Shown here: one piece after another, positions 1-64,000 of the stretch
Position numbering within the stretch: the stretch's first letter is position 1
Layout: the number at the start of each line of letters is the position of its first letter
Assembly (NCBI GenBank): GCA_944326335.1
Contig: CALVDM010000009.1
Coordinates: forward strand, 19,022-83,021
DNA length: 64,000 bases
Source of the DNA: an uncultured Bacteroidales bacterium
GTDB taxonomy: Bacteria > Bacteroidota > Bacteroidia > Bacteroidales > UBA932
Direction of reading: 5' to 3'
Made by a program: the position numbers and the translations under genes
Notes under the pieces: generated by a model
What the model saw: the letters and a program-made list of their open reading frames with translations, nothing else
What the model was told of the DNA's origin: nothing
Database searches by the model: none

Positions 1-1
1 T

Positions 2-1450
2 TTCTACGAGAATGTCACAAGGGAAGAGGTGGAGAAATTCTACGCTTCCGTCGTGGACAGGAATGACCCTACCCCTGTATCATACGGGTTGAACAGCAAG
101 CTGGTGAAGGGAAGCGACGGAGTCGTGAGGGAGGAGGTCTACAGGATTGGCGGCCTTTACGGTCCGGCTCTCGAAAAGATAGTCTCCGAGCTCGGGAAAG
201 CCATGGAAGTCGCCGAGAACGACACCCAGAAGAAATGCATATCCCTGCTTGCCGAGTATTACAGGACCGGAGACCTGAAACTCTGGGACGAGTACAATAT
301 CGAATGGGTGAACGACACTCTCGGCACGGTGGATTTCGTGAACGGATTTGTCGAGGACTACAACGACCCTCTCGGCAGGAAGGCCACCTGGGAAGGTCTC
401 GTGAACATCAAGGACCATGAGGCTTCGAGACGTACCGAAATCATCAGCGAGAACGCCCAGTGGTTCGAAGACAATTCTCCGGTTGACAGCAGGTTCAGGA
501 AACCGGTGGTGAAAGGGGTGTCTGCAAAGGTAATCGACGCGACGACTCTCGCCGGCGACTGCTATCCTTCCACGCCGATAGGCATAAACCTTCCTAATGC
601 AGACTGGATAAGACGCGACCACGGCTCCAAATCCGTGACCATAGCCAACATCACTCATGCATACGACCGTGCCGCGCAAGAAGCCCCTAACAGCACTCTG
701 CAGGAGTTCGCTTGGTCAGAGGAGGAAGTGGCTGCCGCCAGAAAATACCTTTCCCTGACGGACGAGATACATACCGACCTGCACGAATGCCTCGGACATG
801 GTTCCGGACAGCTTCTTCCAGGCACTTCACCTGTTGCTCTCGGAGAATACAGCTCCACCCTCGAGGAGACGCGGGCAGACCTTTTCGGCCTTTACTACAT
901 CGCCGACCCCAAACTCGTGGAGCTCGGTATCCTTCCTGATGCCGAAGCATACAAGCCTCAGTACACCAATTACATAAGGAACGGGCTGCAGGTCCAGTTC
1001 ACAAGGGTGGAACTCGGAAAGAAGAATACGGAGGCGCACATGCAGAACAGGAAACTCATTGCAGAGTGGTGCTATGAGGCAGGCAAGGACGGCAATGTCA
1101 TAGAGAAGAAGGTGCGCGACGGCAAGACATATTTCGTCGTGAACGACTTCGAGGCTCTGAGAGGGCTTTTCGGGAAGCTCCTTGCGGAAGTGCAGCGGAT
1201 AAAGTCGGAAGGTGACTATGCTGCAGGCAAGGCCCTCGTCGAGAAATATGCGGTGGACATAGACCCCGCACTTCACAAGGAGGTCAGGGAGAGGTATGCC
1301 GCCCTGGGCCTGAAACCGTACGGAGGATTCGTGAATCCCGAGATAATTCCTGTAGAGAAGAACGGCAGGATAGTGGACTACCGTGTCGAATACACGGACG
1401 ACTATCTCGGACAGATGCTGGAGTACGGCCGGAAATATTCCACATTATAG
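2..1450 (+). CDS. Dipeptidyl peptidase III (M49), C-terminal part
   Basis: Zinc exopeptidase family M49, which removes dipeptides from the N-terminus of short peptides. The reading frame is open from base 2 with no start in view, so the N-terminal part lies upstream of the window; about 482 residues remain of a family usually near 670. The M49 signature HECLGH (bases 782-799) supplies two zinc ligands and the catalytic Glu, and EETRADLFGLYY (from about base 867) supplies the third ligand. The stop lies three bases before xerD, so the two are probably cotranscribed. No signal peptide can be judged because the start is missing. Family assignment is secure; cellular role is inferred from family only. 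Confidence 0.93.
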   Translation, partial: FYENVTREEVEKFYASVVDRNDPTPVSYGLNSKLVKGSDGVVREEVYRIGGLYGPALEKIVSELGKAMEVAENDTQKKCISLLAEYYRTGDLKLWDEYNIEWVNDTLGTVDFVNGFVEDYNDPLGRKATWEGLVNIKDHEASRRTEIISENAQWFEDNSPVDSRFRKPVVKGVSAKVIDATTLAGDCYPSTPIGINLPNADWIRRDHGSKSVTIANITHAYDRAAQEAPNSTLQEFAWSEEEVAAARKYLSLTDEIHTDLHECLGHGSGQLLPGTSPVALGEYSSTLEETRADLFGLYYIADPKLVELGILPDAEAYKPQYTNYIRNGLQVQFTRVELGKKNTEAHMQNRKLIAEWCYEAGKDGNVIEKKVRDGKTYFVVNDFEALRGLFGKLLAEVQRIKSEGDYAAGKALVEKYAVDIDPALHKEVRERYAALGLKPYGGFVNPEIIPVEKNGRIVDYRVEYTDDYLGQMLEYGRKYSTL

Positions 1451-1453
1451 GCG

Positions 1454-2332
1454 ATGGACTACAGACGGATACTGCAGGAATACGGCTCGTACCTGAAACT
1501 GGAGAGGGCCATGTCCGCAAATACGGTCTCCTCGTATCTGTCAGACCTCGACCTGTTTTTCGGCGCATCTGGCTGTGACCCGGAATCTGTCACCATGGAT
1601 GACGTGGTGTCGTATTTCTCGCTGCGCCGGGATATATCGAAGAGAACGCAGGCACGCATACTGAGTGCCTTGCGTTCTTTTTTCAATTATCTCATACTCG
1701 AAGGCTACATCAAGGACAACCCGTGCGACAGGGTCGAATCTCCGAAGTTAGGCAGGATTCTTCCGGATGTACTTTCTGTGGAGGACGTTTCCGCCATAAT
1801 CGGTGCCGTCCCACTGAAAGACTGGCGCGGCTACAGGGACAGGGCCTTGCTCGAGGTGATGTACGGCTGCGGGCTGCGGGTGTCGGAAGCCGTGGGGCTG
1901 AAAATATCTGAGATATATTTCAAGGAAGGGTTCGTGAGAATCATCGGCAAGGGAAACAAGCAGAGGCTCGTCCCTTTGGGGGAGATGGCGGCCGAAGCCC
2001 TGGAAGACTATCTCGGGATGCGCCCGGAACCGGAGACGGCATATTCAGACATGGTGTTCCTGAACGCCAGGGGAAAACCGCTGTCGAGGGTTTCTGCATT
2101 CAATCTTGTCAAGGAGATGGCTGCGGAGGCCGGTGTGGAAAAATGCATATCACCGCACTCGTTGAGGCATTCGTTCGCGACTCATCTCATAGCTAACGGA
2201 GCTGATTTGAGGGCTGTGCAGGAAATGCTCGGACATGAGAGCATCCTGACTACCGAGATTTACACCCATATTGACGAGCGGACATGGCAGTCCGTAATCC
2301 TGAAGAACCATCCGAGGAACCGTCAGCCCTGA
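1454..2332 (+). CDS. xerD: Site-specific tyrosine recombinase XerD
   Basis: Resolves chromosome dimers at dif together with XerC. The 292-residue product has the usual Xer layout: a SAM-like core-binding domain (about residues 1-90) and a C-terminal catalytic domain with the first catalytic Arg in CGLRVSEAV, the HSLRHSFATHL box (His, Arg) and LGHESILTTEIYTHI carrying the second His and the nucleophilic Tyr. Length is normal. It follows the peptidase gene by three bases and converges on tdk with a three-base gap. It is a housekeeping-type recombinase, not an integrase: no att-like repeats or phage genes flank it. XerD rather than XerC is chosen on overall resemblance and is less certain than the family. 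Confidence 0.9.
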   Translation: MDYRRILQEYGSYLKLERAMSANTVSSYLSDLDLFFGASGCDPESVTMDDVVSYFSLRRDISKRTQARILSALRSFFNYLILEGYIKDNPCDRVESPKLGRILPDVLSVEDVSAIIGAVPLKDWRGYRDRALLEVMYGCGLRVSEAVGLKISEIYFKEGFVRIIGKGNKQRLVPLGEMAAEALEDYLGMRPEPETAYSDMVFLNARGKPLSRVSAFNLVKEMAAEAGVEKCISPHSLRHSFATHLIANGADLRAVQEMLGHESILTTEIYTHIDERTWQSVILKNHPRNRQP

Positions 2333-2335
2333 ATG

Positions 2336-2914
2336 TCACTTCCCACCGTCCTTCGCCATGGCTGCGTTGTAGCAGTGGCGGCAGAGCGGCTCGTACACAT
2401 CCTTTTCTCCGAGAACCACGAGATTCTCGTCATGTGAAAGCCTGTGCGAATTGTTGGCCGGACTTCCGCATTTCACGCATATCGCGTGCACCTTCTGCAC
2501 ATCTTCGGCCACGGCCATAAGGGCAGGCATCGGCCCGAACGGTTTCCCGGAGAAGTCAGTGTCGAGTCCGGCGATTATCACCCTGATGCCCCTGTCAGCA
2601 AGGGCCTGGGCAACTTCCACTATGGTGTCGTCGAAAAACTGAGCCTCGTCGATTCCTACCACATCCACATCGCTCGATAGCAGGAGCATGCTCGCGGGAG
2701 TGTCTATCGGTGTGGACGGGATGCTGTGGAAGTCGTGCGACACCACCTGGTCGTCTGAATATCTGACATCCATGGACGGCTTGTATATCTCGACCTTCTG
2801 GTTGGCGAACTGCGCCCGCTTCATTCTCCTTATCAGTTCCTCGATCTTCCCCGAGAACATGGAACCGCAGATGACTTCAATCGACCCTGCTTTTTTTACG
2901 CACTCTGAAAACAT
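2336..2914 (-). CDS. tdk: Thymidine kinase, type II
   Basis: Phosphorylates thymidine in the pyrimidine salvage pathway. The 192-residue protein has the type II TK layout: an N-terminal P-loop GSMFSGK, the Walker B-like segment [10 protein letters not shown], the lasso region, and two CxxC pairs (CVKC, CRHC) for structural zinc. The P-loop is odd: the residue after the Lys is Ile (GKI), where Thr or Ser normally coordinates magnesium; this is one base away from Thr (ATC versus ACC). The rest of the domain is intact. A weak minus-strand -7-like sequence (TATTTTCG, complement of 2946-2953) lies upstream, too weak to list separately. It is transcribed towards xerD. Confidence 0.92.
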
Positions 2915-2993
2915 TTCTTATCGGTAATTCCAGGAAATTTCTTCGCGAAAATACTTCATAAAATTTATATTTAAAAATTTCAAAACAGTTTCT

Positions 2994-3001
2994 TAATTTT
3001 G
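2994..3001 (+). promoter_or_regulatory. -7 box (TAATTTTG) of the rsmI promoter
   Basis: TAATTTTG matches the Bacteroidota primary sigma -7 consensus TAnnTTTG and lies about 50 bases upstream of rsmI in an AT-rich intergenic region shared with tdk. A clear -33 TTTG at 19-21 bases upstream is not evident. Confidence 0.6.
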
Positions 3002-3050
3002 TGGTCCGGGTTACGGATTCACTGGAATACCGGAAACAACTTTTGGAAGA

Positions 3051-3794
3051 ATGGGCAAACTTTACATAGTCCCGACTCCGGTCGGAAACCTCGAAGACAT
3101 GACATACAGGGCCGTGTCCGTCCTCAGGTCCGCGGACCTTATCCTTGCGGAGGACACGCGCACGAGTTCCGTACTGCTGAAGCACTACGACATCCACGGC
3201 AGGGTGGAGTCGCACCACAAGTTCAACGAGCACAGGACAGTGTCCGTCATAAAGGAGAAGATACTCGAGGGGCTTACGGTGGCCCTGATAAGCGATGCCG
3301 GCACACCTGGCATCTCGGACCCCGGCTTCCTGCTCGTGAGGACCTGTGTCGCCGAGGGCATAGAGGTGGAGACTCTTCCTGGCGCCACGGCTTTCGTGCC
3401 TGCACTCGTGAGTTCGGGCTATCCGTGCGACAGATTCTGTTTCGAAGGATTCCTGCCCGTCAGAAAAGGCAGGATGACACGGCTGGCCGAGCTGTCGGAA
3501 GAGAGACGCACCATGATATTCTACGAGTCTCCGTACCGGCTTGTCAGGACATTGCAGCAGTTCGCGGAGCATTTCGGCCCGGACAGGGGGTGTTCCGTAG
3601 CCCGGGAGATTTCAAAGAAGTTCGAGGAACACAGGCGGGGGACACTGGAAGATGTGGCGCAGTGGTATTCCGCCCATGAGCCGAAAGGCGAGATTGTCAT
3701 AATTGTGGAGGGGGCTCCTGAAAAGGAGAAAGTGAAGGAGAAGGACAGATGGAAAATGAAAGACGCGGCTCCGGAGACGGAAGAAGGGGCCTGA
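3051..3794 (+). CDS. rsmI: 16S rRNA (cytidine1402-2'-O)-methyltransferase RsmI
   Basis: SAM-dependent tetrapyrrole-methylase-fold enzyme that 2'-O-methylates C1402 in the ribosomal P site. The 247-residue product begins MGKLYIVPTPVGNLEDMT, the family's N-terminal signature, and continues with LILAEDTRTSSVLLKHY and LISDAGTPGISDPG, all typical of RsmI. The C-terminus is charged and slightly extended (lysine/glutamate-rich). Its last 46 bases overlap the next gene in another frame, which suggests coupled translation. A -7 box sits about 50 bases upstream. Confident. Confidence 0.95.
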   Translation: MGKLYIVPTPVGNLEDMTYRAVSVLRSADLILAEDTRTSSVLLKHYDIHGRVESHHKFNEHRTVSVIKEKILEGLTVALISDAGTPGISDPGFLLVRTCVAEGIEVETLPGATAFVPALVSSGYPCDRFCFEGFLPVRKGRMTRLAELSEERRTMIFYESPYRLVRTLQQFAEHFGPDRGCSVAREISKKFEEHRRGTLEDVAQWYSAHEPKGEIVIIVEGAPEKEKVKEKDRWKMKDAAPETEEGA

Positions 3795-4690
3795 ACTCAT
3801 CTTTTGCGGCAGGAATCGCCGCACTGGTTTTTCTTGTGACGGGCTATCAGTCGGCACTGTTCATACACAAGGCATCCGTGCTGAAGATTCTCGGGGACAG
3901 GGATGTGCCCGATACGGTCTTTGTCATGGACAAGACCCTTGCAGAAGCAGTGCTTGCAGAAGCACGGGCCGCCGGGACGGAACCCTCGCACGCAACAGTC
4001 AGGGGGAGGGAATCCGTGGTGGTGCACAAGGAGGCTGAACGTCCTCCTGAAACAGAGGCAGTCAGGATTAATGTCGCTCCCCGGCACGTGGAGACGTTCC
4101 GCTTCGACCCGAACACGGTGTCTCAGGAGGAGCTTGTCAGGCTCGGCTTTACCCCGAGGCAGGCAGCTTCAATCCTGAACTACAGGAGCAAGGGCGGGGT
4201 GTTCCGCCGCAAGTCTGATTTCGCCAGGTCTTACGTTGTTGCCGATTCCGTATATGAAAGGCTCGAACCGTACATAGACATACCGCTCGTGGATTTGAAT
4301 CTTGCCGACTCGGCGGATTTCGACAGGCTGCCGGGTATAGGCGGCTACTTCGCCTCCAGGATGGTCTCATACAGACGGCAGCTCGGAGGCTCGTATTCGT
4401 ACAAGGAACAGCTCATGGACATTTACCGTTTCGACAGGGAAAAATTCGACGCCCTGTCGGATCTCGTGACGATAAGTCCGGAAAACATGCACCCCTACCG
4501 GCTGTGGACTCTTCCGGAAGATTCCCTGAAACTGCACCCTTACATCGGCACTTATGCTGCAAGGGGGATAGTGATTTTCCGGGAGCATAACCCGAGGTCG
4601 TCCTGGACTGTGGATGCGCTCGAGGCGGCAGGTGTCCTCAAGCCGGAGATGGCTGCAAGGCTGGAGCGTTGCGTGGCCGGCCCGGAATGA
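3749..4690 (+). CDS. Helix-hairpin-helix (ComEA-like) membrane-anchored protein
   Basis: A 313-residue protein with an N-terminal transmembrane segment (about residues 19-38) followed by a linker and three tandem helix-hairpin-helix units: around FDPNTVSQEELVRLGF, around LNLADSADFDRLPGIGGYFA and around LHPYIGTYAARGIVIFRE. This is the ComEA/PF12836 type, which binds DNA non-specifically and in competent bacteria acts at the cell surface. Its start lies inside the 3' end of rsmI (46-base overlap) and it converges on the aldehyde dehydrogenase gene. A DNA-uptake role is not shown; in Bacteroidota such proteins are widespread and mostly uncharacterised. Confidence 0.82.
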   Translation: MENERRGSGDGRRGLNSSFAAGIAALVFLVTGYQSALFIHKASVLKILGDRDVPDTVFVMDKTLAEAVLAEARAAGTEPSHATVRGRESVVVHKEAERPPETEAVRINVAPRHVETFRFDPNTVSQEELVRLGFTPRQAASILNYRSKGGVFRRKSDFARSYVVADSVYERLEPYIDIPLVDLNLADSADFDRLPGIGGYFASRMVSYRRQLGGSYSYKEQLMDIYRFDREKFDALSDLVTISPENMHPYRLWTLPEDSLKLHPYIGTYAARGIVIFREHNPRSSWTVDALEAAGVLKPEMAARLERCVAGPE

Positions 4691-4703
4691 GCCTGCCGGG
4701 CAG

Positions 4704-6053
4704 TCATTTCAGGAATGCGCGGATGAGCCTGTCTTTCAGTGCGGTGAATGGCTGGTATCTCATCGGCAAATCCAGCCATGACGGTTTGTCCACAATGCTT
4801 TTCAGGTGTGTGAACGTGTCGAATCCGAATTTGCCGTGGTAGCGGCCCATGCCGCTTTCCCCCACACCTCCGAACGGGAGATGTTCGGAAGCAAGATGGA
4901 TTATCGTGTCGTTCACGCATCCTCCTCCGAAGTGCATCCGCCGCGTCAGCTCTTCCTTCTCGTCTTTTCTGCCGCTGAATATGTATGCCGCCAGAGGCTT
5001 TGGGTGACTGTTGACATAGTCCACCGCCTCGCCGGTGTCCCCATACGTGAGCACAGGCATCAGAGGCCCGAAAATTTCTTCCTGCATTATCCCCGGAGCG
5101 TCGCAGTCCCTGTCCCGGATGTCCCCGCAGCGGATTATCGAAGGCTCTATCTTCAGCGTGCCCCCGTCGCTTCCTCCTCCATGTACCAGACCGTCCCTGA
5201 CTTCATCCATCAGTCTGCAGAGCCTGTCGAAGTGCTTCCTGTTGACTATCTTCCCGTAGTCCGGGTCGGTGAGAGGGGAGGGCCCGTACATCTTCACGAT
5301 TTCCGCCCTGCAGGCCTCGACAAAGTCTCCGGCGACACTTTCCTGCACGAGTACATAATCCGGTGCTACGCATGTCTGTCCGCAGTTGAGGTATTTCCCG
5401 AAGACGATTCTTGCCGCAGATGTCTTCAGGTCATGCGACTGTGTGACTATCACAGGGCTCTTGCCCCCGAGTTCAAGGGTCACAGGGGTGAGATGGGCTG
5501 CGGCCTTTTCCATCACGAGTCTGCCTACAGCCTTGCTTCCGGTGAAGAATATGTAGTCGAATCTCTCGTCGAGCAACCTGGAATTTACATTCCTGCCGCC
5601 TTCGACCACGCATGCGAGACTTGAGGGGAGGGCTTCCCCTACAATTTTACTGATGACGGACGAGGTGGCGGGAGAGTATGCACTCGGCTTCAGGACAACG
5701 GTGTTGCCTGCGGCGACCGCACTTGCAAGCGGAGACATGCACAGCAGCAGCGGATAGTTCCACGGACTCATTATCAGCACTCTGCCGTATGGTTCGGGGA
5801 TTATCCTGCTGGAGGCCGGGAACTGCGCAAGCGGGGTGTGCACCTTCTTCGGTCTGCACCATTTCCGGAGGTGCTTCAATGTGTAGTTGATTCCGGAGAG
5901 CGTCATGCCCACCTCTGTCATGTAGGCTTCGGTGCGGCATTTGCCGAGGTCTTCGTGCAACGCATCCATTATCAGGGACTCGTTCCCGGCAATCACGTCC
6001 CTCAGACTCTCGAGGGCATCCAGCCTGCAGGCGACAGACAGTGGCTCGTACAT
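4704..6053 (-). CDS. Aldehyde dehydrogenase family protein
   Basis: NAD(P)-dependent oxidation of an aldehyde to the acid. The 449-residue length fits the class-3-like group (ALDH3/AlkH/coniferyl-aldehyde type) rather than the roughly 490-residue ALDH1 type. Visible motifs are the cofactor loop FFTGSKAVGRLVMEKA, the general-base Glu in LELGGKSPV and the catalytic Cys in CGQTCVAPDYVLV, with the late motif PFGGVGESGMGRYHGKFG. It is third in a minus-strand group after recA and trpS, starting 15 bases after trpS. Substrate cannot be told from sequence. Confidence 0.92.
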   Translation of the reverse strand: MYEPLSVACRLDALESLRDVIAGNESLIMDALHEDLGKCRTEAYMTEVGMTLSGINYTLKHLRKWCRPKKVHTPLAQFPASSRIIPEPYGRVLIMSPWNYPLLLCMSPLASAVAAGNTVVLKPSAYSPATSSVISKIVGEALPSSLACVVEGGRNVNSRLLDERFDYIFFTGSKAVGRLVMEKAAAHLTPVTLELGGKSPVIVTQSHDLKTSAARIVFGKYLNCGQTCVAPDYVLVQESVAGDFVEACRAEIVKMYGPSPLTDPDYGKIVNRKHFDRLCRLMDEVRDGLVHGGGSDGGTLKIEPSIIRCGDIRDRDCDAPGIMQEEIFGPLMPVLTYGDTGEAVDYVNSHPKPLAAYIFSGRKDEKEELTRRMHFGGGCVNDTIIHLASEHLPFGGVGESGMGRYHGKFGFDTFTHLKSIVDKPSWLDLPMRYQPFTALKDRLIRAFLK

Positions 6054-6067
6054 GTCTTATCCTCCGG

Positions 6068-7057
6068 TCAGAAAGGCTTGAACCCTACTGCTTTCCTGAC
6101 TTCGGCAAGTGTGGCCGCCGCGCTGGCCCTCGCCCTTTCCCTTCCGGATGCCACCACCTTCGAGAGGTATGCGTCGTCATTGTATATGGCATCGATTCTC
6201 TCCTTTATCGGGAGGGTGACATTGCAGATGTCCTTGGCGAGCTGTTTCTTCAGGTCTCCGTAGCGGATGCTGCAGTCGTTCCATTTCCCGGTGAAGTATT
6301 CGACGGTATCCGGTGTGGACACGAGCTTCAGGAGTGTGAACAGGTTCTCTATGACTTCAGGCATCGGAGAGTCCGGCTCCGTAGGGCCGGAATCCGTCAC
6401 GGCTTTCATCACCTTCTTCGTGATGGTCTTTTCATCATCGTAGAGGTAGATGCCGTTGCCGTTGCTCTTGCCCATCTTCCCTGTGCCGTCGAGCCCCGGG
6501 ACCTTGACCGCCCCTCCAGGGAATGTCATGTTGCGTGGCTCAGGAAAGACTTCGGCCCCGTACATGTTGTTGAATCTCCTTGCGAATACGCGTGCAAGTT
6601 CGAGATGCTGTTCCTGGTCCTTGCCAACAGGCACCCACTGCGCCCTGTGGACGAGAATGTCCGAAGCCATCAGCACAGGGTACGTGAGCAGCCCGGCGTT
6701 CACGTTATTGGGGTTCTGGCGCACCTTTTCCTTGAATGTGACCGTCCTCTCGAGCTCCCCGACGTATGCCAGCATGTTCAGGAGCACATACAGCTCGCTG
6801 ATTTCGGGCACGTCGCTCTGTATGTATATGGCGGACTTCTCCGGGTCGAGCCCGGCTGCAAGATATTCCGCAAGTATGGTCTTGACTCCGGCATGGAAGT
6901 CAGACGGATGCGGATGCGTGGTCAGCGAGTGCAGGTCCGCTATGAAGAAAAAGCATCTGTAGCTGTCCTGTATCCTGACAAAATTCCTCAACGCCCCGAA
7001 ATAGTTGCCCAGATGAAGATGCCCGGTGGAGCGTATGCCACTCAATACTGTATCCAT
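6068..7057 (-). CDS. trpS: Tryptophanyl-tRNA synthetase
   Basis: Class I aminoacyl-tRNA synthetase charging tRNA-Trp. The 329-residue product has the HIGH-like motif TGHLHLGN near residue 12 and the KMSKS-like loop GKMGKSNGN around residue 190; second-position Gly variants of KMSKS occur in this family. Length is normal for bacterial TrpRS. It lies 14 bases downstream of recA and 14 bases upstream of the aldehyde dehydrogenase gene, so the three probably share the recA promoter. Confidence 0.96.
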   Translation of the reverse strand: MDTVLSGIRSTGHLHLGNYFGALRNFVRIQDSYRCFFFIADLHSLTTHPHPSDFHAGVKTILAEYLAAGLDPEKSAIYIQSDVPEISELYVLLNMLAYVGELERTVTFKEKVRQNPNNVNAGLLTYPVLMASDILVHRAQWVPVGKDQEQHLELARVFARRFNNMYGAEVFPEPRNMTFPGGAVKVPGLDGTGKMGKSNGNGIYLYDDEKTITKKVMKAVTDSGPTEPDSPMPEVIENLFTLLKLVSTPDTVEYFTGKWNDCSIRYGDLKKQLAKDICNVTLPIKERIDAIYNDDAYLSKVVASGRERARASAAATLAEVRKAVGFKPF

Positions 7058-7071
7058 ATCCTTTTGTCCTG

Positions 7072-8103
7072 TCAGTCTTTTATGTTTGCCATGGCCTCGC
7101 GTATCTTCGCCTCTATCTCATCGCTCAGCTCGACATTGTCCGTAAGGAGCTGCTTGACAGCCTCCCGCCCCTGTGCAAGTCTTGTGTCGTTGTAGCTGAA
7201 CCACGAGCCGCTCTTCTTTATGATGTCGAATTCCACACCGAGGTCTATTATCTCACCTATGTGCGATATCCCTTCTCCGAAAACGATGTCGAATTCCGCT
7301 TTCTTGAAAGGAGGCGCGAGCTTGTTCTTCACGATTTTCACCTTCGTCCTGTTGCCGAGGGCTTCCTCCCCGTCCTTTATCTGCGTTGTCCTTCTGACAT
7401 CCACCCTGACCGACGCGTAGAATTTGAGTGCGTTTCCTCCTGTGGTGGTCTCCGGATTCCCGAACATCACGCCTATCTTGTCCCTGAGCTGGTTGATGAA
7501 GATGCAGCACGTGTTCGTCTTGCTTATGTTCGCAGTGAGTTTCCTGAGCGCCTGGCTCATGAGCCTCGCCTGAAGCCCCATCTTCGAATCCCCCATCTCG
7601 CCTTCAATCTCGGCTTTAGGGGTGAGGGCGGCCACTGAGTCGATTACAATGATGTCTATCGCACCGGAGCGTATCAGATTGTCGGCTATCTCGAGAGCCT
7701 GCTCGCCGTTGTCCGGCTGCGATATGAGAAGGGAATCGAGGTTCACGCCGAGATTCTTGGCGTATGTCCTGTCGAACGCGTGTTCGGCGTCGATTATCGC
7801 GGCTATGCCTCCCTGCTTCTGTGCCTGTGCTATCGCATGGATTGCAAGCGTGGTCTTTCCGCTCGACTCGGGACCATAGATTTCTATGACCCTTCCGCGC
7901 GGATAACCTCCTATGCCCAGTGCATGGTCGAGGGCTATCGAACCGCTCGGAATGACGGAGACTTCCCATTTAGGCTGATCATCCCCCATTTTCATAATCG
8001 TCCCCTTTCCGTAGTCTTTCTCCAACTTGTCGATGGTCGCCTGCAGCGCTTTGAGTTTCGCGGCGTTCACATCAGACGTTTCCTTTTCAACTTCCTTAGC
8101 CAT
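7072..8103 (-). CDS. recA: Recombinase A
   Basis: DNA strand-exchange ATPase and co-protease of the SOS response. The 343-residue product carries the Walker A GPESSGKT at residues 77-84, the MAW-type segment around [16 protein letters not shown], Walker [13 protein letters not shown], loop L2 around [21 protein letters not shown], and an acidic C-terminal tail. A perfect -7 box (TATCTTTG, complement of 8159-8166) lies about 56 bases upstream of the start. No LexA-like palindrome was recognised upstream. First gene of a minus-strand group with trpS and the aldehyde dehydrogenase. Confidence 0.98.
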
Positions 8104-8158
8104 AAATGTTTGTCTTAAATTAAAAAACTTTCAAGGATTCTCTGCCGGTGCAGAATGA

Positions 8159-8196
8159 CAAAGATAAAAAAAATGATGGAAATTTTCTTAAATTTG
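8159..8196. promoter_or_regulatory. Divergent promoters of recA (minus) and rlmN (plus)
   Basis: The minus strand of 8159-8166 reads TATCTTTG, a perfect -7 box for recA; the plus strand of 8189-8196 reads TAAATTTG, a perfect -7 box for rlmN. The two promoters face away from each other but their cores lie side by side, so polymerase binding at one may hinder the other. The plus-strand start point would fall near 8203, which rules out rlmN starts upstream of it. Confidence 0.7.
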
Positions 8197-8223
8197 CGGA
8201 AATTGAAATCGCGACTGACGGAC

Positions 8224-9312
8224 ATGAAAACAAGATTGCTCGGGAAGACTCCGGAAGAATTGAAGAAGATAGTGGCGGAAGCCGGGCTGCCGGGGTTCAC
8301 CGCCGTACAGATTGCCCGGTGGATGTATGTCTCCAAAGTCCGGACGATAGACGGGATGACGAATATCTCCATGGCCGGAAGACGGAAGCTGTCCGAAAGG
8401 TACGAAGTGGGCGTGACCGGATATTCCGACGTGCAGGTCTCCTCGGACGGCACAAGGAAATATCTTTTCCCGGTGAATTGTTCCATGAAGCGCGGCCTTG
8501 CCCTTGCCGATGACTGCATGGACCGTGACCTGGAACGCGGTGCCGTAGAGGCCGTGATGATTCCCGATGACGGCAGGGCCACGCTGTGCGTCTCTTCCCA
8601 GTCCGGCTGCCGCATGGGCTGCCGGTTCTGCATGACAGGCAGGCAGGGGTTCCACGGGCATCTTTCCCCGGCCGACATATTGTCACAGTTCATTGCCGTG
8701 GACGAGGCCGACAGGCTTACGAATGCGGTTTTCATGGGGATGGGAGAGCCTCTCGACAACTATGACAACGTCATGAGGGCCATAGAGGTGCTCACGGCGG
8801 ACTGGGGTTTCGGGTGGAGCCCGAAAAGGATAACCCTCTCGACAATCGGGGTGATGCCTGCGCTGAAACGGTTCCTCGACGGGAGCCGCTGCCATCTTGC
8901 AGTTAGCCTGCACGACCCTTTCCCGGACGAGAGGCTGTCGATTATGCCCGTGGAGAAGTCCTTCCATGCCGTGGATGTGGTGGAACTGCTGCACCGGTAC
9001 GATTTCTCGGGGCAGCGGAGGGTCAGTTTCGAGTACACGATGTTCGCCGGTTTCAACGACTCCATCCGCCACGCGGATGCGCTGGCAAGGCTGCTCAGGG
9101 GGCTGGAATGCCGTGTGAACCTCATACGGTTCCACAAAATCCCTGATTTCCCGTACGACTGTCCTCCTGATGCCGTAATCAGGAGATTCCAGGAGCGGCT
9201 TTCAAATGCCGGAATCCTGACGACCGTAAGGGCGTCCAGGGGCGAGGATATACTCGCGGCATGCGGGATGCTTGCAGGCCGGCATGCGGATTCGGCGGGC
9301 GGAAACAGATGA
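8224..9312 (+). CDS. rlmN: Dual-specificity rRNA/tRNA methyltransferase RlmN
   Basis: Radical SAM enzyme that makes 2-methyladenosine at A2503 of 23S rRNA and A37 of some tRNAs. The Fe-S motif CRMGCRFC is at residues 129-136 (Cys129, 133, 136), followed by MTGRQGF and GMGEPLDNYDNV; the C-terminus carries the conserved segment after LIRFHKIPDF. The start is set at 8224 (MKTRLLGKTPEE), giving 362 residues: in-frame ATGs from 8155 lie upstream of or inside the -7 box at 8189-8196 and add only a lysine-rich stretch. The stop overlaps the next start as ATGA. Confidence 0.93.
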   Translation: MKTRLLGKTPEELKKIVAEAGLPGFTAVQIARWMYVSKVRTIDGMTNISMAGRRKLSERYEVGVTGYSDVQVSSDGTRKYLFPVNCSMKRGLALADDCMDRDLERGAVEAVMIPDDGRATLCVSSQSGCRMGCRFCMTGRQGFHGHLSPADILSQFIAVDEADRLTNAVFMGMGEPLDNYDNVMRAIEVLTADWGFGWSPKRITLSTIGVMPALKRFLDGSRCHLAVSLHDPFPDERLSIMPVEKSFHAVDVVELLHRYDFSGQRRVSFEYTMFAGFNDSIRHADALARLLRGLECRVNLIRFHKIPDFPYDCPPDAVIRRFQERLSNAGILTTVRASRGEDILAACGMLAGRHADSAGGNR

Positions 9313-11735
9313 AGGACATGAAGAAGACGATACTGGCAGCGATATTGTGTCTGGCTGTCCTGCCGCTTCCGGCGGAAGGGCAGCCGGGCAGTGCCGGGCG
9401 GGGAAGCGGAAGCCTCGTGACGGCAGCCGATTCCGTGTCCATCGAGACCATAAGGTCGAGGATGGACGGGCTCGGCAGGCCTGCCGTCGCCCTTGTGCTC
9501 AGCGGAGGCGGGGCCAAGGGTGCGGCGCATATCGGTGTCATGAAATATCTCGAATCCATCGGCATGCCGGTGGACATGGTGCTCGGCACCAGCATGGGCG
9601 GACTTCTCGGCGGCATCTACGCCCTCGGCTATTCCGCCTCGCAGATAGACTCTCTCATCAGGACGATTGACTGGCAGATGGCCCTGAGCGACGAGGTGCC
9701 CCGCGAATACATTTCCTACGCAGGCTCGCGGTACAAGGAGACATACGTCCTGTCCATACCGTTCTACTACGATACGGAATATTTCAAGGCCCTTCTCGAA
9801 GACGAGATGAAATACGTGGACACCAAGAGGCATGAGGACATAGTGTCCGGAGGCCAGGAGCAGGAGAAGCCTTCCGACATGCTGAAACGGAACATAGTGG
9901 GGAGCCTACCTTCCGGTTATATCTTCGGGCAGAACGTGTACAATCTGATAAGTGCGCTTTCCGTGGGCTACCAGGACGAGATGAATTTCTCCGACCTCCC
10001 GATACCGTTCTCGTGTGCCGCCACCGAGCTTGTCAGCGGGACCGCGAAATACTGGCTGAGCGGGAGATTCTCCATCGCCATGCGTTCCACGATGTCCATC
10101 CCGGGCATATTCGCCCCTGTCAAGGTGGACGGGATGGTGCTCGTCGACGGCGGCATGAGGGACAATTATCCGACCGGGCTTGCGAGGGAGCTGGGGGCCG
10201 ACATAGTCATAGGCGTCGAGGTCTCGGACAATCGCAGGCAGTACACCGACATCAACAACATAGGGGACATAATCAGCCAGGGCATAGACATGCTCGGACG
10301 CTCGGTCTACGAGCATAACATGACCCTCTCGGACATCAACATACATCCGGAGCTCGAGGGGTACGAGATGATGAGCTTCGACAAGGAGAGCATTGCCGAC
10401 ATCATCCACAAGGGGTATCTCGCAGCCTACCGTAACGAGGCGAAACTGCTCTCCCTTAAGGCTATGGCGGGTCCGGACACCCTTGTGCTGCACAACCGGA
10501 AGGCCATAGACTTCAACACTACCCCCGTGACAGTGTCCGGGGTGGACATACGCGGCGTGAGCGAAAAGGACAAGGCGATACTGATGAAGAAGATAGACAT
10601 CAGCCCCGGGGATATCGTGAGCAGGGAGGACGTAGAGCATGTGGTGGCCGAGATTTTCGGGACACAGTGCTATGACTACGTGACATACGAGATGGAGGGA
10701 AGCACGGAGCCGTTCAATCTCGTTTTCAACTGCAAGCCAGGCCCTGTCCATCAGCTCGGCGTAGGGTTGAGGCTGGACTCCGAGGAACTCGTGTCGGTGC
10801 TTCTGAACGTGGGGCTGAATGCGCACAGGCTGCGCGGCTCCAGATATGATTTCACTGGCAGGATAAGCGTGAACCCGTATTTCAGATTCCATTATTCGTA
10901 CGATGCGCCGAAGATGCCTACCCTGAACGCCACGGCTTCCGTAAGGTGGACGGACCTGAATTTCCTGAGTTTTCTGGATTTCTCCCCGACGCGCTTCAAC
11001 CTGAGTTATCTGAACGTGAGGGAGGAGTTCTTCTTTTCCAACATGCAGTGGTCCCTTTTCGACTTGAGGGCCGGGATAAGGAACGACTACTTCAATGTCC
11101 GTTCGGCCATGTCTTCCGATGCCATATCCGGGGACTATGACCTCGGGCAGCTCAGCAACGACTACCTGTCCCTGTTCCTGAACGCGAGGAGCGACACATT
11201 CGATGACGGATATTTTCCGGCGCAAGGCTATTCGGTCGGCGTTTCATACGGCTGGACATTCGCCGGCTTCCCTCAGAGGTTCAACAATTTCCATGCGGTG
11301 CAGATAGACGGCAAGGCGGTCGTCCCCGGAGGCCGTGTGTTCTCCTTCATACCTTCCGTGAACTTCCGCTTCCTGCTCGGGGGAGATGTCCCGCTCGCAT
11401 ATATCAATGCCATGGGCGGTACGCTCGCAGGCAGATACGTGGACCAGCAGATACCTTTTGTCGGGGTGAACAGCGTGTCGGCGATGAGGAATATCCTCAC
11501 CGTGTTCAGGACCGATTTCCGCTTCAGGGTGGCAAAGTCTCACTATGTGACCGCTATATTGAACTATGCCAGGGACAGCGACGACTTCAGTACATACACG
11601 AAAGGCCCCGGGTATTTCGGGGCCGGCGTGGAATATTCATACGATGCCTTCTTCGGCCCGATGTCGCTCAACCTGCACTGGTCGAGTCTTACGAAAAGGT
11701 TCGGGGCGTATCTGAACATAGGCTTTTATTTCTGA
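9309..11735 (+). CDS. Patatin-like phospholipase with Omp85-type barrel
   Basis: An 808-residue outer-membrane protein. After a signal peptide (about residues 1-24, ending near LPAEGQ) comes a patatin domain with the oxyanion loop LSGGGAKGAAHIGV, the nucleophile elbow GTSMGGLLGG and the catalytic Asp in VDGGMRDNYP. A POTRA-like segment follows (around VSGVDIRGVSEKDKAIL) and then a long aromatic-rich C-terminal beta-barrel ending in YLNIGFYF, the terminal-Phe signature of outer-membrane proteins. This resembles the PlpD/type Vd arrangement, in which a patatin passenger is linked to a barrel. The ATG at 9309 overlaps the rlmN stop; an upstream in-frame start at 9261 would put extra residues before the signal peptide. 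Substrate is unknown. Confidence 0.9.
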   Translation: MKDMKKTILAAILCLAVLPLPAEGQPGSAGRGSGSLVTAADSVSIETIRSRMDGLGRPAVALVLSGGGAKGAAHIGVMKYLESIGMPVDMVLGTSMGGLLGGIYALGYSASQIDSLIRTIDWQMALSDEVPREYISYAGSRYKETYVLSIPFYYDTEYFKALLEDEMKYVDTKRHEDIVSGGQEQEKPSDMLKRNIVGSLPSGYIFGQNVYNLISALSVGYQDEMNFSDLPIPFSCAATELVSGTAKYWLSGRFSIAMRSTMSIPGIFAPVKVDGMVLVDGGMRDNYPTGLARELGADIVIGVEVSDNRRQYTDINNIGDIISQGIDMLGRSVYEHNMTLSDINIHPELEGYEMMSFDKESIADIIHKGYLAAYRNEAKLLSLKAMAGPDTLVLHNRKAIDFNTTPVTVSGVDIRGVSEKDKAILMKKIDISPGDIVSREDVEHVVAEIFGTQCYDYVTYEMEGSTEPFNLVFNCKPGPVHQLGVGLRLDSEELVSVLLNVGLNAHRLRGSRYDFTGRISVNPYFRFHYSYDAPKMPTLNATASVRWTDLNFLSFLDFSPTRFNLSYLNVREEFFFSNMQWSLFDLRAGIRNDYFNVRSAMSSDAISGDYDLGQLSNDYLSLFLNARSDTFDDGYFPAQGYSVGVSYGWTFAGFPQRFNNFHAVQIDGKAVVPGGRVFSFIPSVNFRFLLGGDVPLAYINAMGGTLAGRYVDQQIPFVGVNSVSAMRNILTVFRTDFRFRVAKSHYVTAILNYARDSDDFSTYTKGPGYFGAGVEYSYDAFFGPMSLNLHWSSLTKRFGAYLNIGFYF

Positions 11736-11741
11736 CAGGGT

Positions 11742-12203
11742 ATGGAGGAACAGTACAGGATGCTGCTTGACAGGTTGAGGACCGCTTGCGCGAAGAGGGA
11801 ATATTGCGAACAGGACATACGCAGGAAACTGTCCGGTGTGCCGGAGGACGTTGCCGCAGAGATACTGTCTTCCCTGAAGGCGGACAGGTACATCGACGAT
11901 TCCCGCTATGCTGCTGCCTACGCCAGGGACAAGTCCGCCCTTTCCGGATGGGGAAGGCTCAAGATAAGGTACATGCTTGCCTCCAGGGGCATCGGGAAAG
12001 AATGCATAGAGACTGCCTTGAAGGAGATAGACGGCGGAAAATCCCTTGGGAAGCTTTCCGCTGCCGTCGATGCAAAGGCCAGGGCCCTTAAAGACGACCC
12101 CCACAGGAAGCTCAAACTGCTCAGGTTCGCTATCGGAAGGGGCTATGAGTACGACGAGGTGAAGGATATCGTGGATTCCGCTATCAGAAAAACAGAAAAA
12201 TGA
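11742..12203 (+). CDS. recX: Regulatory protein RecX
   Basis: Small modulator that binds RecA filaments. The 153-residue helical protein has the RecX repeats, seen as REYCEQDIRRKL, LKADRYIDDSRYAAAYARDK, LKIRYMLASRGI and the C-terminal LLRFAIGRGYEYDEVKDIV. It begins six bases after the phospholipase gene and its stop overlaps the next start (ATGA). It is not adjacent to recA here but lies in the operon divergent from it. Confidence 0.88.
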   Translation: MEEQYRMLLDRLRTACAKREYCEQDIRRKLSGVPEDVAAEILSSLKADRYIDDSRYAAAYARDKSALSGWGRLKIRYMLASRGIGKECIETALKEIDGGKSLGKLSAAVDAKARALKDDPHRKLKLLRFAIGRGYEYDEVKDIVDSAIRKTEK

Positions 12204-14194
12204 GGAATATGGCTTACCGTAAACTTGAAAAAGAGGAGATAGAGGCCCTGGAGGCCAGAATGTGTTCCGCTTCCGACTGGAACGACGTGGAAGTGGCCGA
12301 GGGATTCTCCGTAGAGCATGTGCATTCCACAAGATTTTCCGGAAAGGTCCGGCTCGGGAGGTTCGGGAAGGAGTTCAGGATGCCGGGAGGGATTGTCAAG
12401 CACTCCGGCCTGTACAATGTGACGCTCCACAATGTGACTGTCGGGGATGACTGCAGGGTGGAGAATGTGAAGAACTACATCGCAAATTACGACATAGGCC
12501 ACGACTGCTTCATAGAGAATGTGGACATCATACTTACGGACGGGACCACGAGCTTCGGGAACGGGGTCGAGGTGTCGGTCCTGAACGAGACAGGCGGAAG
12601 GGAGGTCATGATGCACGACTTCCTCTCGGCTCACCAGGCCTATGTGATGGCCCTCTACAGGCACAGGCCGGAACTGATTGAGGGACTGAAGAAGACCATC
12701 GGCAGGTATGTAGCCTCCGTGACTTCCGACAGGGGCACCATCTCCCCGCATGTGACCATAGTCGACGCCGGCTACATAAAGAACGTGAAAATCGGCGAAT
12801 ATTGCAAGATAGAAGGCACGTCCCGGCTGAGAAACGGGAGCATAAACAGCAATGTCCATGCTCCGGTACATGTCGGGGTGGGCGTTATCGGGGATGACTT
12901 CATCATCTGCAGCGGCTCTTCCGTGGAAGACCGCTCCACGATAACGAGGTGCTTCATCGGTCAGGCCTGCCACATCGGCCATACCTATTCGGCTTCCGAT
13001 TCCCTCTTCTTCAGCAACTGCCACGGCGAGAACGGAGAGGCCTGCGCCATATTCGCCGGTCCGTTCACTGTCACTCACCACAAGTCCACACTGCTGATAG
13101 CAGGCATGTTCTCGTTCATGAATGCCGGTTCCGGCTCGAACCAGAGCAACCACATGTACAAGCTGGGCCCCATACACCAGGGGATAATGGAGAGGGGTGC
13201 CAAGACTTCCTCCGATTCCTATCTCCTGTGGCCGGCGAAGGTCGGTGCGTTCTCTCTCGTCATGGGGCGGCATGTCTCCCACCAGGACACTTCCGACCTC
13301 CCTTTTTCCTACCTGATTGAAAACCAGAACACATCCTATATCTTCCCAGGTGTCAACCTCAGGAGCGTGGGCACGATAAGGGATGCGCAGAAGTGGCCGA
13401 AGAGGGACAGCCGCACAGACCCGGACAGGCTCGACAGCATCAACTACAATCTCCTGAGTCCGTATACGATACAGAAGATGCTGAATGCGGTGAGAATCCT
13501 GAAGAATCTGGTGAAGGCTTCAGGGGAGACATCCGACACGTATTCCTACCAGAGCGCGAAGATAAAGAACTCTTCCCTGCACAAGGGGCTGAAGTTCTAT
13601 GACCTCGCTATCAACAAGTTCCTCGGCAATTCACTGATAAAGAGGCTTGAGACTGTGCCGGACGGGGATATCTCTGCCATAAGGGAGAGGCTGCGCCCCG
13701 ACACGCCTGCCGGAGCAGGGCAATGGGTTGACATTTCCGGACTCATAGCCCCGAAAAGCGAGGTGGACGCCCTGATAGATGACATAGGCAGCGGCAAGGT
13801 GTCGGATGTACATGAAATCAACAGGCGGTTCGCCCGGATGCATGAGAACTATTACACCTACGAATGGACATGGGCTTACGGCAAGATGCTGGAATACTAT
13901 GGCCTCGACCCTGACAACATTACCATGGAAGACATCGTCATGATAGCAAGGAAGTGGAAGGAGTCTGTGGTGACCCTGGACAGGATGGTCTATGAGGATG
14001 CCAGGAAGGAATTTTCCCTGTCCGCGATGACCGGTTTCGGCGCAGACGGTGACGAAGACCAGAAGAGCAGGGATTTCGAGGAAGTCCGCGGCGGCCTTTT
14101 CGACTCGAACACATTCGTGCAGGCGGTCCTGGAGCATATCAGGGTGAAGACTGCACTCGGCGACGAATTTCTCGGGAGGATGTCCGGGGAGTGA
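12200..14194 (+). CDS. DUF4954 family left-handed beta-helix protein
   Basis: A 664-residue cytosolic-looking protein without a signal peptide. The first 380 residues or so contain many hexapeptide-like turns (for example VTVGDDCRVENVKNYIANYDIG and VKIGEYCKIEGTSRLRNG, shown here in part) typical of a left-handed parallel beta-helix as in acyl- or nucleotidyl-transferases; the C-terminal 280 residues are helical. I recognise it as DUF4954 (PF16314), conserved in Bacteroidota with no established function. It overlaps recX by ATGA; an alternative start three codons later (MAYRKLEKEE) is equally plausible. Its stop is one base from the convergent glycosyltransferase gene. Confidence 0.82.
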   Translation: MRNMAYRKLEKEEIEALEARMCSASDWNDVEVAEGFSVEHVHSTRFSGKVRLGRFGKEFRMPGGIVKHSGLYNVTLHNVTVGDDCRVENVKNYIANYDIGHDCFIENVDIILTDGTTSFGNGVEVSVLNETGGREVMMHDFLSAHQAYVMALYRHRPELIEGLKKTIGRYVASVTSDRGTISPHVTIVDAGYIKNVKIGEYCKIEGTSRLRNGSINSNVHAPVHVGVGVIGDDFIICSGSSVEDRSTITRCFIGQACHIGHTYSASDSLFFSNCHGENGEACAIFAGPFTVTHHKSTLLIAGMFSFMNAGSGSNQSNHMYKLGPIHQGIMERGAKTSSDSYLLWPAKVGAFSLVMGRHVSHQDTSDLPFSYLIENQNTSYIFPGVNLRSVGTIRDAQKWPKRDSRTDPDRLDSINYNLLSPYTIQKMLNAVRILKNLVKASGETSDTYSYQSAKIKNSSLHKGLKFYDLAINKFLGNSLIKRLETVPDGDISAIRERLRPDTPAGAGQWVDISGLIAPKSEVDALIDDIGSGKVSDVHEINRRFARMHENYYTYEWTWAYGKMLEYYGLDPDNITMEDIVMIARKWKESVVTLDRMVYEDARKEFSLSAMTGFGADGDEDQKSRDFEEVRGGLFDSNTFVQAVLEHIRVKTALGDEFLGRMSGE

Positions 14195-14195
14195 A

Positions 14196-15164
14196 TCAGA
14201 ACCGCTCCCTGATGTTGTACTTGTTCCTGTCCTGGCTGCTGCGTGAAATCATTTCTGCAATGAACCCGGAAAGGAACAGCTGGACACCGACGACGAGGGC
14301 TACGAGTGCGAGATAGAACAGAGGCTGCTCGGTGACGGGGCGGAACTTCAGCCCGTGAGCCTGTGCCACCAGTTTGGATATTATCAGCCAGACTGCGATT
14401 ATGCCTCCCGCAAGGAATGTAAGCGTGCCTGTGAGCCCGAAGAAATGCATCGGCTTTTTCCCGAACGTGCTCAGGAACCACAGCGACAGGAGGTCGAGGA
14501 AGCCGTTGATGAAGCGGTCCATGCCGAACTTGCTCTTCCCGTACTTGCGTTTCTGGTGGTGCACCGGCTTTTCCGTGATTTTGTCGAACCCGGCATTCTT
14601 GGCGAGGTACGGAATGTACCTGTGCATCTCACCGTAGACCTCGATGTTCTTCACCACCTCGTTCCTGTAGGCTTTCAGCCCGCAGTTCATGTCGTGCAGC
14701 TTCAGCCCCGTGATGAGGCGTGCGGTGGCGTTGTACAGCTTTGAAGGCAGATTCTTTGTCAGCCTGTTGTCCTGCCGGTGCTGCTTCCATCCGGACACGA
14801 TGTCATAGCCTTGTCCGGTAATCATGTCGTACATCTGCGGAATCTCTTCCGGAGAATCCTGCAGGTCCGCATCCATGGTCACGACCACCTTTCCGGCGGC
14901 AGCCTCGAATCCGCAATACAGGGCGGCGGACTTCCCGTAATTCCTCCTGAAGGATATGCCGTGGATGTCGGCGTCCGTTCCGGCAAGTTCCGTTATCCTG
15001 TCCCATGAGCCGTCGGTGCTGCCGTCGTCCACCATTATGAGCTCGTAGTCGTATCCTTCGCGTTTCATCACGCTCTGTATCCATCTGACAAGCTCGGGAA
15101 GGGACTCCGCCTCGTTGTAGAGCGAGACGACAATCGACAGGTCTTTTGCATATTTCTGGCTCAT
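14196..15164 (-). CDS. Family 2 glycosyltransferase (DPM1/GtrB-like)
   Basis: A 322-residue GT-A fold transferase with the N-terminal nucleotide-binding strand LSIVVSLYNEAESLPELV, the metal-binding region around VTMDADLQDSPEEI and two C-terminal transmembrane helices (about residues 225-255 and 270-300). This layout matches polyprenyl-phosphate mannose/glucose synthases, which move a sugar from a nucleotide donor onto a lipid carrier on the inner face of the membrane. It follows the DUF4199 gene by 10 bases, a pairing common in Bacteroidota. Exact sugar unknown. Confidence 0.9.
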   Translation of the reverse strand: MSQKYAKDLSIVVSLYNEAESLPELVRWIQSVMKREGYDYELIMVDDGSTDGSWDRITELAGTDADIHGISFRRNYGKSAALYCGFEAAAGKVVVTMDADLQDSPEEIPQMYDMITGQGYDIVSGWKQHRQDNRLTKNLPSKLYNATARLITGLKLHDMNCGLKAYRNEVVKNIEVYGEMHRYIPYLAKNAGFDKITEKPVHHQKRKYGKSKFGMDRFINGFLDLLSLWFLSTFGKKPMHFFGLTGTLTFLAGGIIAVWLIISKLVAQAHGLKFRPVTEQPLFYLALVALVVGVQLFLSGFIAEMISRSSQDRNKYNIRERF

Positions 15165-15174
15165 GATGACGATA

Positions 15175-15729
15175 TTATTTTCCGTTTTTGTCCATATAGG
15201 AAGAGAAAGGGTCCCTTTTGGGAATGTATCTCGAGAGAATCCACGACAGGATGGCCCCGTAGACGAATCCGTATATCAGGTTCGAGAAGAACATCACCTT
15301 TGGATAGAAGCCTTCTTTCCCTATGAGCTCCAGGGTGTCGGAATCGAGCGACCCTCCGTAGAGCTGGCGGATGAGTTCTATCTGCTGCCCGGCCATGTCA
15401 GGGTCCAGAAATACGACATCGAACAGCATGGCCGAAGAGAATATGAGGCTCGAGGTGAGTGCCAGCATGCGTCCGTATCTTGCAGTGTCCCTGTTGTCGG
15501 CATCCTTGTGTCCGGCCACGAGACGTTCCATGAAAAACTTCATCAGGAATATGCACCCCACGAACTGCACGAGCCAGATTATGAGGTTCAGCACTGCCAT
15601 GCCGGCAGAGGCTTCACCCGTGGACAGCGTCTGGGACAAAATGCGGCAGAGTGCGGTGAACAGACCGAGCAGCAGGCCGTTTTTCGCCGCCAGATTCCAT
15701 AATATCCTGTTTGATGCTGAATCGTTCAT
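15175..15729 (-). CDS. DUF4199 family membrane protein
   Basis: A 184-residue integral membrane protein with about four hydrophobic segments (near residues 15-35, 45-65, 85-105 and 150-170). The start is placed at 15729 (MNDSASNRILWNLAAKNG): an upstream in-frame start would run through the shared promoter and into the thrS leader. The family (PF13858) is Bacteroidota-specific and usually adjacent to a GT2 gene as here; its function is unknown. A -7 box lies 23 bases upstream. Confidence 0.8.
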   Translation of the reverse strand: MNDSASNRILWNLAAKNGLLLGLFTALCRILSQTLSTGEASAGMAVLNLIIWLVQFVGCIFLMKFFMERLVAGHKDADNRDTARYGRMLALTSSLIFSSAMLFDVVFLDPDMAGQQIELIRQLYGGSLDSDTLELIGKEGFYPKVMFFSNLIYGFVYGAILSWILSRYIPKRDPFSSYMDKNGK

Positions 15730-15750
15730 AAATTTCACTCTCAAGACGTC

Positions 15751-15779
15751 GCAAAGATAGAAAAAAATTGTATCTTTGC
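15751..15779. promoter_or_regulatory. Back-to-back -7 boxes of thrS and the DUF4199 gene
   Basis: GCAAAGATA (15751-15759) and TATCTTTGC (15771-15779) are perfect inverted copies around an 11-base spacer. Read on each strand they give TATCTTTG, a perfect -7 box: plus strand for thrS and minus strand for the DUF4199/GT2 pair. Because the two cores overlap in footprint, only one polymerase can probably occupy the site at a time. Confidence 0.75.
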
Positions 15780-15805
15780 AGCCTTGTGGTTTAACTAAAA
15801 AAGAT

Positions 15806-17761
15806 ATGATAGACGTTACATTCCCTGACGGCAGCGTGAAGTCTTTCGAGAAAGGCGTCACCCCGTACCAGATAGCTCAAGGTATCAGCCCGAAACTTGC
15901 TGCGGAAGTGCTTGCTGCGGAGGTGACAGGCGGAGAGACTGGGGGAAAGCCTACGATATACGACCTTGACCGTCCTCTTCAGGACAGCTGCTCCGTGCGG
16001 CTTCTCAAGTGGGACGACGACGAAGGCAAGCATGTGTTCTGGCATTCTTCATCGCACCTCATGGCGGCTGCGCTGGAGAGCCTTTATCCGGGAGTCAAGT
16101 TCGGGATAGGGCCGGCAATAGAGAACGGTTTCTACTATGACGTGGACCTCGGTGACAGGCAGATTACGGAAGCCGACCTGAAGGCCGTCGAGGACAAGAT
16201 GATAGAGCTTGCGAGGACGAAGGAAAGCTTCGTGCGCAGGGAAGTGTCCAAGGCGGACGCTCTCAAGGCATTCGAGGAGAAGGGCGACGAGTACAAGTGC
16301 GAACTCATCGGGGAGCTCGAGGACGGGTCCATCACATTCTACACCAACGGCAGCTTCACCGACCTTTGCCGCGGGCCTCATCTGAGGGACACATCCATGA
16401 TAAAGGCCGTGAAACTCACTTCGATAGCCGGTGCATACTGGAGAGGGGACGAGAAGCGCAAGATGCTTACCAGGATATACGGGATAACCTTCCCGAAGAA
16501 ATCCATGCTCGATGAATACCTGGTGCTTCTGGAAGAGGCCAAAAAACGGGACCACAGGAAACTCGGGAAGGAGATGGAGCTTTTCACATTCTCCTCGAGA
16601 GTGGGACAGGGGCTTCCGATGTGGCTTCCAAAGGGGGCGGAGCTGAGGGAGAGGCTCGAGAACTTCCTCAAGAAAATCCAGAAGTCCTACGGTTACCTTC
16701 CTGTAATCACGCCTCATATCGGAAACAAGGAACTCTATGTGACATCCGGGCATTACGCAAAATACGGGAAGGATTCATTCCAGCCGATTCATACGCCTCA
16801 GGAGGGTGAGGAATTTCTCCTGAAGCCGATGAACTGCCCTCACCACTGCGAGATATACAGGTCAAAGCCGCGTTCCTACAAGGACCTGCCCCTGAGATTC
16901 GCAGAGTTCGGTACGGTCTACCGTTACGAGCAGAGCGGCGAGCTGCACGGGCTTACGAGAGTCCGCGGCTTTACACAGGATGACGCACATCTGTTCTGCC
17001 GTCCGGACCAGCTGAAGGAGGAGTTCTGCAAGGTCATAGACATCATCCTGTATGTGTTCAAGACACTCAATTTCGACGAATACATCGCCCAGGTGTCTCT
17101 CCGTGACCCTGACAACAGGGAGAAGTATATAGGGACAGACGAGAACTGGGCAAAGGCGGAGCAGGCCATCATTGATGCTGCTGCCGAAAAGGGTCTCAAG
17201 ACGATAGTTGTCCCGGGGGAGGCTGCTTTCTATGGTCCGAAACTCGACTTCATGGTGAAGGATGCCATAGGAAGGAAGTGGCAGCTCGGCACAATCCAGG
17301 TGGACTACAATCTTCCGGAGCGTTTCGAACTCGAATATACCGGCAGCGACGGGAAGAAGCACAGGCCTGTCATGATACACAGGGCGCCGTTCGGTTCGCT
17401 CGAGAGATTCGTCGCGGTCCTTCTCGAACATACCGGCGGAAAACTTCCTCTCTGGCTCACTCCTGAGCAGGTGAAGATACTGCCAGTCAGCGAAAAATAT
17501 GTCGATTATGCAAAAAAAGTTTGCGAATTGATGAATAATTCCGATATTCGCGCCTCGATTGACGACAGGAACGAGACTGTAGGAAAGAGGATTAGGGAGA
17601 GTGAGCTGCAGCACGTCCCGTTCATTGTCATAGTCGGCGAGAAGGAGCTCGAGGACGGTGCCGTGTCTGTCAGAAGGCAGGGCGGCAAGGATGAAGGCGC
17701 CATGAAGGTGGAAGACTTCATCGCTCTCGTCTCCGGGGAAGTGAAGGAAATGTTGTCGTAA
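15806..17761 (+). CDS. thrS: Threonyl-tRNA synthetase
   Basis: Class II synthetase charging tRNA-Thr. The 651-residue product has the N-terminal TGS domain ([14 protein letters not shown]), the editing/SAD domain with [12 protein letters not shown] and the Cys/His site near [10 protein letters not shown], the catalytic core with [23 protein letters not shown] and the zinc-binding residues, and the C-terminal anticodon-binding domain from about residue 545. The ATG at 15806 is chosen because it gives the TGS domain its normal start and lies about 20 bases after the expected transcription start; an upstream TTG would fall on the promoter. It is followed by infC-rpmI-rplT, the conserved order. 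Confidence 0.97.
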
Positions 17762-17771
17762 GACGTTATAT

Positions 17772-17843
17772 TATTTTTGTTAACCAGGAAGTTGCTGCCG
17801 GACGCCGGTACGGCTTCCTATAACCGATTTGGAGGATTTATTT
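17772..17843 (+). promoter_or_regulatory. infC promoter, leader hairpin and strong Shine-Dalgarno
   Basis: TATTTTTG (17772-17779) is a -7 box. Just after the expected start point the leader can fold: AGGAAG (17786-17791) pairs with CTTCCT (17814-17819), enclosing CCGG (798-801) pairing with CCGG (805-808). GGAGG at 17831-17835 is an unusually strong ribosome-binding site for this phylum. The arrangement suggests control of infC translation, but no known leader family is claimed. Confidence 0.55.
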
Positions 17844-18470
17844 ATCGCAGCGCCATTTAAACCATCCGCGCCCAAGTTTTCCGGGCCAAGACCTAACAAT
17901 GGTCCTCAGGGTGCGGCTCGTCCCAACAACAGATTCGGCCAGAGACCGAGGAAGGACGATGACGGATTGAGAATTAACGAAGAGATTACTGCCCCGAAAG
18001 TCAGGCTTGTCGGTGACAATGTCGGTGAGCAGGGAATATACTCTACTTCTGAAGCCTTGAAGAAGGCTGATGAACTCGGACTTGACCTGGTTGAAATCAC
18101 TGCAAAAGTGGATCCTCCGGTTTGCAAGATTATAGACTACCAGAAGTATCTGTACCAGCAGAAGAGGAAGGCCAAGGAGATGAAGGCCAACTCTACCAAG
18201 GTGGTCATAAAGGAAATCAGATTCGGCCCCAACACCGATGAGCATGACTTCCAGTTCAAGCTGAAGCATGCAATCGGGTTCCTCCAGGAAGGCGCGAAAG
18301 TGAAGGCTTCGGTGTTTTTCAAGGGAAGGGCGATTCTCTATGTTGACCAGGGCGAGAAGCTCCTGCTCAGGTTTGCAGTCGAACTCGAGGAGTACGGGCG
18401 TGCGGAGCAGATGCCGAAGCTCGAGGGCAAGAGAATGATGATGATGATTGCTCCCGTGAAGAAAAAGTAG
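17844..18470 (+). CDS. infC: Translation initiation factor IF-3, probable ATC start
   Basis: IF-3 binds the 30S subunit, keeps subunits apart and proofreads start codons. The N-domain begins at [18 protein letters not shown] and the C-domain carries [21 protein letters not shown], both diagnostic. No ATG occurs between the upstream stop and the N-domain. A TTG at 17829 is in frame but overlaps the GGAGG ribosome-binding site, whereas ATC at 17844 sits eight bases after GGAGG. Non-AUG starts of the AUU/AUC type are known in infC and let IF-3 repress itself, so ATC is the preferred start (208 residues, with a Pro/Asn/Arg-rich extension). The family is certain; the start is inferred. Confidence 0.9.
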
Positions 18471-18513
18471 TCCGGATATCCGGAATATTAATATTAACTC
18501 AAAAAGTTCAGCT

Positions 18514-18708
18514 ATGCCAAAGACAAAGACCAACTCCGGTTCAAAAAAGCGTTTCACGCTTACCGGAACGGGAAAAATCAAGAGAAAACACGCTTACAAG
18601 AGCCACATTCTCACAAAGAAGACGACAAAGCAGAAAAGGAATCTGACTCATTTCGGGACAATAGCTCCTGTTGATGAGAAGAGAGTAAAGGCTTTGCTCG
18701 GATTGTAG
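18514..18708 (+). CDS. rpmI: 50S ribosomal protein L35
   Basis: A 64-residue basic protein beginning [14 protein letters not shown] with the L35 pattern [17 protein letters not shown]. It follows infC by 43 bases in the conserved infC-rpmI-rplT order and is likely in the same transcript. Confidence 0.97.
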
Positions 18709-18787
18709 TTCATTAATTAATGTCAAACTTGGAACGCAGTTGAGAAGCTCCTGAAAGGGACACTGCCTCCATAAAACAGTTAGATTT

Positions 18788-19132
18788 ATGCCAAGATCGG
18801 TAAATTCAGTTGCCTCAAGGGCACGCCGCAAGAAAATCCTCAAGAAGACCCGCGGTTACTTCCTGTCAAGGAAGAATGTTTGGACGGTAGCGAAAAACAC
18901 CTACGAGAAAGGTCTCACTTACGCTTACCGTGACCGTAAGACCAAGAAACGCAATTTCCGCGCTCTCTGGATACAGAGAATAAATGCTGCCGCACGCCAG
19001 TACGGTATGACTTATTCCCAGTTCATGGGCAAACTCGGAAAGCAGAACATCGGTCTGAACCGTAAGGTACTCGCAGACCTTGCTATGAATAATCCTCAGG
19101 CTTTTGAGGCTATTATAAATTCTGTAAAATAG
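18788..19132 (+). CDS. rplT: 50S ribosomal protein L20
   Basis: A 114-residue basic protein starting [18 protein letters not shown], with the L20 segments [19 protein letters not shown] and [14 protein letters not shown]. It binds 23S rRNA early in 50S assembly and in other bacteria represses its own operon. The 79-base space after rpmI could hold a regulatory structure, but I see no convincing match to a known L20 leader. Confidence 0.97.
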
Positions 19133-19140
19133 TTCTTTGA

Positions 19141-20487
19141 ATGGGCTGGAAGGAATTTTACCACAACAGATGGACGAGGTTCGGTTTCTGGGCCTTGCTG
19201 TATCTTTTGTGGGTGATCTGGCTCGGAAATTACTGGTGGCTTCTTGGCCTTGTCGTCATCTTCGACCATCATATCACCGGAAAGGTGAAATGGATATTCT
19301 GGAAGAAGACGTACAAGGAAGGGGAAAAGCGCAACCCGGTGTACGAGTGGATAGATGCCATCGTATTTGCTGTGATTGTCGTCACGTTCATCAATATTTT
19401 CTTTTTCCAGGCGTTCAAGATTCCTTCATCGTCGATGGAAAGTTCCCTCATGACCGGGGACCATCTTTTCGTCAGCAAGCTGACCTACGGGCCGCGCGTG
19501 CCGCAGACACCCCTTACAATACCTTTCACGCATAATGTGATTTTCGGGAAAGAGTCCTACTCGACCCTTATCCAGAACAGATACAGAAGGCTGAAAGGCT
19601 TCAGGGAGGTGCGCAGGGGCGACTATGTGGTGTTCGGCTTCCCCAACGGGGACACCGTGCTGACAAAGGTGCCGGCAGAGGATTACTATGCGATGTGCAG
19701 GACTATAGGCAGGGAGAATGTCATCTCGTACTATGGTCCGGTCAAGGTCCGTCCGATGGACAAGAAGGACCATTACGTCAAGAGATGCGTGGCCGTGCAC
19801 GGAGATACCCTCGAGGTCAGGAACGGACAGGTATATGTCAATTCCGAGCCTCAGGAGACATACCCGGGCCTGCAGAACTCCTATTGCGTAAAGACTGACG
19901 GCCAGCGGATAAATCCGGTGAACCTGGATGCTCTCGGACTCAATATCTCCGAACTGTGGTATGACCCGCAGCTTCCGGGATATCCGTACATGCCTCTCAC
20001 GGCCGGGCGTCTGGAGAAGGTTTCCGGCTATCCCAACGTTGTGTCGGTCGAGCAGAACATCGATGTGTATCCGCCGGATGACCCGGACTCGTACCTGACG
20101 ATTTTCCCTTTCTCGAAAGACTACAGGTGGACGAGGGACAATTACGGTCCCTTGTGGATTCCGGAGAAAGGCGCGACTGTCGCGCTGGATTCCGTGAGCC
20201 TCCCGCTCTACAGCCGGATAATCACCGCATACGAGGGGAACACGCTTGAAGTCGGCCGGGATGGCAGCATTCTCGTAAACGGGGAGGTCTCCACGACATA
20301 CACATTCAAGCAGGACTATTACTTCATGATGGGGGACAACAGGCACAATTCCCTGGATTCGAGATACTGGGGCTTCGTCCCGGAAGACCATATAGTCGGG
20401 AAACCGGTGGTGATATGGCTCTCGACAGACAGGAACAAGCGTTTCCCCGCGAATATCAGATGGAACCGTTTCCTCAAATTCGTCTGA
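19141..20487 (+). CDS. lepB: Signal peptidase I (housekeeping)
   Basis: Cleaves Sec and Tat signal peptides at the inner membrane. The 448-residue protein has N-terminal hydrophobic segments (about residues 14-45 and 71-90), the catalytic Ser98 in IPSSSMESSL, the general-base Lys in YVKRCVAVHGD (about residue 218) and the closing box MMGDNRHNSLDSRYWG. It is longer than the E. coli enzyme because of insertions between these boxes, which is usual for Bacteroidota. It begins nine bases after rplT. A second, shorter signal peptidase is encoded at 28877. Confidence 0.95.
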   Translation: MGWKEFYHNRWTRFGFWALLYLLWVIWLGNYWWLLGLVVIFDHHITGKVKWIFWKKTYKEGEKRNPVYEWIDAIVFAVIVVTFINIFFFQAFKIPSSSMESSLMTGDHLFVSKLTYGPRVPQTPLTIPFTHNVIFGKESYSTLIQNRYRRLKGFREVRRGDYVVFGFPNGDTVLTKVPAEDYYAMCRTIGRENVISYYGPVKVRPMDKKDHYVKRCVAVHGDTLEVRNGQVYVNSEPQETYPGLQNSYCVKTDGQRINPVNLDALGLNISELWYDPQLPGYPYMPLTAGRLEKVSGYPNVVSVEQNIDVYPPDDPDSYLTIFPFSKDYRWTRDNYGPLWIPEKGATVALDSVSLPLYSRIITAYEGNTLEVGRDGSILVNGEVSTTYTFKQDYYFMMGDNRHNSLDSRYWGFVPEDHIVGKPVVIWLSTDRNKRFPANIRWNRFLKFV

Positions 20488-20491
20488 TTTC

Positions 20492-20522
20492 TTGTATTTT
20501 AGATTTTTTTTGACGATATTTG
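20492..20522 (+). promoter_or_regulatory. Probable promoter of rpmB-rpmG-DUF4295
   Basis: TTG at 20492-20494, a 20-base spacer, then GATATTTG at 20515-20522, one base off the TAnnTTTG consensus. It precedes rpmB by about 64 bases, leaving a GC-rich leader. Confidence 0.5.
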
Positions 20523-20585
20523 CAGCCCCTTGCCGGGATTTGGGCGGTTCATGTTGAAATAGAAAAATTAAAAAGGTTAGATACA

Positions 20586-20828
20586 ATGGCAAAGGTTTGT
20601 CAAATTACAGGTAGGAAGAGGATGGTCGGAAACAATGTTTCCCACTCCAAGAAGCGCACTAAGCGTATTTTTGCTATCAATTTGAAGACTAAGAAGTTCT
20701 GGTCTGAAGAGGAGCAAAGGTTCATTACGCTCAAAGTTTCATGCAAGGGTATGAAGCACATTGAGAAGAACGGTTTGGATGCAACTGTGAAAGCTGCACA
20801 GAAGAAAGGATATATCAACATTGTTTAA
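20586..20828 (+). CDS. rpmB: 50S ribosomal protein L28
   Basis: An 80-residue basic protein starting [20 protein letters not shown], the L28 signature. The ATG at 20586 gives the normal N-terminus; upstream in-frame starts would add residues encoded by the leader. First gene of a three-gene ribosomal group with L33 and a DUF4295 protein. Confidence 0.97.
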
Positions 20829-20839
20829 TTGCGTGGATT

Positions 20840-21028
20840 ATGGCAAAGAAAGCAAAGGGTAACAGGGTGCAGGTAATTTTGGAGTGCACTGAACAGAGGG
20901 AGAGCGGTGTACCCGGCATGTCGAGATACATCACTACCAAGAACAAGAAGAATACAACTCAGCGTCTGGAGCGTATGAAATATAATCCGTACCTCAAGAA
21001 GGTGACTCTTCACCGTGAGATAAAATAA
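20840..21028 (+). CDS. rpmG: 50S ribosomal protein L33
   Basis: A 62-residue basic protein with the L33 pattern [11 protein letters not shown] and the C-terminal [18 protein letters not shown]. The zinc-ribbon CxxC pairs of the C+ form are absent, so this is a zinc-independent type. It starts 11 bases after rpmB. Confidence 0.95.
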
Positions 21029-21044
21029 TTGAGAGGGATAGATT

Positions 21045-21203
21045 ATGGCAAAGAAAGCAGTTGCAACCTTCAGTGCCAAGTCAGGCGCTAAGACAATGGT
21101 GAAATGCATCCGCATGGACAAGTCGTCCAAGACAGGTGCATACATGTTCAAGGAAGACCTCGTTGAGGCTGAGAAAGTGAAGGATTTCTTCGCAAAGAAA
21201 TAA
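21045..21203 (+). CDS. DUF4295 family small protein
   Basis: A 52-residue lysine-rich protein starting MAKKAVATFSAKSGAK and ending VKDFFAKK. It matches DUF4295 (PF14128), a Bacteroidota-restricted family that almost always follows rpmG and precedes ftsY, as here. It is probably ribosome-associated, judging only from context and charge. It lies 16 bases after rpmG and before a strong terminator. Confidence 0.88.
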   Translation: MAKKAVATFSAKSGAKTMVKCIRMDKSSKTGAYMFKEDLVEAEKVKDFFAKK

Positions 21204-21229
21204 TGCGGACATCTGTCCGGACATTGCGG

Positions 21230-21263
21230 GAGGGTGATAAAAGATTTTATCACCCTCTTTTTT
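21230..21263 (+). terminator. Rho-independent terminator of the rpmB-rpmG operon
   Basis: GAGGGTGATAAAA (21230-21242) and TTTTATCACCCTC (21245-21257) form a long stem with a tight loop, followed by a run of six T (21258-21263). The T-run is shared with the -33 box of the next promoter. Confidence 0.9.
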
Positions 21264-21292
21264 GTTCGATATTGCGAATTTTCGTAAATTTG
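21261..21292 (+). promoter_or_regulatory. ftsY promoter (TTTG-N20-TAAATTTG)
   Basis: TTTG at 21261-21264, 20 bases, then TAAATTTG at 21285-21292, a full match to the Bacteroidota -33/-7 consensus. The expected start near 21299 leaves a leader of about 17 bases before the ATG at 21316. Confidence 0.85.
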
Positions 21293-21315
21293 AAAGTTTT
21301 ATCCTGATACTTGTT

Positions 21316-22245
21316 ATGGGCATATTCGACAAAGGCGTACAGAAGACCAGAAAGAGTTTTTTCGAGCGGATATCCAGGGCCGTTGCAGGCAAGTCGAAGA
21401 TAGACGATGACACGCTGGATTCAATCGAGGAGGCTCTCATCGCTACCGACATGGGGGTCGATACGACACTGAAGATAATTGACAACCTTGAGGAAAGGGT
21501 CATGAAAGACAAGTTCATGACCTTCGACGAGCTTGTGGACCTTCTTCATGACGAGATAGGCAAGCTGCTGGATGTCACCGGCAGCGAGACTCCGACAGAG
21601 CCGTTCGACTTCTCCAGGAAACCGTACGTGGTCATGGTCGTCGGGGTGAACGGGGTAGGCAAGACGACCACGATAGGAAAACTCGCCTCCCGGCTCAAGG
21701 CGCAGGGGAAGAAGGTCCTTCTCGGTGCGGCGGACACTTTCAGGGCTGCAGCCGTGGACCAGCTTGTAATATGGGCGGAACGGGCAGGCGTGGATATCGT
21801 GAAGCAGGGAATGGGGGCGGACCCGGCCTCAGTGGCATACGACACCGTGAAGTCTGCTGTGGCGAAGGGTGCCGACGTGGTGCTTATCGATACTGCAGGT
21901 CGTCTGCACAACAGGGTGGACCTCATGAATGAGCTCACGAAAATCCGGAATGTGATGAAGAAGGTGATTCCTGATGCACCGCATGAAGTGCTGCTTGTGC
22001 TTGACGGCTCCACAGGGCAGAATGCCTTCCAGCAGGCCAGGGAGTTTTCACGTGCCACCGAGGTGACGTCGATGGCCGTGACAAAACTGGACGGGACCGC
22101 AAAGGGCGGTGTCGTCATCGGCATTGTGGACCAGTTCAGGATTCCGGTGAAATTCGTCGGCATCGGGGAGGGCGTTGACGACCTGAAGGTTTTCGACAGG
22201 AAGGAATTTGTGAATTCATTGTTTTCGAAGGAAGATTTGAAATAG
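21316..22245 (+). CDS. ftsY: Signal recognition particle receptor FtsY
   Basis: SRP-receptor GTPase that delivers ribosome-nascent chain complexes to SecYEG. The 309-residue product lacks a long acidic A-domain and has the NG domain with P-loop GVNGVGKTTTIGKLA, DTFRAAAVDQL, DTAGRLHNRVDLMNEL and TKLDGTAKGG. The ATG at 21316 (MGIFDKGVQKT) is chosen because an upstream in-frame start at 21262 lies inside the promoter. First gene of a plus-strand run through deoC. Confidence 0.96.
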   Translation: MGIFDKGVQKTRKSFFERISRAVAGKSKIDDDTLDSIEEALIATDMGVDTTLKIIDNLEERVMKDKFMTFDELVDLLHDEIGKLLDVTGSETPTEPFDFSRKPYVVMVVGVNGVGKTTTIGKLASRLKAQGKKVLLGAADTFRAAAVDQLVIWAERAGVDIVKQGMGADPASVAYDTVKSAVAKGADVVLIDTAGRLHNRVDLMNELTKIRNVMKKVIPDAPHEVLLVLDGSTGQNAFQQAREFSRATEVTSMAVTKLDGTAKGGVVIGIVDQFRIPVKFVGIGEGVDDLKVFDRKEFVNSLFSKEDLK

Positions 22246-22259
22246 TAAAAACACAGTAT

Positions 22260-24749
22260 ATGAAGGTATCTTACAATTGGCTGAAGGATTATCTCAAATG
22301 TGATCTCAGTCCGGAGGAAATAGCTGCCGCATTGACATCGATAGGTCTTGAAGTGGATGCTGTCGAGGAAGTGGAGGAAATACCGGGAGGGCTTGCCGGC
22401 GTAATCGTGGCGGAGGTCGTGGAATGCACGGAGCATCCTGATTCGGACCACCTGCATGTCACCAGGCTGAATACTGGGGCGGAAGAGCTCCTGCAGGTAG
22501 TGTGCGGCGCCCCTAATGTCGCTGCCGGACAGAAGGTGCTGCTTGCCACAATCGGCACTGTGCTCGGTGAGGATTTCAAAATCAGGAAGTCCAAGATAAG
22601 AGGGGTGGAGTCTTTCGGGATGATATGCGCCGAGGACGAACTCGGGATAGGTTCCTCCCATGACGGCATCATGGTGCTTGACAGTTCGGCTGTCCCGGGG
22701 ACTCCTGCAAGGGAATACCTGAAACTGGAGAGTGACTCCGTCATAGAGATAGGCCTTACAGCCAACAGGGTCGATGCCGCATCCCATATCGGGGTGGCCA
22801 GGGACCTCTATGCATACCTGAAACTGAACGGCATACCTTGCTCTCTCGAGATTCCGGACGTGTCTGCATTCAGGGAGGGAGACGAAGGCGCATGTTCTCC
22901 GGACGGGAGTGTGGACGGGGCTCTCCCGGTGGAAGTCCTTGCTCCTGACGGCGCACCGAGGTATTCCGGCACCACTGTCACTGGCGTCAAGGTGGCCCCT
23001 TCTCCTGAATGGCTCCAGAAAAAGCTTCTTTCCGTGGGGCTGAGACCGATAAACAACGTGGTTGACATAACCAATTTCATACTGATGGAAATCGGGCAGC
23101 CTCTCCATGCGTTCGATGCGGACAAGATAAAGGGACACAGGGTCATTGTCCGCAGGGCTGAAGAAGGGGAGAAGTTCAGGACACTGGACGGGGTGGAGAG
23201 AACACTTTCCGCCGAAGACCTCATGATTGCCGATGTGGAGAAGCCGATGTGCCTTGCCGGGGTGTTCGGGGGAGAGGATTCCGGAGTGACGGACTCGACA
23301 GTGAATGTGTTCCTTGAAAGTGCATATTTCAATCCTGTGTCGATACGCAAGAGCGCGAAAAGGCATGGTCTGAGCACCGATGCTTCCTTCAGGTACGAGA
23401 GGGGAGCCGACCCGCTCGTGACGGAATGGGCCGCAAGACGCGCAGCCCTGCTTATATGCAGCATTGCAGGCGGGCATGTGACGGGGAAGGTCCAGGAGTT
23501 CTGCCCTGAGAAGATAGGCAGGAAGGTGATTGAGCTCGACTATGACAGAATCGAGGCTTTCGTGGGGAAGAAGATAGGGCATGACGTGATAGAGGATATC
23601 CTCGGGTACCTTAATTACAGGTTCATCTCGAGGGAGTATGACAGCGACGGGACAGTGAAAGGTTCCGTGGTGGAGGCTCCATCCTACATGATTGATGTCT
23701 ATCGCGAATGCGATGTCGTGGAGGAGATTCTCAGGATTTACGGCTACAACAATATCGAACTTCCGTCGAATGTGAGGATGTCGGTCAGCTCGACTTCCAG
23801 ACCGGAACCGGAGAAAGTCAGGAACGTCATATCCGATTTCCTCGCTGCGAACGGTTTCAACGAGATAATGAACAATTCCCTCACCAGGGCAAGCTATTAC
23901 GAGAAGCTCGAGACATTCCCTCCGGAGAAATGCGTCAGGATACTGAATCCTCTGAGCTCAGACCTCAATGTCCTCAGGCAGACGCTTCTGTTGAGCGGTC
24001 TCGAGGTCGTGGCCTACAACATCAACCGCCAGGAAAACAATCAGAGGCTTTTCGAATACGGTTCGGTCTATTCCTTCAATCCTGGAATGGACGGAAAGAC
24101 TCTCGACTCATACAATGAAAGTACGGCATTCTCGATGTTCATCACCGGCCCGGGAGAGAAAAGCTGGAGGACAGGGCAGCGGAAAAGCGACTATTTCGAG
24201 CTGAAGGGAGTCCTTGAACTCCTGTTCAGACGTTTCGGAGGCAACATATATTCGATGGAGTGTACACCTGCACCGGCAGACATCTTCTCCGAGGGACTTG
24301 TGTACAGGCTTCCGGGAAGCGCACGCCCTCTTGCGGTGATGGGTACCGTGGCACCGGCAAGGCTACGCCAGTTCGGCATAAGGCAGAATGTGTATGCCGC
24401 TGAAATAAGCTGGCCGGAGCTCTTCGAACTTGTCCGGAGGGACAGGATAAAGTACAGCGAGATGCCGAGATTCCCGGAGGTGAGGAGAGACCTTGCACTT
24501 CTCCTCGACGAAAATGTCACCTACAGCGACATTTACAGGTGCGCGTTCAAGACTGGAAAGAAACTTCTGAAGAGCGTATCCTTGTTCGATGTCTATCGTG
24601 GCGACAAAATCCCGAAGGACAAGAAGCAGTATGCTTTGAGCTTCGTCCTGCAGGATGCTGACAAGACGTTGACGGACAAGGATGTGGAGAATGCAATGTC
24701 GCGTTTTGTGAGTGCCTTCTCAAAGGAGTTCGGAGCTGTCCTCAGGTAA
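22260..24749 (+). CDS. pheT: Phenylalanyl-tRNA synthetase beta subunit
   Basis: Large subunit of the alpha2-beta2 enzyme; contains editing and tRNA-binding domains. The 829-residue protein begins MKVSYNWLKDYLKC, then has the EMAP-type tRNA-binding domain (about residues 40-150), the B3/B4 editing domain (RPINNVVDITNF), B5 (from about residue 420), the catalytic-like core and the C-terminal FDX-ACB anticodon domain (MPRFPEVRRDLALLLDE onward). pheS is not in the window. It begins 15 bases after ftsY. Confidence 0.97.
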   Translation: MKVSYNWLKDYLKCDLSPEEIAAALTSIGLEVDAVEEVEEIPGGLAGVIVAEVVECTEHPDSDHLHVTRLNTGAEELLQVVCGAPNVAAGQKVLLATIGTVLGEDFKIRKSKIRGVESFGMICAEDELGIGSSHDGIMVLDSSAVPGTPAREYLKLESDSVIEIGLTANRVDAASHIGVARDLYAYLKLNGIPCSLEIPDVSAFREGDEGACSPDGSVDGALPVEVLAPDGAPRYSGTTVTGVKVAPSPEWLQKKLLSVGLRPINNVVDITNFILMEIGQPLHAFDADKIKGHRVIVRRAEEGEKFRTLDGVERTLSAEDLMIADVEKPMCLAGVFGGEDSGVTDSTVNVFLESAYFNPVSIRKSAKRHGLSTDASFRYERGADPLVTEWAARRAALLICSIAGGHVTGKVQEFCPEKIGRKVIELDYDRIEAFVGKKIGHDVIEDILGYLNYRFISREYDSDGTVKGSVVEAPSYMIDVYRECDVVEEILRIYGYNNIELPSNVRMSVSSTSRPEPEKVRNVISDFLAANGFNEIMNNSLTRASYYEKLETFPPEKCVRILNPLSSDLNVLRQTLLLSGLEVVAYNINRQENNQRLFEYGSVYSFNPGMDGKTLDSYNESTAFSMFITGPGEKSWRTGQRKSDYFELKGVLELLFRRFGGNIYSMECTPAPADIFSEGLVYRLPGSARPLAVMGTVAPARLRQFGIRQNVYAAEISWPELFELVRRDRIKYSEMPRFPEVRRDLALLLDENVTYSDIYRCAFKTGKKLLKSVSLFDVYRGDKIPKDKKQYALSFVLQDADKTLTDKDVENAMSRFVSAFSKEFGAVLR

Positions 24750-24754
24750 AAGCT

Positions 24755-25333
24755 ATGGTCAGGCGTCTCTTGAAATACGCAGTCTTGCTTGCCATCGCCG
24801 CAATGATGGTTTCATGCGGCGCGCGCGACGGGAAGGTGATTCCCAGAAAGAAACTGGCGAAGATATATGCGGACATGTTCATGGCCGACCAGTGGATTCA
24901 GCAGAACTACACTGTCTCAAAGGTGGCTGACACTTCCCAGGTCTATGAGGCGATATTCGAGGATTACGGTTACAGCTCGGACGACTACAGGAAGAGCGTG
25001 GCCTATTACATCCAGGACCCCGACCGGTTCGCGAGGATACTGAGGCAGACTGTCTCCATCCTCGATGAACGCATTTCCGACGACAAGGCGGAGCTACGCA
25101 AGATGAAATCCGAAGAATCAGCGAAGACCGATATCACATACAGGTTCGACTTCGACAGGATATGGATTTTCGACAACGGTTTCCCTCGGCTTGCCGACAG
25201 GGACAGCCTCGACTATTTCACAGACAAGGGGGAATATTTCATCCTCGACCTGAAGCATCTCGTGGAGCCGCTGGAATACGATTCGTCGGTGTATTTTCCA
25301 CAGGATTCCCTAAAAGTGACCGGAAATGAATAG
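24755..25333 (+). CDS. DUF4296 family lipoprotein
   Basis: A 192-residue lipoprotein: basic N-terminus, hydrophobic stretch and lipobox around MMVSC (Cys22). The segment PRKKLAKIYADMFMADQWI matches DUF4296 (PF14129), a helical Bacteroidota family of unknown role usually encoded near ftsY/pheT genes. It starts six bases after pheT and overlaps the amidohydrolase by eight bases. Confidence 0.83.
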   Translation: MVRRLLKYAVLLAIAAMMVSCGARDGKVIPRKKLAKIYADMFMADQWIQQNYTVSKVADTSQVYEAIFEDYGYSSDDYRKSVAYYIQDPDRFARILRQTVSILDERISDDKAELRKMKSEESAKTDITYRFDFDRIWIFDNGFPRLADRDSLDYFTDKGEYFILDLKHLVEPLEYDSSVYFPQDSLKVTGNE

Positions 25334-26513
25334 GATTGCCGCAGAGTATCTTTATACCGGGACAAGACCGGAGCCGTTGAGGAACGGTTATGTGGAATAC
25401 ACGGAGGACGGGACCATCGTGTCCGCAGGCGTATGCCGGGACCCGGCTTCGGAGCAGGATTTCCGGAAAGGGGCCCTCATGCCAGGCTTCGTGAACTCGC
25501 ATTGCCATCTGGAGCTTTCCCACCTGAAGGGCAAGTTCAGGAAAGGGACCGGGATGTCGGGGTTCATAAACCAGATAAACGAACTCAGGGACTTCACTTC
25601 CGCCGAAAACAGGATGGCAGAGGCCGCCAGGTGGCTCGATATCCTGTGGAGACAGGGAGTCTCGGCAATGGCTGACATAAGCAACTGCGACGAGACTTTC
25701 ATGATGAAATCCGCGAGTCCGCTCTACACGAGGACTTTCCTCGAGGTTTTCGGGACAGAGCCGGAGGATTGCGGGCAGGTGATTGCCTCCGTACGCAATC
25801 TGGCGGAAAAGGCCGCGTCATACGGCATCGATGCGGCCCCCACCCCTCACGCGTGCTATACCATGAGCCCGGAACTTCTTACGGCAGCCTCAGCCGAAGG
25901 TCTGGCTGCAGGGTATCTCTCCTATCATTCGGAAGAGAGCTGCGAGGAAGACGAGCTGATGGAGAGCGGGACTGGACCTCTTGCGGAGAATTACCGGGGC
26001 CGCAATCTCAGCACGCCTCCGGTGACGGGACGCCAGTCCCTGTTCTATTTCATAGACAGACTCCTGAAGGTGCATCAGCCGCCGTTCGACGAACACATCC
26101 TTCTCGTCCACAACGTGTGCCTCACCCAGGAGGGGATAGACTATGCGTCCGGATATCTTAAGAATGTATGGTGGGCAGTGTGCCCGCTGTCCAACATATT
26201 CATACACAATTCCCTGCCTCCAATCCCACTCATGAGGAAAAACGGGCTTAAAATCACTTTGGGAACGGATTCATTGTCGAGCAATGACACCCTCGACATG
26301 GTCAGGGAGATGTATTGTCTCCAGCAGGCTTTCCCTGAAGTGCCGCTCGGCGAGATTGTGGTATGGGCCACGAGGAACGGTGCGTGCTTCCTTTCGAAAC
26401 AGGAAGAGCTCGGTTCTTTCACGGAAGGTCTCAGACCAGGTATCGTCTGGGTGAAGGATATCGCTCCCGACGGCCGTCTGACGGTTGACAGCGTGTCTGA
26501 AAGAATAATCTGA
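25326..26513 (+). CDS. Amidohydrolase superfamily metalloenzyme (deaminase-like)
   Basis: A 395-residue TIM-barrel hydrolase of the AtzA/guanine-deaminase-like branch. Metal ligands are visible in NSHCHLELSHL (HxH), SYHSEESCEEDEL (His), LLVHNVCLT (His) and LGTDSLSSNDTLDM (Asp). These enzymes deaminate or hydrolyse nucleobase-like or aminodeoxyfutalosine-like substrates; the substrate here cannot be read from sequence, and no other menaquinone (futalosine) genes are nearby. It overlaps the lipoprotein gene by eight bases and precedes the radical SAM gene by seven. Confidence 0.85.
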   Translation: MNRIAAEYLYTGTRPEPLRNGYVEYTEDGTIVSAGVCRDPASEQDFRKGALMPGFVNSHCHLELSHLKGKFRKGTGMSGFINQINELRDFTSAENRMAEAARWLDILWRQGVSAMADISNCDETFMMKSASPLYTRTFLEVFGTEPEDCGQVIASVRNLAEKAASYGIDAAPTPHACYTMSPELLTAASAEGLAAGYLSYHSEESCEEDELMESGTGPLAENYRGRNLSTPPVTGRQSLFYFIDRLLKVHQPPFDEHILLVHNVCLTQEGIDYASGYLKNVWWAVCPLSNIFIHNSLPPIPLMRKNGLKITLGTDSLSSNDTLDMVREMYCLQQAFPEVPLGEIVVWATRNGACFLSKQEELGSFTEGLRPGIVWVKDIAPDGRLTVDSVSERII

Positions 26514-26520
26514 CAGTCTT

Positions 26521-27279
26521 ATGCTAAGGTTCCATAACATTGCTTTCGGGCCGATACACAGCAGACGGCTCGGCTCGTCACTCGGCATCAATCTCCTGCC
26601 GGAGAACGGGAAACTGTGCAACTTCGACTGCATATACTGTGAGTGCGGTTGGAACAGGGACGGCACCGGAGACCGTTCCATGCCTTCTGCCGGTGATGTG
26701 TCCGAGGCTCTCGAAGCAAAACTTTCCGGATGTTCTTCGCAGGGCGTAAGGATAGATTCCATAACCTTTTCCGGGCACGGTGAGCCGACTCTCAATCCGG
26801 ATTTCCCTGAAATCATGGATATCACCGTCTCTCTTAGGGACAGGTACTATCCGGAGGCGGCTGTCTCAGTGCTTTCGAATGCCACGACAGTGTGCCGCAA
26901 GGATATTTTCGAAGCCCTCAGGAAGGCTGACAATCCGATAATGAAGATTGACGCATCCTTTGCAGATGGAATTGCTGTCGTGAACCGCCCGTCGGGACAT
27001 TACGACCTCGGGGATGTGGTTTCGGGACTTCTCGGGTTCAAGGGCGATTTCGTGCTCCAGACCATGTTCCTCCGCTCACCTGATTTCGACACGTCATCAG
27101 CCGCGAATCTGCAGGGATGGATGGAGCTGGTCAGGAAACTCAGGCCGAGGGAAGTCATGGTCTATACGCTCGACAGGGAGACTCCGGAAAAGGACCTCGT
27201 GAAATTCTCCGTTGAGGAGATGACAGGTCTGGTCAGGCCTCTTGTCGATGAGGGTTTTCACGTGCAGATAAGGGGGTAG
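26521..27279 (+). CDS. Radical SAM protein
   Basis: A 252-residue radical SAM protein with an N-terminal CNFDCIYCECG cluster motif (CxxxCxxC) preceded by the conserved FGPIHSRRLGSSLGINL, followed by ITFSGHGEPTLNPDFPE and VLSNATTV. This N-terminal block is shared by a group of small radical SAM proteins annotated as wybutosine-like or MoaA-like; the actual reaction is unknown. It lies between the amidohydrolase and dtd genes with gaps of a few bases. Confidence 0.87.
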   Translation: MLRFHNIAFGPIHSRRLGSSLGINLLPENGKLCNFDCIYCECGWNRDGTGDRSMPSAGDVSEALEAKLSGCSSQGVRIDSITFSGHGEPTLNPDFPEIMDITVSLRDRYYPEAAVSVLSNATTVCRKDIFEALRKADNPIMKIDASFADGIAVVNRPSGHYDLGDVVSGLLGFKGDFVLQTMFLRSPDFDTSSAANLQGWMELVRKLRPREVMVYTLDRETPEKDLVKFSVEEMTGLVRPLVDEGFHVQIRG

Positions 27280-27282
27280 GCT

Positions 27283-27738
27283 ATGCGTGTGGTGATACAG
27301 AGGGTCCGGAATGCTTCGGTTTCCGTTCCGGCAGAGAATTATGAATCGGGGATAGGGGCCGGTCTTCTTGTCCTTGCAGCTTTCGTGGATGACGACACTG
27401 ACCTGGACCTGGAATGGACGGCAAGGAAAATCTGCGCCCTGAGGGTGTTTGACGACAGTGCCGGTGTCATGAACATATCCCTCGCGGACACCGGCGGAGA
27501 CATCCTGTGCATAAGCCAGTTCACACTGTATGCCTCCACGGCCAGGGGAAACAGGCCTTCATATATCAAGGCTGCGAAACCGGACGTGTCGCGTCCGCTG
27601 TATGGCAGGTTCTGCGACATGCTTGAAACTTATTTGGGAAAACCGGTCAAAAAAGGTATTTTTGGGGCGGACATGAAAGTTTCCCTCGTGAATGACGGAC
27701 CTGTCACGATAATGATTGATTCTAAAATAAAGGAATGA
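27283..27738 (+). CDS. dtd: D-aminoacyl-tRNA deacylase
   Basis: Removes D-amino acids and glycine mischarged on tRNA. The 151-residue protein shows MRVVIQRVRNASVSV at the N-terminus, the active-site segment SQFTLYASTARGNRPSY and the Gly-Pro motif NDGPVTIMID, all standard for DTD. It begins three bases after the radical SAM gene and precedes deoC by four. Confidence 0.96.
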   Translation: MRVVIQRVRNASVSVPAENYESGIGAGLLVLAAFVDDDTDLDLEWTARKICALRVFDDSAGVMNISLADTGGDILCISQFTLYASTARGNRPSYIKAAKPDVSRPLYGRFCDMLETYLGKPVKKGIFGADMKVSLVNDGPVTIMIDSKIKE

Positions 27739-27742
27739 CTAT

Positions 27743-28636
27743 ATGGATAATCTTTTGAAAAAGTACAATTACAGTCCGGACAAGGTGGCCATCGACCACG
27801 GACTTGAAATGATAGCATCCAATATAGACAATGTGATGTCACCGGATGTGCTGAAGCACTGCCTTTCGATGCTCGACCTCACTTCGCTGAAAACAGACGA
27901 CACCCCTGCCGGCATAAGAAGGCTCGTGGAGAAGGTCAACGGGTTCAGGACGGAATTTCCGGACTATCCTCTTCCTGCATCCGTGTGCGTATATCCGAAT
28001 TTCGCGTCTGTCGTGAAGGAGGCACGTGCTTCCGGAGATGTGCATGTGACAGTGGTTTCCGCATGCTTCCCTTCGTCGCAGAGTTTCCGTGAAGTGAAGC
28101 TCAGGGAGTGCGAGCTGGCTGTCCTCGGAGGAGCCGATGAGGTGGATATCGTGCTGTCTCTCAGCTCATTCCTTTCTGGAGACTATGATGCTGCGTCGGA
28201 TGAGATAAAGGCTGTCCGTGAGACCATTGACAAGGCGGCTGCGGCATCTGGCAGGAAAGTGACCCTGAAGGTCATTCTGGAGACGGGATTGCTGCTGAAG
28301 CACGAACTCATTGCCATGGCCTCTTTCCTTGCCATGGAGGCCGGCGCCGACTTCATAAAGACTTCCACGGGTAAGGTAAGCGTCAACGCAACACCTGCAG
28401 CGGCATACGTGATGTGCCAGTGCATATCGGAATATTACAAGGCCACAGGCCGCAAGGTCGGCTTCAAGCCCGCCGGTGGCATATCAACATCGCTCGATGC
28501 CGTATGCTATTATTCCATAGTCTCGACGATACTCGGCAGGGACTGGCTTGACAAGAGCCTTTTCCGGTTCGGTGTCAGCCGCCTGGCGAACACCATGCTT
28601 TCGGACATAGAGCAAAGAACCGTGAATTATTATTAG
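27743..28636 (+). CDS. deoC: Deoxyribose-phosphate aldolase
   Basis: Cleaves 2-deoxyribose-5-phosphate to acetaldehyde and glyceraldehyde-3-phosphate in deoxynucleoside catabolism. The 297-residue TIM-barrel protein has the Schiff-base Lys in FIKTSTGKVS and the second conserved Lys in VGFKPAGGIST. Its length is that of the longer DeoC type. It is the last gene of the run and is followed by a terminator. Confidence 0.95.
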   Translation: MDNLLKKYNYSPDKVAIDHGLEMIASNIDNVMSPDVLKHCLSMLDLTSLKTDDTPAGIRRLVEKVNGFRTEFPDYPLPASVCVYPNFASVVKEARASGDVHVTVVSACFPSSQSFREVKLRECELAVLGGADEVDIVLSLSSFLSGDYDAASDEIKAVRETIDKAAAASGRKVTLKVILETGLLLKHELIAMASFLAMEAGADFIKTSTGKVSVNATPAAAYVMCQCISEYYKATGRKVGFKPAGGISTSLDAVCYYSIVSTILGRDWLDKSLFRFGVSRLANTMLSDIEQRTVNYY

Positions 28637-28695
28637 ACAGGCTTAAGGATAATGCATCGCATAAGAAGCAGTCCTGACACCTTCAAATAACGATT

Positions 28696-28740
28696 AAAAG
28701 GCGTTTAATGACCGTTGAAAAGGTGATTGAACGCCTTTTG
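28696..28740 (+). terminator. Terminator after deoC
   Basis: AAAAGGCGTT (28696-28705) and AACGCCTTTT (28730-28739) are perfect inverted copies around a 24-base loop. It marks the end of the housekeeping run and the border of the AT-richer island. The T-run is short, so efficiency is uncertain. Confidence 0.72.
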
Positions 28741-28806
28741 CTTTGCAGACATGAAAAACTCCTTAAGGTGCGGTGAGTACGGGGCCTTGATGGATTATAG
28801 TGATAT

Positions 28807-28855
28807 TATTATGTATCGGACTGTCATTTGATCAGAAAAGACTTATGTAAATTTG
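28807..28855 (+). promoter_or_regulatory. Promoter of the NVEALA island
   Basis: TAAATTTG (28848-28855) is a perfect -7 box 21 bases before the signal peptidase ATG. TTTG at 28827-28830 lies 17 bases upstream, slightly close for a -33. The sequence at 28807-28826, ending in ACTGTCA, resembles the upstream half of the duplicated internal promoters at 33583 and 36744. The rest of the 240-base gap (28637-28876) holds the deoC terminator and nothing else I recognise. Confidence 0.65.
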
Positions 28856-28876
28856 TAGAAAGAAGCATTCGCATCC

Positions 28877-29746
28877 ATGAACCATCCGACAATCAATAAA
28901 ATTCTGCATATAGTTTTATTCACATTGATGCTGACTTTAATATTAGCGGTTTTTATTCCTGTTTTCTTTTTTGACCAATTCAGTATAGGAGGAATGTCAA
29001 TGTCCCCTGCCCTTAAGTCAGGTGACCATATCATGGTCAACAAAATCCTTTTCGGAGCCAGAATATATACCGGCTATGATTTTTCTTCACCGGTTTTGGA
29101 GAGTTTCAGAGTGCCTGGAACAAGAAAAATATGCCCCGGTGACATAGTCGTATTCAATAATCCCCGTGGCCGCAACAGAAAGAGAATAGAATTCAGAATA
29201 AACTATGTGTATGTAAAACGTTGTATTGGTTGTCCCGGCGATAGTGTAGGCATAACCAACGGATACTATACAAACAATCATTTTTCCCAAATACTGGGGT
29301 CCTACAGAAACCAGCTGGAATTGAGCATGACGCCTGATTCGGTCTTGAAAGAGAGAGGAACGTATATTTCAACGATTCCATATATAAAAGAACTGGGATG
29401 GACAATCCGGGACTTCGGACCCATATACATTCCAAAAAAAGGAGACACCATAAGCATGAATCCTTTTACCGCGAAACTGTACTCTATGCAGATTGAATAT
29501 GAGACCGGCTTTAAGCCCATTGTCATGGATGGTATTGTACAACTGGACGGAAAGACAATAGACACATATTGTTTCAGAGGCAACTGGTATTTTTTTGGAG
29601 GTGACAATGTATTGGATTCAAAGGACAGCAGATATATAGGTCTTGTACCGGAAGAATATATCGTGGGAATAGCGACAAGAAAACTATACAACAGAAATCC
29701 GGATACAGGAAAAAAGGACTTCAGAATCTTTTTTGAAAAAATATAG
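28877..29746 (+). CDS. Second type I signal peptidase, island-specific
   Basis: A 289-residue S26 signal peptidase with one N-terminal transmembrane helix (about residues 10-32), catalytic Ser41 in GMSMSPALKSGD, general-base Lys114 in YVKRCIGCPGD and the late box GGDNVLDSKDSRYIG, so all catalytic residues are present. It is much shorter than the housekeeping LepB at 19141 and AT-rich. It opens the island behind its own promoter and is followed after nine bases by the transglutaminase-like gene. A specialised peptidase next to a peptide precursor that has an Ala-Leu-Ala site (NVEALA) suggests it may process that peptide; this link is inference from position. Confidence 0.92.
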   Translation: MNHPTINKILHIVLFTLMLTLILAVFIPVFFFDQFSIGGMSMSPALKSGDHIMVNKILFGARIYTGYDFSSPVLESFRVPGTRKICPGDIVVFNNPRGRNRKRIEFRINYVYVKRCIGCPGDSVGITNGYYTNNHFSQILGSYRNQLELSMTPDSVLKERGTYISTIPYIKELGWTIRDFGPIYIPKKGDTISMNPFTAKLYSMQIEYETGFKPIVMDGIVQLDGKTIDTYCFRGNWYFFGGDNVLDSKDSRYIGLVPEEYIVGIATRKLYNRNPDTGKKDFRIFFEKI

Positions 29747-29755
29747 ACAAAAATC

Positions 29756-31708
29756 ATGACTTCTGTACTGACTAGATTTATATCGGCTATAGCCGTACTG
29801 GGAATCCTATTCACGCTGTTTTCTTGCTGTAAGTACGAAAAGGACATCAGGACTGTTCTCCATTATGCAGGAAACAACCGTGAAGAATTGGAGAAAGTTC
29901 TGGAATATTACCGCAATACAGACGGTAATAATCTTAAATATAAAGCTGCGGAATACCTGATAAAAAACATGACACTTCATAAGTCATATCCGGCAGAATT
30001 ATATATGGATTATGCGAGAGAACTTGATTCATTATTCACAAATGAGACAAGTCCGAAAATCATAGTGCAGAAGACAGAGGAGATCTCGGAAAAATATCGT
30101 CCCCGAATGAAGGCGGAATATGATATCCGCACCATTACGGCCGATTATCTGATCTGGAATATTGAATATTCCTTCAGATTATGGGAGACCAGCACTTTCC
30201 TTTATCATCTTGATTTCAATGAGTTTTGCGAATATGTACTTCCGTACAAATGTGTAGAACTGCAGCCCATCACTCGTTGGAAAGAAAAATACAATGGTGT
30301 GCGTCGAGGCAATTTGGATGTCATGACATATCTGCATGATTTGAAATACAATGCAAGAAAAGCTGTCGAAGTCATACAGGTACCAATGGCAGACAAGGTA
30401 TTTACCGGAACAAGACCGGTGGACTGCATTGAACTTGTTGATATGAGTGCAATGATGAATATGCAGGTCGGTACATGCTATGAGCGTTCAATACTGGGCA
30501 TGATGAATTGCAGGAGCAAGGGAATACCTGTATCTTTGGATATGGTTCCGAACTGGGGGGACAGGCAAGACCCTCACTTTTGGAACAATGTCAACATGGA
30601 GAATAACAGGAACATTGCGTACAGTCCCTTCACTTACAATCCTGGTGATGCAAATAATCTGGATAGGGTATATGCAAAAGTATACAGATACTCATACAAG
30701 CCCGACCCTGTCATGTTGGATGCTATTATTGATGATGGATTTCTTCCGAGACTTTTTTCGAATCCATTTCTTAAGGATGTCACCGCTGAATATGCAAAGA
30801 CAACGGACATAAGCATTAGAATTCAGTCTCCAAAGAAGACTGAATCCAAATATGCATATCTATGCGTATTCAATAAAGATTGGCAGCCAATCGCTGTAAC
30901 AAAAATCAAACACGGGAAAGCTGAATTTCTGGAGGTTGGAGTTGGTGTGCTATATCTTATTGTATCATACCAGGACGGTGAAGCCAGACCTTTGAGCAAG
31001 CCTTTTTTCGTAAATCTTAAAGGAGAAATTTCTGAAATCACAATAGACAAGTCCAGGACAACAGATCTGCATATTACAAGAAAGTTCCCGGCATTCCGTC
31101 ATATTTTCAAGATTTATGACAAATTAGGCTCTTTTACAATAAGCGCATCTAATTCAATGCATTTCTCAAAAAGTGATATCTTATGCTCCACTCCTGAAAA
31201 TGAACTGTTTTCCGGCCAGTTCACCCAGCGGGATACCACTGCAAAAAGATTCTGGAAAATCGGACATCATGACAATGATATATGCTATTTGGCAGCAATA
31301 TATTTCCATGATGCGGATACGGATTCCCTTCTGACAGCAAATATCGTAAACCCATGCAGTGATTCGGACGGCAATCCGAGTTCAAATCTCACAGACGAAA
31401 AACTGCTTTCATATTATGCACTTCGAAAAGAAAGTGAAGATATAATTTTTGATTTCGGCCAACCGGTCAGGATAGGACGGATAACATACATAAAACGCGG
31501 GGACGGCAATAATATACGTCATGGTGATACGTATGAACTTTATTATTGGGATGACGGATGGATACTCCATGACAGACAATTGTCAAAGGATATCAGCCTG
31601 GATTTCAAGGGACTTCCCTCAGATGCCCTGTACTACATAAAGTGCGTCACACGAGGAAAGCAGAACCGGATATTCACGTATCAGGATGGCGAGCCAAGAT
31701 GGTATTGA
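29756..31708 (+). CDS. Transglutaminase-like lipoprotein
   Basis: A 650-residue lipoprotein with signal and lipobox TLFSC (Cys24). A helical N-terminal third precedes a transglutaminase-like core with Cys241 in VGTCYERSILGMM and His274 in DPHFWNNV, resembling the family's C...HxWN pattern; a clear third Asp after the His is not seen, so catalytic competence is uncertain. The C-terminal half looks like beta-sandwich domains, the last (from about residue 520) resembling a galactose-binding/discoidin fold. Proteins of this build occur in Bacteroidales without known function. It lies between the signal peptidase (9 bases) and the ligase-like gene (4 bases). Confidence 0.75.
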   Translation: MTSVLTRFISAIAVLGILFTLFSCCKYEKDIRTVLHYAGNNREELEKVLEYYRNTDGNNLKYKAAEYLIKNMTLHKSYPAELYMDYARELDSLFTNETSPKIIVQKTEEISEKYRPRMKAEYDIRTITADYLIWNIEYSFRLWETSTFLYHLDFNEFCEYVLPYKCVELQPITRWKEKYNGVRRGNLDVMTYLHDLKYNARKAVEVIQVPMADKVFTGTRPVDCIELVDMSAMMNMQVGTCYERSILGMMNCRSKGIPVSLDMVPNWGDRQDPHFWNNVNMENNRNIAYSPFTYNPGDANNLDRVYAKVYRYSYKPDPVMLDAIIDDGFLPRLFSNPFLKDVTAEYAKTTDISIRIQSPKKTESKYAYLCVFNKDWQPIAVTKIKHGKAEFLEVGVGVLYLIVSYQDGEARPLSKPFFVNLKGEISEITIDKSRTTDLHITRKFPAFRHIFKIYDKLGSFTISASNSMHFSKSDILCSTPENELFSGQFTQRDTTAKRFWKIGHHDNDICYLAAIYFHDADTDSLLTANIVNPCSDSDGNPSSNLTDEKLLSYYALRKESEDIIFDFGQPVRIGRITYIKRGDGNNIRHGDTYELYYWDDGWILHDRQLSKDISLDFKGLPSDALYYIKCVTRGKQNRIFTYQDGEPRWY

Positions 31709-31712
31709 CAAT

Positions 31713-33566
31713 ATGAAGAGATATCGAATAAAGGCTCAACAAATAATATCTGCGGCTTTATGGCTGGCAGAAGCTGTTGCTTTAGCTCTGCTGCTCAAGC
31801 ATGTTTCTGAACCAGGCAATACATCATATCATACCTATACCCTATACAAGGATACAGTATTGGCATTCATCATTTCCTTGCCGATGCTGGTAATGAATAT
31901 AAGGAAAATAGTATGGGGCTCTACTGATATACTCATCCTGTCCTTGGCAGGTATATATTTCGCATGTTCTATTATAAACCGAAGTATTGCTGCGAGTGTC
32001 GCCCTGCAGGAGGCATTCCCGTACGCGGTGCTTTATTTCTGCATAAGAGTCTTCATCTGTTCCGGAAAAGGCATTTCCGCAGCATATCTTGTAGTTATTC
32101 TGAGCCTATGGTCATGCTGTGAATCCTCAACCGGTCTTTTGCAGGCATTTGGATACAGGCCATCCGGACATTCCGCATTCGGAATAACAGGAAGTTTCCA
32201 GAATCCCGGACCTTATGGAGGTTTCATTTCCATAATGATGTCCATCTCCATAGCATACAGTATACGGTTTGGAAAGTCTTGGAAATATGCATATTCAATA
32301 CTGCTCAAGGCAACGAGTGAAAAAAAACGCCGGCATACATATCTCAAGTGGATTGTCATGAGGCTTATGCCATTGGTCAGTACCGCAGCAGCGACCTTTC
32401 TCGCATTTCTTGTACTGCCGTCATCCAGGAGTCGCGCAGGATGGCTTGGCCTTTGTTTCGCATTGCTGTTGTTTGTTTGCAGAGGAAAAAAATCCAAAAA
32501 CTGGTTCAAACAGCATAAGGCAGCAACAGTAATGCTCCCATTTGTTGCTGCACTTGTATTTACAGGTACTTTCCTCATGAAAAAGGATTCGGCTTTGGGT
32601 AGATTGCATATATGGAATATGGAAATACATGCAATCGCTTCTGCACCGCTCATCGGCAATGGCCCGGGAACGGCGCTTGGAGCGTACGGGAAAGCACAGG
32701 AAGCATACTTTCGAGGTGAAAACCATAAATCATGGGAAACAAGAGTTGCCGGATGTCCGGAATATGCATTCAATGAATATCTGAAAACAGGGATGGAGAC
32801 AGGCATACCGGGACTGCTGCTCATTGTGTCAATATCCATCGTATCTCTAATAACTTTGCTGAAAACCGATAGTATATTTGCATACGGATTAGCAGCAGCT
32901 CTGGTTTTCGCATTTTTCTCATATCCTCTTTCTGTAAAGCAATTGACTGTATTGTACACATTTCTTTTCGGGGTCTCTGAGTATTATGGAAGAACGGGAG
33001 AAAAGCCTGCGGCGATGATATACAGACCATTCAGATATTGCATATCAGTATTAGTGGCTTCTGCATTATTGTTTGCCATACTTCCGCTAGGACATATATT
33101 TTCGGAGAGACAGGACTCCGCTGAAGTCTGGTCCATGTCCCGTCATTGGACAGGGCCAGGTTTTTATATGGAAGCGGCAGAAGAACTGGAGAAAATATAT
33201 CCTGAAATGTCGTGGAACTACCGCTATCTTTACGATTATGGCTACGCACTTCACAAAGTCGGGGATTATAGCAAAAGTACAGAGGTTCTTCTCAAGGGGA
33301 CGGAATTGTCATCCGATCCTATGTTCCATAACATAATCGGAAGAAACTACGAGTCCGTAGGTCTTTACAAAGAGGCAGAGAAGGAATATCTCATATCACA
33401 TTATATGGTACCATGCCGGCTGTATCCTATGGTTCTCTTGTTCGAAATGTATTCAGTTACAGGTCAGGTAGAAAAAGCCGAAAATACAAGAAGGGCTATT
33501 ATGAATATGCCTGTCAATCCGAAAAACAAGACTATGACGGGACTGAAAGAAAGAATTGAAAAATAA
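31713..33566 (+). CDS. O-antigen ligase/Wzy_C-like membrane protein with TPR tail
   Basis: A polytopic membrane protein of 617 residues from the ATG at 31713 (MKRYRIKAQQIISAALW). About 11 hydrophobic segments span residues 10-470; the Wzy_C landmarks include SRSRAGWLGLCFALL and GNGPGTALGAYGK. The C-terminal 150 residues form TPR-like helices (DYSKSTEVLLKGTELSSDP and following). Wzy_C proteins are O-antigen ligases, polymerases or protein O-glycosyltransferases; no sugar-synthesis genes are nearby, so a role in modifying the island's peptide or lipoproteins is possible but unproven. An in-frame ATG at 31686 would overlap the previous gene. Its 3' end is duplicated in degraded form at 36699. 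Confidence 0.83.
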   Translation: MKRYRIKAQQIISAALWLAEAVALALLLKHVSEPGNTSYHTYTLYKDTVLAFIISLPMLVMNIRKIVWGSTDILILSLAGIYFACSIINRSIAASVALQEAFPYAVLYFCIRVFICSGKGISAAYLVVILSLWSCCESSTGLLQAFGYRPSGHSAFGITGSFQNPGPYGGFISIMMSISIAYSIRFGKSWKYAYSILLKATSEKKRRHTYLKWIVMRLMPLVSTAAATFLAFLVLPSSRSRAGWLGLCFALLLFVCRGKKSKNWFKQHKAATVMLPFVAALVFTGTFLMKKDSALGRLHIWNMEIHAIASAPLIGNGPGTALGAYGKAQEAYFRGENHKSWETRVAGCPEYAFNEYLKTGMETGIPGLLLIVSISIVSLITLLKTDSIFAYGLAAALVFAFFSYPLSVKQLTVLYTFLFGVSEYYGRTGEKPAAMIYRPFRYCISVLVASALLFAILPLGHIFSERQDSAEVWSMSRHWTGPGFYMEAAEELEKIYPEMSWNYRYLYDYGYALHKVGDYSKSTEVLLKGTELSSDPMFHNIIGRNYESVGLYKEAEKEYLISHYMVPCRLYPMVLLFEMYSVTGQVEKAENTRRAIMNMPVNPKNKTMTGLKERIEK

Positions 33567-33623
33567 TGTTATCGATTTGTACTATTCTGTTATTCGATTG
33601 TCAATGACAAAAAATACATTTGT
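33533..33623 (+). repeat. Duplicated segment, copy 1 (ligase 3' end plus promoter)
   Basis: From TATGACGG (inside the last codons of the ligase gene) to TTTGT, this segment matches 36699-36784. The downstream 62 bases (33562-33623) are aligned without gaps and differ from 36723-36784 at only three positions; upstream, the copies differ by a five-base gap and a few substitutions. Confidence 0.92.
33583..33622 (+). promoter_or_regulatory. Internal island promoter, copy 1
   Basis: TACATTTG at 33615-33622 is a -7 box. There is no -33 TTTG at the usual spacing; instead an inverted repeat TTGTCA-A-TGACAA (33598-33610) abuts it, and two direct repeats, ATCGATTTGT (33571) and TTCGATTGTC (33593), lie upstream. 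The layout suggests dependence on a bound regulator. It would transcribe the thioredoxin-like, NVEALA and propeller genes. Confidence 0.7.
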
Positions 33624-33648
33624 CGATAGAAAAAGCATTACCAAGAAC

Positions 33649-34200
33649 ATGAATAAACTATTTGTACTGTTAGTCATATTTTCAATGACATCCTGTGCCG
33701 AACAACAAATATCCAGGACACTCAAGAATTTCCGGGCATCAACGATCACTATTCCGGAAGACCTGCAGAAAATTCACCGGAGGAGCCAGACCACAATTGA
33801 AGGCTGCGACACAGGAACACCTGTCATGATTATCTACAATGACTCATTGGAGTGCAGTTCGTGCAGAATAAGTCACCTTATCGATTTTCTTGACCTTTAT
33901 GAACTTTCAGACTCTCTAGGGACATTCAAGGTCATGACTATATTCTCACCGCTGGAGTATGAATATGATGATGTTCTGTCGAAACTAATTATCAACAATT
34001 TCGAGTATCCTGTATACATTGATTTCAGCGGAACATTCAGACAGCAGAACAAGTCCATTCCAGAAGACCGGAGATTCCACAGTTTTCTCATCAACAGTGC
34101 CGGACACCCTGTTTTCGTCGGAGATCCGACAGCAAGTGACCAGATGTGGACACTATTTCTAAAATCGCTTGAAGATATCGGAAAAGACTGTCAGGAATGA
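33649..34200 (+). CDS. Thioredoxin-like lipoprotein (TlpA-type)
   Basis: A 183-residue lipoprotein with lipobox SMTSC (Cys16) and a thioredoxin-fold domain: strand VMIIYND, the redox motif CSSC at residues 69-72, a long helix after it and the late strand HSFLINSAGHPVFVG. It probably acts in the periplasm on disulfides. The start at 33649 is chosen because the -7 box at 33615-33622 precludes the in-frame upstream ATGs at 33556 and 33604. It precedes the NVEALA gene by 39 bases; since that peptide has three cysteines, it is a plausible but unproven partner. Confidence 0.87.
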   Translation: MNKLFVLLVIFSMTSCAEQQISRTLKNFRASTITIPEDLQKIHRRSQTTIEGCDTGTPVMIIYNDSLECSSCRISHLIDFLDLYELSDSLGTFKVMTIFSPLEYEYDDVLSKLIINNFEYPVYIDFSGTFRQQNKSIPEDRRFHSFLINSAGHPVFVGDPTASDQMWTLFLKSLEDIGKDCQE

Positions 34201-34239
34201 CAGTCGCACTTATTATTAACAATTAAATTTTCAAAAAAC

Positions 34240-34464
34240 ATGAAAAAGAAAATTATTTTCGCAGCGGTAGCCGTATTCATGGCAGCATCTGTTTCCGTTT
34301 TCACCTACATCAGCAGTGAAAGAAACGCAATGGATGAACTGTTCAACGCCAACGTGGAGGCACTGGCACAAGATGAGATTGTTGTCGGACCTTTGTGTAT
34401 GGAATGCCCTAATGCTGCATGTACAAGCCTTGGTGAAGTCTATGTGGAGAATATCAGAGCATGA
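34240..34464 (+). CDS. NVEALA domain peptide precursor
   Basis: A 74-residue protein of the NVEALA family (PF14055), known only from Bacteroidales. It has a basic start MKKK, a hydrophobic segment (about residues 5-23), a short polar linker, the signature NVEALA at residues 38-43, and a 31-residue tail with Cys53, Cys56 and Cys61. The ALA at 41-43 fits the -3/-1 rule of signal peptidase I, so the tail could be released as a mature peptide; cleavage is inference. Its stop overlaps the start of the first propeller gene (ATGA), implying coupled translation. Its first 20 bases after the A of ATG are identical to the start of the last propeller gene (37946). Confidence 0.9.
   Translation: MKKKIIFAAVAVFMAASVSVFTYISSERNAMDELFNANVEALAQDEIVVGPLCMECPNAACTSLGEVYVENIRA
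34241..34260 (+). repeat. Shared 5' gene end, copy 1
   Basis: Twenty bases covering the start codon and codons 2-7 of the NVEALA gene are identical to 37946-37965 at the start of the fourth propeller gene. Similarity continues at lower level through the signal sequence, and AATTAAA precedes both starts. Confidence 0.85.
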
Positions 34465-35501
34465 AAATAACCCTGTTTCTGGCCAATGCTGCTTTACTTT
34501 CAGCATTGGTCATTTCCTGCGTTAAGGAAAAAGACCATTTCCTACGAACACTTTCACTTGCTCCTGTACCTCTTGAAGCCGTTGATTCAATAAATATAGA
34601 CCGTTTCAATCTGTTTCAGGCGAGAAGCGTAGTCGCACTTGACAGCAGTTGGATATTATTGTCTTCAGTTAAGGGGGACTACAAACTTATGTTCTTAAAT
34701 CTCTGTACATCGGAACATTTCTTTGCAATCAGAAAGGGCAGAGGCCCTGGAGAAATGATTAACGGGAACAGTCTTCACAGATATGGCGACGGGGCGGCAT
34801 TCTATGACAGCAATAACGCAACATGTGTGAAGATTAGCCTTAATAAGACAGCAGCAGGATCTTCTATAGCAATTGATACAATAGGTGTTTTTAATAGTGG
34901 CCCTTCGAAACCTGTATTTATGACAACTTGCGGGTCTGGAGGATTCATATCAGGCAACCTCACGGATGACAAAGTCTGGTATTCCTATTATGACAGCACT
35001 GGTTGCATACTGTCTGATATCGATATGCTGCAACTTGATGAATTTGCCGCCGGAGGGGATACAAGAATTTCATGGATGCTGAGTTCCGTATATACATCCG
35101 ACCCTGAAGGAAAGAGAGTATGTGTTGCTAACGTAATATCCCCTTCGCTATCATTCTCCAAAGTGGATGCAGGAATACTTCGGGAATATAAACGGTATTC
35201 AAATGCTCCATGTGGTATAACAAACGGAAGGGTGACCGGAGAATTCAGGAGTGCCTTCAACGGTATAGACTCAGATGACAAATATGTCTATGTGTTATAT
35301 TCAGGAAACAGGATACGGGGAGGGACACTGCCGTCAAATGAGTGCAGACACCTTATCGTATATGACTGGGACGGCAATCCGGTAAAGCGTTATATTTTAA
35401 ACAGGAATGTATGTTCTGTGCATATTGACAGCGGCACGCTATGGTGCGCCAGCACATACCCTGAAAGTTGCGTGTACAGGTTCGATATGCCAAAGCCTTA
35501 A
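34461..35501 (+). CDS. Six-bladed beta-propeller lipoprotein 1 (BF3164-like)
   Basis: A 346-residue lipoprotein (lipobox VISC, Cys20) built of repeated beta-strand units, as in the BF3164/TolB-like 6-bladed propeller families of Bacteroidales. The motif GRGPGE is at residues 93-98, and the closing strand YDWDGNPVKRYIL resembles those of the other three. It is the most diverged of the four. It overlaps the NVEALA gene by four bases, suggesting stoichiometric production of the two. Such propellers usually bind ligands or proteins; no catalytic residues are evident. Confidence 0.83.
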   Translation: MKITLFLANAALLSALVISCVKEKDHFLRTLSLAPVPLEAVDSINIDRFNLFQARSVVALDSSWILLSSVKGDYKLMFLNLCTSEHFFAIRKGRGPGEMINGNSLHRYGDGAAFYDSNNATCVKISLNKTAAGSSIAIDTIGVFNSGPSKPVFMTTCGSGGFISGNLTDDKVWYSYYDSTGCILSDIDMLQLDEFAAGGDTRISWMLSSVYTSDPEGKRVCVANVISPSLSFSKVDAGILREYKRYSNAPCGITNGRVTGEFRSAFNGIDSDDKYVYVLYSGNRIRGGTLPSNECRHLIVYDWDGNPVKRYILNRNVCSVHIDSGTLWCASTYPESCVYRFDMPKP

Positions 35502-35529
35502 GATGCCGGCGAATAAATAAATTAAAGCT

Positions 35530-36609
35530 ATGATGAAGCATATTCTGTATTGTATAGGTTTTTTCCTGATAGTTTCCGCATGCGGACCGGAAAACATAGT
35601 GCAGGATGCCAGGATTAGGCTCGCAAGGCCGGAACAAAGGCTCACTATAGAAAAGGATTCCACATTTGACGAGAAATTCCCACAGACATTACACATCGGG
35701 GACATATTCATGGCAAATGATTCAGTCATGCTCCTGTATGACATGTCGGCATCCGGGAGCGGAGGATACTTCTATAAGGCGTATTCTGCTGAGGACTATT
35801 CCTATATGGGAGAATTCCTGAGGGAAGGAAGAGGGCCCGGGGAAGTCTTGTCTCCAGATTTATGTGCTACATTCAGAACATCACAGGACGCCAAGACAAG
35901 ATGCTACATATTTGAGAAAATGCTTTATCAATCATTCAGCATAGACCTGTCAGAGACTATTGACAGCAAGGTCAGCATCATGAAAAAAATCTCGGAATTG
36001 CCCGTTAATACATTATATGCCAGGCCATATCGGGATTCTCTGCAGTTTGTAATAAACATAGAGAACGACAATTTGATATCCCATATCATTGACACAAATG
36101 CAGAAAAACTGAAAACATTCAGACTGTATCCGGAGGATATCTCTGCTGAACGGTATCTTCCCCAATTAGGGAACAACGTATTAATTAATGAGAATCTTGT
36201 TGCATTGGTAATGCTCGCCATTCCGCAGATAAATTTCCTGAATCTTGAGACTGGCGCCGTCAATTCTGTCGCGGTGGACAGAAAATACAGGGACTGGAGG
36301 AATATTCTTACAGCTGCGACAGACATACCGATGTATATGAAATCAATACAATACTACAATAACGCTGAATCGACAGCTGATTATATTATGGCATTATATC
36401 TGGACAAGAAGATAGATGACATAGTCAAAGGAAGGCCTGGCCCGTCCCCTCATATCCATATATTCGACTGGGAAGGGAACTTTCTGTACGCTCTTCAGAT
36501 AGACGAGAATATCTCAAGAATTGCATACGACTCCGGACGAAAGTTCATGTACGGTCTGGATACCGATGAAGGCAGAATATACAGATATGACCTGTCCGGA
36601 CTGTTGTAG
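35530..36609 (+). CDS. Six-bladed beta-propeller lipoprotein 2 (BF3164-like)
   Basis: A 359-residue lipoprotein (lipobox VSAC, Cys18 from the first Met; the second Met is an alternative start). GRGPGE is at residues 100-105 and the C-terminus reads IFDWEGNFLYALQI ... YRYDLSGLL. It is a close paralogue of propeller 3 (same closing sequence RYDLSGLL and similar blade spacing), pointing to duplication. It starts 28 bases after propeller 1. The following 241-base gap contains the second copy of the duplicated promoter segment. Confidence 0.84.
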   Translation: MMKHILYCIGFFLIVSACGPENIVQDARIRLARPEQRLTIEKDSTFDEKFPQTLHIGDIFMANDSVMLLYDMSASGSGGYFYKAYSAEDYSYMGEFLREGRGPGEVLSPDLCATFRTSQDAKTRCYIFEKMLYQSFSIDLSETIDSKVSIMKKISELPVNTLYARPYRDSLQFVINIENDNLISHIIDTNAEKLKTFRLYPEDISAERYLPQLGNNVLINENLVALVMLAIPQINFLNLETGAVNSVAVDRKYRDWRNILTAATDIPMYMKSIQYYNNAESTADYIMALYLDKKIDDIVKGRPGPSPHIHIFDWEGNFLYALQIDENISRIAYDSGRKFMYGLDTDEGRIYRYDLSGLL

Positions 36610-36698
36610 ACTGATACGTCTCGGATACCAGTGCAGGGTATGTAGATAAAACTGTACGGCCGGATTAAGTGCCAGGGCCATTAATGCCAATGTATTTA

Positions 36699-36784
36699 TA
36701 TGACGGAACTGAAGGAATTGACAATAATGTTATCGATTTGTACTATTCCGTTATTCGATTGTCAATGACATAAAATACCTTTGT
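36699..36784 (+). repeat. Duplicated segment, copy 2
   Basis: Matches 33533-33623. The upstream part, TATGACGG(A)ACTGAA and following, is a decayed remnant of the ligase gene's last codons lying outside any gene; the downstream 62 bases carry the promoter with three substitutions. The remainder of the gap (36610-36698) holds nothing I recognise. Confidence 0.92.
36744..36783 (+). promoter_or_regulatory. Internal island promoter, copy 2
   Basis: TACCTTTG (36776-36783) is the -7 box, preceded at the same distance as in copy 1 by TTGTCAATGACA and the upstream direct repeats. It would drive the leader ORF and propellers 3 and 4. As in copy 1, no -33 box is found at the standard spacing. Confidence 0.7.
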
Positions 36785-36803
36785 ATAAGGAGAAAGGGCT
36801 GTT

Positions 36804-36854
36804 ATGAGATGGACTCTGTCGCTTTTTGCTTTTAGTGATTACTGCATTTTATGA
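36804..36854 (+). CDS. Candidate 16-residue leader ORF before propeller 3
   Basis: ATG at 36804, encoding MRWTLSLFAFSDYCIL, ends in a TGA that overlaps the propeller 3 start (ATGA). AAGGAGAAAGG lies 7-17 bases upstream, an unusually strong Shine-Dalgarno-like sequence for this phylum. It could couple translation to the propeller gene or be a shortened remnant of a lost signal-peptide gene such as the thioredoxin-like one of module 1. Expression is unproven. Confidence 0.35.
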   Translation: MRWTLSLFAFSDYCIL

Positions 36855-37903
36855 AAATCAAACGATATTATCTTATTCCCGCCCTTTTGCTGGTGTCATC
36901 ATGTAACCATCAGGGAATCATTGATGATGCACCGGTTGAAGTGTGCAAACCAGATAAAGTTGTGTCAGTCGATATTGACACAACTTTGCATTGTACTTTC
37001 CCGGAAGTCCTGAATGCTTTCATGATACAGATTGTCAAAGATTCCATTCTTGTTTTCCAGGAGCATACCAGTGGCAATAACTCCTGTTATTTCAAAGCGT
37101 ATTCAACAAATAACTTCGAATATCTGGGAGAATTTATCAGAAATGGCAGAGGCCCGGGGGAAATGTTGCGCCCTCACATTGTCAGATGCTGTTCATCTGA
37201 GGAATACTTGAATATAAATATTAATTCTTCAGAAAAAGCATATTCTGTCGATGTGGAAAAGACACTTGAATCGGGGAATCCTGCCATTGTCCGGAGTTTT
37301 GACCTGCCTTCAAGCACTGTTGATTGGCTTCCTTTGACTGGCGACAGACTATTTACATTACAATCCGAAGAAAGGCATTTTACAATCAAGGTTCTGGATG
37401 GAAATGGGAAAACGTTGAATACTTTTAATTTCAGTCATGATATATCTGACGAAAATTACTTAACATATCTAAGTAGCATACTGACACGAAATGGAAAGAG
37501 CGGGAAAGTCGCTGAAATTATGATATTTTTCCCGCAGATCAACATATTCGACACGGATAACGGCGCTGTGCGTTCTTTCGCGGTCAGCCGGGCATACAGG
37601 AACTGGAAGTCCGTTATAAGCCGGCAGATTAATCTTGAGACGACGACACAGTATTATGCTGATGCGGCAACAGGAACGGACTACATATTCGCCGCCTATA
37701 AGGACGTTCCGTTAGAACAGATAATAAAAGGCGGGAGTGGCACGTCAATACATGTCTTTGACTGGGACGGGAATTTCAAGTATGACATTAAGGTAAGGGA
37801 AGATATCAATTACATGACATTTGACAGAAGGACAAAGAAACTGTACTGCATAGAGAAGCAGGAAGGGAAGATTATACGCTATGACCTGTCCGGACTGCTG
37901 TAG
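36851..37903 (+). CDS. Six-bladed beta-propeller lipoprotein 3 (BF3164-like)
   Basis: A 350-residue lipoprotein (lipobox VSSC, Cys18) with GRGPGE at residues 99-104 and the C-terminus IHVFDWDGNFKYDI ... IRYDLSGLL. It is the nearest relative of propeller 2 in the window. It is the first full-length gene behind promoter copy 2. The two propellers differ most in the middle blades, as expected if they bind different ligands, although decay or drift is also possible. Confidence 0.84.
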   Translation: MKIKRYYLIPALLLVSSCNHQGIIDDAPVEVCKPDKVVSVDIDTTLHCTFPEVLNAFMIQIVKDSILVFQEHTSGNNSCYFKAYSTNNFEYLGEFIRNGRGPGEMLRPHIVRCCSSEEYLNININSSEKAYSVDVEKTLESGNPAIVRSFDLPSSTVDWLPLTGDRLFTLQSEERHFTIKVLDGNGKTLNTFNFSHDISDENYLTYLSSILTRNGKSGKVAEIMIFFPQINIFDTDNGAVRSFAVSRAYRNWKSVISRQINLETTTQYYADAATGTDYIFAAYKDVPLEQIIKGGSGTSIHVFDWDGNFKYDIKVREDINYMTFDRRTKKLYCIEKQEGKIIRYDLSGLL

Positions 37904-37944
37904 GATATTGCTGTCATGAATGATATTGTTGACAATTAAAACTC

Positions 37945-39069
37945 GTGAAAAAGAAAATTATTTTCTCCATGTCGGTCGTATTCGTGGCCGCAGTTGTATT
38001 CTGCCGCTGTACGGGCAGCACAGGGGATATTGACGGGACTGTCATACCGTTCAGGGAAATGCAGGAAAGGACATACAGTGATATTGCGGGGAAAATTGCC
38101 GGAAGCATCAGGTACATAGTGTACAATGCGACATCGGAGGAACAGCTCTTTTCCGAGCCGGACAAGGTCATATTCAGGAATGGCATGCTGTACATACATG
38201 ACTGGCAGAACAGGAGGATAATTGCTGTCGGAGAACACGGGAACTTCGTGTCCTCACTGGACAAGAGGGGACGCGGTCCGGGGGAATACCTTCAGATTAC
38301 CGATTTTGATGTTGACGGCAGCGGCGGCATATGGGTCATTGACGGTCAGAAGGACAGACTGCTGCATTATGACAGCGGCATGGCCTGCATTGGAACCAGA
38401 GAGCTGCCTTTTGAAGCCAACTATATCAGATGCCTCGGCAACGGGAATTTTCTTGTTGGGCTCACATCATGGGACACCTCGGAATATGGCGGGAGAAAGG
38501 TGCTTGTGACAGATATGGACCTGAATGTCTCGGCGGAGCTTATGGAATATGATGAATTCACCGACCCCAACTATGCCTTCCCTTCCGCCGGATTCGTAGG
38601 GAAAGGAGACAATGTACTGTATCACCAGCCCATAGATGACAGCGTGTATGAAATAACCCCCGAAGGAAAGATTACCGAAATCTACAGGTATGATTTCGGT
38701 GCCAGGACAGTCCCTGATGAAATGAGGGCGGACATTGAACGCCACAGGGATGAGTTTGACAGATACAGGACTCTGGTCAAATCGCAATATATTGATGACA
38801 GAATCATTGCCGGCAGCATACTTGAAGGCCGGAAAATCAATGATTTCATAATAGACAGGGAACGCGGGACAATCTATCTTCAGGATGACTTATTCAGGTC
38901 AATATCTGTCATAGGGATATCGGACGGGCACATCATATTCCGGATATCTGATAATGACGACAGTTTTGAGCCCCTTCTTCCGGAAGATATCCGTATCCGG
39001 CTTGAAAACGGGAATGACATCTTAGGAATTCTGGATGTGAGCGACATTCCAAGACTTATTTTTGAGTAA
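37945..39069 (+). CDS. Six-bladed beta-propeller protein 4 with NVEALA-like signal
   Basis: A 374-residue protein of the 6-bladed propeller type (DUF5128/BF3164-like), with GRGPGE at residues 109-114. Its GTG start and signal sequence MKKKIIFSMSVVFVAA copy the beginning of the NVEALA peptide gene, nearly to the base, so the gene appears to be a join of an NVEALA 5' end to a propeller body. Cys20 and Cys22 follow the hydrophobic stretch, but neither sits in a good lipobox (VVFC, FCRC), so lipidation is doubtful. Base composition is richer in GC than the other three. It starts 41 bases after propeller 3 and ends 30 bases before the TolC-like gene. Confidence 0.82.
   Translation: MKKKIIFSMSVVFVAAVVFCRCTGSTGDIDGTVIPFREMQERTYSDIAGKIAGSIRYIVYNATSEEQLFSEPDKVIFRNGMLYIHDWQNRRIIAVGEHGNFVSSLDKRGRGPGEYLQITDFDVDGSGGIWVIDGQKDRLLHYDSGMACIGTRELPFEANYIRCLGNGNFLVGLTSWDTSEYGGRKVLVTDMDLNVSAELMEYDEFTDPNYAFPSAGFVGKGDNVLYHQPIDDSVYEITPEGKITEIYRYDFGARTVPDEMRADIERHRDEFDRYRTLVKSQYIDDRIIAGSILEGRKINDFIIDRERGTIYLQDDLFRSISVIGISDGHIIFRISDNDDSFEPLLPEDIRIRLENGNDILGILDVSDIPRLIFE
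37946..37965 (+). repeat. Shared 5' gene end, copy 2
   Basis: Identical to 34241-34260. Here the start codon is GTG where the NVEALA gene has ATG; the identical stretch begins at the T of the start codon. Confidence 0.85.
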
Positions 39070-39099
39070 CTTTACAACTCTGCTGACTGAAACTTTCTG

Positions 39100-40584
39100 A
39101 TGAAAACCGTACACTCATACATACCTGTACTTGCATGTGTGCTCGCGCTGAATGCCGGTCCGACGGCAAATGCACAGCGTATGACCCTGGACGAGGTGAT
39201 TGCCACAGCTCGCGAAAGGTCCGTACCGGCACTGGCCGCCAAGTCCACCTTCATATCAAGCTACTGGGAATACCGTTCATACAAGGCCAGCAGGCTTCCC
39301 TCACTCAGCCTTTACGGCAATCTCGCCTCATTCGACAGGTCGCTACGCCAGCTGCAGAACTATGAGACAGGAGATCTTGTCTATACCAGCAACTACAACA
39401 TGCAGAACAGTATAGGGCTTGCGATAAGCCAGAATGTCACATTCACGGGGGGAACGATTTCTCTGTATTCCGACCTTTCCAGAATAGACGAATTCGGCAG
39501 CCAGAGGCACAAGACATGGTATGCACAGCCGGTGTCATTCAGTTATACACAGCCGATTTTCGCATACAACCAGTTCAAATGGGAAAAGAAGATATCCCCG
39601 AAGGAGTACGAACGTGCCCAAAGGGAATACATCGAGTCCATGGAAGAAGTAACCATCCAGGCAACTGAACTGTACTTCAGTCTCCTTATTGCTCAGATGA
39701 ACCACGATAAGGCCGTCTCCAACTACGGCAACACCAGAATGATGTACTCGGTCGCGACTGAAAGGCTGAAATTGGGAAGTGTGACAAGGGATGAATATCT
39801 CCAGCTGGAACTCCGGATGCTGAATGACAGCATCAGCATAAACGAGACATCCGTCAGGGTCAGGGAGGAACAGATGGCCCTCAATTCGCTTCTCGGGTAT
39901 GACGAGAAATGTGAAATCACACCTGTGCTTGAAAGCAGGCTGCCGGACATTTGGATGGACTACGACATGGTCATGGGAAAGGCTCTGGAAAACTCGTCAT
40001 TCATGTTGGAAAATGAAATCAAGACCCTTACGGCAGAATCAGACATAGCCAAGGCGAAAGCTGACCGCGGGGCACGTGTGTCTTTCAATGCGAAATTCGG
40101 TCTTGGCAATTCTGACAGCATGTTCCGCGAAACCTACCGCAATCTCCTGGACCAGGAAGTGTTCGGATTCACATTCAGCATCCCCATCTTCGACTGGGGA
40201 CTCGGGGAAGGGCGCGTCAGCCAGGCCAAGGCAAAGGCAGACGTTGTGAAGGCGGAAGTGGAACAGGCGGAGAACGACTATAAGAGGAAGGTATTCACCG
40301 CAGTCGGGCAGTTCAACAGCCAGAAAAGCCAATGCACGGTGTCAAAAAGGGCATCGGAAATAGCGGAGGAAAGATATTCGCTCATAATAGACAAGTTCCG
40401 CAGCGGAAACGCCTCAGTAATGGACCTGAATACTGCCAGGCAGGAATACGATGAGGCGATGGACAAATATATGAACGATGTAAGCGACTTCTGGAGCATC
40501 TACTATGAAATCAGAAAGATAACATTGTATGACTTCATGCGTTCGGAAGACATCGGTGTCGATTTTAATGAACTCCTCAAATAA
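39100..40584 (+). CDS. TolC-family outer-membrane efflux protein
   Basis: A 494-residue outer-membrane channel protein with a signal peptide ending near TANAQ and two OEP repeats made of long helices with short barrel segments (LGLAISQNVTFTGG-type strand in the first, FGFTFSIPIFDWGLG in the second). TolC trimers form the exit duct of tripartite pumps. It is followed after five bases by the fusion-protein gene and then two RND permeases. No lipobox is present. A TATTTTTG at 39057-39064 could be a -7 box, but it lies within the preceding gene's last codons and may be chance. Confidence 0.93.
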   Translation: MKTVHSYIPVLACVLALNAGPTANAQRMTLDEVIATARERSVPALAAKSTFISSYWEYRSYKASRLPSLSLYGNLASFDRSLRQLQNYETGDLVYTSNYNMQNSIGLAISQNVTFTGGTISLYSDLSRIDEFGSQRHKTWYAQPVSFSYTQPIFAYNQFKWEKKISPKEYERAQREYIESMEEVTIQATELYFSLLIAQMNHDKAVSNYGNTRMMYSVATERLKLGSVTRDEYLQLELRMLNDSISINETSVRVREEQMALNSLLGYDEKCEITPVLESRLPDIWMDYDMVMGKALENSSFMLENEIKTLTAESDIAKAKADRGARVSFNAKFGLGNSDSMFRETYRNLLDQEVFGFTFSIPIFDWGLGEGRVSQAKAKADVVKAEVEQAENDYKRKVFTAVGQFNSQKSQCTVSKRASEIAEERYSLIIDKFRSGNASVMDLNTARQEYDEAMDKYMNDVSDFWSIYYEIRKITLYDFMRSEDIGVDFNELLK

Positions 40585-40589
40585 GGGTT

Positions 40590-41663
40590 ATGAAACATAA
40601 TGCAGGATATGTTACAGCGGTGCTCTCATCGCTTGTCATTGCCGCCTGCGGCGGAGGCGAAATTACGGACAGCGGCCTGAGGCAGCAGTATGCCGGGCAG
40701 CAGAATCCCGTTGATGTCATCATACTTGAAGAGAAGGACTTCTGCCACCAGCTGGTCTCGAACGGAAGACTGTCGGCCGCATCCAAAAGCCAGCTGACAT
40801 TCCTCTCGGCAGGGACGGTGAAGGCCGTCATGTGCCGTGAGGGAGACCGCGTCATGAAAGGGGATACCATAGCCTTGCTTGAGTCGGCAGATAAAGAATA
40901 TGCTCTCGAGGCTGCGGAACTGGCATTCAAAAAAGCCGAGCTGGACATGCTTGACGAGCTTGCCGGGTACGGATACGGTGGAAAGGCTGCCGGGGACATC
41001 CCTGAAGAGATGCTCTCCATAGCAAAGCTCCGTTCCGGGTATTCAACGGCAGAAAATGCTCTGAAGCAAGCCAGATATGAGCTGGACGGATGTTTCCTGA
41101 TCTCGCCGTTTGACGGCAGGATTGCGGACATGAAACTCTCGGCATACACTGCGGCGCCGTCGGAACCGGCATGCAGCGTCATTGATGACACCAGACTGGA
41201 GGTGAGGTTTCCTGTACTTGAGTCGGAATACCTTTTCGTGGAGCCGGGACTCCACGTGAAGGTCACCCCATATGCGGATGCCTCCATAACGGCGGAAGGA
41301 CGCATATCCGGAATCAACCCCACTGTGGACGAGAACGGTCAGATAATGGTCACGGCAGTGATTGAAAATCCCGGAAGGCTCATTGACGGGATGAATGTCA
41401 GGATAACTGTGGACAAGGCTACGGAAAACCAGCTTGTGGTACCGAAAAGCTCCGTCGTCATAAGGGACAATGAAAACGTCCTGTTCAGATACAGCGGAGG
41501 TCGGGCCAGATGGACATACGTCAATATAACTGACTCCAATTCGGAGAGTTATTCGGTGGAGGCCAACAGGGAGAGGAATGCGGAGCTGGCCCCCGGAGAC
41601 ACTGTCATAGTGTCCGGAAACCTCAATATCGCCGACGGTTCGGAGGTCACAATAAAAGACTGA
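40590..41663 (+). CDS. RND efflux membrane fusion lipoprotein
   Basis: A 357-residue HlyD/AcrA-type adaptor with lipobox IAAC (Cys20). It has the biotinyl-lipoyl-like half motifs (TFLSAGTVKAVMCREGDRV and GCFLISPFDGRIADMKL), a short alpha-hairpin between them, a beta-barrel domain and a membrane-proximal domain. It bridges the RND permease and the TolC channel in the periplasm. The hairpin is short, as is common in Bacteroidota adaptors. It lies between the TolC-like gene (5 bases) and the first permease (4 bases). Confidence 0.92.
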   Translation: MKHNAGYVTAVLSSLVIAACGGGEITDSGLRQQYAGQQNPVDVIILEEKDFCHQLVSNGRLSAASKSQLTFLSAGTVKAVMCREGDRVMKGDTIALLESADKEYALEAAELAFKKAELDMLDELAGYGYGGKAAGDIPEEMLSIAKLRSGYSTAENALKQARYELDGCFLISPFDGRIADMKLSAYTAAPSEPACSVIDDTRLEVRFPVLESEYLFVEPGLHVKVTPYADASITAEGRISGINPTVDENGQIMVTAVIENPGRLIDGMNVRITVDKATENQLVVPKSSVVIRDNENVLFRYSGGRARWTYVNITDSNSESYSVEANRERNAELAPGDTVIVSGNLNIADGSEVTIKD

Positions 41664-41667
41664 ACAG

Positions 41668-44600
41668 ATGCTGGGAAAACTGATAGACAGACCGGTAACC
41701 GTGACCATGGGACTGCTTGCAGTCATAGTCCTGGGCATCGTGTCGATACGTCTGCTTCCGATCTCACTGATTCCGGATATAGACATTCCGGAAATCGCTG
41801 TCCGCGTGTCCGCCCCGGAAATGTCGTCAAGGGAACTGGACGAGACTGTAATGCGTATTCTCCGTCAGAGCCTGATGCAGACAAGTTCGCTTCGGGAACT
41901 CAGAAGCGAGGCCCGTGACGGAAGCGGAACGGTGCGTCTGACCTTCGCCGAAGGTACGGATATGGACTACGCCTTCATTGAAGTGAACGAGAAAATTGAC
42001 AGGTCTATGGGCAGCCTTCGGGACCTGGGGAGACCGCAGGTCCTGATGTCAGACGCGTCTGACATACCGGCTTTCTACCTGAACCTTACCCTTAAAGACC
42101 CGGATGTGAAATTCGAACAGCTGAGTTCCTTTGCCGAGGATGTGTTGGCAAAGAGGATTGAGCAGCTTCCTGAAGTGGCGATGGTTGATGTCAGCGGATG
42201 CGTGCATCCGGAAATCCTTGTCCTTCCGGATGAAGATGCACTGCGGCAGGCAGGCCTTGATATGGATGGCTTCGAAAAGGCGCTCATGGCGGCAAATGTA
42301 AGTCTCGGCAGCCTTACCATCAGGGACGGCGAATACCGCTACAATGTGAAGTTCCAGTCGTTCGCATCCGATGTGTCCGACATTGAGAACATATTCATTG
42401 ATTGCGGCGGCCGCATATTCAGACTTAAGGATCTTGCCGATGTCAGACTCGCCCCTGCCGAGAGGACCGGACTTGTCCGTTCGGACGGTATGGAAGCGGT
42501 GTCCATGGCGATAATCAAGCAGAGCAGCGTGAAGATGTCGGCACTCAAATCACGGATGGAAGAACTTGCCGGGAGATTGGGTGAGGACTATCCGGAGATA
42601 GGGTTTGCAGTCACAAGAGACCAGACGGAACTTCTGGAATATTCCATCAACAATCTGATACAGAACATCGTAACCGGCATTATTCTGGCCTGTATCGTGA
42701 TATTCCTTTTCATGCAGGATTTCCGATCTCCGGTACTTGTGGCGCTGACAATTCCGACTGCGCTTATTGTCTCGATGCTCGTATTCCACATCGCAGGGCT
42801 GACAATAAACATCATATCACTGTCCGGACTTATCCTCGGGGTGGGTATGATGGTAGACAACACGATAGTGCTCACAGACAATATAACGTCCCGATGGCAG
42901 CGAGGCGAAAGCCTCAGGAAAGCTGTCCTGAAGGGAACTTCCGAGGTGATGGCCCCCATGCTGAGTTCTGTGCTGACAACATGCGTCGTGTTCATTCCCC
43001 TCATATTCCTGAGCGGAATAGCCGGAGCCATGTTCCATGACCAGGCGATGGCCGTGACCATAGTGCTCCTGACTGCGCTTGTCATAACTGTGACTGTCAT
43101 TCCGGTATATTACTGGCAGTGGTACAGGAGACTCCCGTCATTCCGGCCGAGTCCCTTGCTTTCACGGTTCTCATTCAGCTGGGCCACAGGCGTATATGAG
43201 GGTGTACTGAAATGGCTTTTCCGTCACAGATGGGTCGGATGGGCATTGTTTGCCGTCTCTGCAGCCGGAACTGTCCTGTGTCTGGTCCTTATGCCGAAGA
43301 CCCGGCTCCCCGAAATCACATATACGGACACAATGCTCAGCATTGACTGGAATTCGAATCTTTCCCTGGAGCAGAATACGGCAAGGGTCGGGATTCTTGA
43401 AAAGGAAGCAGGAAGCAGTGCCTTGCAGATAACATCAATGGTCGGACAGCAGCAATTCATCCTTCAGCACGGTCCGGACATCGACATGTCCGGGGCAGCC
43501 GTCTACATCAGATGCGCTGACGGCAGGTCTTTGGACGCCACAATCGGAAGACTGTCCGAAACGCTGCGCTCGCACTGGCCCGACGCCATCTTCTCATTCG
43601 GGACATCGGGAAATATCTTTGACATCGTGTTTGCGGAAAAGGAGGCAGGACTGGTAGCGAGACTGAGACCGGTGTCAGACCCGGAGATTCTTCCGGAAAA
43701 ACTGGAGAAGGTGCTTTCTGACATAAGAGAAAGCCTTCCTGACATGGACATTCCGGCGCCTCAGATGAAACGGGATGTGCTGTATGTCGCCGATGCCGAA
43801 AGGATGGCGCTTTACGGGGTGAGCTATGACGCCATCCTTACATCGCTGAAAAACGCATTGAACGGAAACGAATTGTTTTCCATAATTCAGGGGAACAGGA
43901 GCATCCCTGTAGTAATGGGGCTGGACAGGAAAGGGCTCAGCGAAATCATTTCAGGGCAGTCTGTCAGGGCAGGAGACAAGGAAATCCCGCTTTCCGCAGT
44001 CATGTGCCAGAGCTGGGAGGAAGACCTGAAGTGCATTGTATCAGGTCCTGAGGGGGTATTCTATCCGCTGGAGATAGAAGCCGAAGGCAGGCGGGCAGTA
44101 CGCATCGCCATGGATACAATACGGGAGGCGGTCGGCAGGAACGGGGACTTTGAAGTCGATTTCAGCGGCTCATATTTCTCCAATCTTAACATGGTGAGAG
44201 AGATGATCATGATTCTGCTGGTTTCACTTGTCCTGCTGTACCTGATTCTGGCGTCGCAGTTCGAGTCTCTTGTCCAGCCGCTCATAATACTCTCAGAGAT
44301 AGTGACAGACCTTTTTTTCGCCCTTGCCGTCCTGTGGATATGCGGAGTCTCGGTCAATCTCATGTCACTTATCGGGCTTGTCGTCGTGTGCGGCATTGTC
44401 ATCAATGACTCCATCCTGAAGATAGACACAATCAACCGCCTGAGGAAAAACGGGCTTGGGTTGCAACATGCTGTCATGGAGGCGGGTCAGAGAAGGCTCA
44501 AGGCCATTGTAATGACTTCGCTCACGACAATCCTGTCCGTCTGCCCTTTCCTGGCCAGGGGAAGCATGGGCGATGACCTTCAGTATCCTATGTCCCTCGT

Positions 44601-44685
44601 GATAATAGCAGGTATGACCGCCGGAACGCTCATAAGCCTGTTTTTCGTACCGCTGCTCTATTATGAAGTCTACAGGAAGAAATAG
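41668..44685 (+). CDS. RND efflux permease, subunit 1
   Basis: A 1005-residue proton-driven inner-membrane transporter with the duplicated RND fold: TM1 near residues 12-30, periplasmic porter loop, TM2-6 from about residue 330 (LVALTIPTALIVSMLVF), the second large loop and TM8-12 from about residue 850. The TM4 proton-relay region reads GVGMMVDNTIVLTDN, keeping one Asp where AcrB has two. It overlaps the second permease gene by 23 bases; two different permeases with one adaptor suggest a mixed trimer as in MdtBC, which is inference. Substrate unknown. Confidence 0.94.
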   Translation: MLGKLIDRPVTVTMGLLAVIVLGIVSIRLLPISLIPDIDIPEIAVRVSAPEMSSRELDETVMRILRQSLMQTSSLRELRSEARDGSGTVRLTFAEGTDMDYAFIEVNEKIDRSMGSLRDLGRPQVLMSDASDIPAFYLNLTLKDPDVKFEQLSSFAEDVLAKRIEQLPEVAMVDVSGCVHPEILVLPDEDALRQAGLDMDGFEKALMAANVSLGSLTIRDGEYRYNVKFQSFASDVSDIENIFIDCGGRIFRLKDLADVRLAPAERTGLVRSDGMEAVSMAIIKQSSVKMSALKSRMEELAGRLGEDYPEIGFAVTRDQTELLEYSINNLIQNIVTGIILACIVIFLFMQDFRSPVLVALTIPTALIVSMLVFHIAGLTINIISLSGLILGVGMMVDNTIVLTDNITSRWQRGESLRKAVLKGTSEVMAPMLSSVLTTCVVFIPLIFLSGIAGAMFHDQAMAVTIVLLTALVITVTVIPVYYWQWYRRLPSFRPSPLLSRFSFSWATGVYEGVLKWLFRHRWVGWALFAVSAAGTVLCLVLMPKTRLPEITYTDTMLSIDWNSNLSLEQNTARVGILEKEAGSSALQITSMVGQQQFILQHGPDIDMSGAAVYIRCADGRSLDATIGRLSETLRSHWPDAIFSFGTSGNIFDIVFAEKEAGLVARLRPVSDPEILPEKLEKVLSDIRESLPDMDIPAPQMKRDVLYVADAERMALYGVSYDAILTSLKNALNGNELFSIIQGNRSIPVVMGLDRKGLSEIISGQSVRAGDKEIPLSAVMCQSWEEDLKCIVSGPEGVFYPLEIEAEGRRAVRIAMDTIREAVGRNGDFEVDFSGSYFSNLNMVREMIMILLVSLVLLYLILASQFESLVQPLIILSEIVTDLFFALAVLWICGVSVNLMSLIGLVVVCGIVINDSILKIDTINRLRKNGLGLQHAVMEAGQRRLKAIVMTSLTTILSVCPFLARGSMGDDLQYPMSLVIIAGMTAGTLISLFFVPLLYYEVYRKK

Positions 44686-47600
44686 GGGAATCCCGTCCTT
44701 TACGGTACTGCTGTTGATGACTGCCATCGCCTTTGTGGGAGTGGCCGCACTGCCTTCGCTGGATGTGCGCTATTATCCGGAGACTTCAGGCAGGAGTATA
44801 AACGTGACCTTCCGGTGGCCGGAAGTTTCCGGGAGGACCGTCGAGGCGGAAGCGACATCAAAAATAGAGGGAGTGTTGTCCGGGATAAGGAACTGCAGCT
44901 CCATATCTTCGTCCTCCTCCACAGGGACCGGGAAGGTCAGCCTTACATTCGACAAGGGAACGGACATGCAGGCTGCAAGGTTCGAGGTGGCATCAAGGAT
45001 AAGGAACCTCTATCCAAGCCTTCCGGAAGGGGTGTCGTATCCGGCCATATCTCTCGGGGTAAGGGGCACGTCATCCAGGACAGACATGACTTTTGTGTTC
45101 AGAAGTCCGCTGCCGTCATACGAGATAGGGAAATATGTCTCTGAACATGTTGTCTATCCTATTTCCTCTGTGGAAGGCGTGGAACGGGCGGAAATAAGCG
45201 GTGACATCTCGTATGAGATGGAAATACTTTTCGATGCGGCAATGGCGGAAACGGCCGGTATCACTGCAGGTGATATAGCCTCAGCCTGTTCCGACTATTT
45301 CAGGACGGATGTCGTGGGGCTTGCGGAAGATGACGGGGCAATGACGGCCATAAAAGTGCGGGGAGGAAGCACTGATGCCGGGAGGCTGCAGGAGATACCT
45401 GTCACCAATTCCGCCGGAAGGATAGTCCGGCTGGGTGATATAGCCAGCTTCAGGTACATTGAGTCGGAACCGGATTCCTACTTCCGGCTCAACGGCCTGA
45501 ACACGATTACACTGAATATAGGCACTTCTCCAGAGTCGAACCTGATACGGGTGGCGTCTGAAGTGAGGCAGAGAATGGAACAGCTCGGCAGGGCATTCCC
45601 TGAGGAAATTTCCGTAAGCCTCAGCTATGACTCGTCGGAACACATGTCCGAAGAGTTGCATAAAATTGCAGTGCGGACTCTCCTGTGCATACTGATTCTG
45701 CTGGTTTTCGTGGCAGTCACATACAGGTCATTCAGATATCTTGCCATAATATTCTCTACACTTTTCGTAAATATTATGGTGGCGGTCGTAATCTACAGGG
45801 TGACGGGACTTGGAATACACATATACACACTTGCCGGTATCACCGTATCGCTCGGTATCATCATCGACTCGTCCATCGTAATGGCCGATCATTATTCATA
45901 CTACAGGAACAGATCGGTCTTTCCCGCTCTGCTCGGGGCCACAGCCACCACTGTGGGGGCGCTGTGCGTCATCTATCTGCTTCCTGAATCGGAACGGAGA
46001 AACCTCGGGGACTTCTCGAAGGTCATAATAATCAATCTAAGTGTTGCACTTGTCACGGCGTATGCCTTCATCCCGTCACTGATTGACAGGTTCCCGCCGG
46101 ACAGGAAACAGACATCCGTCACCATAGGTCGGGTCAGGAGGACGATAAGGTTCAACCGGCTGTACTTCCGCTATATAGAGGCGGCAGCAAAGCGGAAATG
46201 GATACCGGTCCTCATTCTCGTTGCCGCATTCGGACTGCCTTTGTGTCTGCTGCCGCAGAAAGTTGCGGAAAAAGTTCCGGAAGACAGACAGAATATCTTC
46301 CAGAAGGCATACAACAGCATTATTGGCTGGAGGCCGTATGCGGACAACAGGGCAGTCATAGACAAGGTGCTCGGCAGTTCCTTTGCCATGTTCAACCGTG
46401 CACTCAACAGAGGGGACTTCTACAGGGAGCCTGGGAGGGACATGCTGTATATTCAGGCCGGGATGCCTGAGGGATGCACTGTCGCGCAGCTCAATGATGT
46501 AGTGAAGAGCATGGAAAACTTCCTCGGCAAGTTCAGTGAGATAGAATCCTTCACCACAAGTATCCGCTCATACGACAATGCGACGATAGAGGTCACTTTC
46601 CGGCCGGAATATGAGAATACGTCCTTCCCGGCGGAGCTAAAGAGCCAGGTGACGGCAATGGCGACAAACTTCGGAGGGGCGAACTGGAGAGTATGGGGAA
46701 TAAACGAATCATACTTCAACAACAATGTAACCATGAGTTACAAGAACTGCAGGATAATCCTCCGCGGATATAATTTCGATGACCTGTATGGATACGCCAC
46801 AGAACTCATGGAATACCTGTCCGGGAACATCAGGGTATCGGCCCCGGAAATCATGGACGGGATGTACGGACTTGCCGGCAGCGAGTTCAACGTAGAGTAT
46901 GATTTCGGAGCGGCCGTTTCCCGCGGGGTGAATCCATACCACTATTTTACGGCACTTGAATCGCATCTTTATGACAAGAGAGCCGGTTATGTGAAGTATG
47001 ACGGGAACATCATACCTGCCGTGCTCAGATCGTCGGACAAGGATTATTTCGACCTGTGGCATATCACCAATACGGGCATATCGGTGGACAGCACCCGTGT
47101 GAAAATGTCCGAGATAGGGAAAATCGTGAAAAGACACTCGGGAATAACCATCAACAGGAAGAACCAGTCATACGAGATTGTGGTAGGGTTCGATTTCATA
47201 GGAACGTATGCACTGTCCAGAAAATTGGTGGATGAGGCTGTGAAGAGGATGAACGACGAAGTGCTTCCTGTCGGCTACAAGGCTGAGGAATACGGTTTCG
47301 GAATACCCGGCATGGAACGGAAGCAGTATGCCGGACTCCTGATGATTGTCATAGCAATTATATTTGTCATGTGCAGCATGATTTTCGAATCACTGCGTAT
47401 GCCGTTTGCCATCATTCTCATGATTCCGATATCATTCGTGGGAGTATTCCTTACCTTCGGACTCTCGGACTTCGTCTTTGACCAGGGAGGATTTGCCGCA
47501 ATGGTGATGCTAAGCGGAATAGTCGTGAATGCAGGCATATACCTTGTGAACGAATACAAGGATATCAGGAGGAGACGGAAAGAGAAAAGAAGAACGACGG

Positions 47601-47824
47601 AAGGGTATGAAGTCCGTGACTATATCAGAGCATACAATCACAAGATACACCCCATCATGCTTACTGTCATATCCACAGTGCTCGGGCTTGTGCCGTTCCT
47701 TTTTGACGGTCCGGACGAGGTGTTCTGGTTCCCGTTTGCCGTAGGGACTATCGGCGGTCTGCTCTTTTCACTGATTGCGTTCGTTTTCTATATGCCGCTG
47801 TTCTGCTTCCGCAGGAAAAGGTAA
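44663..47824 (+). CDS. RND efflux permease, subunit 2
   Basis: A 1053-residue RND permease, diverged from its neighbour. TM1 lies at about residues 12-30; the TM4 relay reads SLGIIIDSSIVMADH with a single Asp; the C-terminal TM bundle contains MFVMCSMIFESLRMPF-like and GFAAMVMLSGIVVNAG segments. Its periplasmic loop is larger than in subunit 1, with the region after TM6 extended. It ends just before a bidirectional terminator that separates it from the converging complex I operon. The pump's cargo is unknown; adjacency to the NVEALA island makes peptide export one possibility. Confidence 0.93.
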   Translation: MKSTGRNRGIPSFTVLLLMTAIAFVGVAALPSLDVRYYPETSGRSINVTFRWPEVSGRTVEAEATSKIEGVLSGIRNCSSISSSSSTGTGKVSLTFDKGTDMQAARFEVASRIRNLYPSLPEGVSYPAISLGVRGTSSRTDMTFVFRSPLPSYEIGKYVSEHVVYPISSVEGVERAEISGDISYEMEILFDAAMAETAGITAGDIASACSDYFRTDVVGLAEDDGAMTAIKVRGGSTDAGRLQEIPVTNSAGRIVRLGDIASFRYIESEPDSYFRLNGLNTITLNIGTSPESNLIRVASEVRQRMEQLGRAFPEEISVSLSYDSSEHMSEELHKIAVRTLLCILILLVFVAVTYRSFRYLAIIFSTLFVNIMVAVVIYRVTGLGIHIYTLAGITVSLGIIIDSSIVMADHYSYYRNRSVFPALLGATATTVGALCVIYLLPESERRNLGDFSKVIIINLSVALVTAYAFIPSLIDRFPPDRKQTSVTIGRVRRTIRFNRLYFRYIEAAAKRKWIPVLILVAAFGLPLCLLPQKVAEKVPEDRQNIFQKAYNSIIGWRPYADNRAVIDKVLGSSFAMFNRALNRGDFYREPGRDMLYIQAGMPEGCTVAQLNDVVKSMENFLGKFSEIESFTTSIRSYDNATIEVTFRPEYENTSFPAELKSQVTAMATNFGGANWRVWGINESYFNNNVTMSYKNCRIILRGYNFDDLYGYATELMEYLSGNIRVSAPEIMDGMYGLAGSEFNVEYDFGAAVSRGVNPYHYFTALESHLYDKRAGYVKYDGNIIPAVLRSSDKDYFDLWHITNTGISVDSTRVKMSEIGKIVKRHSGITINRKNQSYEIVVGFDFIGTYALSRKLVDEAVKRMNDEVLPVGYKAEEYGFGIPGMERKQYAGLLMIVIAIIFVMCSMIFESLRMPFAIILMIPISFVGVFLTFGLSDFVFDQGGFAAMVMLSGIVVNAGIYLVNEYKDIRRRRKEKRRTTEGYEVRDYIRAYNHKIHPIMLTVISTVLGLVPFLFDGPDEVFWFPFAVGTIGGLLFSLIAFVFYMPLFCFRRKR

Positions 47825-47830
47825 GATGCA

Positions 47831-47871
47831 AAAAAAACGTGACCCGGAAATGATTTCGAGCCACGTTTTTT
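47831..47871. terminator. Bidirectional terminator between RND and nuo operons
   Basis: AAAAAACGTG (47832-47841) and CACGTTTTTT (47862-47871) pair as a stem; on either strand the stem ends in a T-run, so it can stop both the RND transcript and the converging nuo transcript. Confidence 0.85.
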
Positions 47872-47889
47872 CATACCTCCGCCGGATGG

Positions 47890-49323
47890 TTACATTCCGA
47901 ACGAATAGAGGTTTATTCCGTCGAAAATACAGCTTGCGAGGCCGAGCACTATGATTCCCGCGAGGCAGAGTATGAGACTGAGCCTTGTGCTGTTGTCGCT
48001 TCTGAAGTTGGCGACAGGGGAGTCGTTTGGCGTTATGAACATGGCCTTCACGACGAGCAGATAGTAGTAGAGGGATATCACGGTGTTTATGAGGGCTATG
48101 AATACCAGTACGTGGAAACCCTGCTCGAATGCCGCCGCAAATATGAAGAACTTCGAGAAGAAGCCTGCAAACGGCGGTATTCCCGCAAGCGAGAACAGGG
48201 CCAGAGTCATTATCACCGTGAGTTTCGGATTTGTCCTGTAAAGCCCGTTGTAGTCATCCATGCAGACCTTGCCGTCGCTGTTCTGCTCCACTGCGGATAT
48301 TACTCCGAATGCAGCGAGATTCGCAACCATATACACGAGCACATAGAAAATAAGGGATGTCATGCCGTAAGGAGTGCCGCTGATGACTGCAAGCATGATG
48401 TATCCTGCCTGCGATATCGAGGAGAACGCGAGGAATCTCTTCAGGTTCTTCTGACGTATGGCGAAGAGGTTTGCCACCGTGATGCTGAGCACTATCACAA
48501 TATAGAGCATGAGCTGCCAGTATTCAACCATCTGCGCGAACACCTTCACGAGAACAACCATCAGCGCGAAAGCAGCTGCAGCCTTGGAGACCACCGAAAG
48601 ATAGGACGTGACGGTGGTCGGAGCCCCCTCGTATGTGTCTGCCGTCCACAGGTGGAACGGTACGAGGGAGATTTTGAAGCCCAGGCCGGTGAAGAAGAAC
48701 GCCATTGCAAGAATCTGCAGGGCATTTCCGTCCAGAGCCGGAGCCATATCCTCGAAATACAGGGTGCCTGTGGTCCCGTAAAGGAACGATATTCCATAGA
48801 GCATGAGCCCGCTTGCGAACAATGCACTCAATATGTACTTCGCTCCGGCTTCTGCGGAGTTATGCCTGTATTTGTCGAATGCAACGAGGCAGGCCATAGG
48901 TACCGAAGCCAGTTCGAGTCCTATGAAGAACATCATGAAATGCCCCGAGCTTATCATGAAATCCATGCCGAGCAGAGTCGAAAGCGTAAGCACGTAGAAT
49001 TCTCCTCTCTTGAACGTTGTGTCCTCTCTGCGGAGCCATGAATCAGCCTGCAGGAACACTATGAGAGTGCCTATCGCGAGTATGCTCTTGACGATGCCGG
49101 CCACCGGTGAATATACGTACATGCCGCCGAACACTTCACCTGTCCCCTGATGGTACGGCACCACAGTACCTGCGATGAACAGCAGCATGAGAATGCAGGT
49201 GAAACAGTGGAAGAACTTCCTGCCCCGTTCCCCTGCAAGCAGGTCGTACAGCAGGACGGCTATTGCCACGCCCACAAGGGCGATTTCAGTGTACATGTAT
49301 GAAAATATGCTTGAGTAGTCCAT
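47890..49323 (-). CDS. nuoN: NADH-quinone oxidoreductase-like subunit N
   Basis: A 477-residue antiporter-like membrane subunit of complex I, with about 14 transmembrane helices and the proton-channel core around [23 protein letters not shown], including the conserved Lys/His region. It takes part in proton pumping in the membrane arm. Last gene of the minus-strand operon, separated from nuoM by one base. Confidence 0.96.
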
Positions 49324-49324
49324 C

Positions 49325-50809
49325 TCAGTTCAGAATATTGGAAATTACAGGTAAAACACTTTCGCTTATCATGTCGCTCATCCAGAGAGGGAAGAGGCCG
49401 AGTCCTGCCACGGCTACGATGAGCACGATGACCGCGAGCCTTTCATCCCAGGTGGCGTCCGTCAGTTTGAGGTGTGCGGGATTTTCGCATGTGCCGTACA
49501 GGATTTTACCGATGAGTCTGAGGATGTAGACCGCGGTGATGACTATGGATGTGCAGGCGATGACCGTCACGACCCTGTGGAATGTGTCGTCAACCATGAA
49601 CGCACCGTTGAAGATGGTCATTTCGGCCACGAAGCCGCTGAGTCCCGGAAGACCGAGGTTCGCAAGTCCTGCAATGACGTAGCAGACGGAAAGGAACGGC
49701 ATTATCTTCATCAGGCCGCTCAGTTCGCGTATGTCCCTCGTGTGGGTCCGGCCGTATATCATGCCGATGAGCGCGAAGAACAGGGCTGTCATGAGTCCGT
49801 GGCTGAGCATCTGGAGCACTGCGCCAGTAGCTGCCGTTGTGTTCATCATGAGTATCGCGAAGAGGACGAGCCCGCAGTGCGATACCGAAGAATATGCGTT
49901 GATGTATTTGAGGTCTGTCTGCACGCACGCTGAGAACGCTCCGTACACTACCGATATCGTGGTGAGGATTATGAATATCCAGCTGAGTTCCTGTGCGGCT
50001 TCCGGCAGAAGATACATGGCTATCCGGAAGCATCCGTAACCTCCGAGCTTCATCAGCACTCCTGCATGGAGCATGGACACTGCGGTCGGTGCGGATGCAT
50101 GGCCGTCAGGGCTCCATGTGTGGAACGGGAACAGCGCACCGAGCACCCCGAATCCGATGAAGATGACAGGGAACCATATCCTCTGCATATTCTCGGGAAT
50201 GTTGTGCAGGGCCGCGATTTCCGTGATATCCATCGTGGTGGCTCCGGCCCCGAAATAGATGCCGAGTATGCCTATGAGTATGAGGGCGGACCCTCCCATG
50301 AGCATCAGGGTCAGCTTCATTGCCGAGTATTCCTTCCGTCCGGTGCCCCAGACACCGATGAGCAGGTACATCGGGATGAGCGCGACTTCGTAGAACATGA
50401 ACATCGTGAACAGGTCGACGGATATGAAGAATCCGAACACACCTACGCTGAGCAGACAGAACCAGAGGAAGAATTCCTTCACGTCAGTCTCCATCTTCCA
50501 TGATGCGAATGTCCCGGTGAACACTATTATGGCCGAAAGCAGTATCATCGCGACCGAGATTCCGTCGACCCCGACCGAATACTCGATGTTGAGCGGCTTG
50601 TACCAGCTGAAACTGTCGGTAAGGAGCATTTCCGCAGTCTGTCCGTCGGCCCTCATCCCGAGATATATGGCTACAAGGGCTATGGCAAGTCCGAGAAGGA
50701 GCGAGGCTCCGGTCACCATGACCGCGTGAATCTGTCTGGTGTTTCTCGAGACCCACAGTCCGAGCATCATCAGCAATGGAATGGCCGGGAAAAGTGACAA
50801 TATATTCAT
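49325..50809 (-). CDS. nuoM: NADH-quinone oxidoreductase-like subunit M
   Basis: A 494-residue antiporter-like subunit with about 14 helices and the typical segments [24 protein letters not shown] and [12 protein letters not shown]. It is related to Mrp antiporters and forms one proton channel of complex I. It starts in the spacer after nuoL and is followed directly by nuoN. Confidence 0.96.
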
Positions 50810-50843
50810 ATTTCTATGTCTGTTTATCAGTCAGTCAATAAAT

Positions 50844-52733
50844 TCAAATGAGCAGGAGTATGATGGTGATGCCGAGAGCGCCGCCGAGGAACCATATCCC
50901 GTATTTCTGTACGTTGCCGCTCTGCATGTACCTGATTGCGTACGAGAGCTTGTTGGACACGGTCGCGAGCATATTCATGAATCCGTCGACAACGTGCCTG
51001 TCGAACCATGCTACCGGCGTGGATATGCAGGCGAATATGATTCTGTGGGTTATGAACTGGTAGACCTCGTCTATGTAGAACCTGTGGTAGGCTGCCTTGT
51101 GAAGCCCGCTGAAACGGGATGCAAGGCCGTCTGCGACTTTCCTGTCCTCCCTCATGTACATCCACGTGGCGATTGCTATTCCTGCTGCGGCAACGCAGAG
51201 GCTGATGGCAGCCACGGTCCAGTCTATGTGGATGTGGTATGCCGTCCCGTCGCTCGATACGAATTCCCCGAACGGTATCCAGCCGGCGCACAATGTCACT
51301 GCAGCGAGAATCACGAGCGGAACGGTCATGGTGGCCGGAGCCTCGTGAGGAGTGTGGGCGTCATGCAGTTCCCTGTTCTCCTTACCCCAGAATATGCTGT
51401 AGTAGAGCCTGAACATGTAGAATGCCGTGAGCCCTGCAATGAATGTCATCACCCAACCCATGACAGGGGAGAATGCGAAGCATGCCGCAAGTATCTCGTC
51501 CTTGGAGAAGAACCCGCTCAGCGGCCATATCCCTGCAATGGCGAGGCAGGCCACGAGGAATGTGACATGGGTGACAGGCATGTATTTCCTGAGCCCTCCC
51601 ATGGCCGACATCTCGTTCGAGTGGACTGCATGGATGATGCATCCCGCCCCGAGGAAGAGCAGGGCCTTGAACATCGCGTGTGTGAAAAGGTGGAACATCG
51701 AAGCCATGTACCCGAGACCCCCGGCATGAGGGTCGGCGGAAGTGCAGACGCCGAGAGCCACTATCATGAATCCTATCTGCGATATCGTACTGAATGCGAG
51801 CACTCTCTTTATGTCACTCTGCACGCACGCGACGACTGCTGCGTAGAGTGCCGTGAACGCGCCTACATAGGCCGTGACGTGCAGCACTTCGGGAGCGTAT
51901 CCGATGAAGAGCGGGAACATCCTTGCCACAAGATAGACACCTGCCACCACCATTGTGGCCGCGTGTATGAGTGCGGACACAGGGGTAGGGCCTTCCATCG
52001 CGTCAGGCAGCCAGATGTGCAGAGGGAACATCGCACTCTTTCCCGCACCTCCGATGAACATGAGCCCGAGGGCGAGTGGCAGTACAACCTTGGCTGTCCC
52101 TATCACGGAAGCGTCCGGTGTGAAAGAGAACGACCCGGTGTAGAATCCGTAGATGAGGATACCGACCAGGAAACCCAGGTCTGCGAATCTCGTGACGATG
52201 AATGCTTTCTTGGATGCTGCAACAGCTTCCTTCCGGGTGTAGTAGAAACCTATCAGCAGATAGGAGCTGACACCCACGAGCTCCCAGAAAATGTACATCT
52301 GGAAGATGTTCGTGGCCACCACAAGTCCCAGCATGCTCATCGTGAACAGCGAGAGGAATGCGTAATACCTCTGGAAACCCCTCTCTCCCTTCATGTAGCC
52401 GAAGGAATAGATGTGGACCATGAACGAGACGGTGCTTATGACCACGAGCATCATCACGGAAATCGGGTCGAGCAGAATCCCGAGGTCAATCTGGAGATTG
52501 CCTCCGAACGGAAGCCATTCGGCATTCCATGGAATCTGCGTCGGATAGATTCCGTCCGCATTCCTTCCGGCCCCGAAATACGAGAACGCGGTCCAGTAGC
52601 TGAGGAGTGCCACAATGCCCGTGACGACTGTGCCGAAAAGTCCTGCGGCCGCAGGCTTCAGCTTCGAGTCGAGAAGTCCGATGAGAATGAAACTCAGCAG
52701 CGGAAGCAACAGTATCAGAATCGTATATTCCAT
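50844..52733 (-). CDS. nuoL: NADH-quinone oxidoreductase-like subunit L
   Basis: A 629-residue antiporter-like subunit at the distal end of the membrane arm. It shows FPLHIWLPDAMEGPTPVSALIHAATMV-type channel motifs, many transmembrane helices and a C-terminal extension that should include the long lateral helix running along the membrane. It lies between nuoK and nuoM. Confidence 0.96.
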   Translation of the reverse strand: MEYTILILLLPLLSFILIGLLDSKLKPAAAGLFGTVVTGIVALLSYWTAFSYFGAGRNADGIYPTQIPWNAEWLPFGGNLQIDLGILLDPISVMMLVVISTVSFMVHIYSFGYMKGERGFQRYYAFLSLFTMSMLGLVVATNIFQMYIFWELVGVSSYLLIGFYYTRKEAVAASKKAFIVTRFADLGFLVGILIYGFYTGSFSFTPDASVIGTAKVVLPLALGLMFIGGAGKSAMFPLHIWLPDAMEGPTPVSALIHAATMVVAGVYLVARMFPLFIGYAPEVLHVTAYVGAFTALYAAVVACVQSDIKRVLAFSTISQIGFMIVALGVCTSADPHAGGLGYMASMFHLFTHAMFKALLFLGAGCIIHAVHSNEMSAMGGLRKYMPVTHVTFLVACLAIAGIWPLSGFFSKDEILAACFAFSPVMGWVMTFIAGLTAFYMFRLYYSIFWGKENRELHDAHTPHEAPATMTVPLVILAAVTLCAGWIPFGEFVSSDGTAYHIHIDWTVAAISLCVAAAGIAIATWMYMREDRKVADGLASRFSGLHKAAYHRFYIDEVYQFITHRIIFACISTPVAWFDRHVVDGFMNMLATVSNKLSYAIRYMQSGNVQKYGIWFLGGALGITIILLLI

Positions 52734-52745
52734 ATTCTCAAAATT

Positions 52746-53054
52746 TTACCACTTCATCTTGTCCAGATTCTTCACCTGGATGTTGCGTATGTTACGGTAT
52801 ATGTTGATGATGATGGCTATTGCCACAGCGGTTTCGGCCGCGCTTATACCGATGGCGAAGAGGGAGAAGAAGAACCCCTCGAGCTGTCCGGGGAACAGGA
52901 AGCGGTTGAACACCACGAAGTTTATGTCAACAGAGTTGAGTATCAGCTCCACTGCGATGAGCATGGCGAGAAGGTTCCTTCTTGTCAGGAAACCGTAGAT
53001 ACCCACGAACATCATTATTGTGGAGACAATCAGGTAATATTCCATCTGTACCAT
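52746..53054 (-). CDS. nuoK: NADH-quinone oxidoreductase-like subunit K
   Basis: A 102-residue protein with three transmembrane helices and the conserved Glu in LIAVELILNSVDINFVVF, which belongs to the proton path. A second start three codons later (MEYYLIV) would give the more usual 99-residue form. It lies 12 bases after nuoJ. Confidence 0.95.
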   Translation of the reverse strand: MVQMEYYLIVSTIMMFVGIYGFLTRRNLLAMLIAVELILNSVDINFVVFNRFLFPGQLEGFFFSLFAIGISAAETAVAIAIIINIYRNIRNIQVKNLDKMKW

Positions 53055-53066
53055 AAGAATCCCCCT

Positions 53067-53576
53067 TTATCTTTTTCTTGCTATCAAAATTCCTCCGATT
53101 ATGCATGCGAGAAGAAGCACGCTTATCACCTCGAACGGAAGTACGTACCCGTATTTTTCCGTGCTCATGAGAGCGTAGCCTATCTCCTTGACCGGAAGTT
53201 CCCCGTGCTCGAATACCTGGTTGAGGAACTTGTGCTTGAGCATCACGAACAGGCATATCCCCATGGCGGCAAGGGTGGCCACAAGGCCTGCGAAGAACTT
53301 GCCTTTCTTCAGTTTCTCGGCCTGGTCTCCCTCGCTTGAGGTGAGCAGTATCGAGAACACGTAGAGTACGGTTATGCCGCCTGCATAGACAAGCAGCTGC
53401 ACGGCTCCGAGGAAGGAATAGTTGAGCTGGAAATATATGCCTGCCGTCCCGATAAGGACGAAAAGCAGGTATGTGGCTGCCCTCAATATCCTTTTTGTGG
53501 TCACAGCCAGCACCGAACTCACCACGATGAATACGGCGAGGACGGCGAAAACTATTAAATCGAGTGTTATGCCCAT
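53067..53576 (-). CDS. nuoJ: NADH-quinone oxidoreductase-like subunit J
   Basis: A 169-residue membrane subunit with five helices; the segment VQLLVYAGGITVLYVFSILLT contains the pi-bulge helix characteristic of NuoJ. It lies between nuoI and nuoK. Confidence 0.95.
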   Translation of the reverse strand: MGITLDLIVFAVLAVFIVVSSVLAVTTKRILRAATYLLFVLIGTAGIYFQLNYSFLGAVQLLVYAGGITVLYVFSILLTSSEGDQAEKLKKGKFFAGLVATLAAMGICLFVMLKHKFLNQVFEHGELPVKEIGYALMSTEKYGYVLPFEVISVLLLACIIGGILIARKR

Positions 53577-53581
53577 GGTCG

Positions 53582-54016
53582 TTACTTGTTCAGAGTTTTG
53601 ACGAGTTTGCTTCTTGTGAATACGGCATGCTCGAAATTCGTCGAGAACCTGATGGCGTCATGCGGGCATGCGTTCACGCAAAGGTGGCAGAACATGCATG
53701 ACCCGAGGTCGTATTCGTATTTGACGAGTCTTTTCCTTGATTTTCCCGTCTGCGGGTCCTGTACCGTCTCGGAAGTTATCCTTATGCTCCCGTTCGGACA
53801 GGCCATCTGGCAGAGTCCGCACGCGATGCACCTGTTGTTGCCGTCCTCGTCGTGCGGCATGGTCAGCTCTCCGCAGAACCTGTCGTTCATCTTGAGGACG
53901 GCCCTGTTCTCCGGGTACTGTTCGGTAATCTTCTTGGTGAAGAACTCCTTGAAAGTGACCTTCAGCCCCGTAAGAAGCGACCCGAGTGCCTGAAAAATAC
54001 CTTTGAAATATCCCAT
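53582..54016 (-). CDS. nuoI: NADH-quinone oxidoreductase-like subunit I
   Basis: A 144-residue ferredoxin-like subunit that carries the last two 4Fe-4S clusters before N2. The two cluster motifs are CIACGLCQMACP and CMFCHLCVNACP. The start at 54016 (MGYFKGIFQALGSL) is preferred because the frame extends upstream into nuoH without motifs and nuoH ends six bases before. The N-terminal helix should anchor it to the membrane arm. Confidence 0.95.
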   Translation of the reverse strand: MGYFKGIFQALGSLLTGLKVTFKEFFTKKITEQYPENRAVLKMNDRFCGELTMPHDEDGNNRCIACGLCQMACPNGSIRITSETVQDPQTGKSRKRLVKYEYDLGSCMFCHLCVNACPHDAIRFSTNFEHAVFTRSKLVKTLNK

Positions 54017-54021
54017 AATGA

Positions 54022-55098
54022 CTAAAAATGCAATTTGAATACAACGACAATGACCATCAGGAGCAGGTTTACAAGCCCTATCGGCACAAGATACTTCCAT
54101 TCGAGGGTAAGTATCTGGTCTATCCTGAGCCTCGGGAAGGTCCATTTTATCCACATCAGGAGCCATACGATGAAGAATGCCTTGGCGAAGAACCAGATGA
54201 AGCCCGGGATTGCATCCATGACGGCGTTGAATCCGTCGAGCCCCGGTATGTGCAGAGGCATCCATCCGCCGAGGAATATGGTGGCCGCGATGCTCGAGAT
54301 TATGAAAAGGTTCACGAATTCAGCCACATAGAACAGTCCGAAATGCATTCCGGAGTATTCGGTATGGTATCCTGCCGTGAGCTCCGACTCAGCCTCCGGA
54401 AGGTCGAACGGCCCTCTGTTCACCTCGGCGTTCCCTGCTATCAGATAGATTATGAATGCTATCACGGCAGGTATGTGCCCCTTGAAGATGAACCATCCGT
54501 CAGCCTGCCGCATGACTATCTCGGAGAACTGCATGGTGTCCGTGAGCACGACTATCGTGAGTATCGACAGTCCCACGGACAGCTCGTAGCTTATCATCTG
54601 TGCACCGCTTCGCATCGCGCCTATGAGCGAGAACTTGTTGTTCGAGCTCCATCCGGCGAGCAGGATGCCGATGATTCCTATGGACGATGCGGCCATGAAG
54701 AACAGTACGCCGACATTGAAGTCCAGAATCTCCATCCCGCGGCTGATTGGTATGCACGCGAAAGCCGTCACGGAGGCTATTATGACGAGATATGGCGCCA
54801 GATTGTACAGGAACTTGTCGGAATGCCTCACCGTGATGATTTCCTTGGTGAGCATCTTGAAGACGTCGCAGATGACCTGTATGCTGCCCCACGGCCCGAC
54901 CCTGACAGGTCCGAGGCGGCACTGGAAGGCAGCGCAGACCTTGCGTTCCATGTATATCATTATTATGGCTATCACGACATACAGCAGCAGGAGGCAGACC
55001 CCGATTATGACACACTCTATGAATATCGCGAGAGCTTCCGGCATCAATGAGGTCAGCTGTGTATGAATCCAGTTTGTAACTATACCGAAATCGAACAT
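54022..55098 (-). CDS. nuoH: NADH-quinone oxidoreductase-like subunit H
   Basis: A 358-residue membrane subunit that forms part of the quinone chamber. It has about eight helices and the conserved segments ERKVCAAFQCRLGPVRVGPWG and FDLPEAESELTAGYHTEYSG. The ATG at 55098 (MFDFGIVTNW) is chosen over a TTG at 55122 that would overlap nuoCD. Confidence 0.96.
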   Translation of the reverse strand: MFDFGIVTNWIHTQLTSLMPEALAIFIECVIIGVCLLLLYVVIAIIMIYMERKVCAAFQCRLGPVRVGPWGSIQVICDVFKMLTKEIITVRHSDKFLYNLAPYLVIIASVTAFACIPISRGMEILDFNVGVLFFMAASSIGIIGILLAGWSSNNKFSLIGAMRSGAQMISYELSVGLSILTIVVLTDTMQFSEIVMRQADGWFIFKGHIPAVIAFIIYLIAGNAEVNRGPFDLPEAESELTAGYHTEYSGMHFGLFYVAEFVNLFIISSIAATIFLGGWMPLHIPGLDGFNAVMDAIPGFIWFFAKAFFIVWLLMWIKWTFPRLRIDQILTLEWKYLVPIGLVNLLLMVIVVVFKLHF

Positions 55099-55111
55099 AT
55101 CTGTCTTTCTT

Positions 55112-56728
55112 TTATCTGTCAATGTCAGGAATTACATAGTCGAGAGTACCGCCGATTGCGATAAGGTCGGCTATCTTGGCATTTCTTGCGATGGTGTCCA
55201 CGCACGACACGAGCGGGAGCCCGGTGGAACGGAACTTCACCCTGTACGGATACTTGTCCCCGTGGCTCTCGATGAAGACGCCGAATTCTCCGCGGCTGCC
55301 TTCCACTGCCGAATACCATCTGCCTTCAGGCAGTTTTATCAGCGGCTTCACCTTCATCTGGTATTCCCCTTCCGGGATATTGTCGATGAGCTGCTCAATA
55401 ATTTTCAGGCTTTCCTCTATCTCTTTTATCCTCACCATGTAGCGTGCGAAGCAGTCTCCCTCCGTGAAGGTAATCTCCTTGAAGTCCACCTTGCCGTACA
55501 TTGCATAAGGGTGCCTCTTGCGGACATCGCATGCCCAGCCTGAGGCCCTGCCCGTACCGCCTGTCGCCCCGAACGATATCGCATCCTCCCTCGAGAGCAC
55601 GCCGGTGCCGATGAGCCTTTTCCTTGCAATCACGTTCCAGGTGAAAATCTCGTGGTATTCGTTGATTTTGGAGCGCATGTACACGATGAATTCTTTCACC
55701 TTCCTGACAAATTCAGGGTGGATGTCGGCCTGGACTCCTCCGATTGTGTTGTATGTCTGGATGAGGCGTCCGCCGGTTGTCTGCTCGAGGATGTCGAGCA
55801 CCTTCTCCCTGTCCCTGAATCCGAGGAAGAACACCTCGAGTGCGCCCATGTCCTGGCAAAGGCAGGCAATGAAGAGCAGGTGGGAGTCTATCCTCTGCAG
55901 CTCATCCATTATCGTCCTTATGTACTGTATCCTTTCAGAAACTTCCAGTCCGAGAGCCTTTTCTATGCACATGCAGAGAGCGTGGCGGTTCTGCATCGCC
56001 CCGAGGTAGTCTAGCCTGTCAGTGAAGCCGAGTGTCTGCGGATATGTGCTTGTCTCGCAGAGCTTCTCTATGCCCCTGTGTATATACCCGCAGTGCGGGT
56101 CTATCTTCTTTATGGTCTCTCCTTCGAGCGACACGCGGAAGCGGAGCACTCCGTGCGTGGCCGGGTGTTGAGGCCCGATGTTTATCACATATTCATCTTC
56201 CTCGAAGAGCGGATGTCTCTTCAGTATGTAGTCTCCGGACGGGGTCATCTCGTAGCTGATGGAATCTTCCTCCTGAGGTTCGTTCTCCATGTTCAGAGGA
56301 TTCGTCGCAGGGTCATAGTCCTTGCGCATCGGATATCCTTTCCAGTCGTCCCTGAGGAACAGTCTGCGGAGGTCCGGATGGCCTATGAACTTGATTCCGA
56401 AGAAGTCGTACGCTTCCCTCTCGTTGAGGTTGGCCCCTTTCCACAGGTCGTGGACGGAAGGCAGGCTCGCATTCTCCCTGTCCTTGTCCGCCGAAGCTAT
56501 GACCACGTTCTCTCCAGTGGCGGTGTTCTCGAGGTGGTACACGCATCCGAGCCCTTCCTCACCCCAGTCCATGCCTGTAAGGCTGCGCAGGAAGTCGAAC
56601 CCGGCCTCGTTCCTGAGGAATTCGGCTGTCTTCCTCAAGGATGAAGACGGAACCTTGTAAAGTCCGTCTCCCTCTTCTGACCACACGGCATCAAGGGCAG
56701 CCAATCTGTTTTTCAAATCTTTCTCCAT
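55112..56728 (-). CDS. nuoCD: NADH-quinone oxidoreductase-like subunit CD (fused)
   Basis: A 538-residue fusion of NuoC (about residues 1-165, with HDLWKGANLNEREAYDFFGI) and NuoD (from about residue 180, with NIGPQHPATHGVLRF, DPHCGYIHRGIEKL and the C-terminal DYVIPDIDR). NuoD holds the quinone site next to cluster N2 and is related to hydrogenase large subunits; the hydrogenase cysteines are absent. The ATG at 56728 (MEKDLKNR) is preferred over a TTG two codons upstream. Confidence 0.96.
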   Translation of the reverse strand: MEKDLKNRLAALDAVWSEEGDGLYKVPSSSLRKTAEFLRNEAGFDFLRSLTGMDWGEEGLGCVYHLENTATGENVVIASADKDRENASLPSVHDLWKGANLNEREAYDFFGIKFIGHPDLRRLFLRDDWKGYPMRKDYDPATNPLNMENEPQEEDSISYEMTPSGDYILKRHPLFEEDEYVINIGPQHPATHGVLRFRVSLEGETIKKIDPHCGYIHRGIEKLCETSTYPQTLGFTDRLDYLGAMQNRHALCMCIEKALGLEVSERIQYIRTIMDELQRIDSHLLFIACLCQDMGALEVFFLGFRDREKVLDILEQTTGGRLIQTYNTIGGVQADIHPEFVRKVKEFIVYMRSKINEYHEIFTWNVIARKRLIGTGVLSREDAISFGATGGTGRASGWACDVRKRHPYAMYGKVDFKEITFTEGDCFARYMVRIKEIEESLKIIEQLIDNIPEGEYQMKVKPLIKLPEGRWYSAVEGSRGEFGVFIESHGDKYPYRVKFRSTGLPLVSCVDTIARNAKIADLIAIGGTLDYVIPDIDR

Positions 56729-56740
56729 ATCCAACTGTCT

Positions 56741-57391
56741 TTATGCCAATCCTGATTCATCGTATTCCTTGAAGTCCTCACCCGTGTTGGTGTCGGCCCT
56801 CATGAGCTTCTCGTATTCCTTCTCGCTGATGCTCTTGTTGATTCCTCCGAGGAATCTCTGCGCCTTCACCTTGCGCTGGAGCTGCATCAGCCCGTAGAGC
56901 ATCGCCTCCGGACGCGGAGGGCACCCCGGGATATACACGTCCACAGGGATTATCTTGTCCACTCCGTCCACGACATGGTATGATTTCTTGAACGGACCGC
57001 CGCTTATCGCGCATCCTCCGGTGGCAACGACATATTTCGGGTCAGCCATCTGGTCGTAGAGACGCTTCAGTACCGGCGCCATCTTGTGCGTGATGGTCCC
57101 TGCCACCATTATGAAGTCGGCCTGCCTCGGTGAAGACCTTGCCACCTCGAACCCGAACCTCGCGAAATCGTACCTTGCGGCCCCGATGGCCATGAATTCG
57201 ATTCCGCAGCAGCTCGTGGCGAAGGTGAGCGGCCACAGACTGTTGCTGCGACCCCATTCAATCACGTCGTCAAGGCATCCCACTATGACATTCGTCCCGT
57301 TCTCGCGGAGCTCCCTGAGCATCCCTTCAATATATTCGTTGTCGTTGAAATCCTCGTATTTCATCGACTTTATATCGACTTTCCTTTTCAT
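56741..57391 (-). CDS. nuoB: NADH-quinone oxidoreductase-like subunit B
   Basis: A 216-residue subunit binding cluster N2. Ligands are in [13 protein letters not shown] (double Cys), TGGCAISGG and [11 protein letters not shown]. The start at 57391 ([15 protein letters not shown]) is chosen because an upstream alternative would overlap nuoA; a third option is the internal Met at MKYEDF. The C-terminus extends about 40 residues beyond the core. Confidence 0.95.
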
Positions 57392-57404
57392 ATACCCAAA
57401 AAGT

Positions 57405-57755
57405 TTATTTCCATTCGAGAGCGCCTTTCCTCCACGCGTACGCAAGTCCGAGGACGAGAATCAGGAGGAAGAACAGTACGCTGACAAGACCATAGATCCC
57501 CAGGTCCTGGACCACGACGGCCCATGCGAACAGAAACACCGTCTCGACGTCGAACATGAGGAAAAGGATGGCGTAAAGATAATAACCGACCTTGAACTGC
57601 ATCCATGACTTGCCTCTTGTAGGAATGCCGCATTCATAAGGTTCGCCTTTCTGGGCGTTGTAGGACCGCGGTGCGATTGCCTTTGCGATTCCTATTGCGG
57701 CAGCTACCATTATTATGGCTATCAGTATGACGACTACCAGTAATATGAAGTTCAT
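57405..57755 (-). CDS. nuoA: NADH-quinone oxidoreductase-like subunit A
   Basis: A 116-residue membrane subunit with three helices and the conserved loop [13 protein letters not shown] followed by [26 protein letters not shown]. The ATG at 57755 ([13 protein letters not shown]) is chosen over a TTG at 57779. First gene of the operon; a -7-like TAAATTCG on the minus strand (complement of 57796-57803) is one base off consensus and has no -33 at proper spacing, so the promoter is not firmly placed. Confidence 0.94.
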
Positions 57756-57956
57756 AACAATGATGTTTGTTGTTTTCAACTACGGAATCAGGCCGCGAAT
57801 TTACACAAAAAATGTCAATACCTTGAATTTTTCGGAAAATTCTTCTTTTTAAAACGGATAAACCCGCATCGCATTGAAAAACACTGAATAAGAGACCATG
57901 CAGCCGTTTTTCCCGACATTAAACGTCTTATGCTTCATAACACGGATAGCCGCCTC

Positions 57957-57964
57957 TACATTTG
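57957..57964 (+). promoter_or_regulatory. -7 box (TACATTTG) of the metallopeptidase-fimbrial operon
   Basis: TACATTTG matches TAnnTTTG and lies 56 bases before the ATG at 58021, in the 265-base gap between nuoA and the metallopeptidase gene. No clear -33 partner is seen. Apart from this and the nuoA upstream region, the gap holds nothing recognisable. Confidence 0.6.
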
Positions 57965-58020
57965 CACCGTAAACAGAGCCGGAGGGCGCGTCCGCCCATT
58001 CCGGCCAAATAAAGGATATC

Positions 58021-59598
58021 ATGAAAAAATTATCGGGTTTTTTGGTATTGTGTGCAATGCTGTCGGCTTGCACCAAGGTGGGGATGAATGTCGGTGCAGG
58101 AGAAGCCGGAGCGGCCGCGCAGGCTGAACCCGTGCCGCATGGCATGATTGTGCTCGGGGATAAGCTGGAAAATCCTTACACGACTGAAAATGTCAGGGCT
58201 GCCTTCTCGGCCGTCTATCCCACAAAGTCGAGGAACGAGGTAAGTACGACGCACCTCTATGTCAGATTCCTCCCTGAAAACGAGCAGGAGTTCGACCTCC
58301 TGGAATCATCGGGGCTCGACCTCGTGGACTATCCTGTCGACTATGAGATTCTTGTGGACGGGGATTACTATCATGACCCTTCCATCCCTGAGGGAGAGAT
58401 AACATGGCAGTATGCGGTGGTCCCGCACGACTATGAATTTCCGGATGTGCGCTATGAAATCCTTGACGAATGCAATATCACGGAGTACGACCAGCCCTCA
58501 CGGGCCTCTGACGGAATAGACTGGGAGGCAGTGGAGCGTGAGGCTTTCCGCCTTTCCGGCAATGAGGGACTGCTCCAGCCGGAGACGAAGGGAAGCCGGG
58601 CGAATCCTTCTGGCAGAATCACTATTGTGGATGACAGCGCAAACGGAGGAAAGCCGTTCGGCGTGGCCGGGGTCAGGATAAGGTGCAACTCGTTCGTGAA
58701 GTTCTCCAATACCTACACGGACCGGGACGGCTACTATACGATTCCCAAGAAATTCTCGGCGAAACTCAAATACAAGCTCGTGTTCAAGAACGAGAAAGGG
58801 TTCGCGATAGGTTTCAACCTCATATTGCAGCCGGCTTCGGCATCGTCGCTCGGGAAAGGCCCTTCCACCGGACTCAATGCGACCATCACGAAAGACTCCG
58901 ACAGGACACTTTTCCTGCGCTCTGTCGTGAACAATGCCGCATACGACTATATTTCAAGGTGTTCGGAAGATGACATGGACCTCACTCCGCCTCCGGGGGA
59001 CCTGAGGATATGGCTCATGTCAAAACTGGATGCGAGCAGTGCGGTCATGCTTCATCACAAGGTGGGGGTCTCGCACTCTCTCGTAAAGGATTTCCTCGGG
59101 GTGTTCGCCTCTCTCATATCCTTCTTCGCTCCGGATGTGACGATAGGGACCGCGGAGATGGACAGCTACAGCGACGCATACAGGGCAGTGTGCCACGAGC
59201 TTGCACATTGCAGCCATTTCGCCCAGGTGGGCAAGGACTACTGGAACAGATATGTCGAATACATACTGAGGTCATACGTGAACACCGGAGGAATGACATA
59301 CGGAGACGGTACGGACCAGTATGCAGGCTACTGCGAAGTCGGGGAGATGTGGGCCTACTATGTCGAAAGCACCATGTATCAGGAACGATACGGCGGGCCT
59401 CTGCCGCAGTTCGGCACCGGCTACTGGTTCAGTCCGCAGATTTTCAGGTATCTCGACCAGCGGGGACTTTCAAGGTCTGATTTCCTTGAAGCGATGCAGC
59501 AGGATGTCACGAATGTGACTGTGCTGAAAGACAGGCTGCTGTCAATGTTCCCGGACAAGTCGGAGATGATAAGTCAGGTGTTCCTAAGATACCGTTGA
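58021..59598 (+). CDS. Zinc-metallopeptidase-like lipoprotein with CarboxypepD_reg domain
   Basis: A 525-residue lipoprotein (lipobox LSAC, Cys17). After an N-terminal region comes a carboxypeptidase-regulatory-like beta-sandwich (about residues 198-270: GRITIVDDSANGG, GVRIRCN, YTDRDGYYTIPKKF), then a domain with the zinc motif HELAH inside VCHELAHCSHF (about residue 398) and a downstream GEMWAYYVES that may give the third Glu ligand. It is therefore a likely gluzincin-type peptidase. Its stop is one base before the DUF3575 gene, so it heads the fimbrial operon. A role in processing surface proteins, such as pilin precursors, is possible but unproven. Confidence 0.8.
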   Translation: MKKLSGFLVLCAMLSACTKVGMNVGAGEAGAAAQAEPVPHGMIVLGDKLENPYTTENVRAAFSAVYPTKSRNEVSTTHLYVRFLPENEQEFDLLESSGLDLVDYPVDYEILVDGDYYHDPSIPEGEITWQYAVVPHDYEFPDVRYEILDECNITEYDQPSRASDGIDWEAVEREAFRLSGNEGLLQPETKGSRANPSGRITIVDDSANGGKPFGVAGVRIRCNSFVKFSNTYTDRDGYYTIPKKFSAKLKYKLVFKNEKGFAIGFNLILQPASASSLGKGPSTGLNATITKDSDRTLFLRSVVNNAAYDYISRCSEDDMDLTPPPGDLRIWLMSKLDASSAVMLHHKVGVSHSLVKDFLGVFASLISFFAPDVTIGTAEMDSYSDAYRAVCHELAHCSHFAQVGKDYWNRYVEYILRSYVNTGGMTYGDGTDQYAGYCEVGEMWAYYVESTMYQERYGGPLPQFGTGYWFSPQIFRYLDQRGLSRSDFLEAMQQDVTNVTVLKDRLLSMFPDKSEMISQVFLRYR

Positions 59599-59599
59599 C

Positions 59600-60160
59600 A
59601 TGAGGAAGATACTGGCGGTGGTGGCCGCGCTTCTGTTTTCGCTTCCGCAGGAGGCTGAAGCCCGACGATTCTCGGTCTCCACCAATATCATCGGCTACCT
59701 GAATCTCGGAACCATGAACATGGAGGCGTCTTACGGTTTTTCCAGGCATTGGAGCCTGAATGCCGGAGTGAAGTTCAACCCGTTCACGTTCAACAATCCG
59801 GTGAAAGACTCACGGATGCAGAACAGGCAGCAGTCGTACGAACTCGGAGTGAGGCTCTGGCCATGGCACGTCTTCTCCGGATGGTGGATAGCGGCAAAGG
59901 CCAAGTATCAGGAATACAACCGGGGAGGGATTTTTTCCCCGGACACGGAGGAAGGGGACGGATACGGGATAGGCTTTTCCGCAGGCTATTCCTACATGCT
60001 CCATCCGAACCTGAACCTCGAATTCGGTGTCGGCCTGTGGACCGGGGTCAAGAAATACACTGCCTATGACTGCCCCTCGTGCGGAGTCACGACAGGCAGC
60101 GGCACAAAAGGTTTCATAATGCCTAATGAACTTTTATTGTCTCTCGTATATGTCTTCTGA
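59600..60160 (+). CDS. DUF3575 family outer-membrane protein
   Basis: A 186-residue protein with a signal peptide (ending near AEARR) and a beta-barrel-like body with alternating aromatic strands and a C-terminal Phe (SLVYVF). It matches DUF3575, regularly found next to Mfa/Fim-type fimbrial genes in Bacteroidales. It overlaps the next gene by about 11 bases. Function unknown; probably a small outer-membrane barrel. Confidence 0.85.
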   Translation: MRKILAVVAALLFSLPQEAEARRFSVSTNIIGYLNLGTMNMEASYGFSRHWSLNAGVKFNPFTFNNPVKDSRMQNRQQSYELGVRLWPWHVFSGWWIAAKAKYQEYNRGGIFSPDTEEGDGYGIGFSAGYSYMLHPNLNLEFGVGLWTGVKKYTAYDCPSCGVTTGSGTKGFIMPNELLLSLVYVF

Positions 60161-62024
60161 CAGGAAAACAGCAGTGGCCGCCATCTTTCTGGCCGTTTCG
60201 TGCCTCCACTCATGCATCCCGGCCGTGTACTCCGGGATGTCCGCAGCGGGGCCGGCTCCGGCACTGTCCGTTGCCGGTGACACTCCGGATGAGACCGTCC
60301 GGAGCCGCAGCGGTGACCGGCCGGTGGTGGACTCGCTCAGAGTGTCTTCCGGACCGGTGATAATGAACGCGGTGCGCGACAGCGGAACAGGGGAGATGAC
60401 GGCTGTGGATGTCATAGAGGCTTCGAGGATTGTCGCCCGCTTCAGGAATGTGGCGGAACGCATGGGCCGGGTCTCGTTCGCGTTCGACATCACTGTGCCT
60501 GAAGAGCTTATCTCCTCGCGGTACCAGCTGAGATTCTTTCCTGTGGTGGAAGCCGGAGACAGCATCATGCATCTTGAACCGGTGCTTATAACCGGAAGCG
60601 GCTACCGTAAAAGGCAGCTGAGAGGATACGAGCGATACCGCAACTTCATTTCCTCCATTGTCACCGACAGCACGGATTTCATAAGGATAAGGCAGCTTGA
60701 GACATTTCTCGAACGCCATTTCCCCGAGATTCATGCCATGAAGGGCGATTCCACCCTTATCCCGGAGCCCCTTGCAGGGAATATTTTCGGCGTGAGCCAG
60801 TACGCTGCCCTGAAGCATTACACCGACAATGCCCGCAAGAGAAGGAATGCGTGGAAGGTGGAGCACAGGGATGAGGTCTTCAGGAAGCTTGTGAAGTCAC
60901 CGATGGAGAGGAACGCAGTGCTCGACACCGTCATGTCTTCCGGAGAAGGAGGCCTGGTGTACAGGTATTCGCATGAGATGGCGTCTGCTCCGGGGTTGAG
61001 AAAACTGTACGTCAGTCTTGAAGGCGCGGTATATCTTGACGGGGATTTCATGGCGGCTGTGCCGGATGCAGGGAAGCTGACATTCTATGTCAGTTCCATG
61101 TCCACCCTTGCGGACTATGCCCCGAGGTATGTGTTCAGGGTGCTTGACAGGGTGGTTACAGACAGCACTGAGGCATTTCTGGATTTCTGCCAGGGAAGTG
61201 CGGCCATAGACACTCTTTCTGAGCGGAACTCTTCGGAACTGTCGAGAATCAGGAGCTGTTTCAGGGATGTGCTGTCCAGGCGGGACCTTGTGCTCGACTC
61301 GGTGGTGGTTACCGCATCCTGCTCTCCTGAAGGCAGCTGGGAGTACAACAGCAGGCTTGCCAGAGACCGGTCGGAGGCTGTCAGGGAATGTGTCGCCGAC
61401 ATGGGGAATGCATCTGTGGCCTCCATGGTTGTCACAAGGTCTGTCCCGGAGAACTGGGACAGGCTTGCGAGGCTGGCGGCTAATGACACGTCGCTCGGAA
61501 GCGCATGCAGGAATACGGTATTGGCGGCAGCCGGAATGCGGGACAAGGATGAGGCTGAGAGGATATTGTCCGGACTGCCGGAATACCGTCATCTCCTTGA
61601 GAAACTCTACCCTGAGTTGAGAACCGTGAATTTCAGGTTCCACATGCACAGGGCTGGGGTGAAGAAGGACACCGTGCACACCAGGCAGCTCGATACGGTG
61701 TACATGAAGGGGCTGCAGGCGATGAAGGAACTTGACTACAGGAAAGCGGCAGGCCTGCTTCTGCCGTACAGGGACTACAATGCGGCTCTGGCCCTTGCAT
61801 CTTCCGGCTATGACGGGCATGCCCTCGACATCCTGTCCGGGTTGGGAAAGCATGACGCCAGAGCTGAATATCTGGAAGCGTTGCTCCTGTCCAGGGCAGG
61901 GGAGAGGCAGAAGGCTGTGGAGTGTTTCATGAAGTGTCTCGGTATGGACCCTTCCATGCGGCACCGTGCCAATCTCGACCCGGAGATGTCCGAAGTCGTG
62001 AAGGCATGCGGAAATATGTTCTGA
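60150..62024 (+). CDS. DUF3868/OmpA-like fimbrial-cluster lipoprotein
   Basis: A 624-residue lipoprotein with lipobox around LHSC after MSSDRKTAVAAIFLAV. The N-terminal part (VIMNAVRDSG to VLITGSGYRKRQLRGYERY) fits DUF3868; the middle contains an OmpA-like segment (VVTASCSPEGSWEYNSRLARDRSEAV), and the C-terminal part is TPR-like helical. Such proteins occur in Bacteroidales fimbrial loci beside DUF3575 genes. The start at 60150 overlaps the DUF3575 stop; an in-frame ATG at 60126 is the alternative. Confidence 0.82.
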   Translation: MSSDRKTAVAAIFLAVSCLHSCIPAVYSGMSAAGPAPALSVAGDTPDETVRSRSGDRPVVDSLRVSSGPVIMNAVRDSGTGEMTAVDVIEASRIVARFRNVAERMGRVSFAFDITVPEELISSRYQLRFFPVVEAGDSIMHLEPVLITGSGYRKRQLRGYERYRNFISSIVTDSTDFIRIRQLETFLERHFPEIHAMKGDSTLIPEPLAGNIFGVSQYAALKHYTDNARKRRNAWKVEHRDEVFRKLVKSPMERNAVLDTVMSSGEGGLVYRYSHEMASAPGLRKLYVSLEGAVYLDGDFMAAVPDAGKLTFYVSSMSTLADYAPRYVFRVLDRVVTDSTEAFLDFCQGSAAIDTLSERNSSELSRIRSCFRDVLSRRDLVLDSVVVTASCSPEGSWEYNSRLARDRSEAVRECVADMGNASVASMVVTRSVPENWDRLARLAANDTSLGSACRNTVLAAAGMRDKDEAERILSGLPEYRHLLEKLYPELRTVNFRFHMHRAGVKKDTVHTRQLDTVYMKGLQAMKELDYRKAAGLLLPYRDYNAALALASSGYDGHALDILSGLGKHDARAEYLEALLLSRAGERQKAVECFMKCLGMDPSMRHRANLDPEMSEVVKACGNMF

Positions 62025-62052
62025 TTATTTTTTAACAACCAAACAGATTGAT

Positions 62053-63048
62053 ATGAATTCTATTGAAACAGTAAAGACAAAGGCGGTGCTGTCCGTATCC
62101 GTGGTTCTGGCCGCCGCTTCGTGTGAAATGTTGCCTGCAGGGCATGAAACAGGGATGGGGCAGGACAGGATTCCGGTGGAGGTGACTGTGCCGCAGACCA
62201 TGTCCAAGGTTCTCGGGATAGCGGATGAGGACAAGGTGAACAGCCTCCAGGTGTATGTGTTCAGGGAAAACGGCATGCTCGATGCCTCGTCTTCCGGTGA
62301 CGGCAATTCGCTTGTGGTGGAGTGCAATTCCGGAGACATGGAGTTCGTGGCTTTGGCGAACGCTCCAGTCTTGACAGGCATTACTACAAGGTCTCAGCTG
62401 CTCGAGGCCAGGACCCTGCTCCAGGACAATTCCGTGTCCGGATTCGTGATGTACGGCTCTGCAATGAAGTCGGTTTCTCCGGGGAATGACAATGTCGATA
62501 TAACGGTGGCACGCTTTGCAGCGAGAATATCGGTGAAAAAGGTGACCAATGCACTTGGCTCCGGCGCGTATCAGGATGTGGACATTGTCCTTAAAAGGAT
62601 ATATCTCGCCAATGCGGCCGGAGACATCAGATATTCCGGGACAGGTGAGCCGCTGGTGTGGCTCAACAAGTCCGGAGTCTGCACGGACATCCCTGCCATG
62701 CTGAGCAGCGGCGACCTCGGGTCCGTGTCCATAACGAACGGTGAAAGCTACGGGACAAGGCATTATTTCTACTGCTACCCTAACGGCACACAGGAAGACA
62801 CGGCTTCCCCGGAATGGTCTCCGAGGTACACGAGACTTGTCCTCGAGACTGAAATTCTTGGCAAGACATTCTACTATCCGGTCAGCATACCGGACATAAA
62901 GGCCAACCACACCTATGACCTGGAGGATGTCAGAATCACGAGGCTCGGCTCCACTTCTCCTGACATCCCTGTGGAAACCGGCAGTGTCTCCGTCACCGTG
63001 CATGTCAAACCTTGGGATGAAGGCTCATCCTCCGAAGTCATCATCTGA
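62053..63048 (+). CDS. Mfa1-like fimbrillin (major fimbrial subunit)
   Basis: A 331-residue lipoprotein-type precursor (lipobox AASC, about Cys24) of the Bacteroidales type V pilin superfamily: the N-terminal domain begins IPVEVTVPQTMSKV with KVNSLQVYVFRENG, followed by VARFAARISVKKVT and the C-terminal VTVHVKPWDEGSSSEVII, resembling the P. gingivalis Mfa1/FimA fold in which a donor strand is exposed after protease cleavage. It lies upstream of the anchor gene (stop and start overlap as TGATG). Confidence 0.82.
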   Translation: MNSIETVKTKAVLSVSVVLAAASCEMLPAGHETGMGQDRIPVEVTVPQTMSKVLGIADEDKVNSLQVYVFRENGMLDASSSGDGNSLVVECNSGDMEFVALANAPVLTGITTRSQLLEARTLLQDNSVSGFVMYGSAMKSVSPGNDNVDITVARFAARISVKKVTNALGSGAYQDVDIVLKRIYLANAAGDIRYSGTGEPLVWLNKSGVCTDIPAMLSSGDLGSVSITNGESYGTRHYFYCYPNGTQEDTASPEWSPRYTRLVLETEILGKTFYYPVSIPDIKANHTYDLEDVRITRLGSTSPDIPVETGSVSVTVHVKPWDEGSSSEVII

Positions 63049-63875
63049 TGGATGGGCTCATTTCCATCTGCAGGTCCGGATTGCTGCCCCGGCTGGCGGC
63101 TGTCGTTGCTGCGGCCGCCATGATTCCGGGATGTTCGATAAAAGAGGACAGAAGCGCGTGTCCATGCTCCTTCATCCTGGATTTCAGCGATGTCGAACCT
63201 GCCCTTGTGGAACGCTCCGCCGTTTTTGTCAGCAGCGATGAGGGGCTGGTCTTCCGGGATATGGAAATAGCACCCGACATGTCTGTGGACGAATCCGGCA
63301 GATGGATATACACGGCCTCCGTGCCCAGAACCGGTGTCCGCCTTGGGGTGGTGTCCGGTGACAACAGCCTCTATCTGCCGGGGCAAGGTCTGCTCATTCC
63401 TCTGGGCTCGGACTGCCCTCCGGTCTTCATCCACTATTCTGAAGCGGACGCATCCGCGGATGAGAGGGAGCAGCATGTCATGCTGCACAAGGATTTCTGT
63501 GAGATTACCGTGAATATGGAATCTCCGCAGGGGTCCGGTCCGTTCCGGCTTGTCGTGAGGGGCAATGTCTGCGGACTGACGGAAGACAGGAAGCCTTTCA
63601 CAGGGGATTTCTCATACGGGATGTCCCTTGACGCTGACGGATGCGGCACCGTGCGGGTGCCGAGACAGACCGACAGCAGCCTCCTGCTCCAGATATGGGA
63701 CGGAGACCTGGTGCTGAGGGAGTTTGCCCTCGGGGAGTACATCGTGGAATCAGGTTATGACTGGTCGAAGGAAGACCTTGAGGATGTCGATGTGGAAATA
63801 GACTATGCCAGTTCATCCATAACGGTGGATGTGGCAGACTGGTCGGGTTCTTTCGGGTTTGAAGTGGTGATATGA
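63048..63875 (+). CDS. FimB/Mfa2-like fimbrial anchor subunit
   Basis: A 275-residue lipoprotein with lipobox around IPGC (Cys29) and the family segment EDRSACPCSFILDFSDV, in which the paired cysteines are typical of FimB/Mfa2 (DUF1812). The C-terminus carries an exposed YASSSITVDVADWSGS strand. Mfa2 anchors the fimbria in the outer membrane and limits its length in P. gingivalis; the same role is inferred here. It is the last gene of the operon. Confidence 0.84.
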   Translation: MDGLISICRSGLLPRLAAVVAAAAMIPGCSIKEDRSACPCSFILDFSDVEPALVERSAVFVSSDEGLVFRDMEIAPDMSVDESGRWIYTASVPRTGVRLGVVSGDNSLYLPGQGLLIPLGSDCPPVFIHYSEADASADEREQHVMLHKDFCEITVNMESPQGSGPFRLVVRGNVCGLTEDRKPFTGDFSYGMSLDADGCGTVRVPRQTDSSLLLQIWDGDLVLREFALGEYIVESGYDWSKEDLEDVDVEIDYASSSITVDVADWSGSFGFEVVI

Positions 63876-63908
63876 GAAGATAAAATCAGGTGAAGTCCGT
63901 AATCTCTT

Positions 63909-63938
63909 TTTGTATTTAAATTTTTTGTATTATCTTTG
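63909..63938 (+). promoter_or_regulatory. Promoter of the tRNA-Leu gene (TTTG-N18-TATCTTTG)
   Basis: TTTG at 63909-63912, 18 bases, then TATCTTTG at 63931-63938, a strong match to the primary sigma consensus. It sits 16 bases upstream of the mature tRNA 5' end. Confidence 0.85.
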
Positions 63939-63953
63939 CACCACTTTACTGAG

Positions 63954-64000
63954 GCGCAGGTGGCGAAATTGGTAGACGCGCTACTCTCAGGAGGTAGTGC
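63954..64000 (+). tRNA. tRNA-Leu (CAG anticodon), 5' part
   Basis: GCGCAGG acceptor strand, then TG, the D-arm GCGAAATTGGTAGACGC and an anticodon arm whose loop reads CTCAGGA, giving anticodon CAG. It is cut by the end of the window, so the variable arm, T-arm and 3' end are not seen. A strong promoter precedes it. Confidence 0.92.

Follow-up and report, generated by a model that had tools for sequence, protein, structure and literature searches.

The genes surrounding a small NVEALA precursor in the DNA of an uncultured Bacteroidales bacterium form more than a chance neighbourhood. Judged by sequence, they may encode a modular secreted-peptide system in which the variable core of the precursor is most likely a narrow-spectrum antibacterial and the adjacent propeller lipoprotein its partner; this is the reading that we prefer, at chances just short of even. 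A dedicated exported-peptide system had been proposed in an earlier reading of the same letters (the sequence-only reading), and it is supported by the recurrence of the neighbouring genes in the genus and across families.

Organisation of the cluster

The window, i.e. the whole stretch of 64,000 nucleotides analysed, contains the following features.

28877..29746, + strand: S26 signal peptidase (PF10502), the second of the window
29756..31708, + strand: transglutaminase-fold lipoprotein with a CBM/discoidin-like region
31686..33566, + strand: Wzy_C membrane protein of WaaL fold, with a TPR at the C-terminus and F/Y at the usual His
33649..34200, + strand: CxxC lipoprotein, thioredoxin-like by motif (a longer ORF opens at 33556)
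34240..34464, + strand: NVEALA precursor, 74 aa, three cysteines in the tail
34240..34368, + strand: constant leader of the precursor, codons 1-43, NVEALA at its end (from identity with locus L112 and the break-point test)
34369..34461, + strand: variable core of the precursor, subtype E[IV]..VG.LC...C
34461..35501, + strand: cognate TolB_like propeller lipoprotein, overlapping the precursor gene by 4 nt
35530..36609, + strand: TolB_like propeller lipoprotein
36851..37903, + strand: TolB_like propeller lipoprotein
37945..39069, + strand: DUF5128 propeller (Pfam)
39100..40584, + strand: TolC-type outer-membrane efflux protein (PF02321, 131.9 bits)
40590..41663, + strand: HlyD-type adaptor (PF13437, 39.2 bits), co-occurring with precursors
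41668..44685, + strand: RND pump A (PF00873, 521.5 bits), clade A
44663..47824, + strand: RND pump B (PF00873, 334.9 bits), clade B

All nine genes named in the sequence-only reading, from the S26 peptidase to the DUF5128 propeller, were confirmed on the + strand with their coordinates unchanged. That reading stopped short of the four further + strand genes up to 47824: the TolC-type channel, the adaptor and the two RND pumps are part of the cluster. It had also overlooked that precursors form arrays, with several in one genome, as well as the break between leader and core and the carriage on plasmids. The G+C content is 0.41-0.44 across positions 28001-38000, the remaining 2-kb bins of the 64-kb window lying at 0.49-0.57. 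For the CxxC (CSSC) lipoprotein the ATG at 33649 (183 aa) is a more likely start than the TTG at 33556. A 95-nt repeat was also noticed, the 19-nt core of which was found exact, among 183 loci, only in those of the window's own genome.

The precursor, its leader and its tail

The window precursor passes the NVEALA family model PF14055 marginally (27.2 bits, cut-off 27) and scores 53.5 bits against model A1, built from 39 precursors with this one included. Several precursors occur per genome, in arrays; their leaders are conserved and their tails hypervariable. In all 41 within-genome pairs sharing leader DNA identity, the identity of the paralogues ends near the NVEALA codons, at -16 to +29 nt relative to the end of the motif, and the 85% nucleotide identity between the window precursor and that of L112 ends at 34366. 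By these break points and the divergence of the tails, the precursor has the leader/core build of RiPPs.

An ordinary signal-peptidase cut at NVEALA is not assured, since the motif ends beyond the hydrophobic segment (by a median of 23 residues, 95 precursors) and its last residue varies: 71 of the 107 precursors have A there, the other 36 having T, S, M, G, V or N (two of 109 precursors, with no recognised motif, were dropped from the motif statistics). The cut after ALA that the sequence-only reading proposed is hypothetical, as are oxidation, cross-linking or ligation of the peptide. A conserved Glu sits three residues past the leader end. The tails are mostly acidic, with a median charge of -2, and the cysteine count is even in 74 of the 99 tails having at least two cysteines.

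The propellers and their pairing with tails

Pfam assigns three of the window propellers to TolB_like and one to DUF5128. Among the fetched loci, the next gene is a propeller for 92 of the 105 precursors with a next gene in view; in a control count, in which the 110 precursors include ORFs so labelled in the ORF table, a propeller followed 87/110 precursors versus 27/510 unlabelled genes. The former count uses A1 labels; those of an early NVEALA model that drifted into the thioredoxin-like family were not taken as precursors.

The pairing was examined in 79 distinct pairs (distance below 400 nt, tail of at least 15 and propeller of at least 250 residues). Across genomes, tail similarity follows propeller similarity with a rank correlation of 0.276, p 0.0005 even when shuffling was confined within genomes. 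The leader-propeller correlation is 0.06 (p 0.05 with free shuffles, 0.48 within genomes) and that of tail and leader 0.124 (p 0.0015). In the 64 cases with a second propeller, the tail correlates with its cognate (0.236, p 0.0005) versus 0.072 (p 0.51) for the nearest other propeller; when the window's genus is compared with other families, the values are 0.183 (p 0.0015) and 0.063 (p 0.30), respectively. From the break in identity at NVEALA and a tail similarity that tracks the adjacent propeller, we infer that the tail is the functional core of the precursor and the propeller its cognate partner. An adjacent cognate partner, as in bacteriocin/immunity pairs, was thus found. The earlier suggestion that the propellers bind the mature peptide gains indirect support, through this co-variation, which could partly reflect co-inheritance of neighbours.

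An acidic run after the lipobox Cys is a mark of surface export. A lipobox is present in 76 of the 79 cognate propellers; within the six positions that follow the Cys, 16 of the 76 have two acidic residues and none has more, which weakens the idea of the propellers as surface receptors.

The enzyme-like proteins

The cluster S26 protein scores 94.2 bits against PF10502 (cut-off 22.9), and all 17 aligned members share its Ser41 and Lys114; the window's other S26 gene, at 19141-20487, is real too (139.7 bits). The transglutaminase-like lipoprotein stays under the Pfam cut-off (17.3 versus 23 bits), and the whole-chain matches that Foldseek returned for its model, most of them transglutaminases, were weak (TM about 0.15); all 24 aligned members of the family retain Cys241 and His274. 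Both cysteines of the CSSC lipoprotein are likewise invariant (20/20 aligned members), with no Pfam match above cut-off.

The Wzy_C protein (67 bits, cut-off 31.7, PF04932) carries a TPR tail. Its predicted structure resembles the WaaL O-antigen ligase fold, with 7tpg as the best solved match; a sequence search of solved structures with the Wzy_C domain alone gave chance matches only. The His of the AHN-type motif has a catalytic role in Wzy_C and O-antigen ligases. The cluster family differs from WaaL in the added TPR domain and in having F/Y at that position in 37 of 38 rows; the generic Wzy_C proteins of L069 and L071 have H there. PADLOC matched none of nine proteins to known anti-phage defence.

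Occurrence across genomes

In a draw of 200 genomes of the genus, precursors were found in 19, Wzy_C-TPR proteins in 23 and both in 15 (p ~1e-13), and 17 of the 19 precursor genomes are among the 32 with the pump adaptor (p ~4e-14); these p-values, like those below, ignore shared descent. The presence cut-offs (Wzy_C, E <1e-20 in the genus and <=3e-15 in the order; adaptor, E <1e-70; order precursors, E <=1e-6) were chosen after seeing the lists; with no limits but those of the tools themselves, the genus counts become 27 for Wzy_C and 39 for the adaptor. The genus draw and A1 share the window's own row only.

In a draw of 295 genomes of the order, precursor and Wzy_C occur together in 12 of 18 (p 3e-11), matches and overlap being partly due to construction, because A1 was built from precursors of this draw, some of them reached via Wzy_C loci. 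The Pfam model alone matched 17/295, 14 above cut-off. By family, 11 of 14 are shared (p 1e-9), which is a partial answer to shared descent, in a test that does not require both genes in one genome. A Wzy_C match lies within 20 kb of 22 of the 57 order-wide precursor matches, many of the contigs being short. In a phylum-wide draw NVEALA was found in the window's own genome only (1/148).

The sequence-only reading would have been refuted by a consistent absence of these neighbours from NVEALA genes elsewhere; this is not the case, as the association returns within the genus and across families. Of those that the sequence-only reading expected to recur, Wzy_C and the propellers do so, and the S26 and transglutaminase-like genes are common, not universal (11/18 and 13/18 long genus stretches). 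Genus loci were fetched around precursor matches and neighbouring stretches, L112, counted among them, being reached via its Wzy_C gene; at the order level, matches to precursors or Wzy_C served as starting points, which biases the counts for other-family stretches towards co-occurrence. A number of precursor stretches showed no S26 gene, no transglutaminase-like gene or no pump, and L165, L167 and L171 have a precursor with a propeller alone, or with a propeller and a CxxC gene.

In a midpoint-rooted tree, read without support values, 26 of 27 RND proteins from the fetched loci fall into two clades apart from five controls; one RND protein near precursors (G239, L087) clusters with the controls. 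The cluster is carried on plasmids in P. vulgatus and P. dorei, and in the 41 kb covered of the P. vulgatus plasmid a pump gene annotation is absent. On a B. finegoldii plasmid and in genome G025, relatives of the Wzy_C and transglutaminase-fold proteins lie beside a bacteriocin-named, fulvocin C-related protein; a search of 34 genomes recovered this family in two, 2/23 with Wzy_C-TPR and 0/11 without.

A divergent regulator adjoins the precursor in ten other-family loci (L039, L074, L076, L077, L080, L081, L086, L088, L091 and L092), either as a membrane protein that ends in a DNA-binding domain or as a kinase/regulator pair. A Pfam wHTH is above cut-off in L074 and L081, below it in L077 and L080 and not detected in L076; in L086 the kinase and regulator were confirmed by Pfam.

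Proposed system and alternatives

The hydrophobic N-terminus would anchor the precursor in the inner membrane, its tail pointing outward. The shared S26, transglutaminase-fold, CxxC and WaaL-fold/TPR proteins, which presumably face the periplasm, may bind to the constant leader, release the cysteine-rich core from it and complete the maturation of this core, and the core would leave through the dedicated TolC-adaptor-double-RND pump. Each core appears, by the sequence statistics, to have its own propeller lipoprotein, encoded adjacent and co-varying, which in the periplasm would most likely provide immunity to the core or hold it; the break points can be read as an exchange of core and propeller cassettes behind a constant leader. 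In favour of the model are the co-occurrence and adjacency counts, the break points, the cognate-specific pairing, the prevalence of even cysteine numbers, the two RND clades, the lipoboxes of the propellers, the fulvocin-related neighbours and the plasmid carriage.

Several observations sit uneasily with an antibacterial core. The tails are acidic, unlike cationic peptides, the fulvocin-related family is rare and a different precursor family, the co-variation could partly be explained by co-inheritance, some gene sets are incomplete, one RND protein near precursors groups with the controls, and the regulators of other families fit signalling. The main rival is peptide signalling, with the core as pheromone, the propeller as periplasmic binder and, as the reader of the core, a membrane regulator or two-component system close by. 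The regulators or kinase pairs at the ten loci speak for it, and the co-variation of core and partner would suit ligand and receptor; we nevertheless consider it unlikely, as no regulator lies beside the window locus, the ToxR-like or RR type was found in 0/23 genus stretches and Pfam detected no signalling domain in the window propellers.

An envelope role is rather improbable: a peptide never released, attached to glycan, lipid or protein, or a propeller-bound structural or chaperone part, would agree with the WaaL and transglutaminase folds, the CBM/discoidin-like region and the seemingly periplasm-facing propellers, but one would not usually expect a structural part to have cores that are hypervariable, exchangeable and matched by cognate partners, and the pump would require another substrate. 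The AT-rich core genes, plasmid carriage and incomplete sets could also mark a loose genomic island whose genes travel together and function separately; given the strong co-occurrence within and across families, the propeller adjoining the precursor and the cognate-specific co-variation, this is very improbable.

Comparison with known systems

CdiA-CT/CdiI polymorphic toxin/immunity systems have a constant front, a swappable end, an adjacent cognate partner and partners without a precursor. The NVEALA system shares all four features and differs in its tiny peptide instead of a giant exoprotein, its propeller lipoprotein partner and its shared maturation genes. In agr-type signalling a membrane-bound precursor has a variable core and a co-varying partner. 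The NVEALA precursor is similar in its variable core, its co-varying partner and, probably, its membrane anchorage, whereas its partner is without a kinase and no AgrB-like gene was recognised in the window cluster.

In Bacteroidales, GG-leader bacteriocins and RiPPs such as the bacteroidetocins have a conserved leader, a variable core and dedicated export (PMC10352776). The NVEALA precursors resemble them in leader and core and, putatively, in export, but the leader is without GG and no C39 peptidase transporter occurs among the window genes at 28877-47824, which places them outside this class; their route would be Sec and RND, with periplasmic maturation. The fulvocin C-related proteins (NF033852; fulvocin is covered in PMC8708641) have relatives of the cluster's Wzy_C and transglutaminase-fold proteins as neighbours in two cases, and are a longer, separate precursor family without the NVEALA motif.

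At somewhat less than even chances, the cluster may represent a new class of exported peptides, Sec-inserted, matured entirely in the periplasm by a dedicated S26 peptidase and transglutaminase-fold and His-less WaaL-fold/TPR proteins and exported by a tripartite system with two RND pumps, with strain-specific cores guarded by cognate propellers and carried as chromosomal or plasmid cassettes in Bacteroidales.

Literature and significance

Genomes of gut Bacteroidales are routinely annotated with NVEALA and BF3164-type proteins. A literature search, with subscription papers mostly outside its scope, gave no printed function for them, no paper on NVEALA and none describing the system as a whole. 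BF3164 matched PMC1887533 only, and the Pfam numbers and names of the cluster families matched only Plasmodium papers, presumably through gene numbers, or enzyme profiles. The cluster occurs in many Bacteroidales and looks like an unstudied system of rivalry or signalling. If the proposal is true, gut Bacteroidales have at their disposal many small, interchangeable exported peptides, each with its matched partner and some encoded on plasmids common to more than one species. This would bear on the mutual exclusion or recognition of gut strains, and both the enzymes of peptide maturation and the use made of RND pumps would be new.

The search for BT0661-BT0669 returned PMC10434189, and otherwise maize papers. 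In the tables of that source, the B. thetaiotaomicron O-antigen ligase BT0662, six-bladed propeller BT0664, lepB BT0667 and RND adaptor BT0669 stand close together, and from the gene names BT0662-BT0669 would be the same kind of locus.

Gene content of the cluster

The sequence-only reading placed nine genes in a candidate system for the maturation and display of an NVEALA peptide (28877-39069), and all nine were present there on one strand. Those discussed below, with the downstream genes assigned by Pfam, are:

28877-29746 (+), S26 signal peptidase
29756-31708 (+), transglutaminase-like lipoprotein
31686-33566 (+), Wzy_C-TPR protein
33649-34200 (+), CxxC (CSSC) lipoprotein, 33649 being the better placed start
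34240-34464 (+), NVEALA precursor, 74 residues
34461-35501 (+), cognate propeller lipoprotein, its gene overlapping that of the precursor by 4 nt
downstream, up to 47824 (+), TolC-type protein, HlyD adaptor (40590-41663) and two ACR_tran pumps

Pfam matched the S26, Wzy_C and four propeller proteins, and the NVEALA assignment was marginally above the cut-off (27.2 vs 27 bits). The transglutaminase-like call was under the Pfam cut-off and the CSSC call had no Pfam match, but Cys241 and His274 of the former (24/24 aligned members) and the CxxC of the latter (20/20) were invariant. A 95-nt direct repeat (82% identity) lies 5' of the CxxC gene (33541-33635) and of the third propeller gene (36702-36796); its 19-nt core is exact only in loci from the window's own genome.

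No paper naming NVEALA was found, nor did searches by family number, locus tag, BF3164, propeller or combinations of terms return an account of such a system. The closest print found was a table (PMC10434189) in which genes at BT0662-BT0669 are annotated as O-antigen ligase, six-bladed propeller, lepB and RND adaptor. The system matched no known peptide family for which defining features were testable; its leader, core and partner logic is familiar.

Leader and core of the precursor

The 109 precursors from the fetched loci share a short positive start followed by a hydrophobic segment and the motif. Among 101 distinct tails, Glu is the third residue past the motif in 90, and 99 carry at least two cysteines, in even number in 74 of these; the median length is 43 residues (range 16-114) and the median charge -2. 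In the 34 within-genome pairs with leaders at least 70% identical, median tail identity was 30%. In 41/41 paralogue pairs, DNA identity covering the leader stopped at -16 to +29 nt relative to codon six of the motif. Likewise, locus L112 is 85% identical to the window as far as 34366, beyond which the tail and propeller differ, a propeller related to that of the window being located elsewhere in L112. Taken together, these sequence comparisons point to exchangeable cores joined to a constant leader. The window core subtype, E[IV]..VG.LC...C, also occurs in four other genomes (G437, G410, G307 and, in two copies, G391).

The starts of the precursor gene (34233-34292) and of the DUF5128 propeller gene (37938-37997) have 60 nt in common at 75% identity, as if the propeller signal sequence were derived from a precursor leader. 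Upstream of the Wzy_C gene, L112:8122-10020 holds a HipA-like gene (PF07804), a propeller remnant and a transglutaminase-like protein reduced to its final 33 residues; tblastn gave no S26 relative in this locus.

Pairing of core and propeller

Four precursors lay at a stretch edge; of the 105 others, whose next gene could be seen, 92 are followed directly by a same-strand propeller (88 at ≤400 nt). In a control count, the next gene was a propeller for 87/110 precursors vs 27/510 unlabelled genes, 0-15% of S26, transglutaminase-like, Wzy_C, CxxC and pump genes, and 42/175 propellers. Between genomes, tail similarity followed propeller similarity (Spearman 0.276, p 0.0005; 79 pairs, 32 genomes), even with label shuffling restricted to within genomes, whereas leader similarity did not (0.06, p 0.48). 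Where a second propeller lay close by (64 cases), the correlation was 0.236 (p 0.0005) for the cognate against 0.072 (p 0.51) for the nearest other, and the 30 most similar tail pairs had top-tenth propeller similarity in 26 cases for cognates vs 8 for others. Co-inheritance of neighbours can contribute to this correlation, but the leader does not track the propeller, although one gene encodes both leader and tail. Core and propeller appear to belong together.

Recurrence

Among 295 Bacteroidales genomes, the Pfam model matched NVEALA in 17 (14 over the cut-off), a model built from 39 precursors matched in 25 (18 at E ≤1e-6), and Wzy_C-TPR relatives (E ≤3e-15) were present in 23. The proposed co-occurrence of NVEALA with S26, transglutaminase-like, Wzy_C and propeller genes was borne out beyond chance for Wzy_C-TPR: 12/18 precursor genomes had it (expected 1.4, p 3e-11), as did 11/14 families with a precursor (p 1e-9). 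Of 200 separately sampled genomes from the genus of the window, 19 had precursors and 23 the Wzy_C-TPR protein, with an overlap of 15 (p 1e-13); a close adaptor relative was found in 32, 17 of them precursor genomes (p 4e-14). By listed coordinates, 14/18 adaptor matches in genus precursor genomes lay ≤10 kb from the precursor on its contig and the remaining 4 on different contigs. A draw of 148 phylum genomes returned NVEALA beyond Bacteroidales in none, the window's own genome being the only match.

In the genus group, 18 stretches of at least 14 kb carry a precursor, among them the window and L112. They contained a propeller (18), CxxC lipoprotein (16), Wzy_C (14), transglutaminase-like gene (13), S26 (11), and TolC, adaptor and RND genes (10 each).

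L111:8849-11829, in the window's own genome (contig C4), carries a second transglutaminase-like/Wzy_C pair with no NVEALA precursor recognised nearby. The 177-residue product of L098:11371-11904 has 33 cysteines beyond its first 30 residues and no Pfam or NCBIfam match; its gene lies near those for Wzy_C, S26 and a transglutaminase-like protein. Two small proteins with cysteine-bearing tails and a different leader type (DD.E.ASGDISVLG) adjoin Wzy_C, transglutaminase-like and DUF5128 genes at L104:4074-4367 and 5919-6233.

Putative maturation enzymes and pumps

The Wzy_C protein model (pLDDT 88.3) has the O-antigen ligase WaaL (7tpg) as its best solved-structure match and bears a C-terminal TPR domain. 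Arg306 and Trp310 are invariant in the family, and the position of the usual His, kept in two generic Wzy_C proteins, is F or Y in 37/38 members, so the reaction catalysed may be something other than sugar ligation. A model of the transglutaminase-fold lipoprotein reached pLDDT 85.6; the protein includes a CBM/discoidin-like region, and S26 keeps its Ser/Lys pair. From general topology, the active sites of all three enzymes would face the periplasm.

Among the 27 RND proteins from fetched loci, 15 group with the first pump of the window and 11 with the second, in separate clades; the sole exception, from G239, clusters with the five remaining RND-like proteins encoded by the genome of the window. 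In genus loci L146-L169 with pumps, the pump genes are less AT-rich than precursor, enzyme and propeller genes in every stretch where both sets were measured.

Proposed function

The precursor is predicted to be inserted by Sec and matured in the periplasm; the RND pump would export the matured peptide, and each propeller would hold or neutralise its own core. Antibacterial use is the preferred reading, on account of the core/partner cassettes, the excess of propellers over precursors, the patchy distribution (19/200 genus genomes), a nearly identical cluster on P. vulgatus and P. dorei plasmids, and, in G025 and on a plasmid of B. finegoldii, relatives of the Wzy_C and transglutaminase-fold proteins that adjoin a fulvocin C-related protein. 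The fulvocin C link is thin: the family was present in 2 of the 34 genomes searched; in G053, the second of these, its gene and Wzy_C are on separate contigs. Peptide signalling is the main rival to antibacterial use, for a membrane regulator or a kinase/regulator pair divergently adjoins the precursor in ten other-family loci, although neither stands beside the precursor in the window locus.

On the P. vulgatus plasmid (92.5 kb; L182, NZ_CP096966.1 25155-66522), four NVEALA-propeller pairs are annotated in addition to genes for S26, Wzy_C, transglutaminase, redoxin and propellers. The P. dorei plasmid shares a 7.5 kb core with L182 at 99.9% identity, split in two pieces, and a transposase is annotated under the match. 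On the B. finegoldii plasmid (L183, NZ_OY725911.1 53595-85154), genes for Wzy_C, a transglutaminase/discoidin protein, DUF1573 and TlpA lie near that for the fulvocin C-related protein (NF033852, 111.9 bits, cut-off 35), and contig C45 of G025 shows a similar arrangement.
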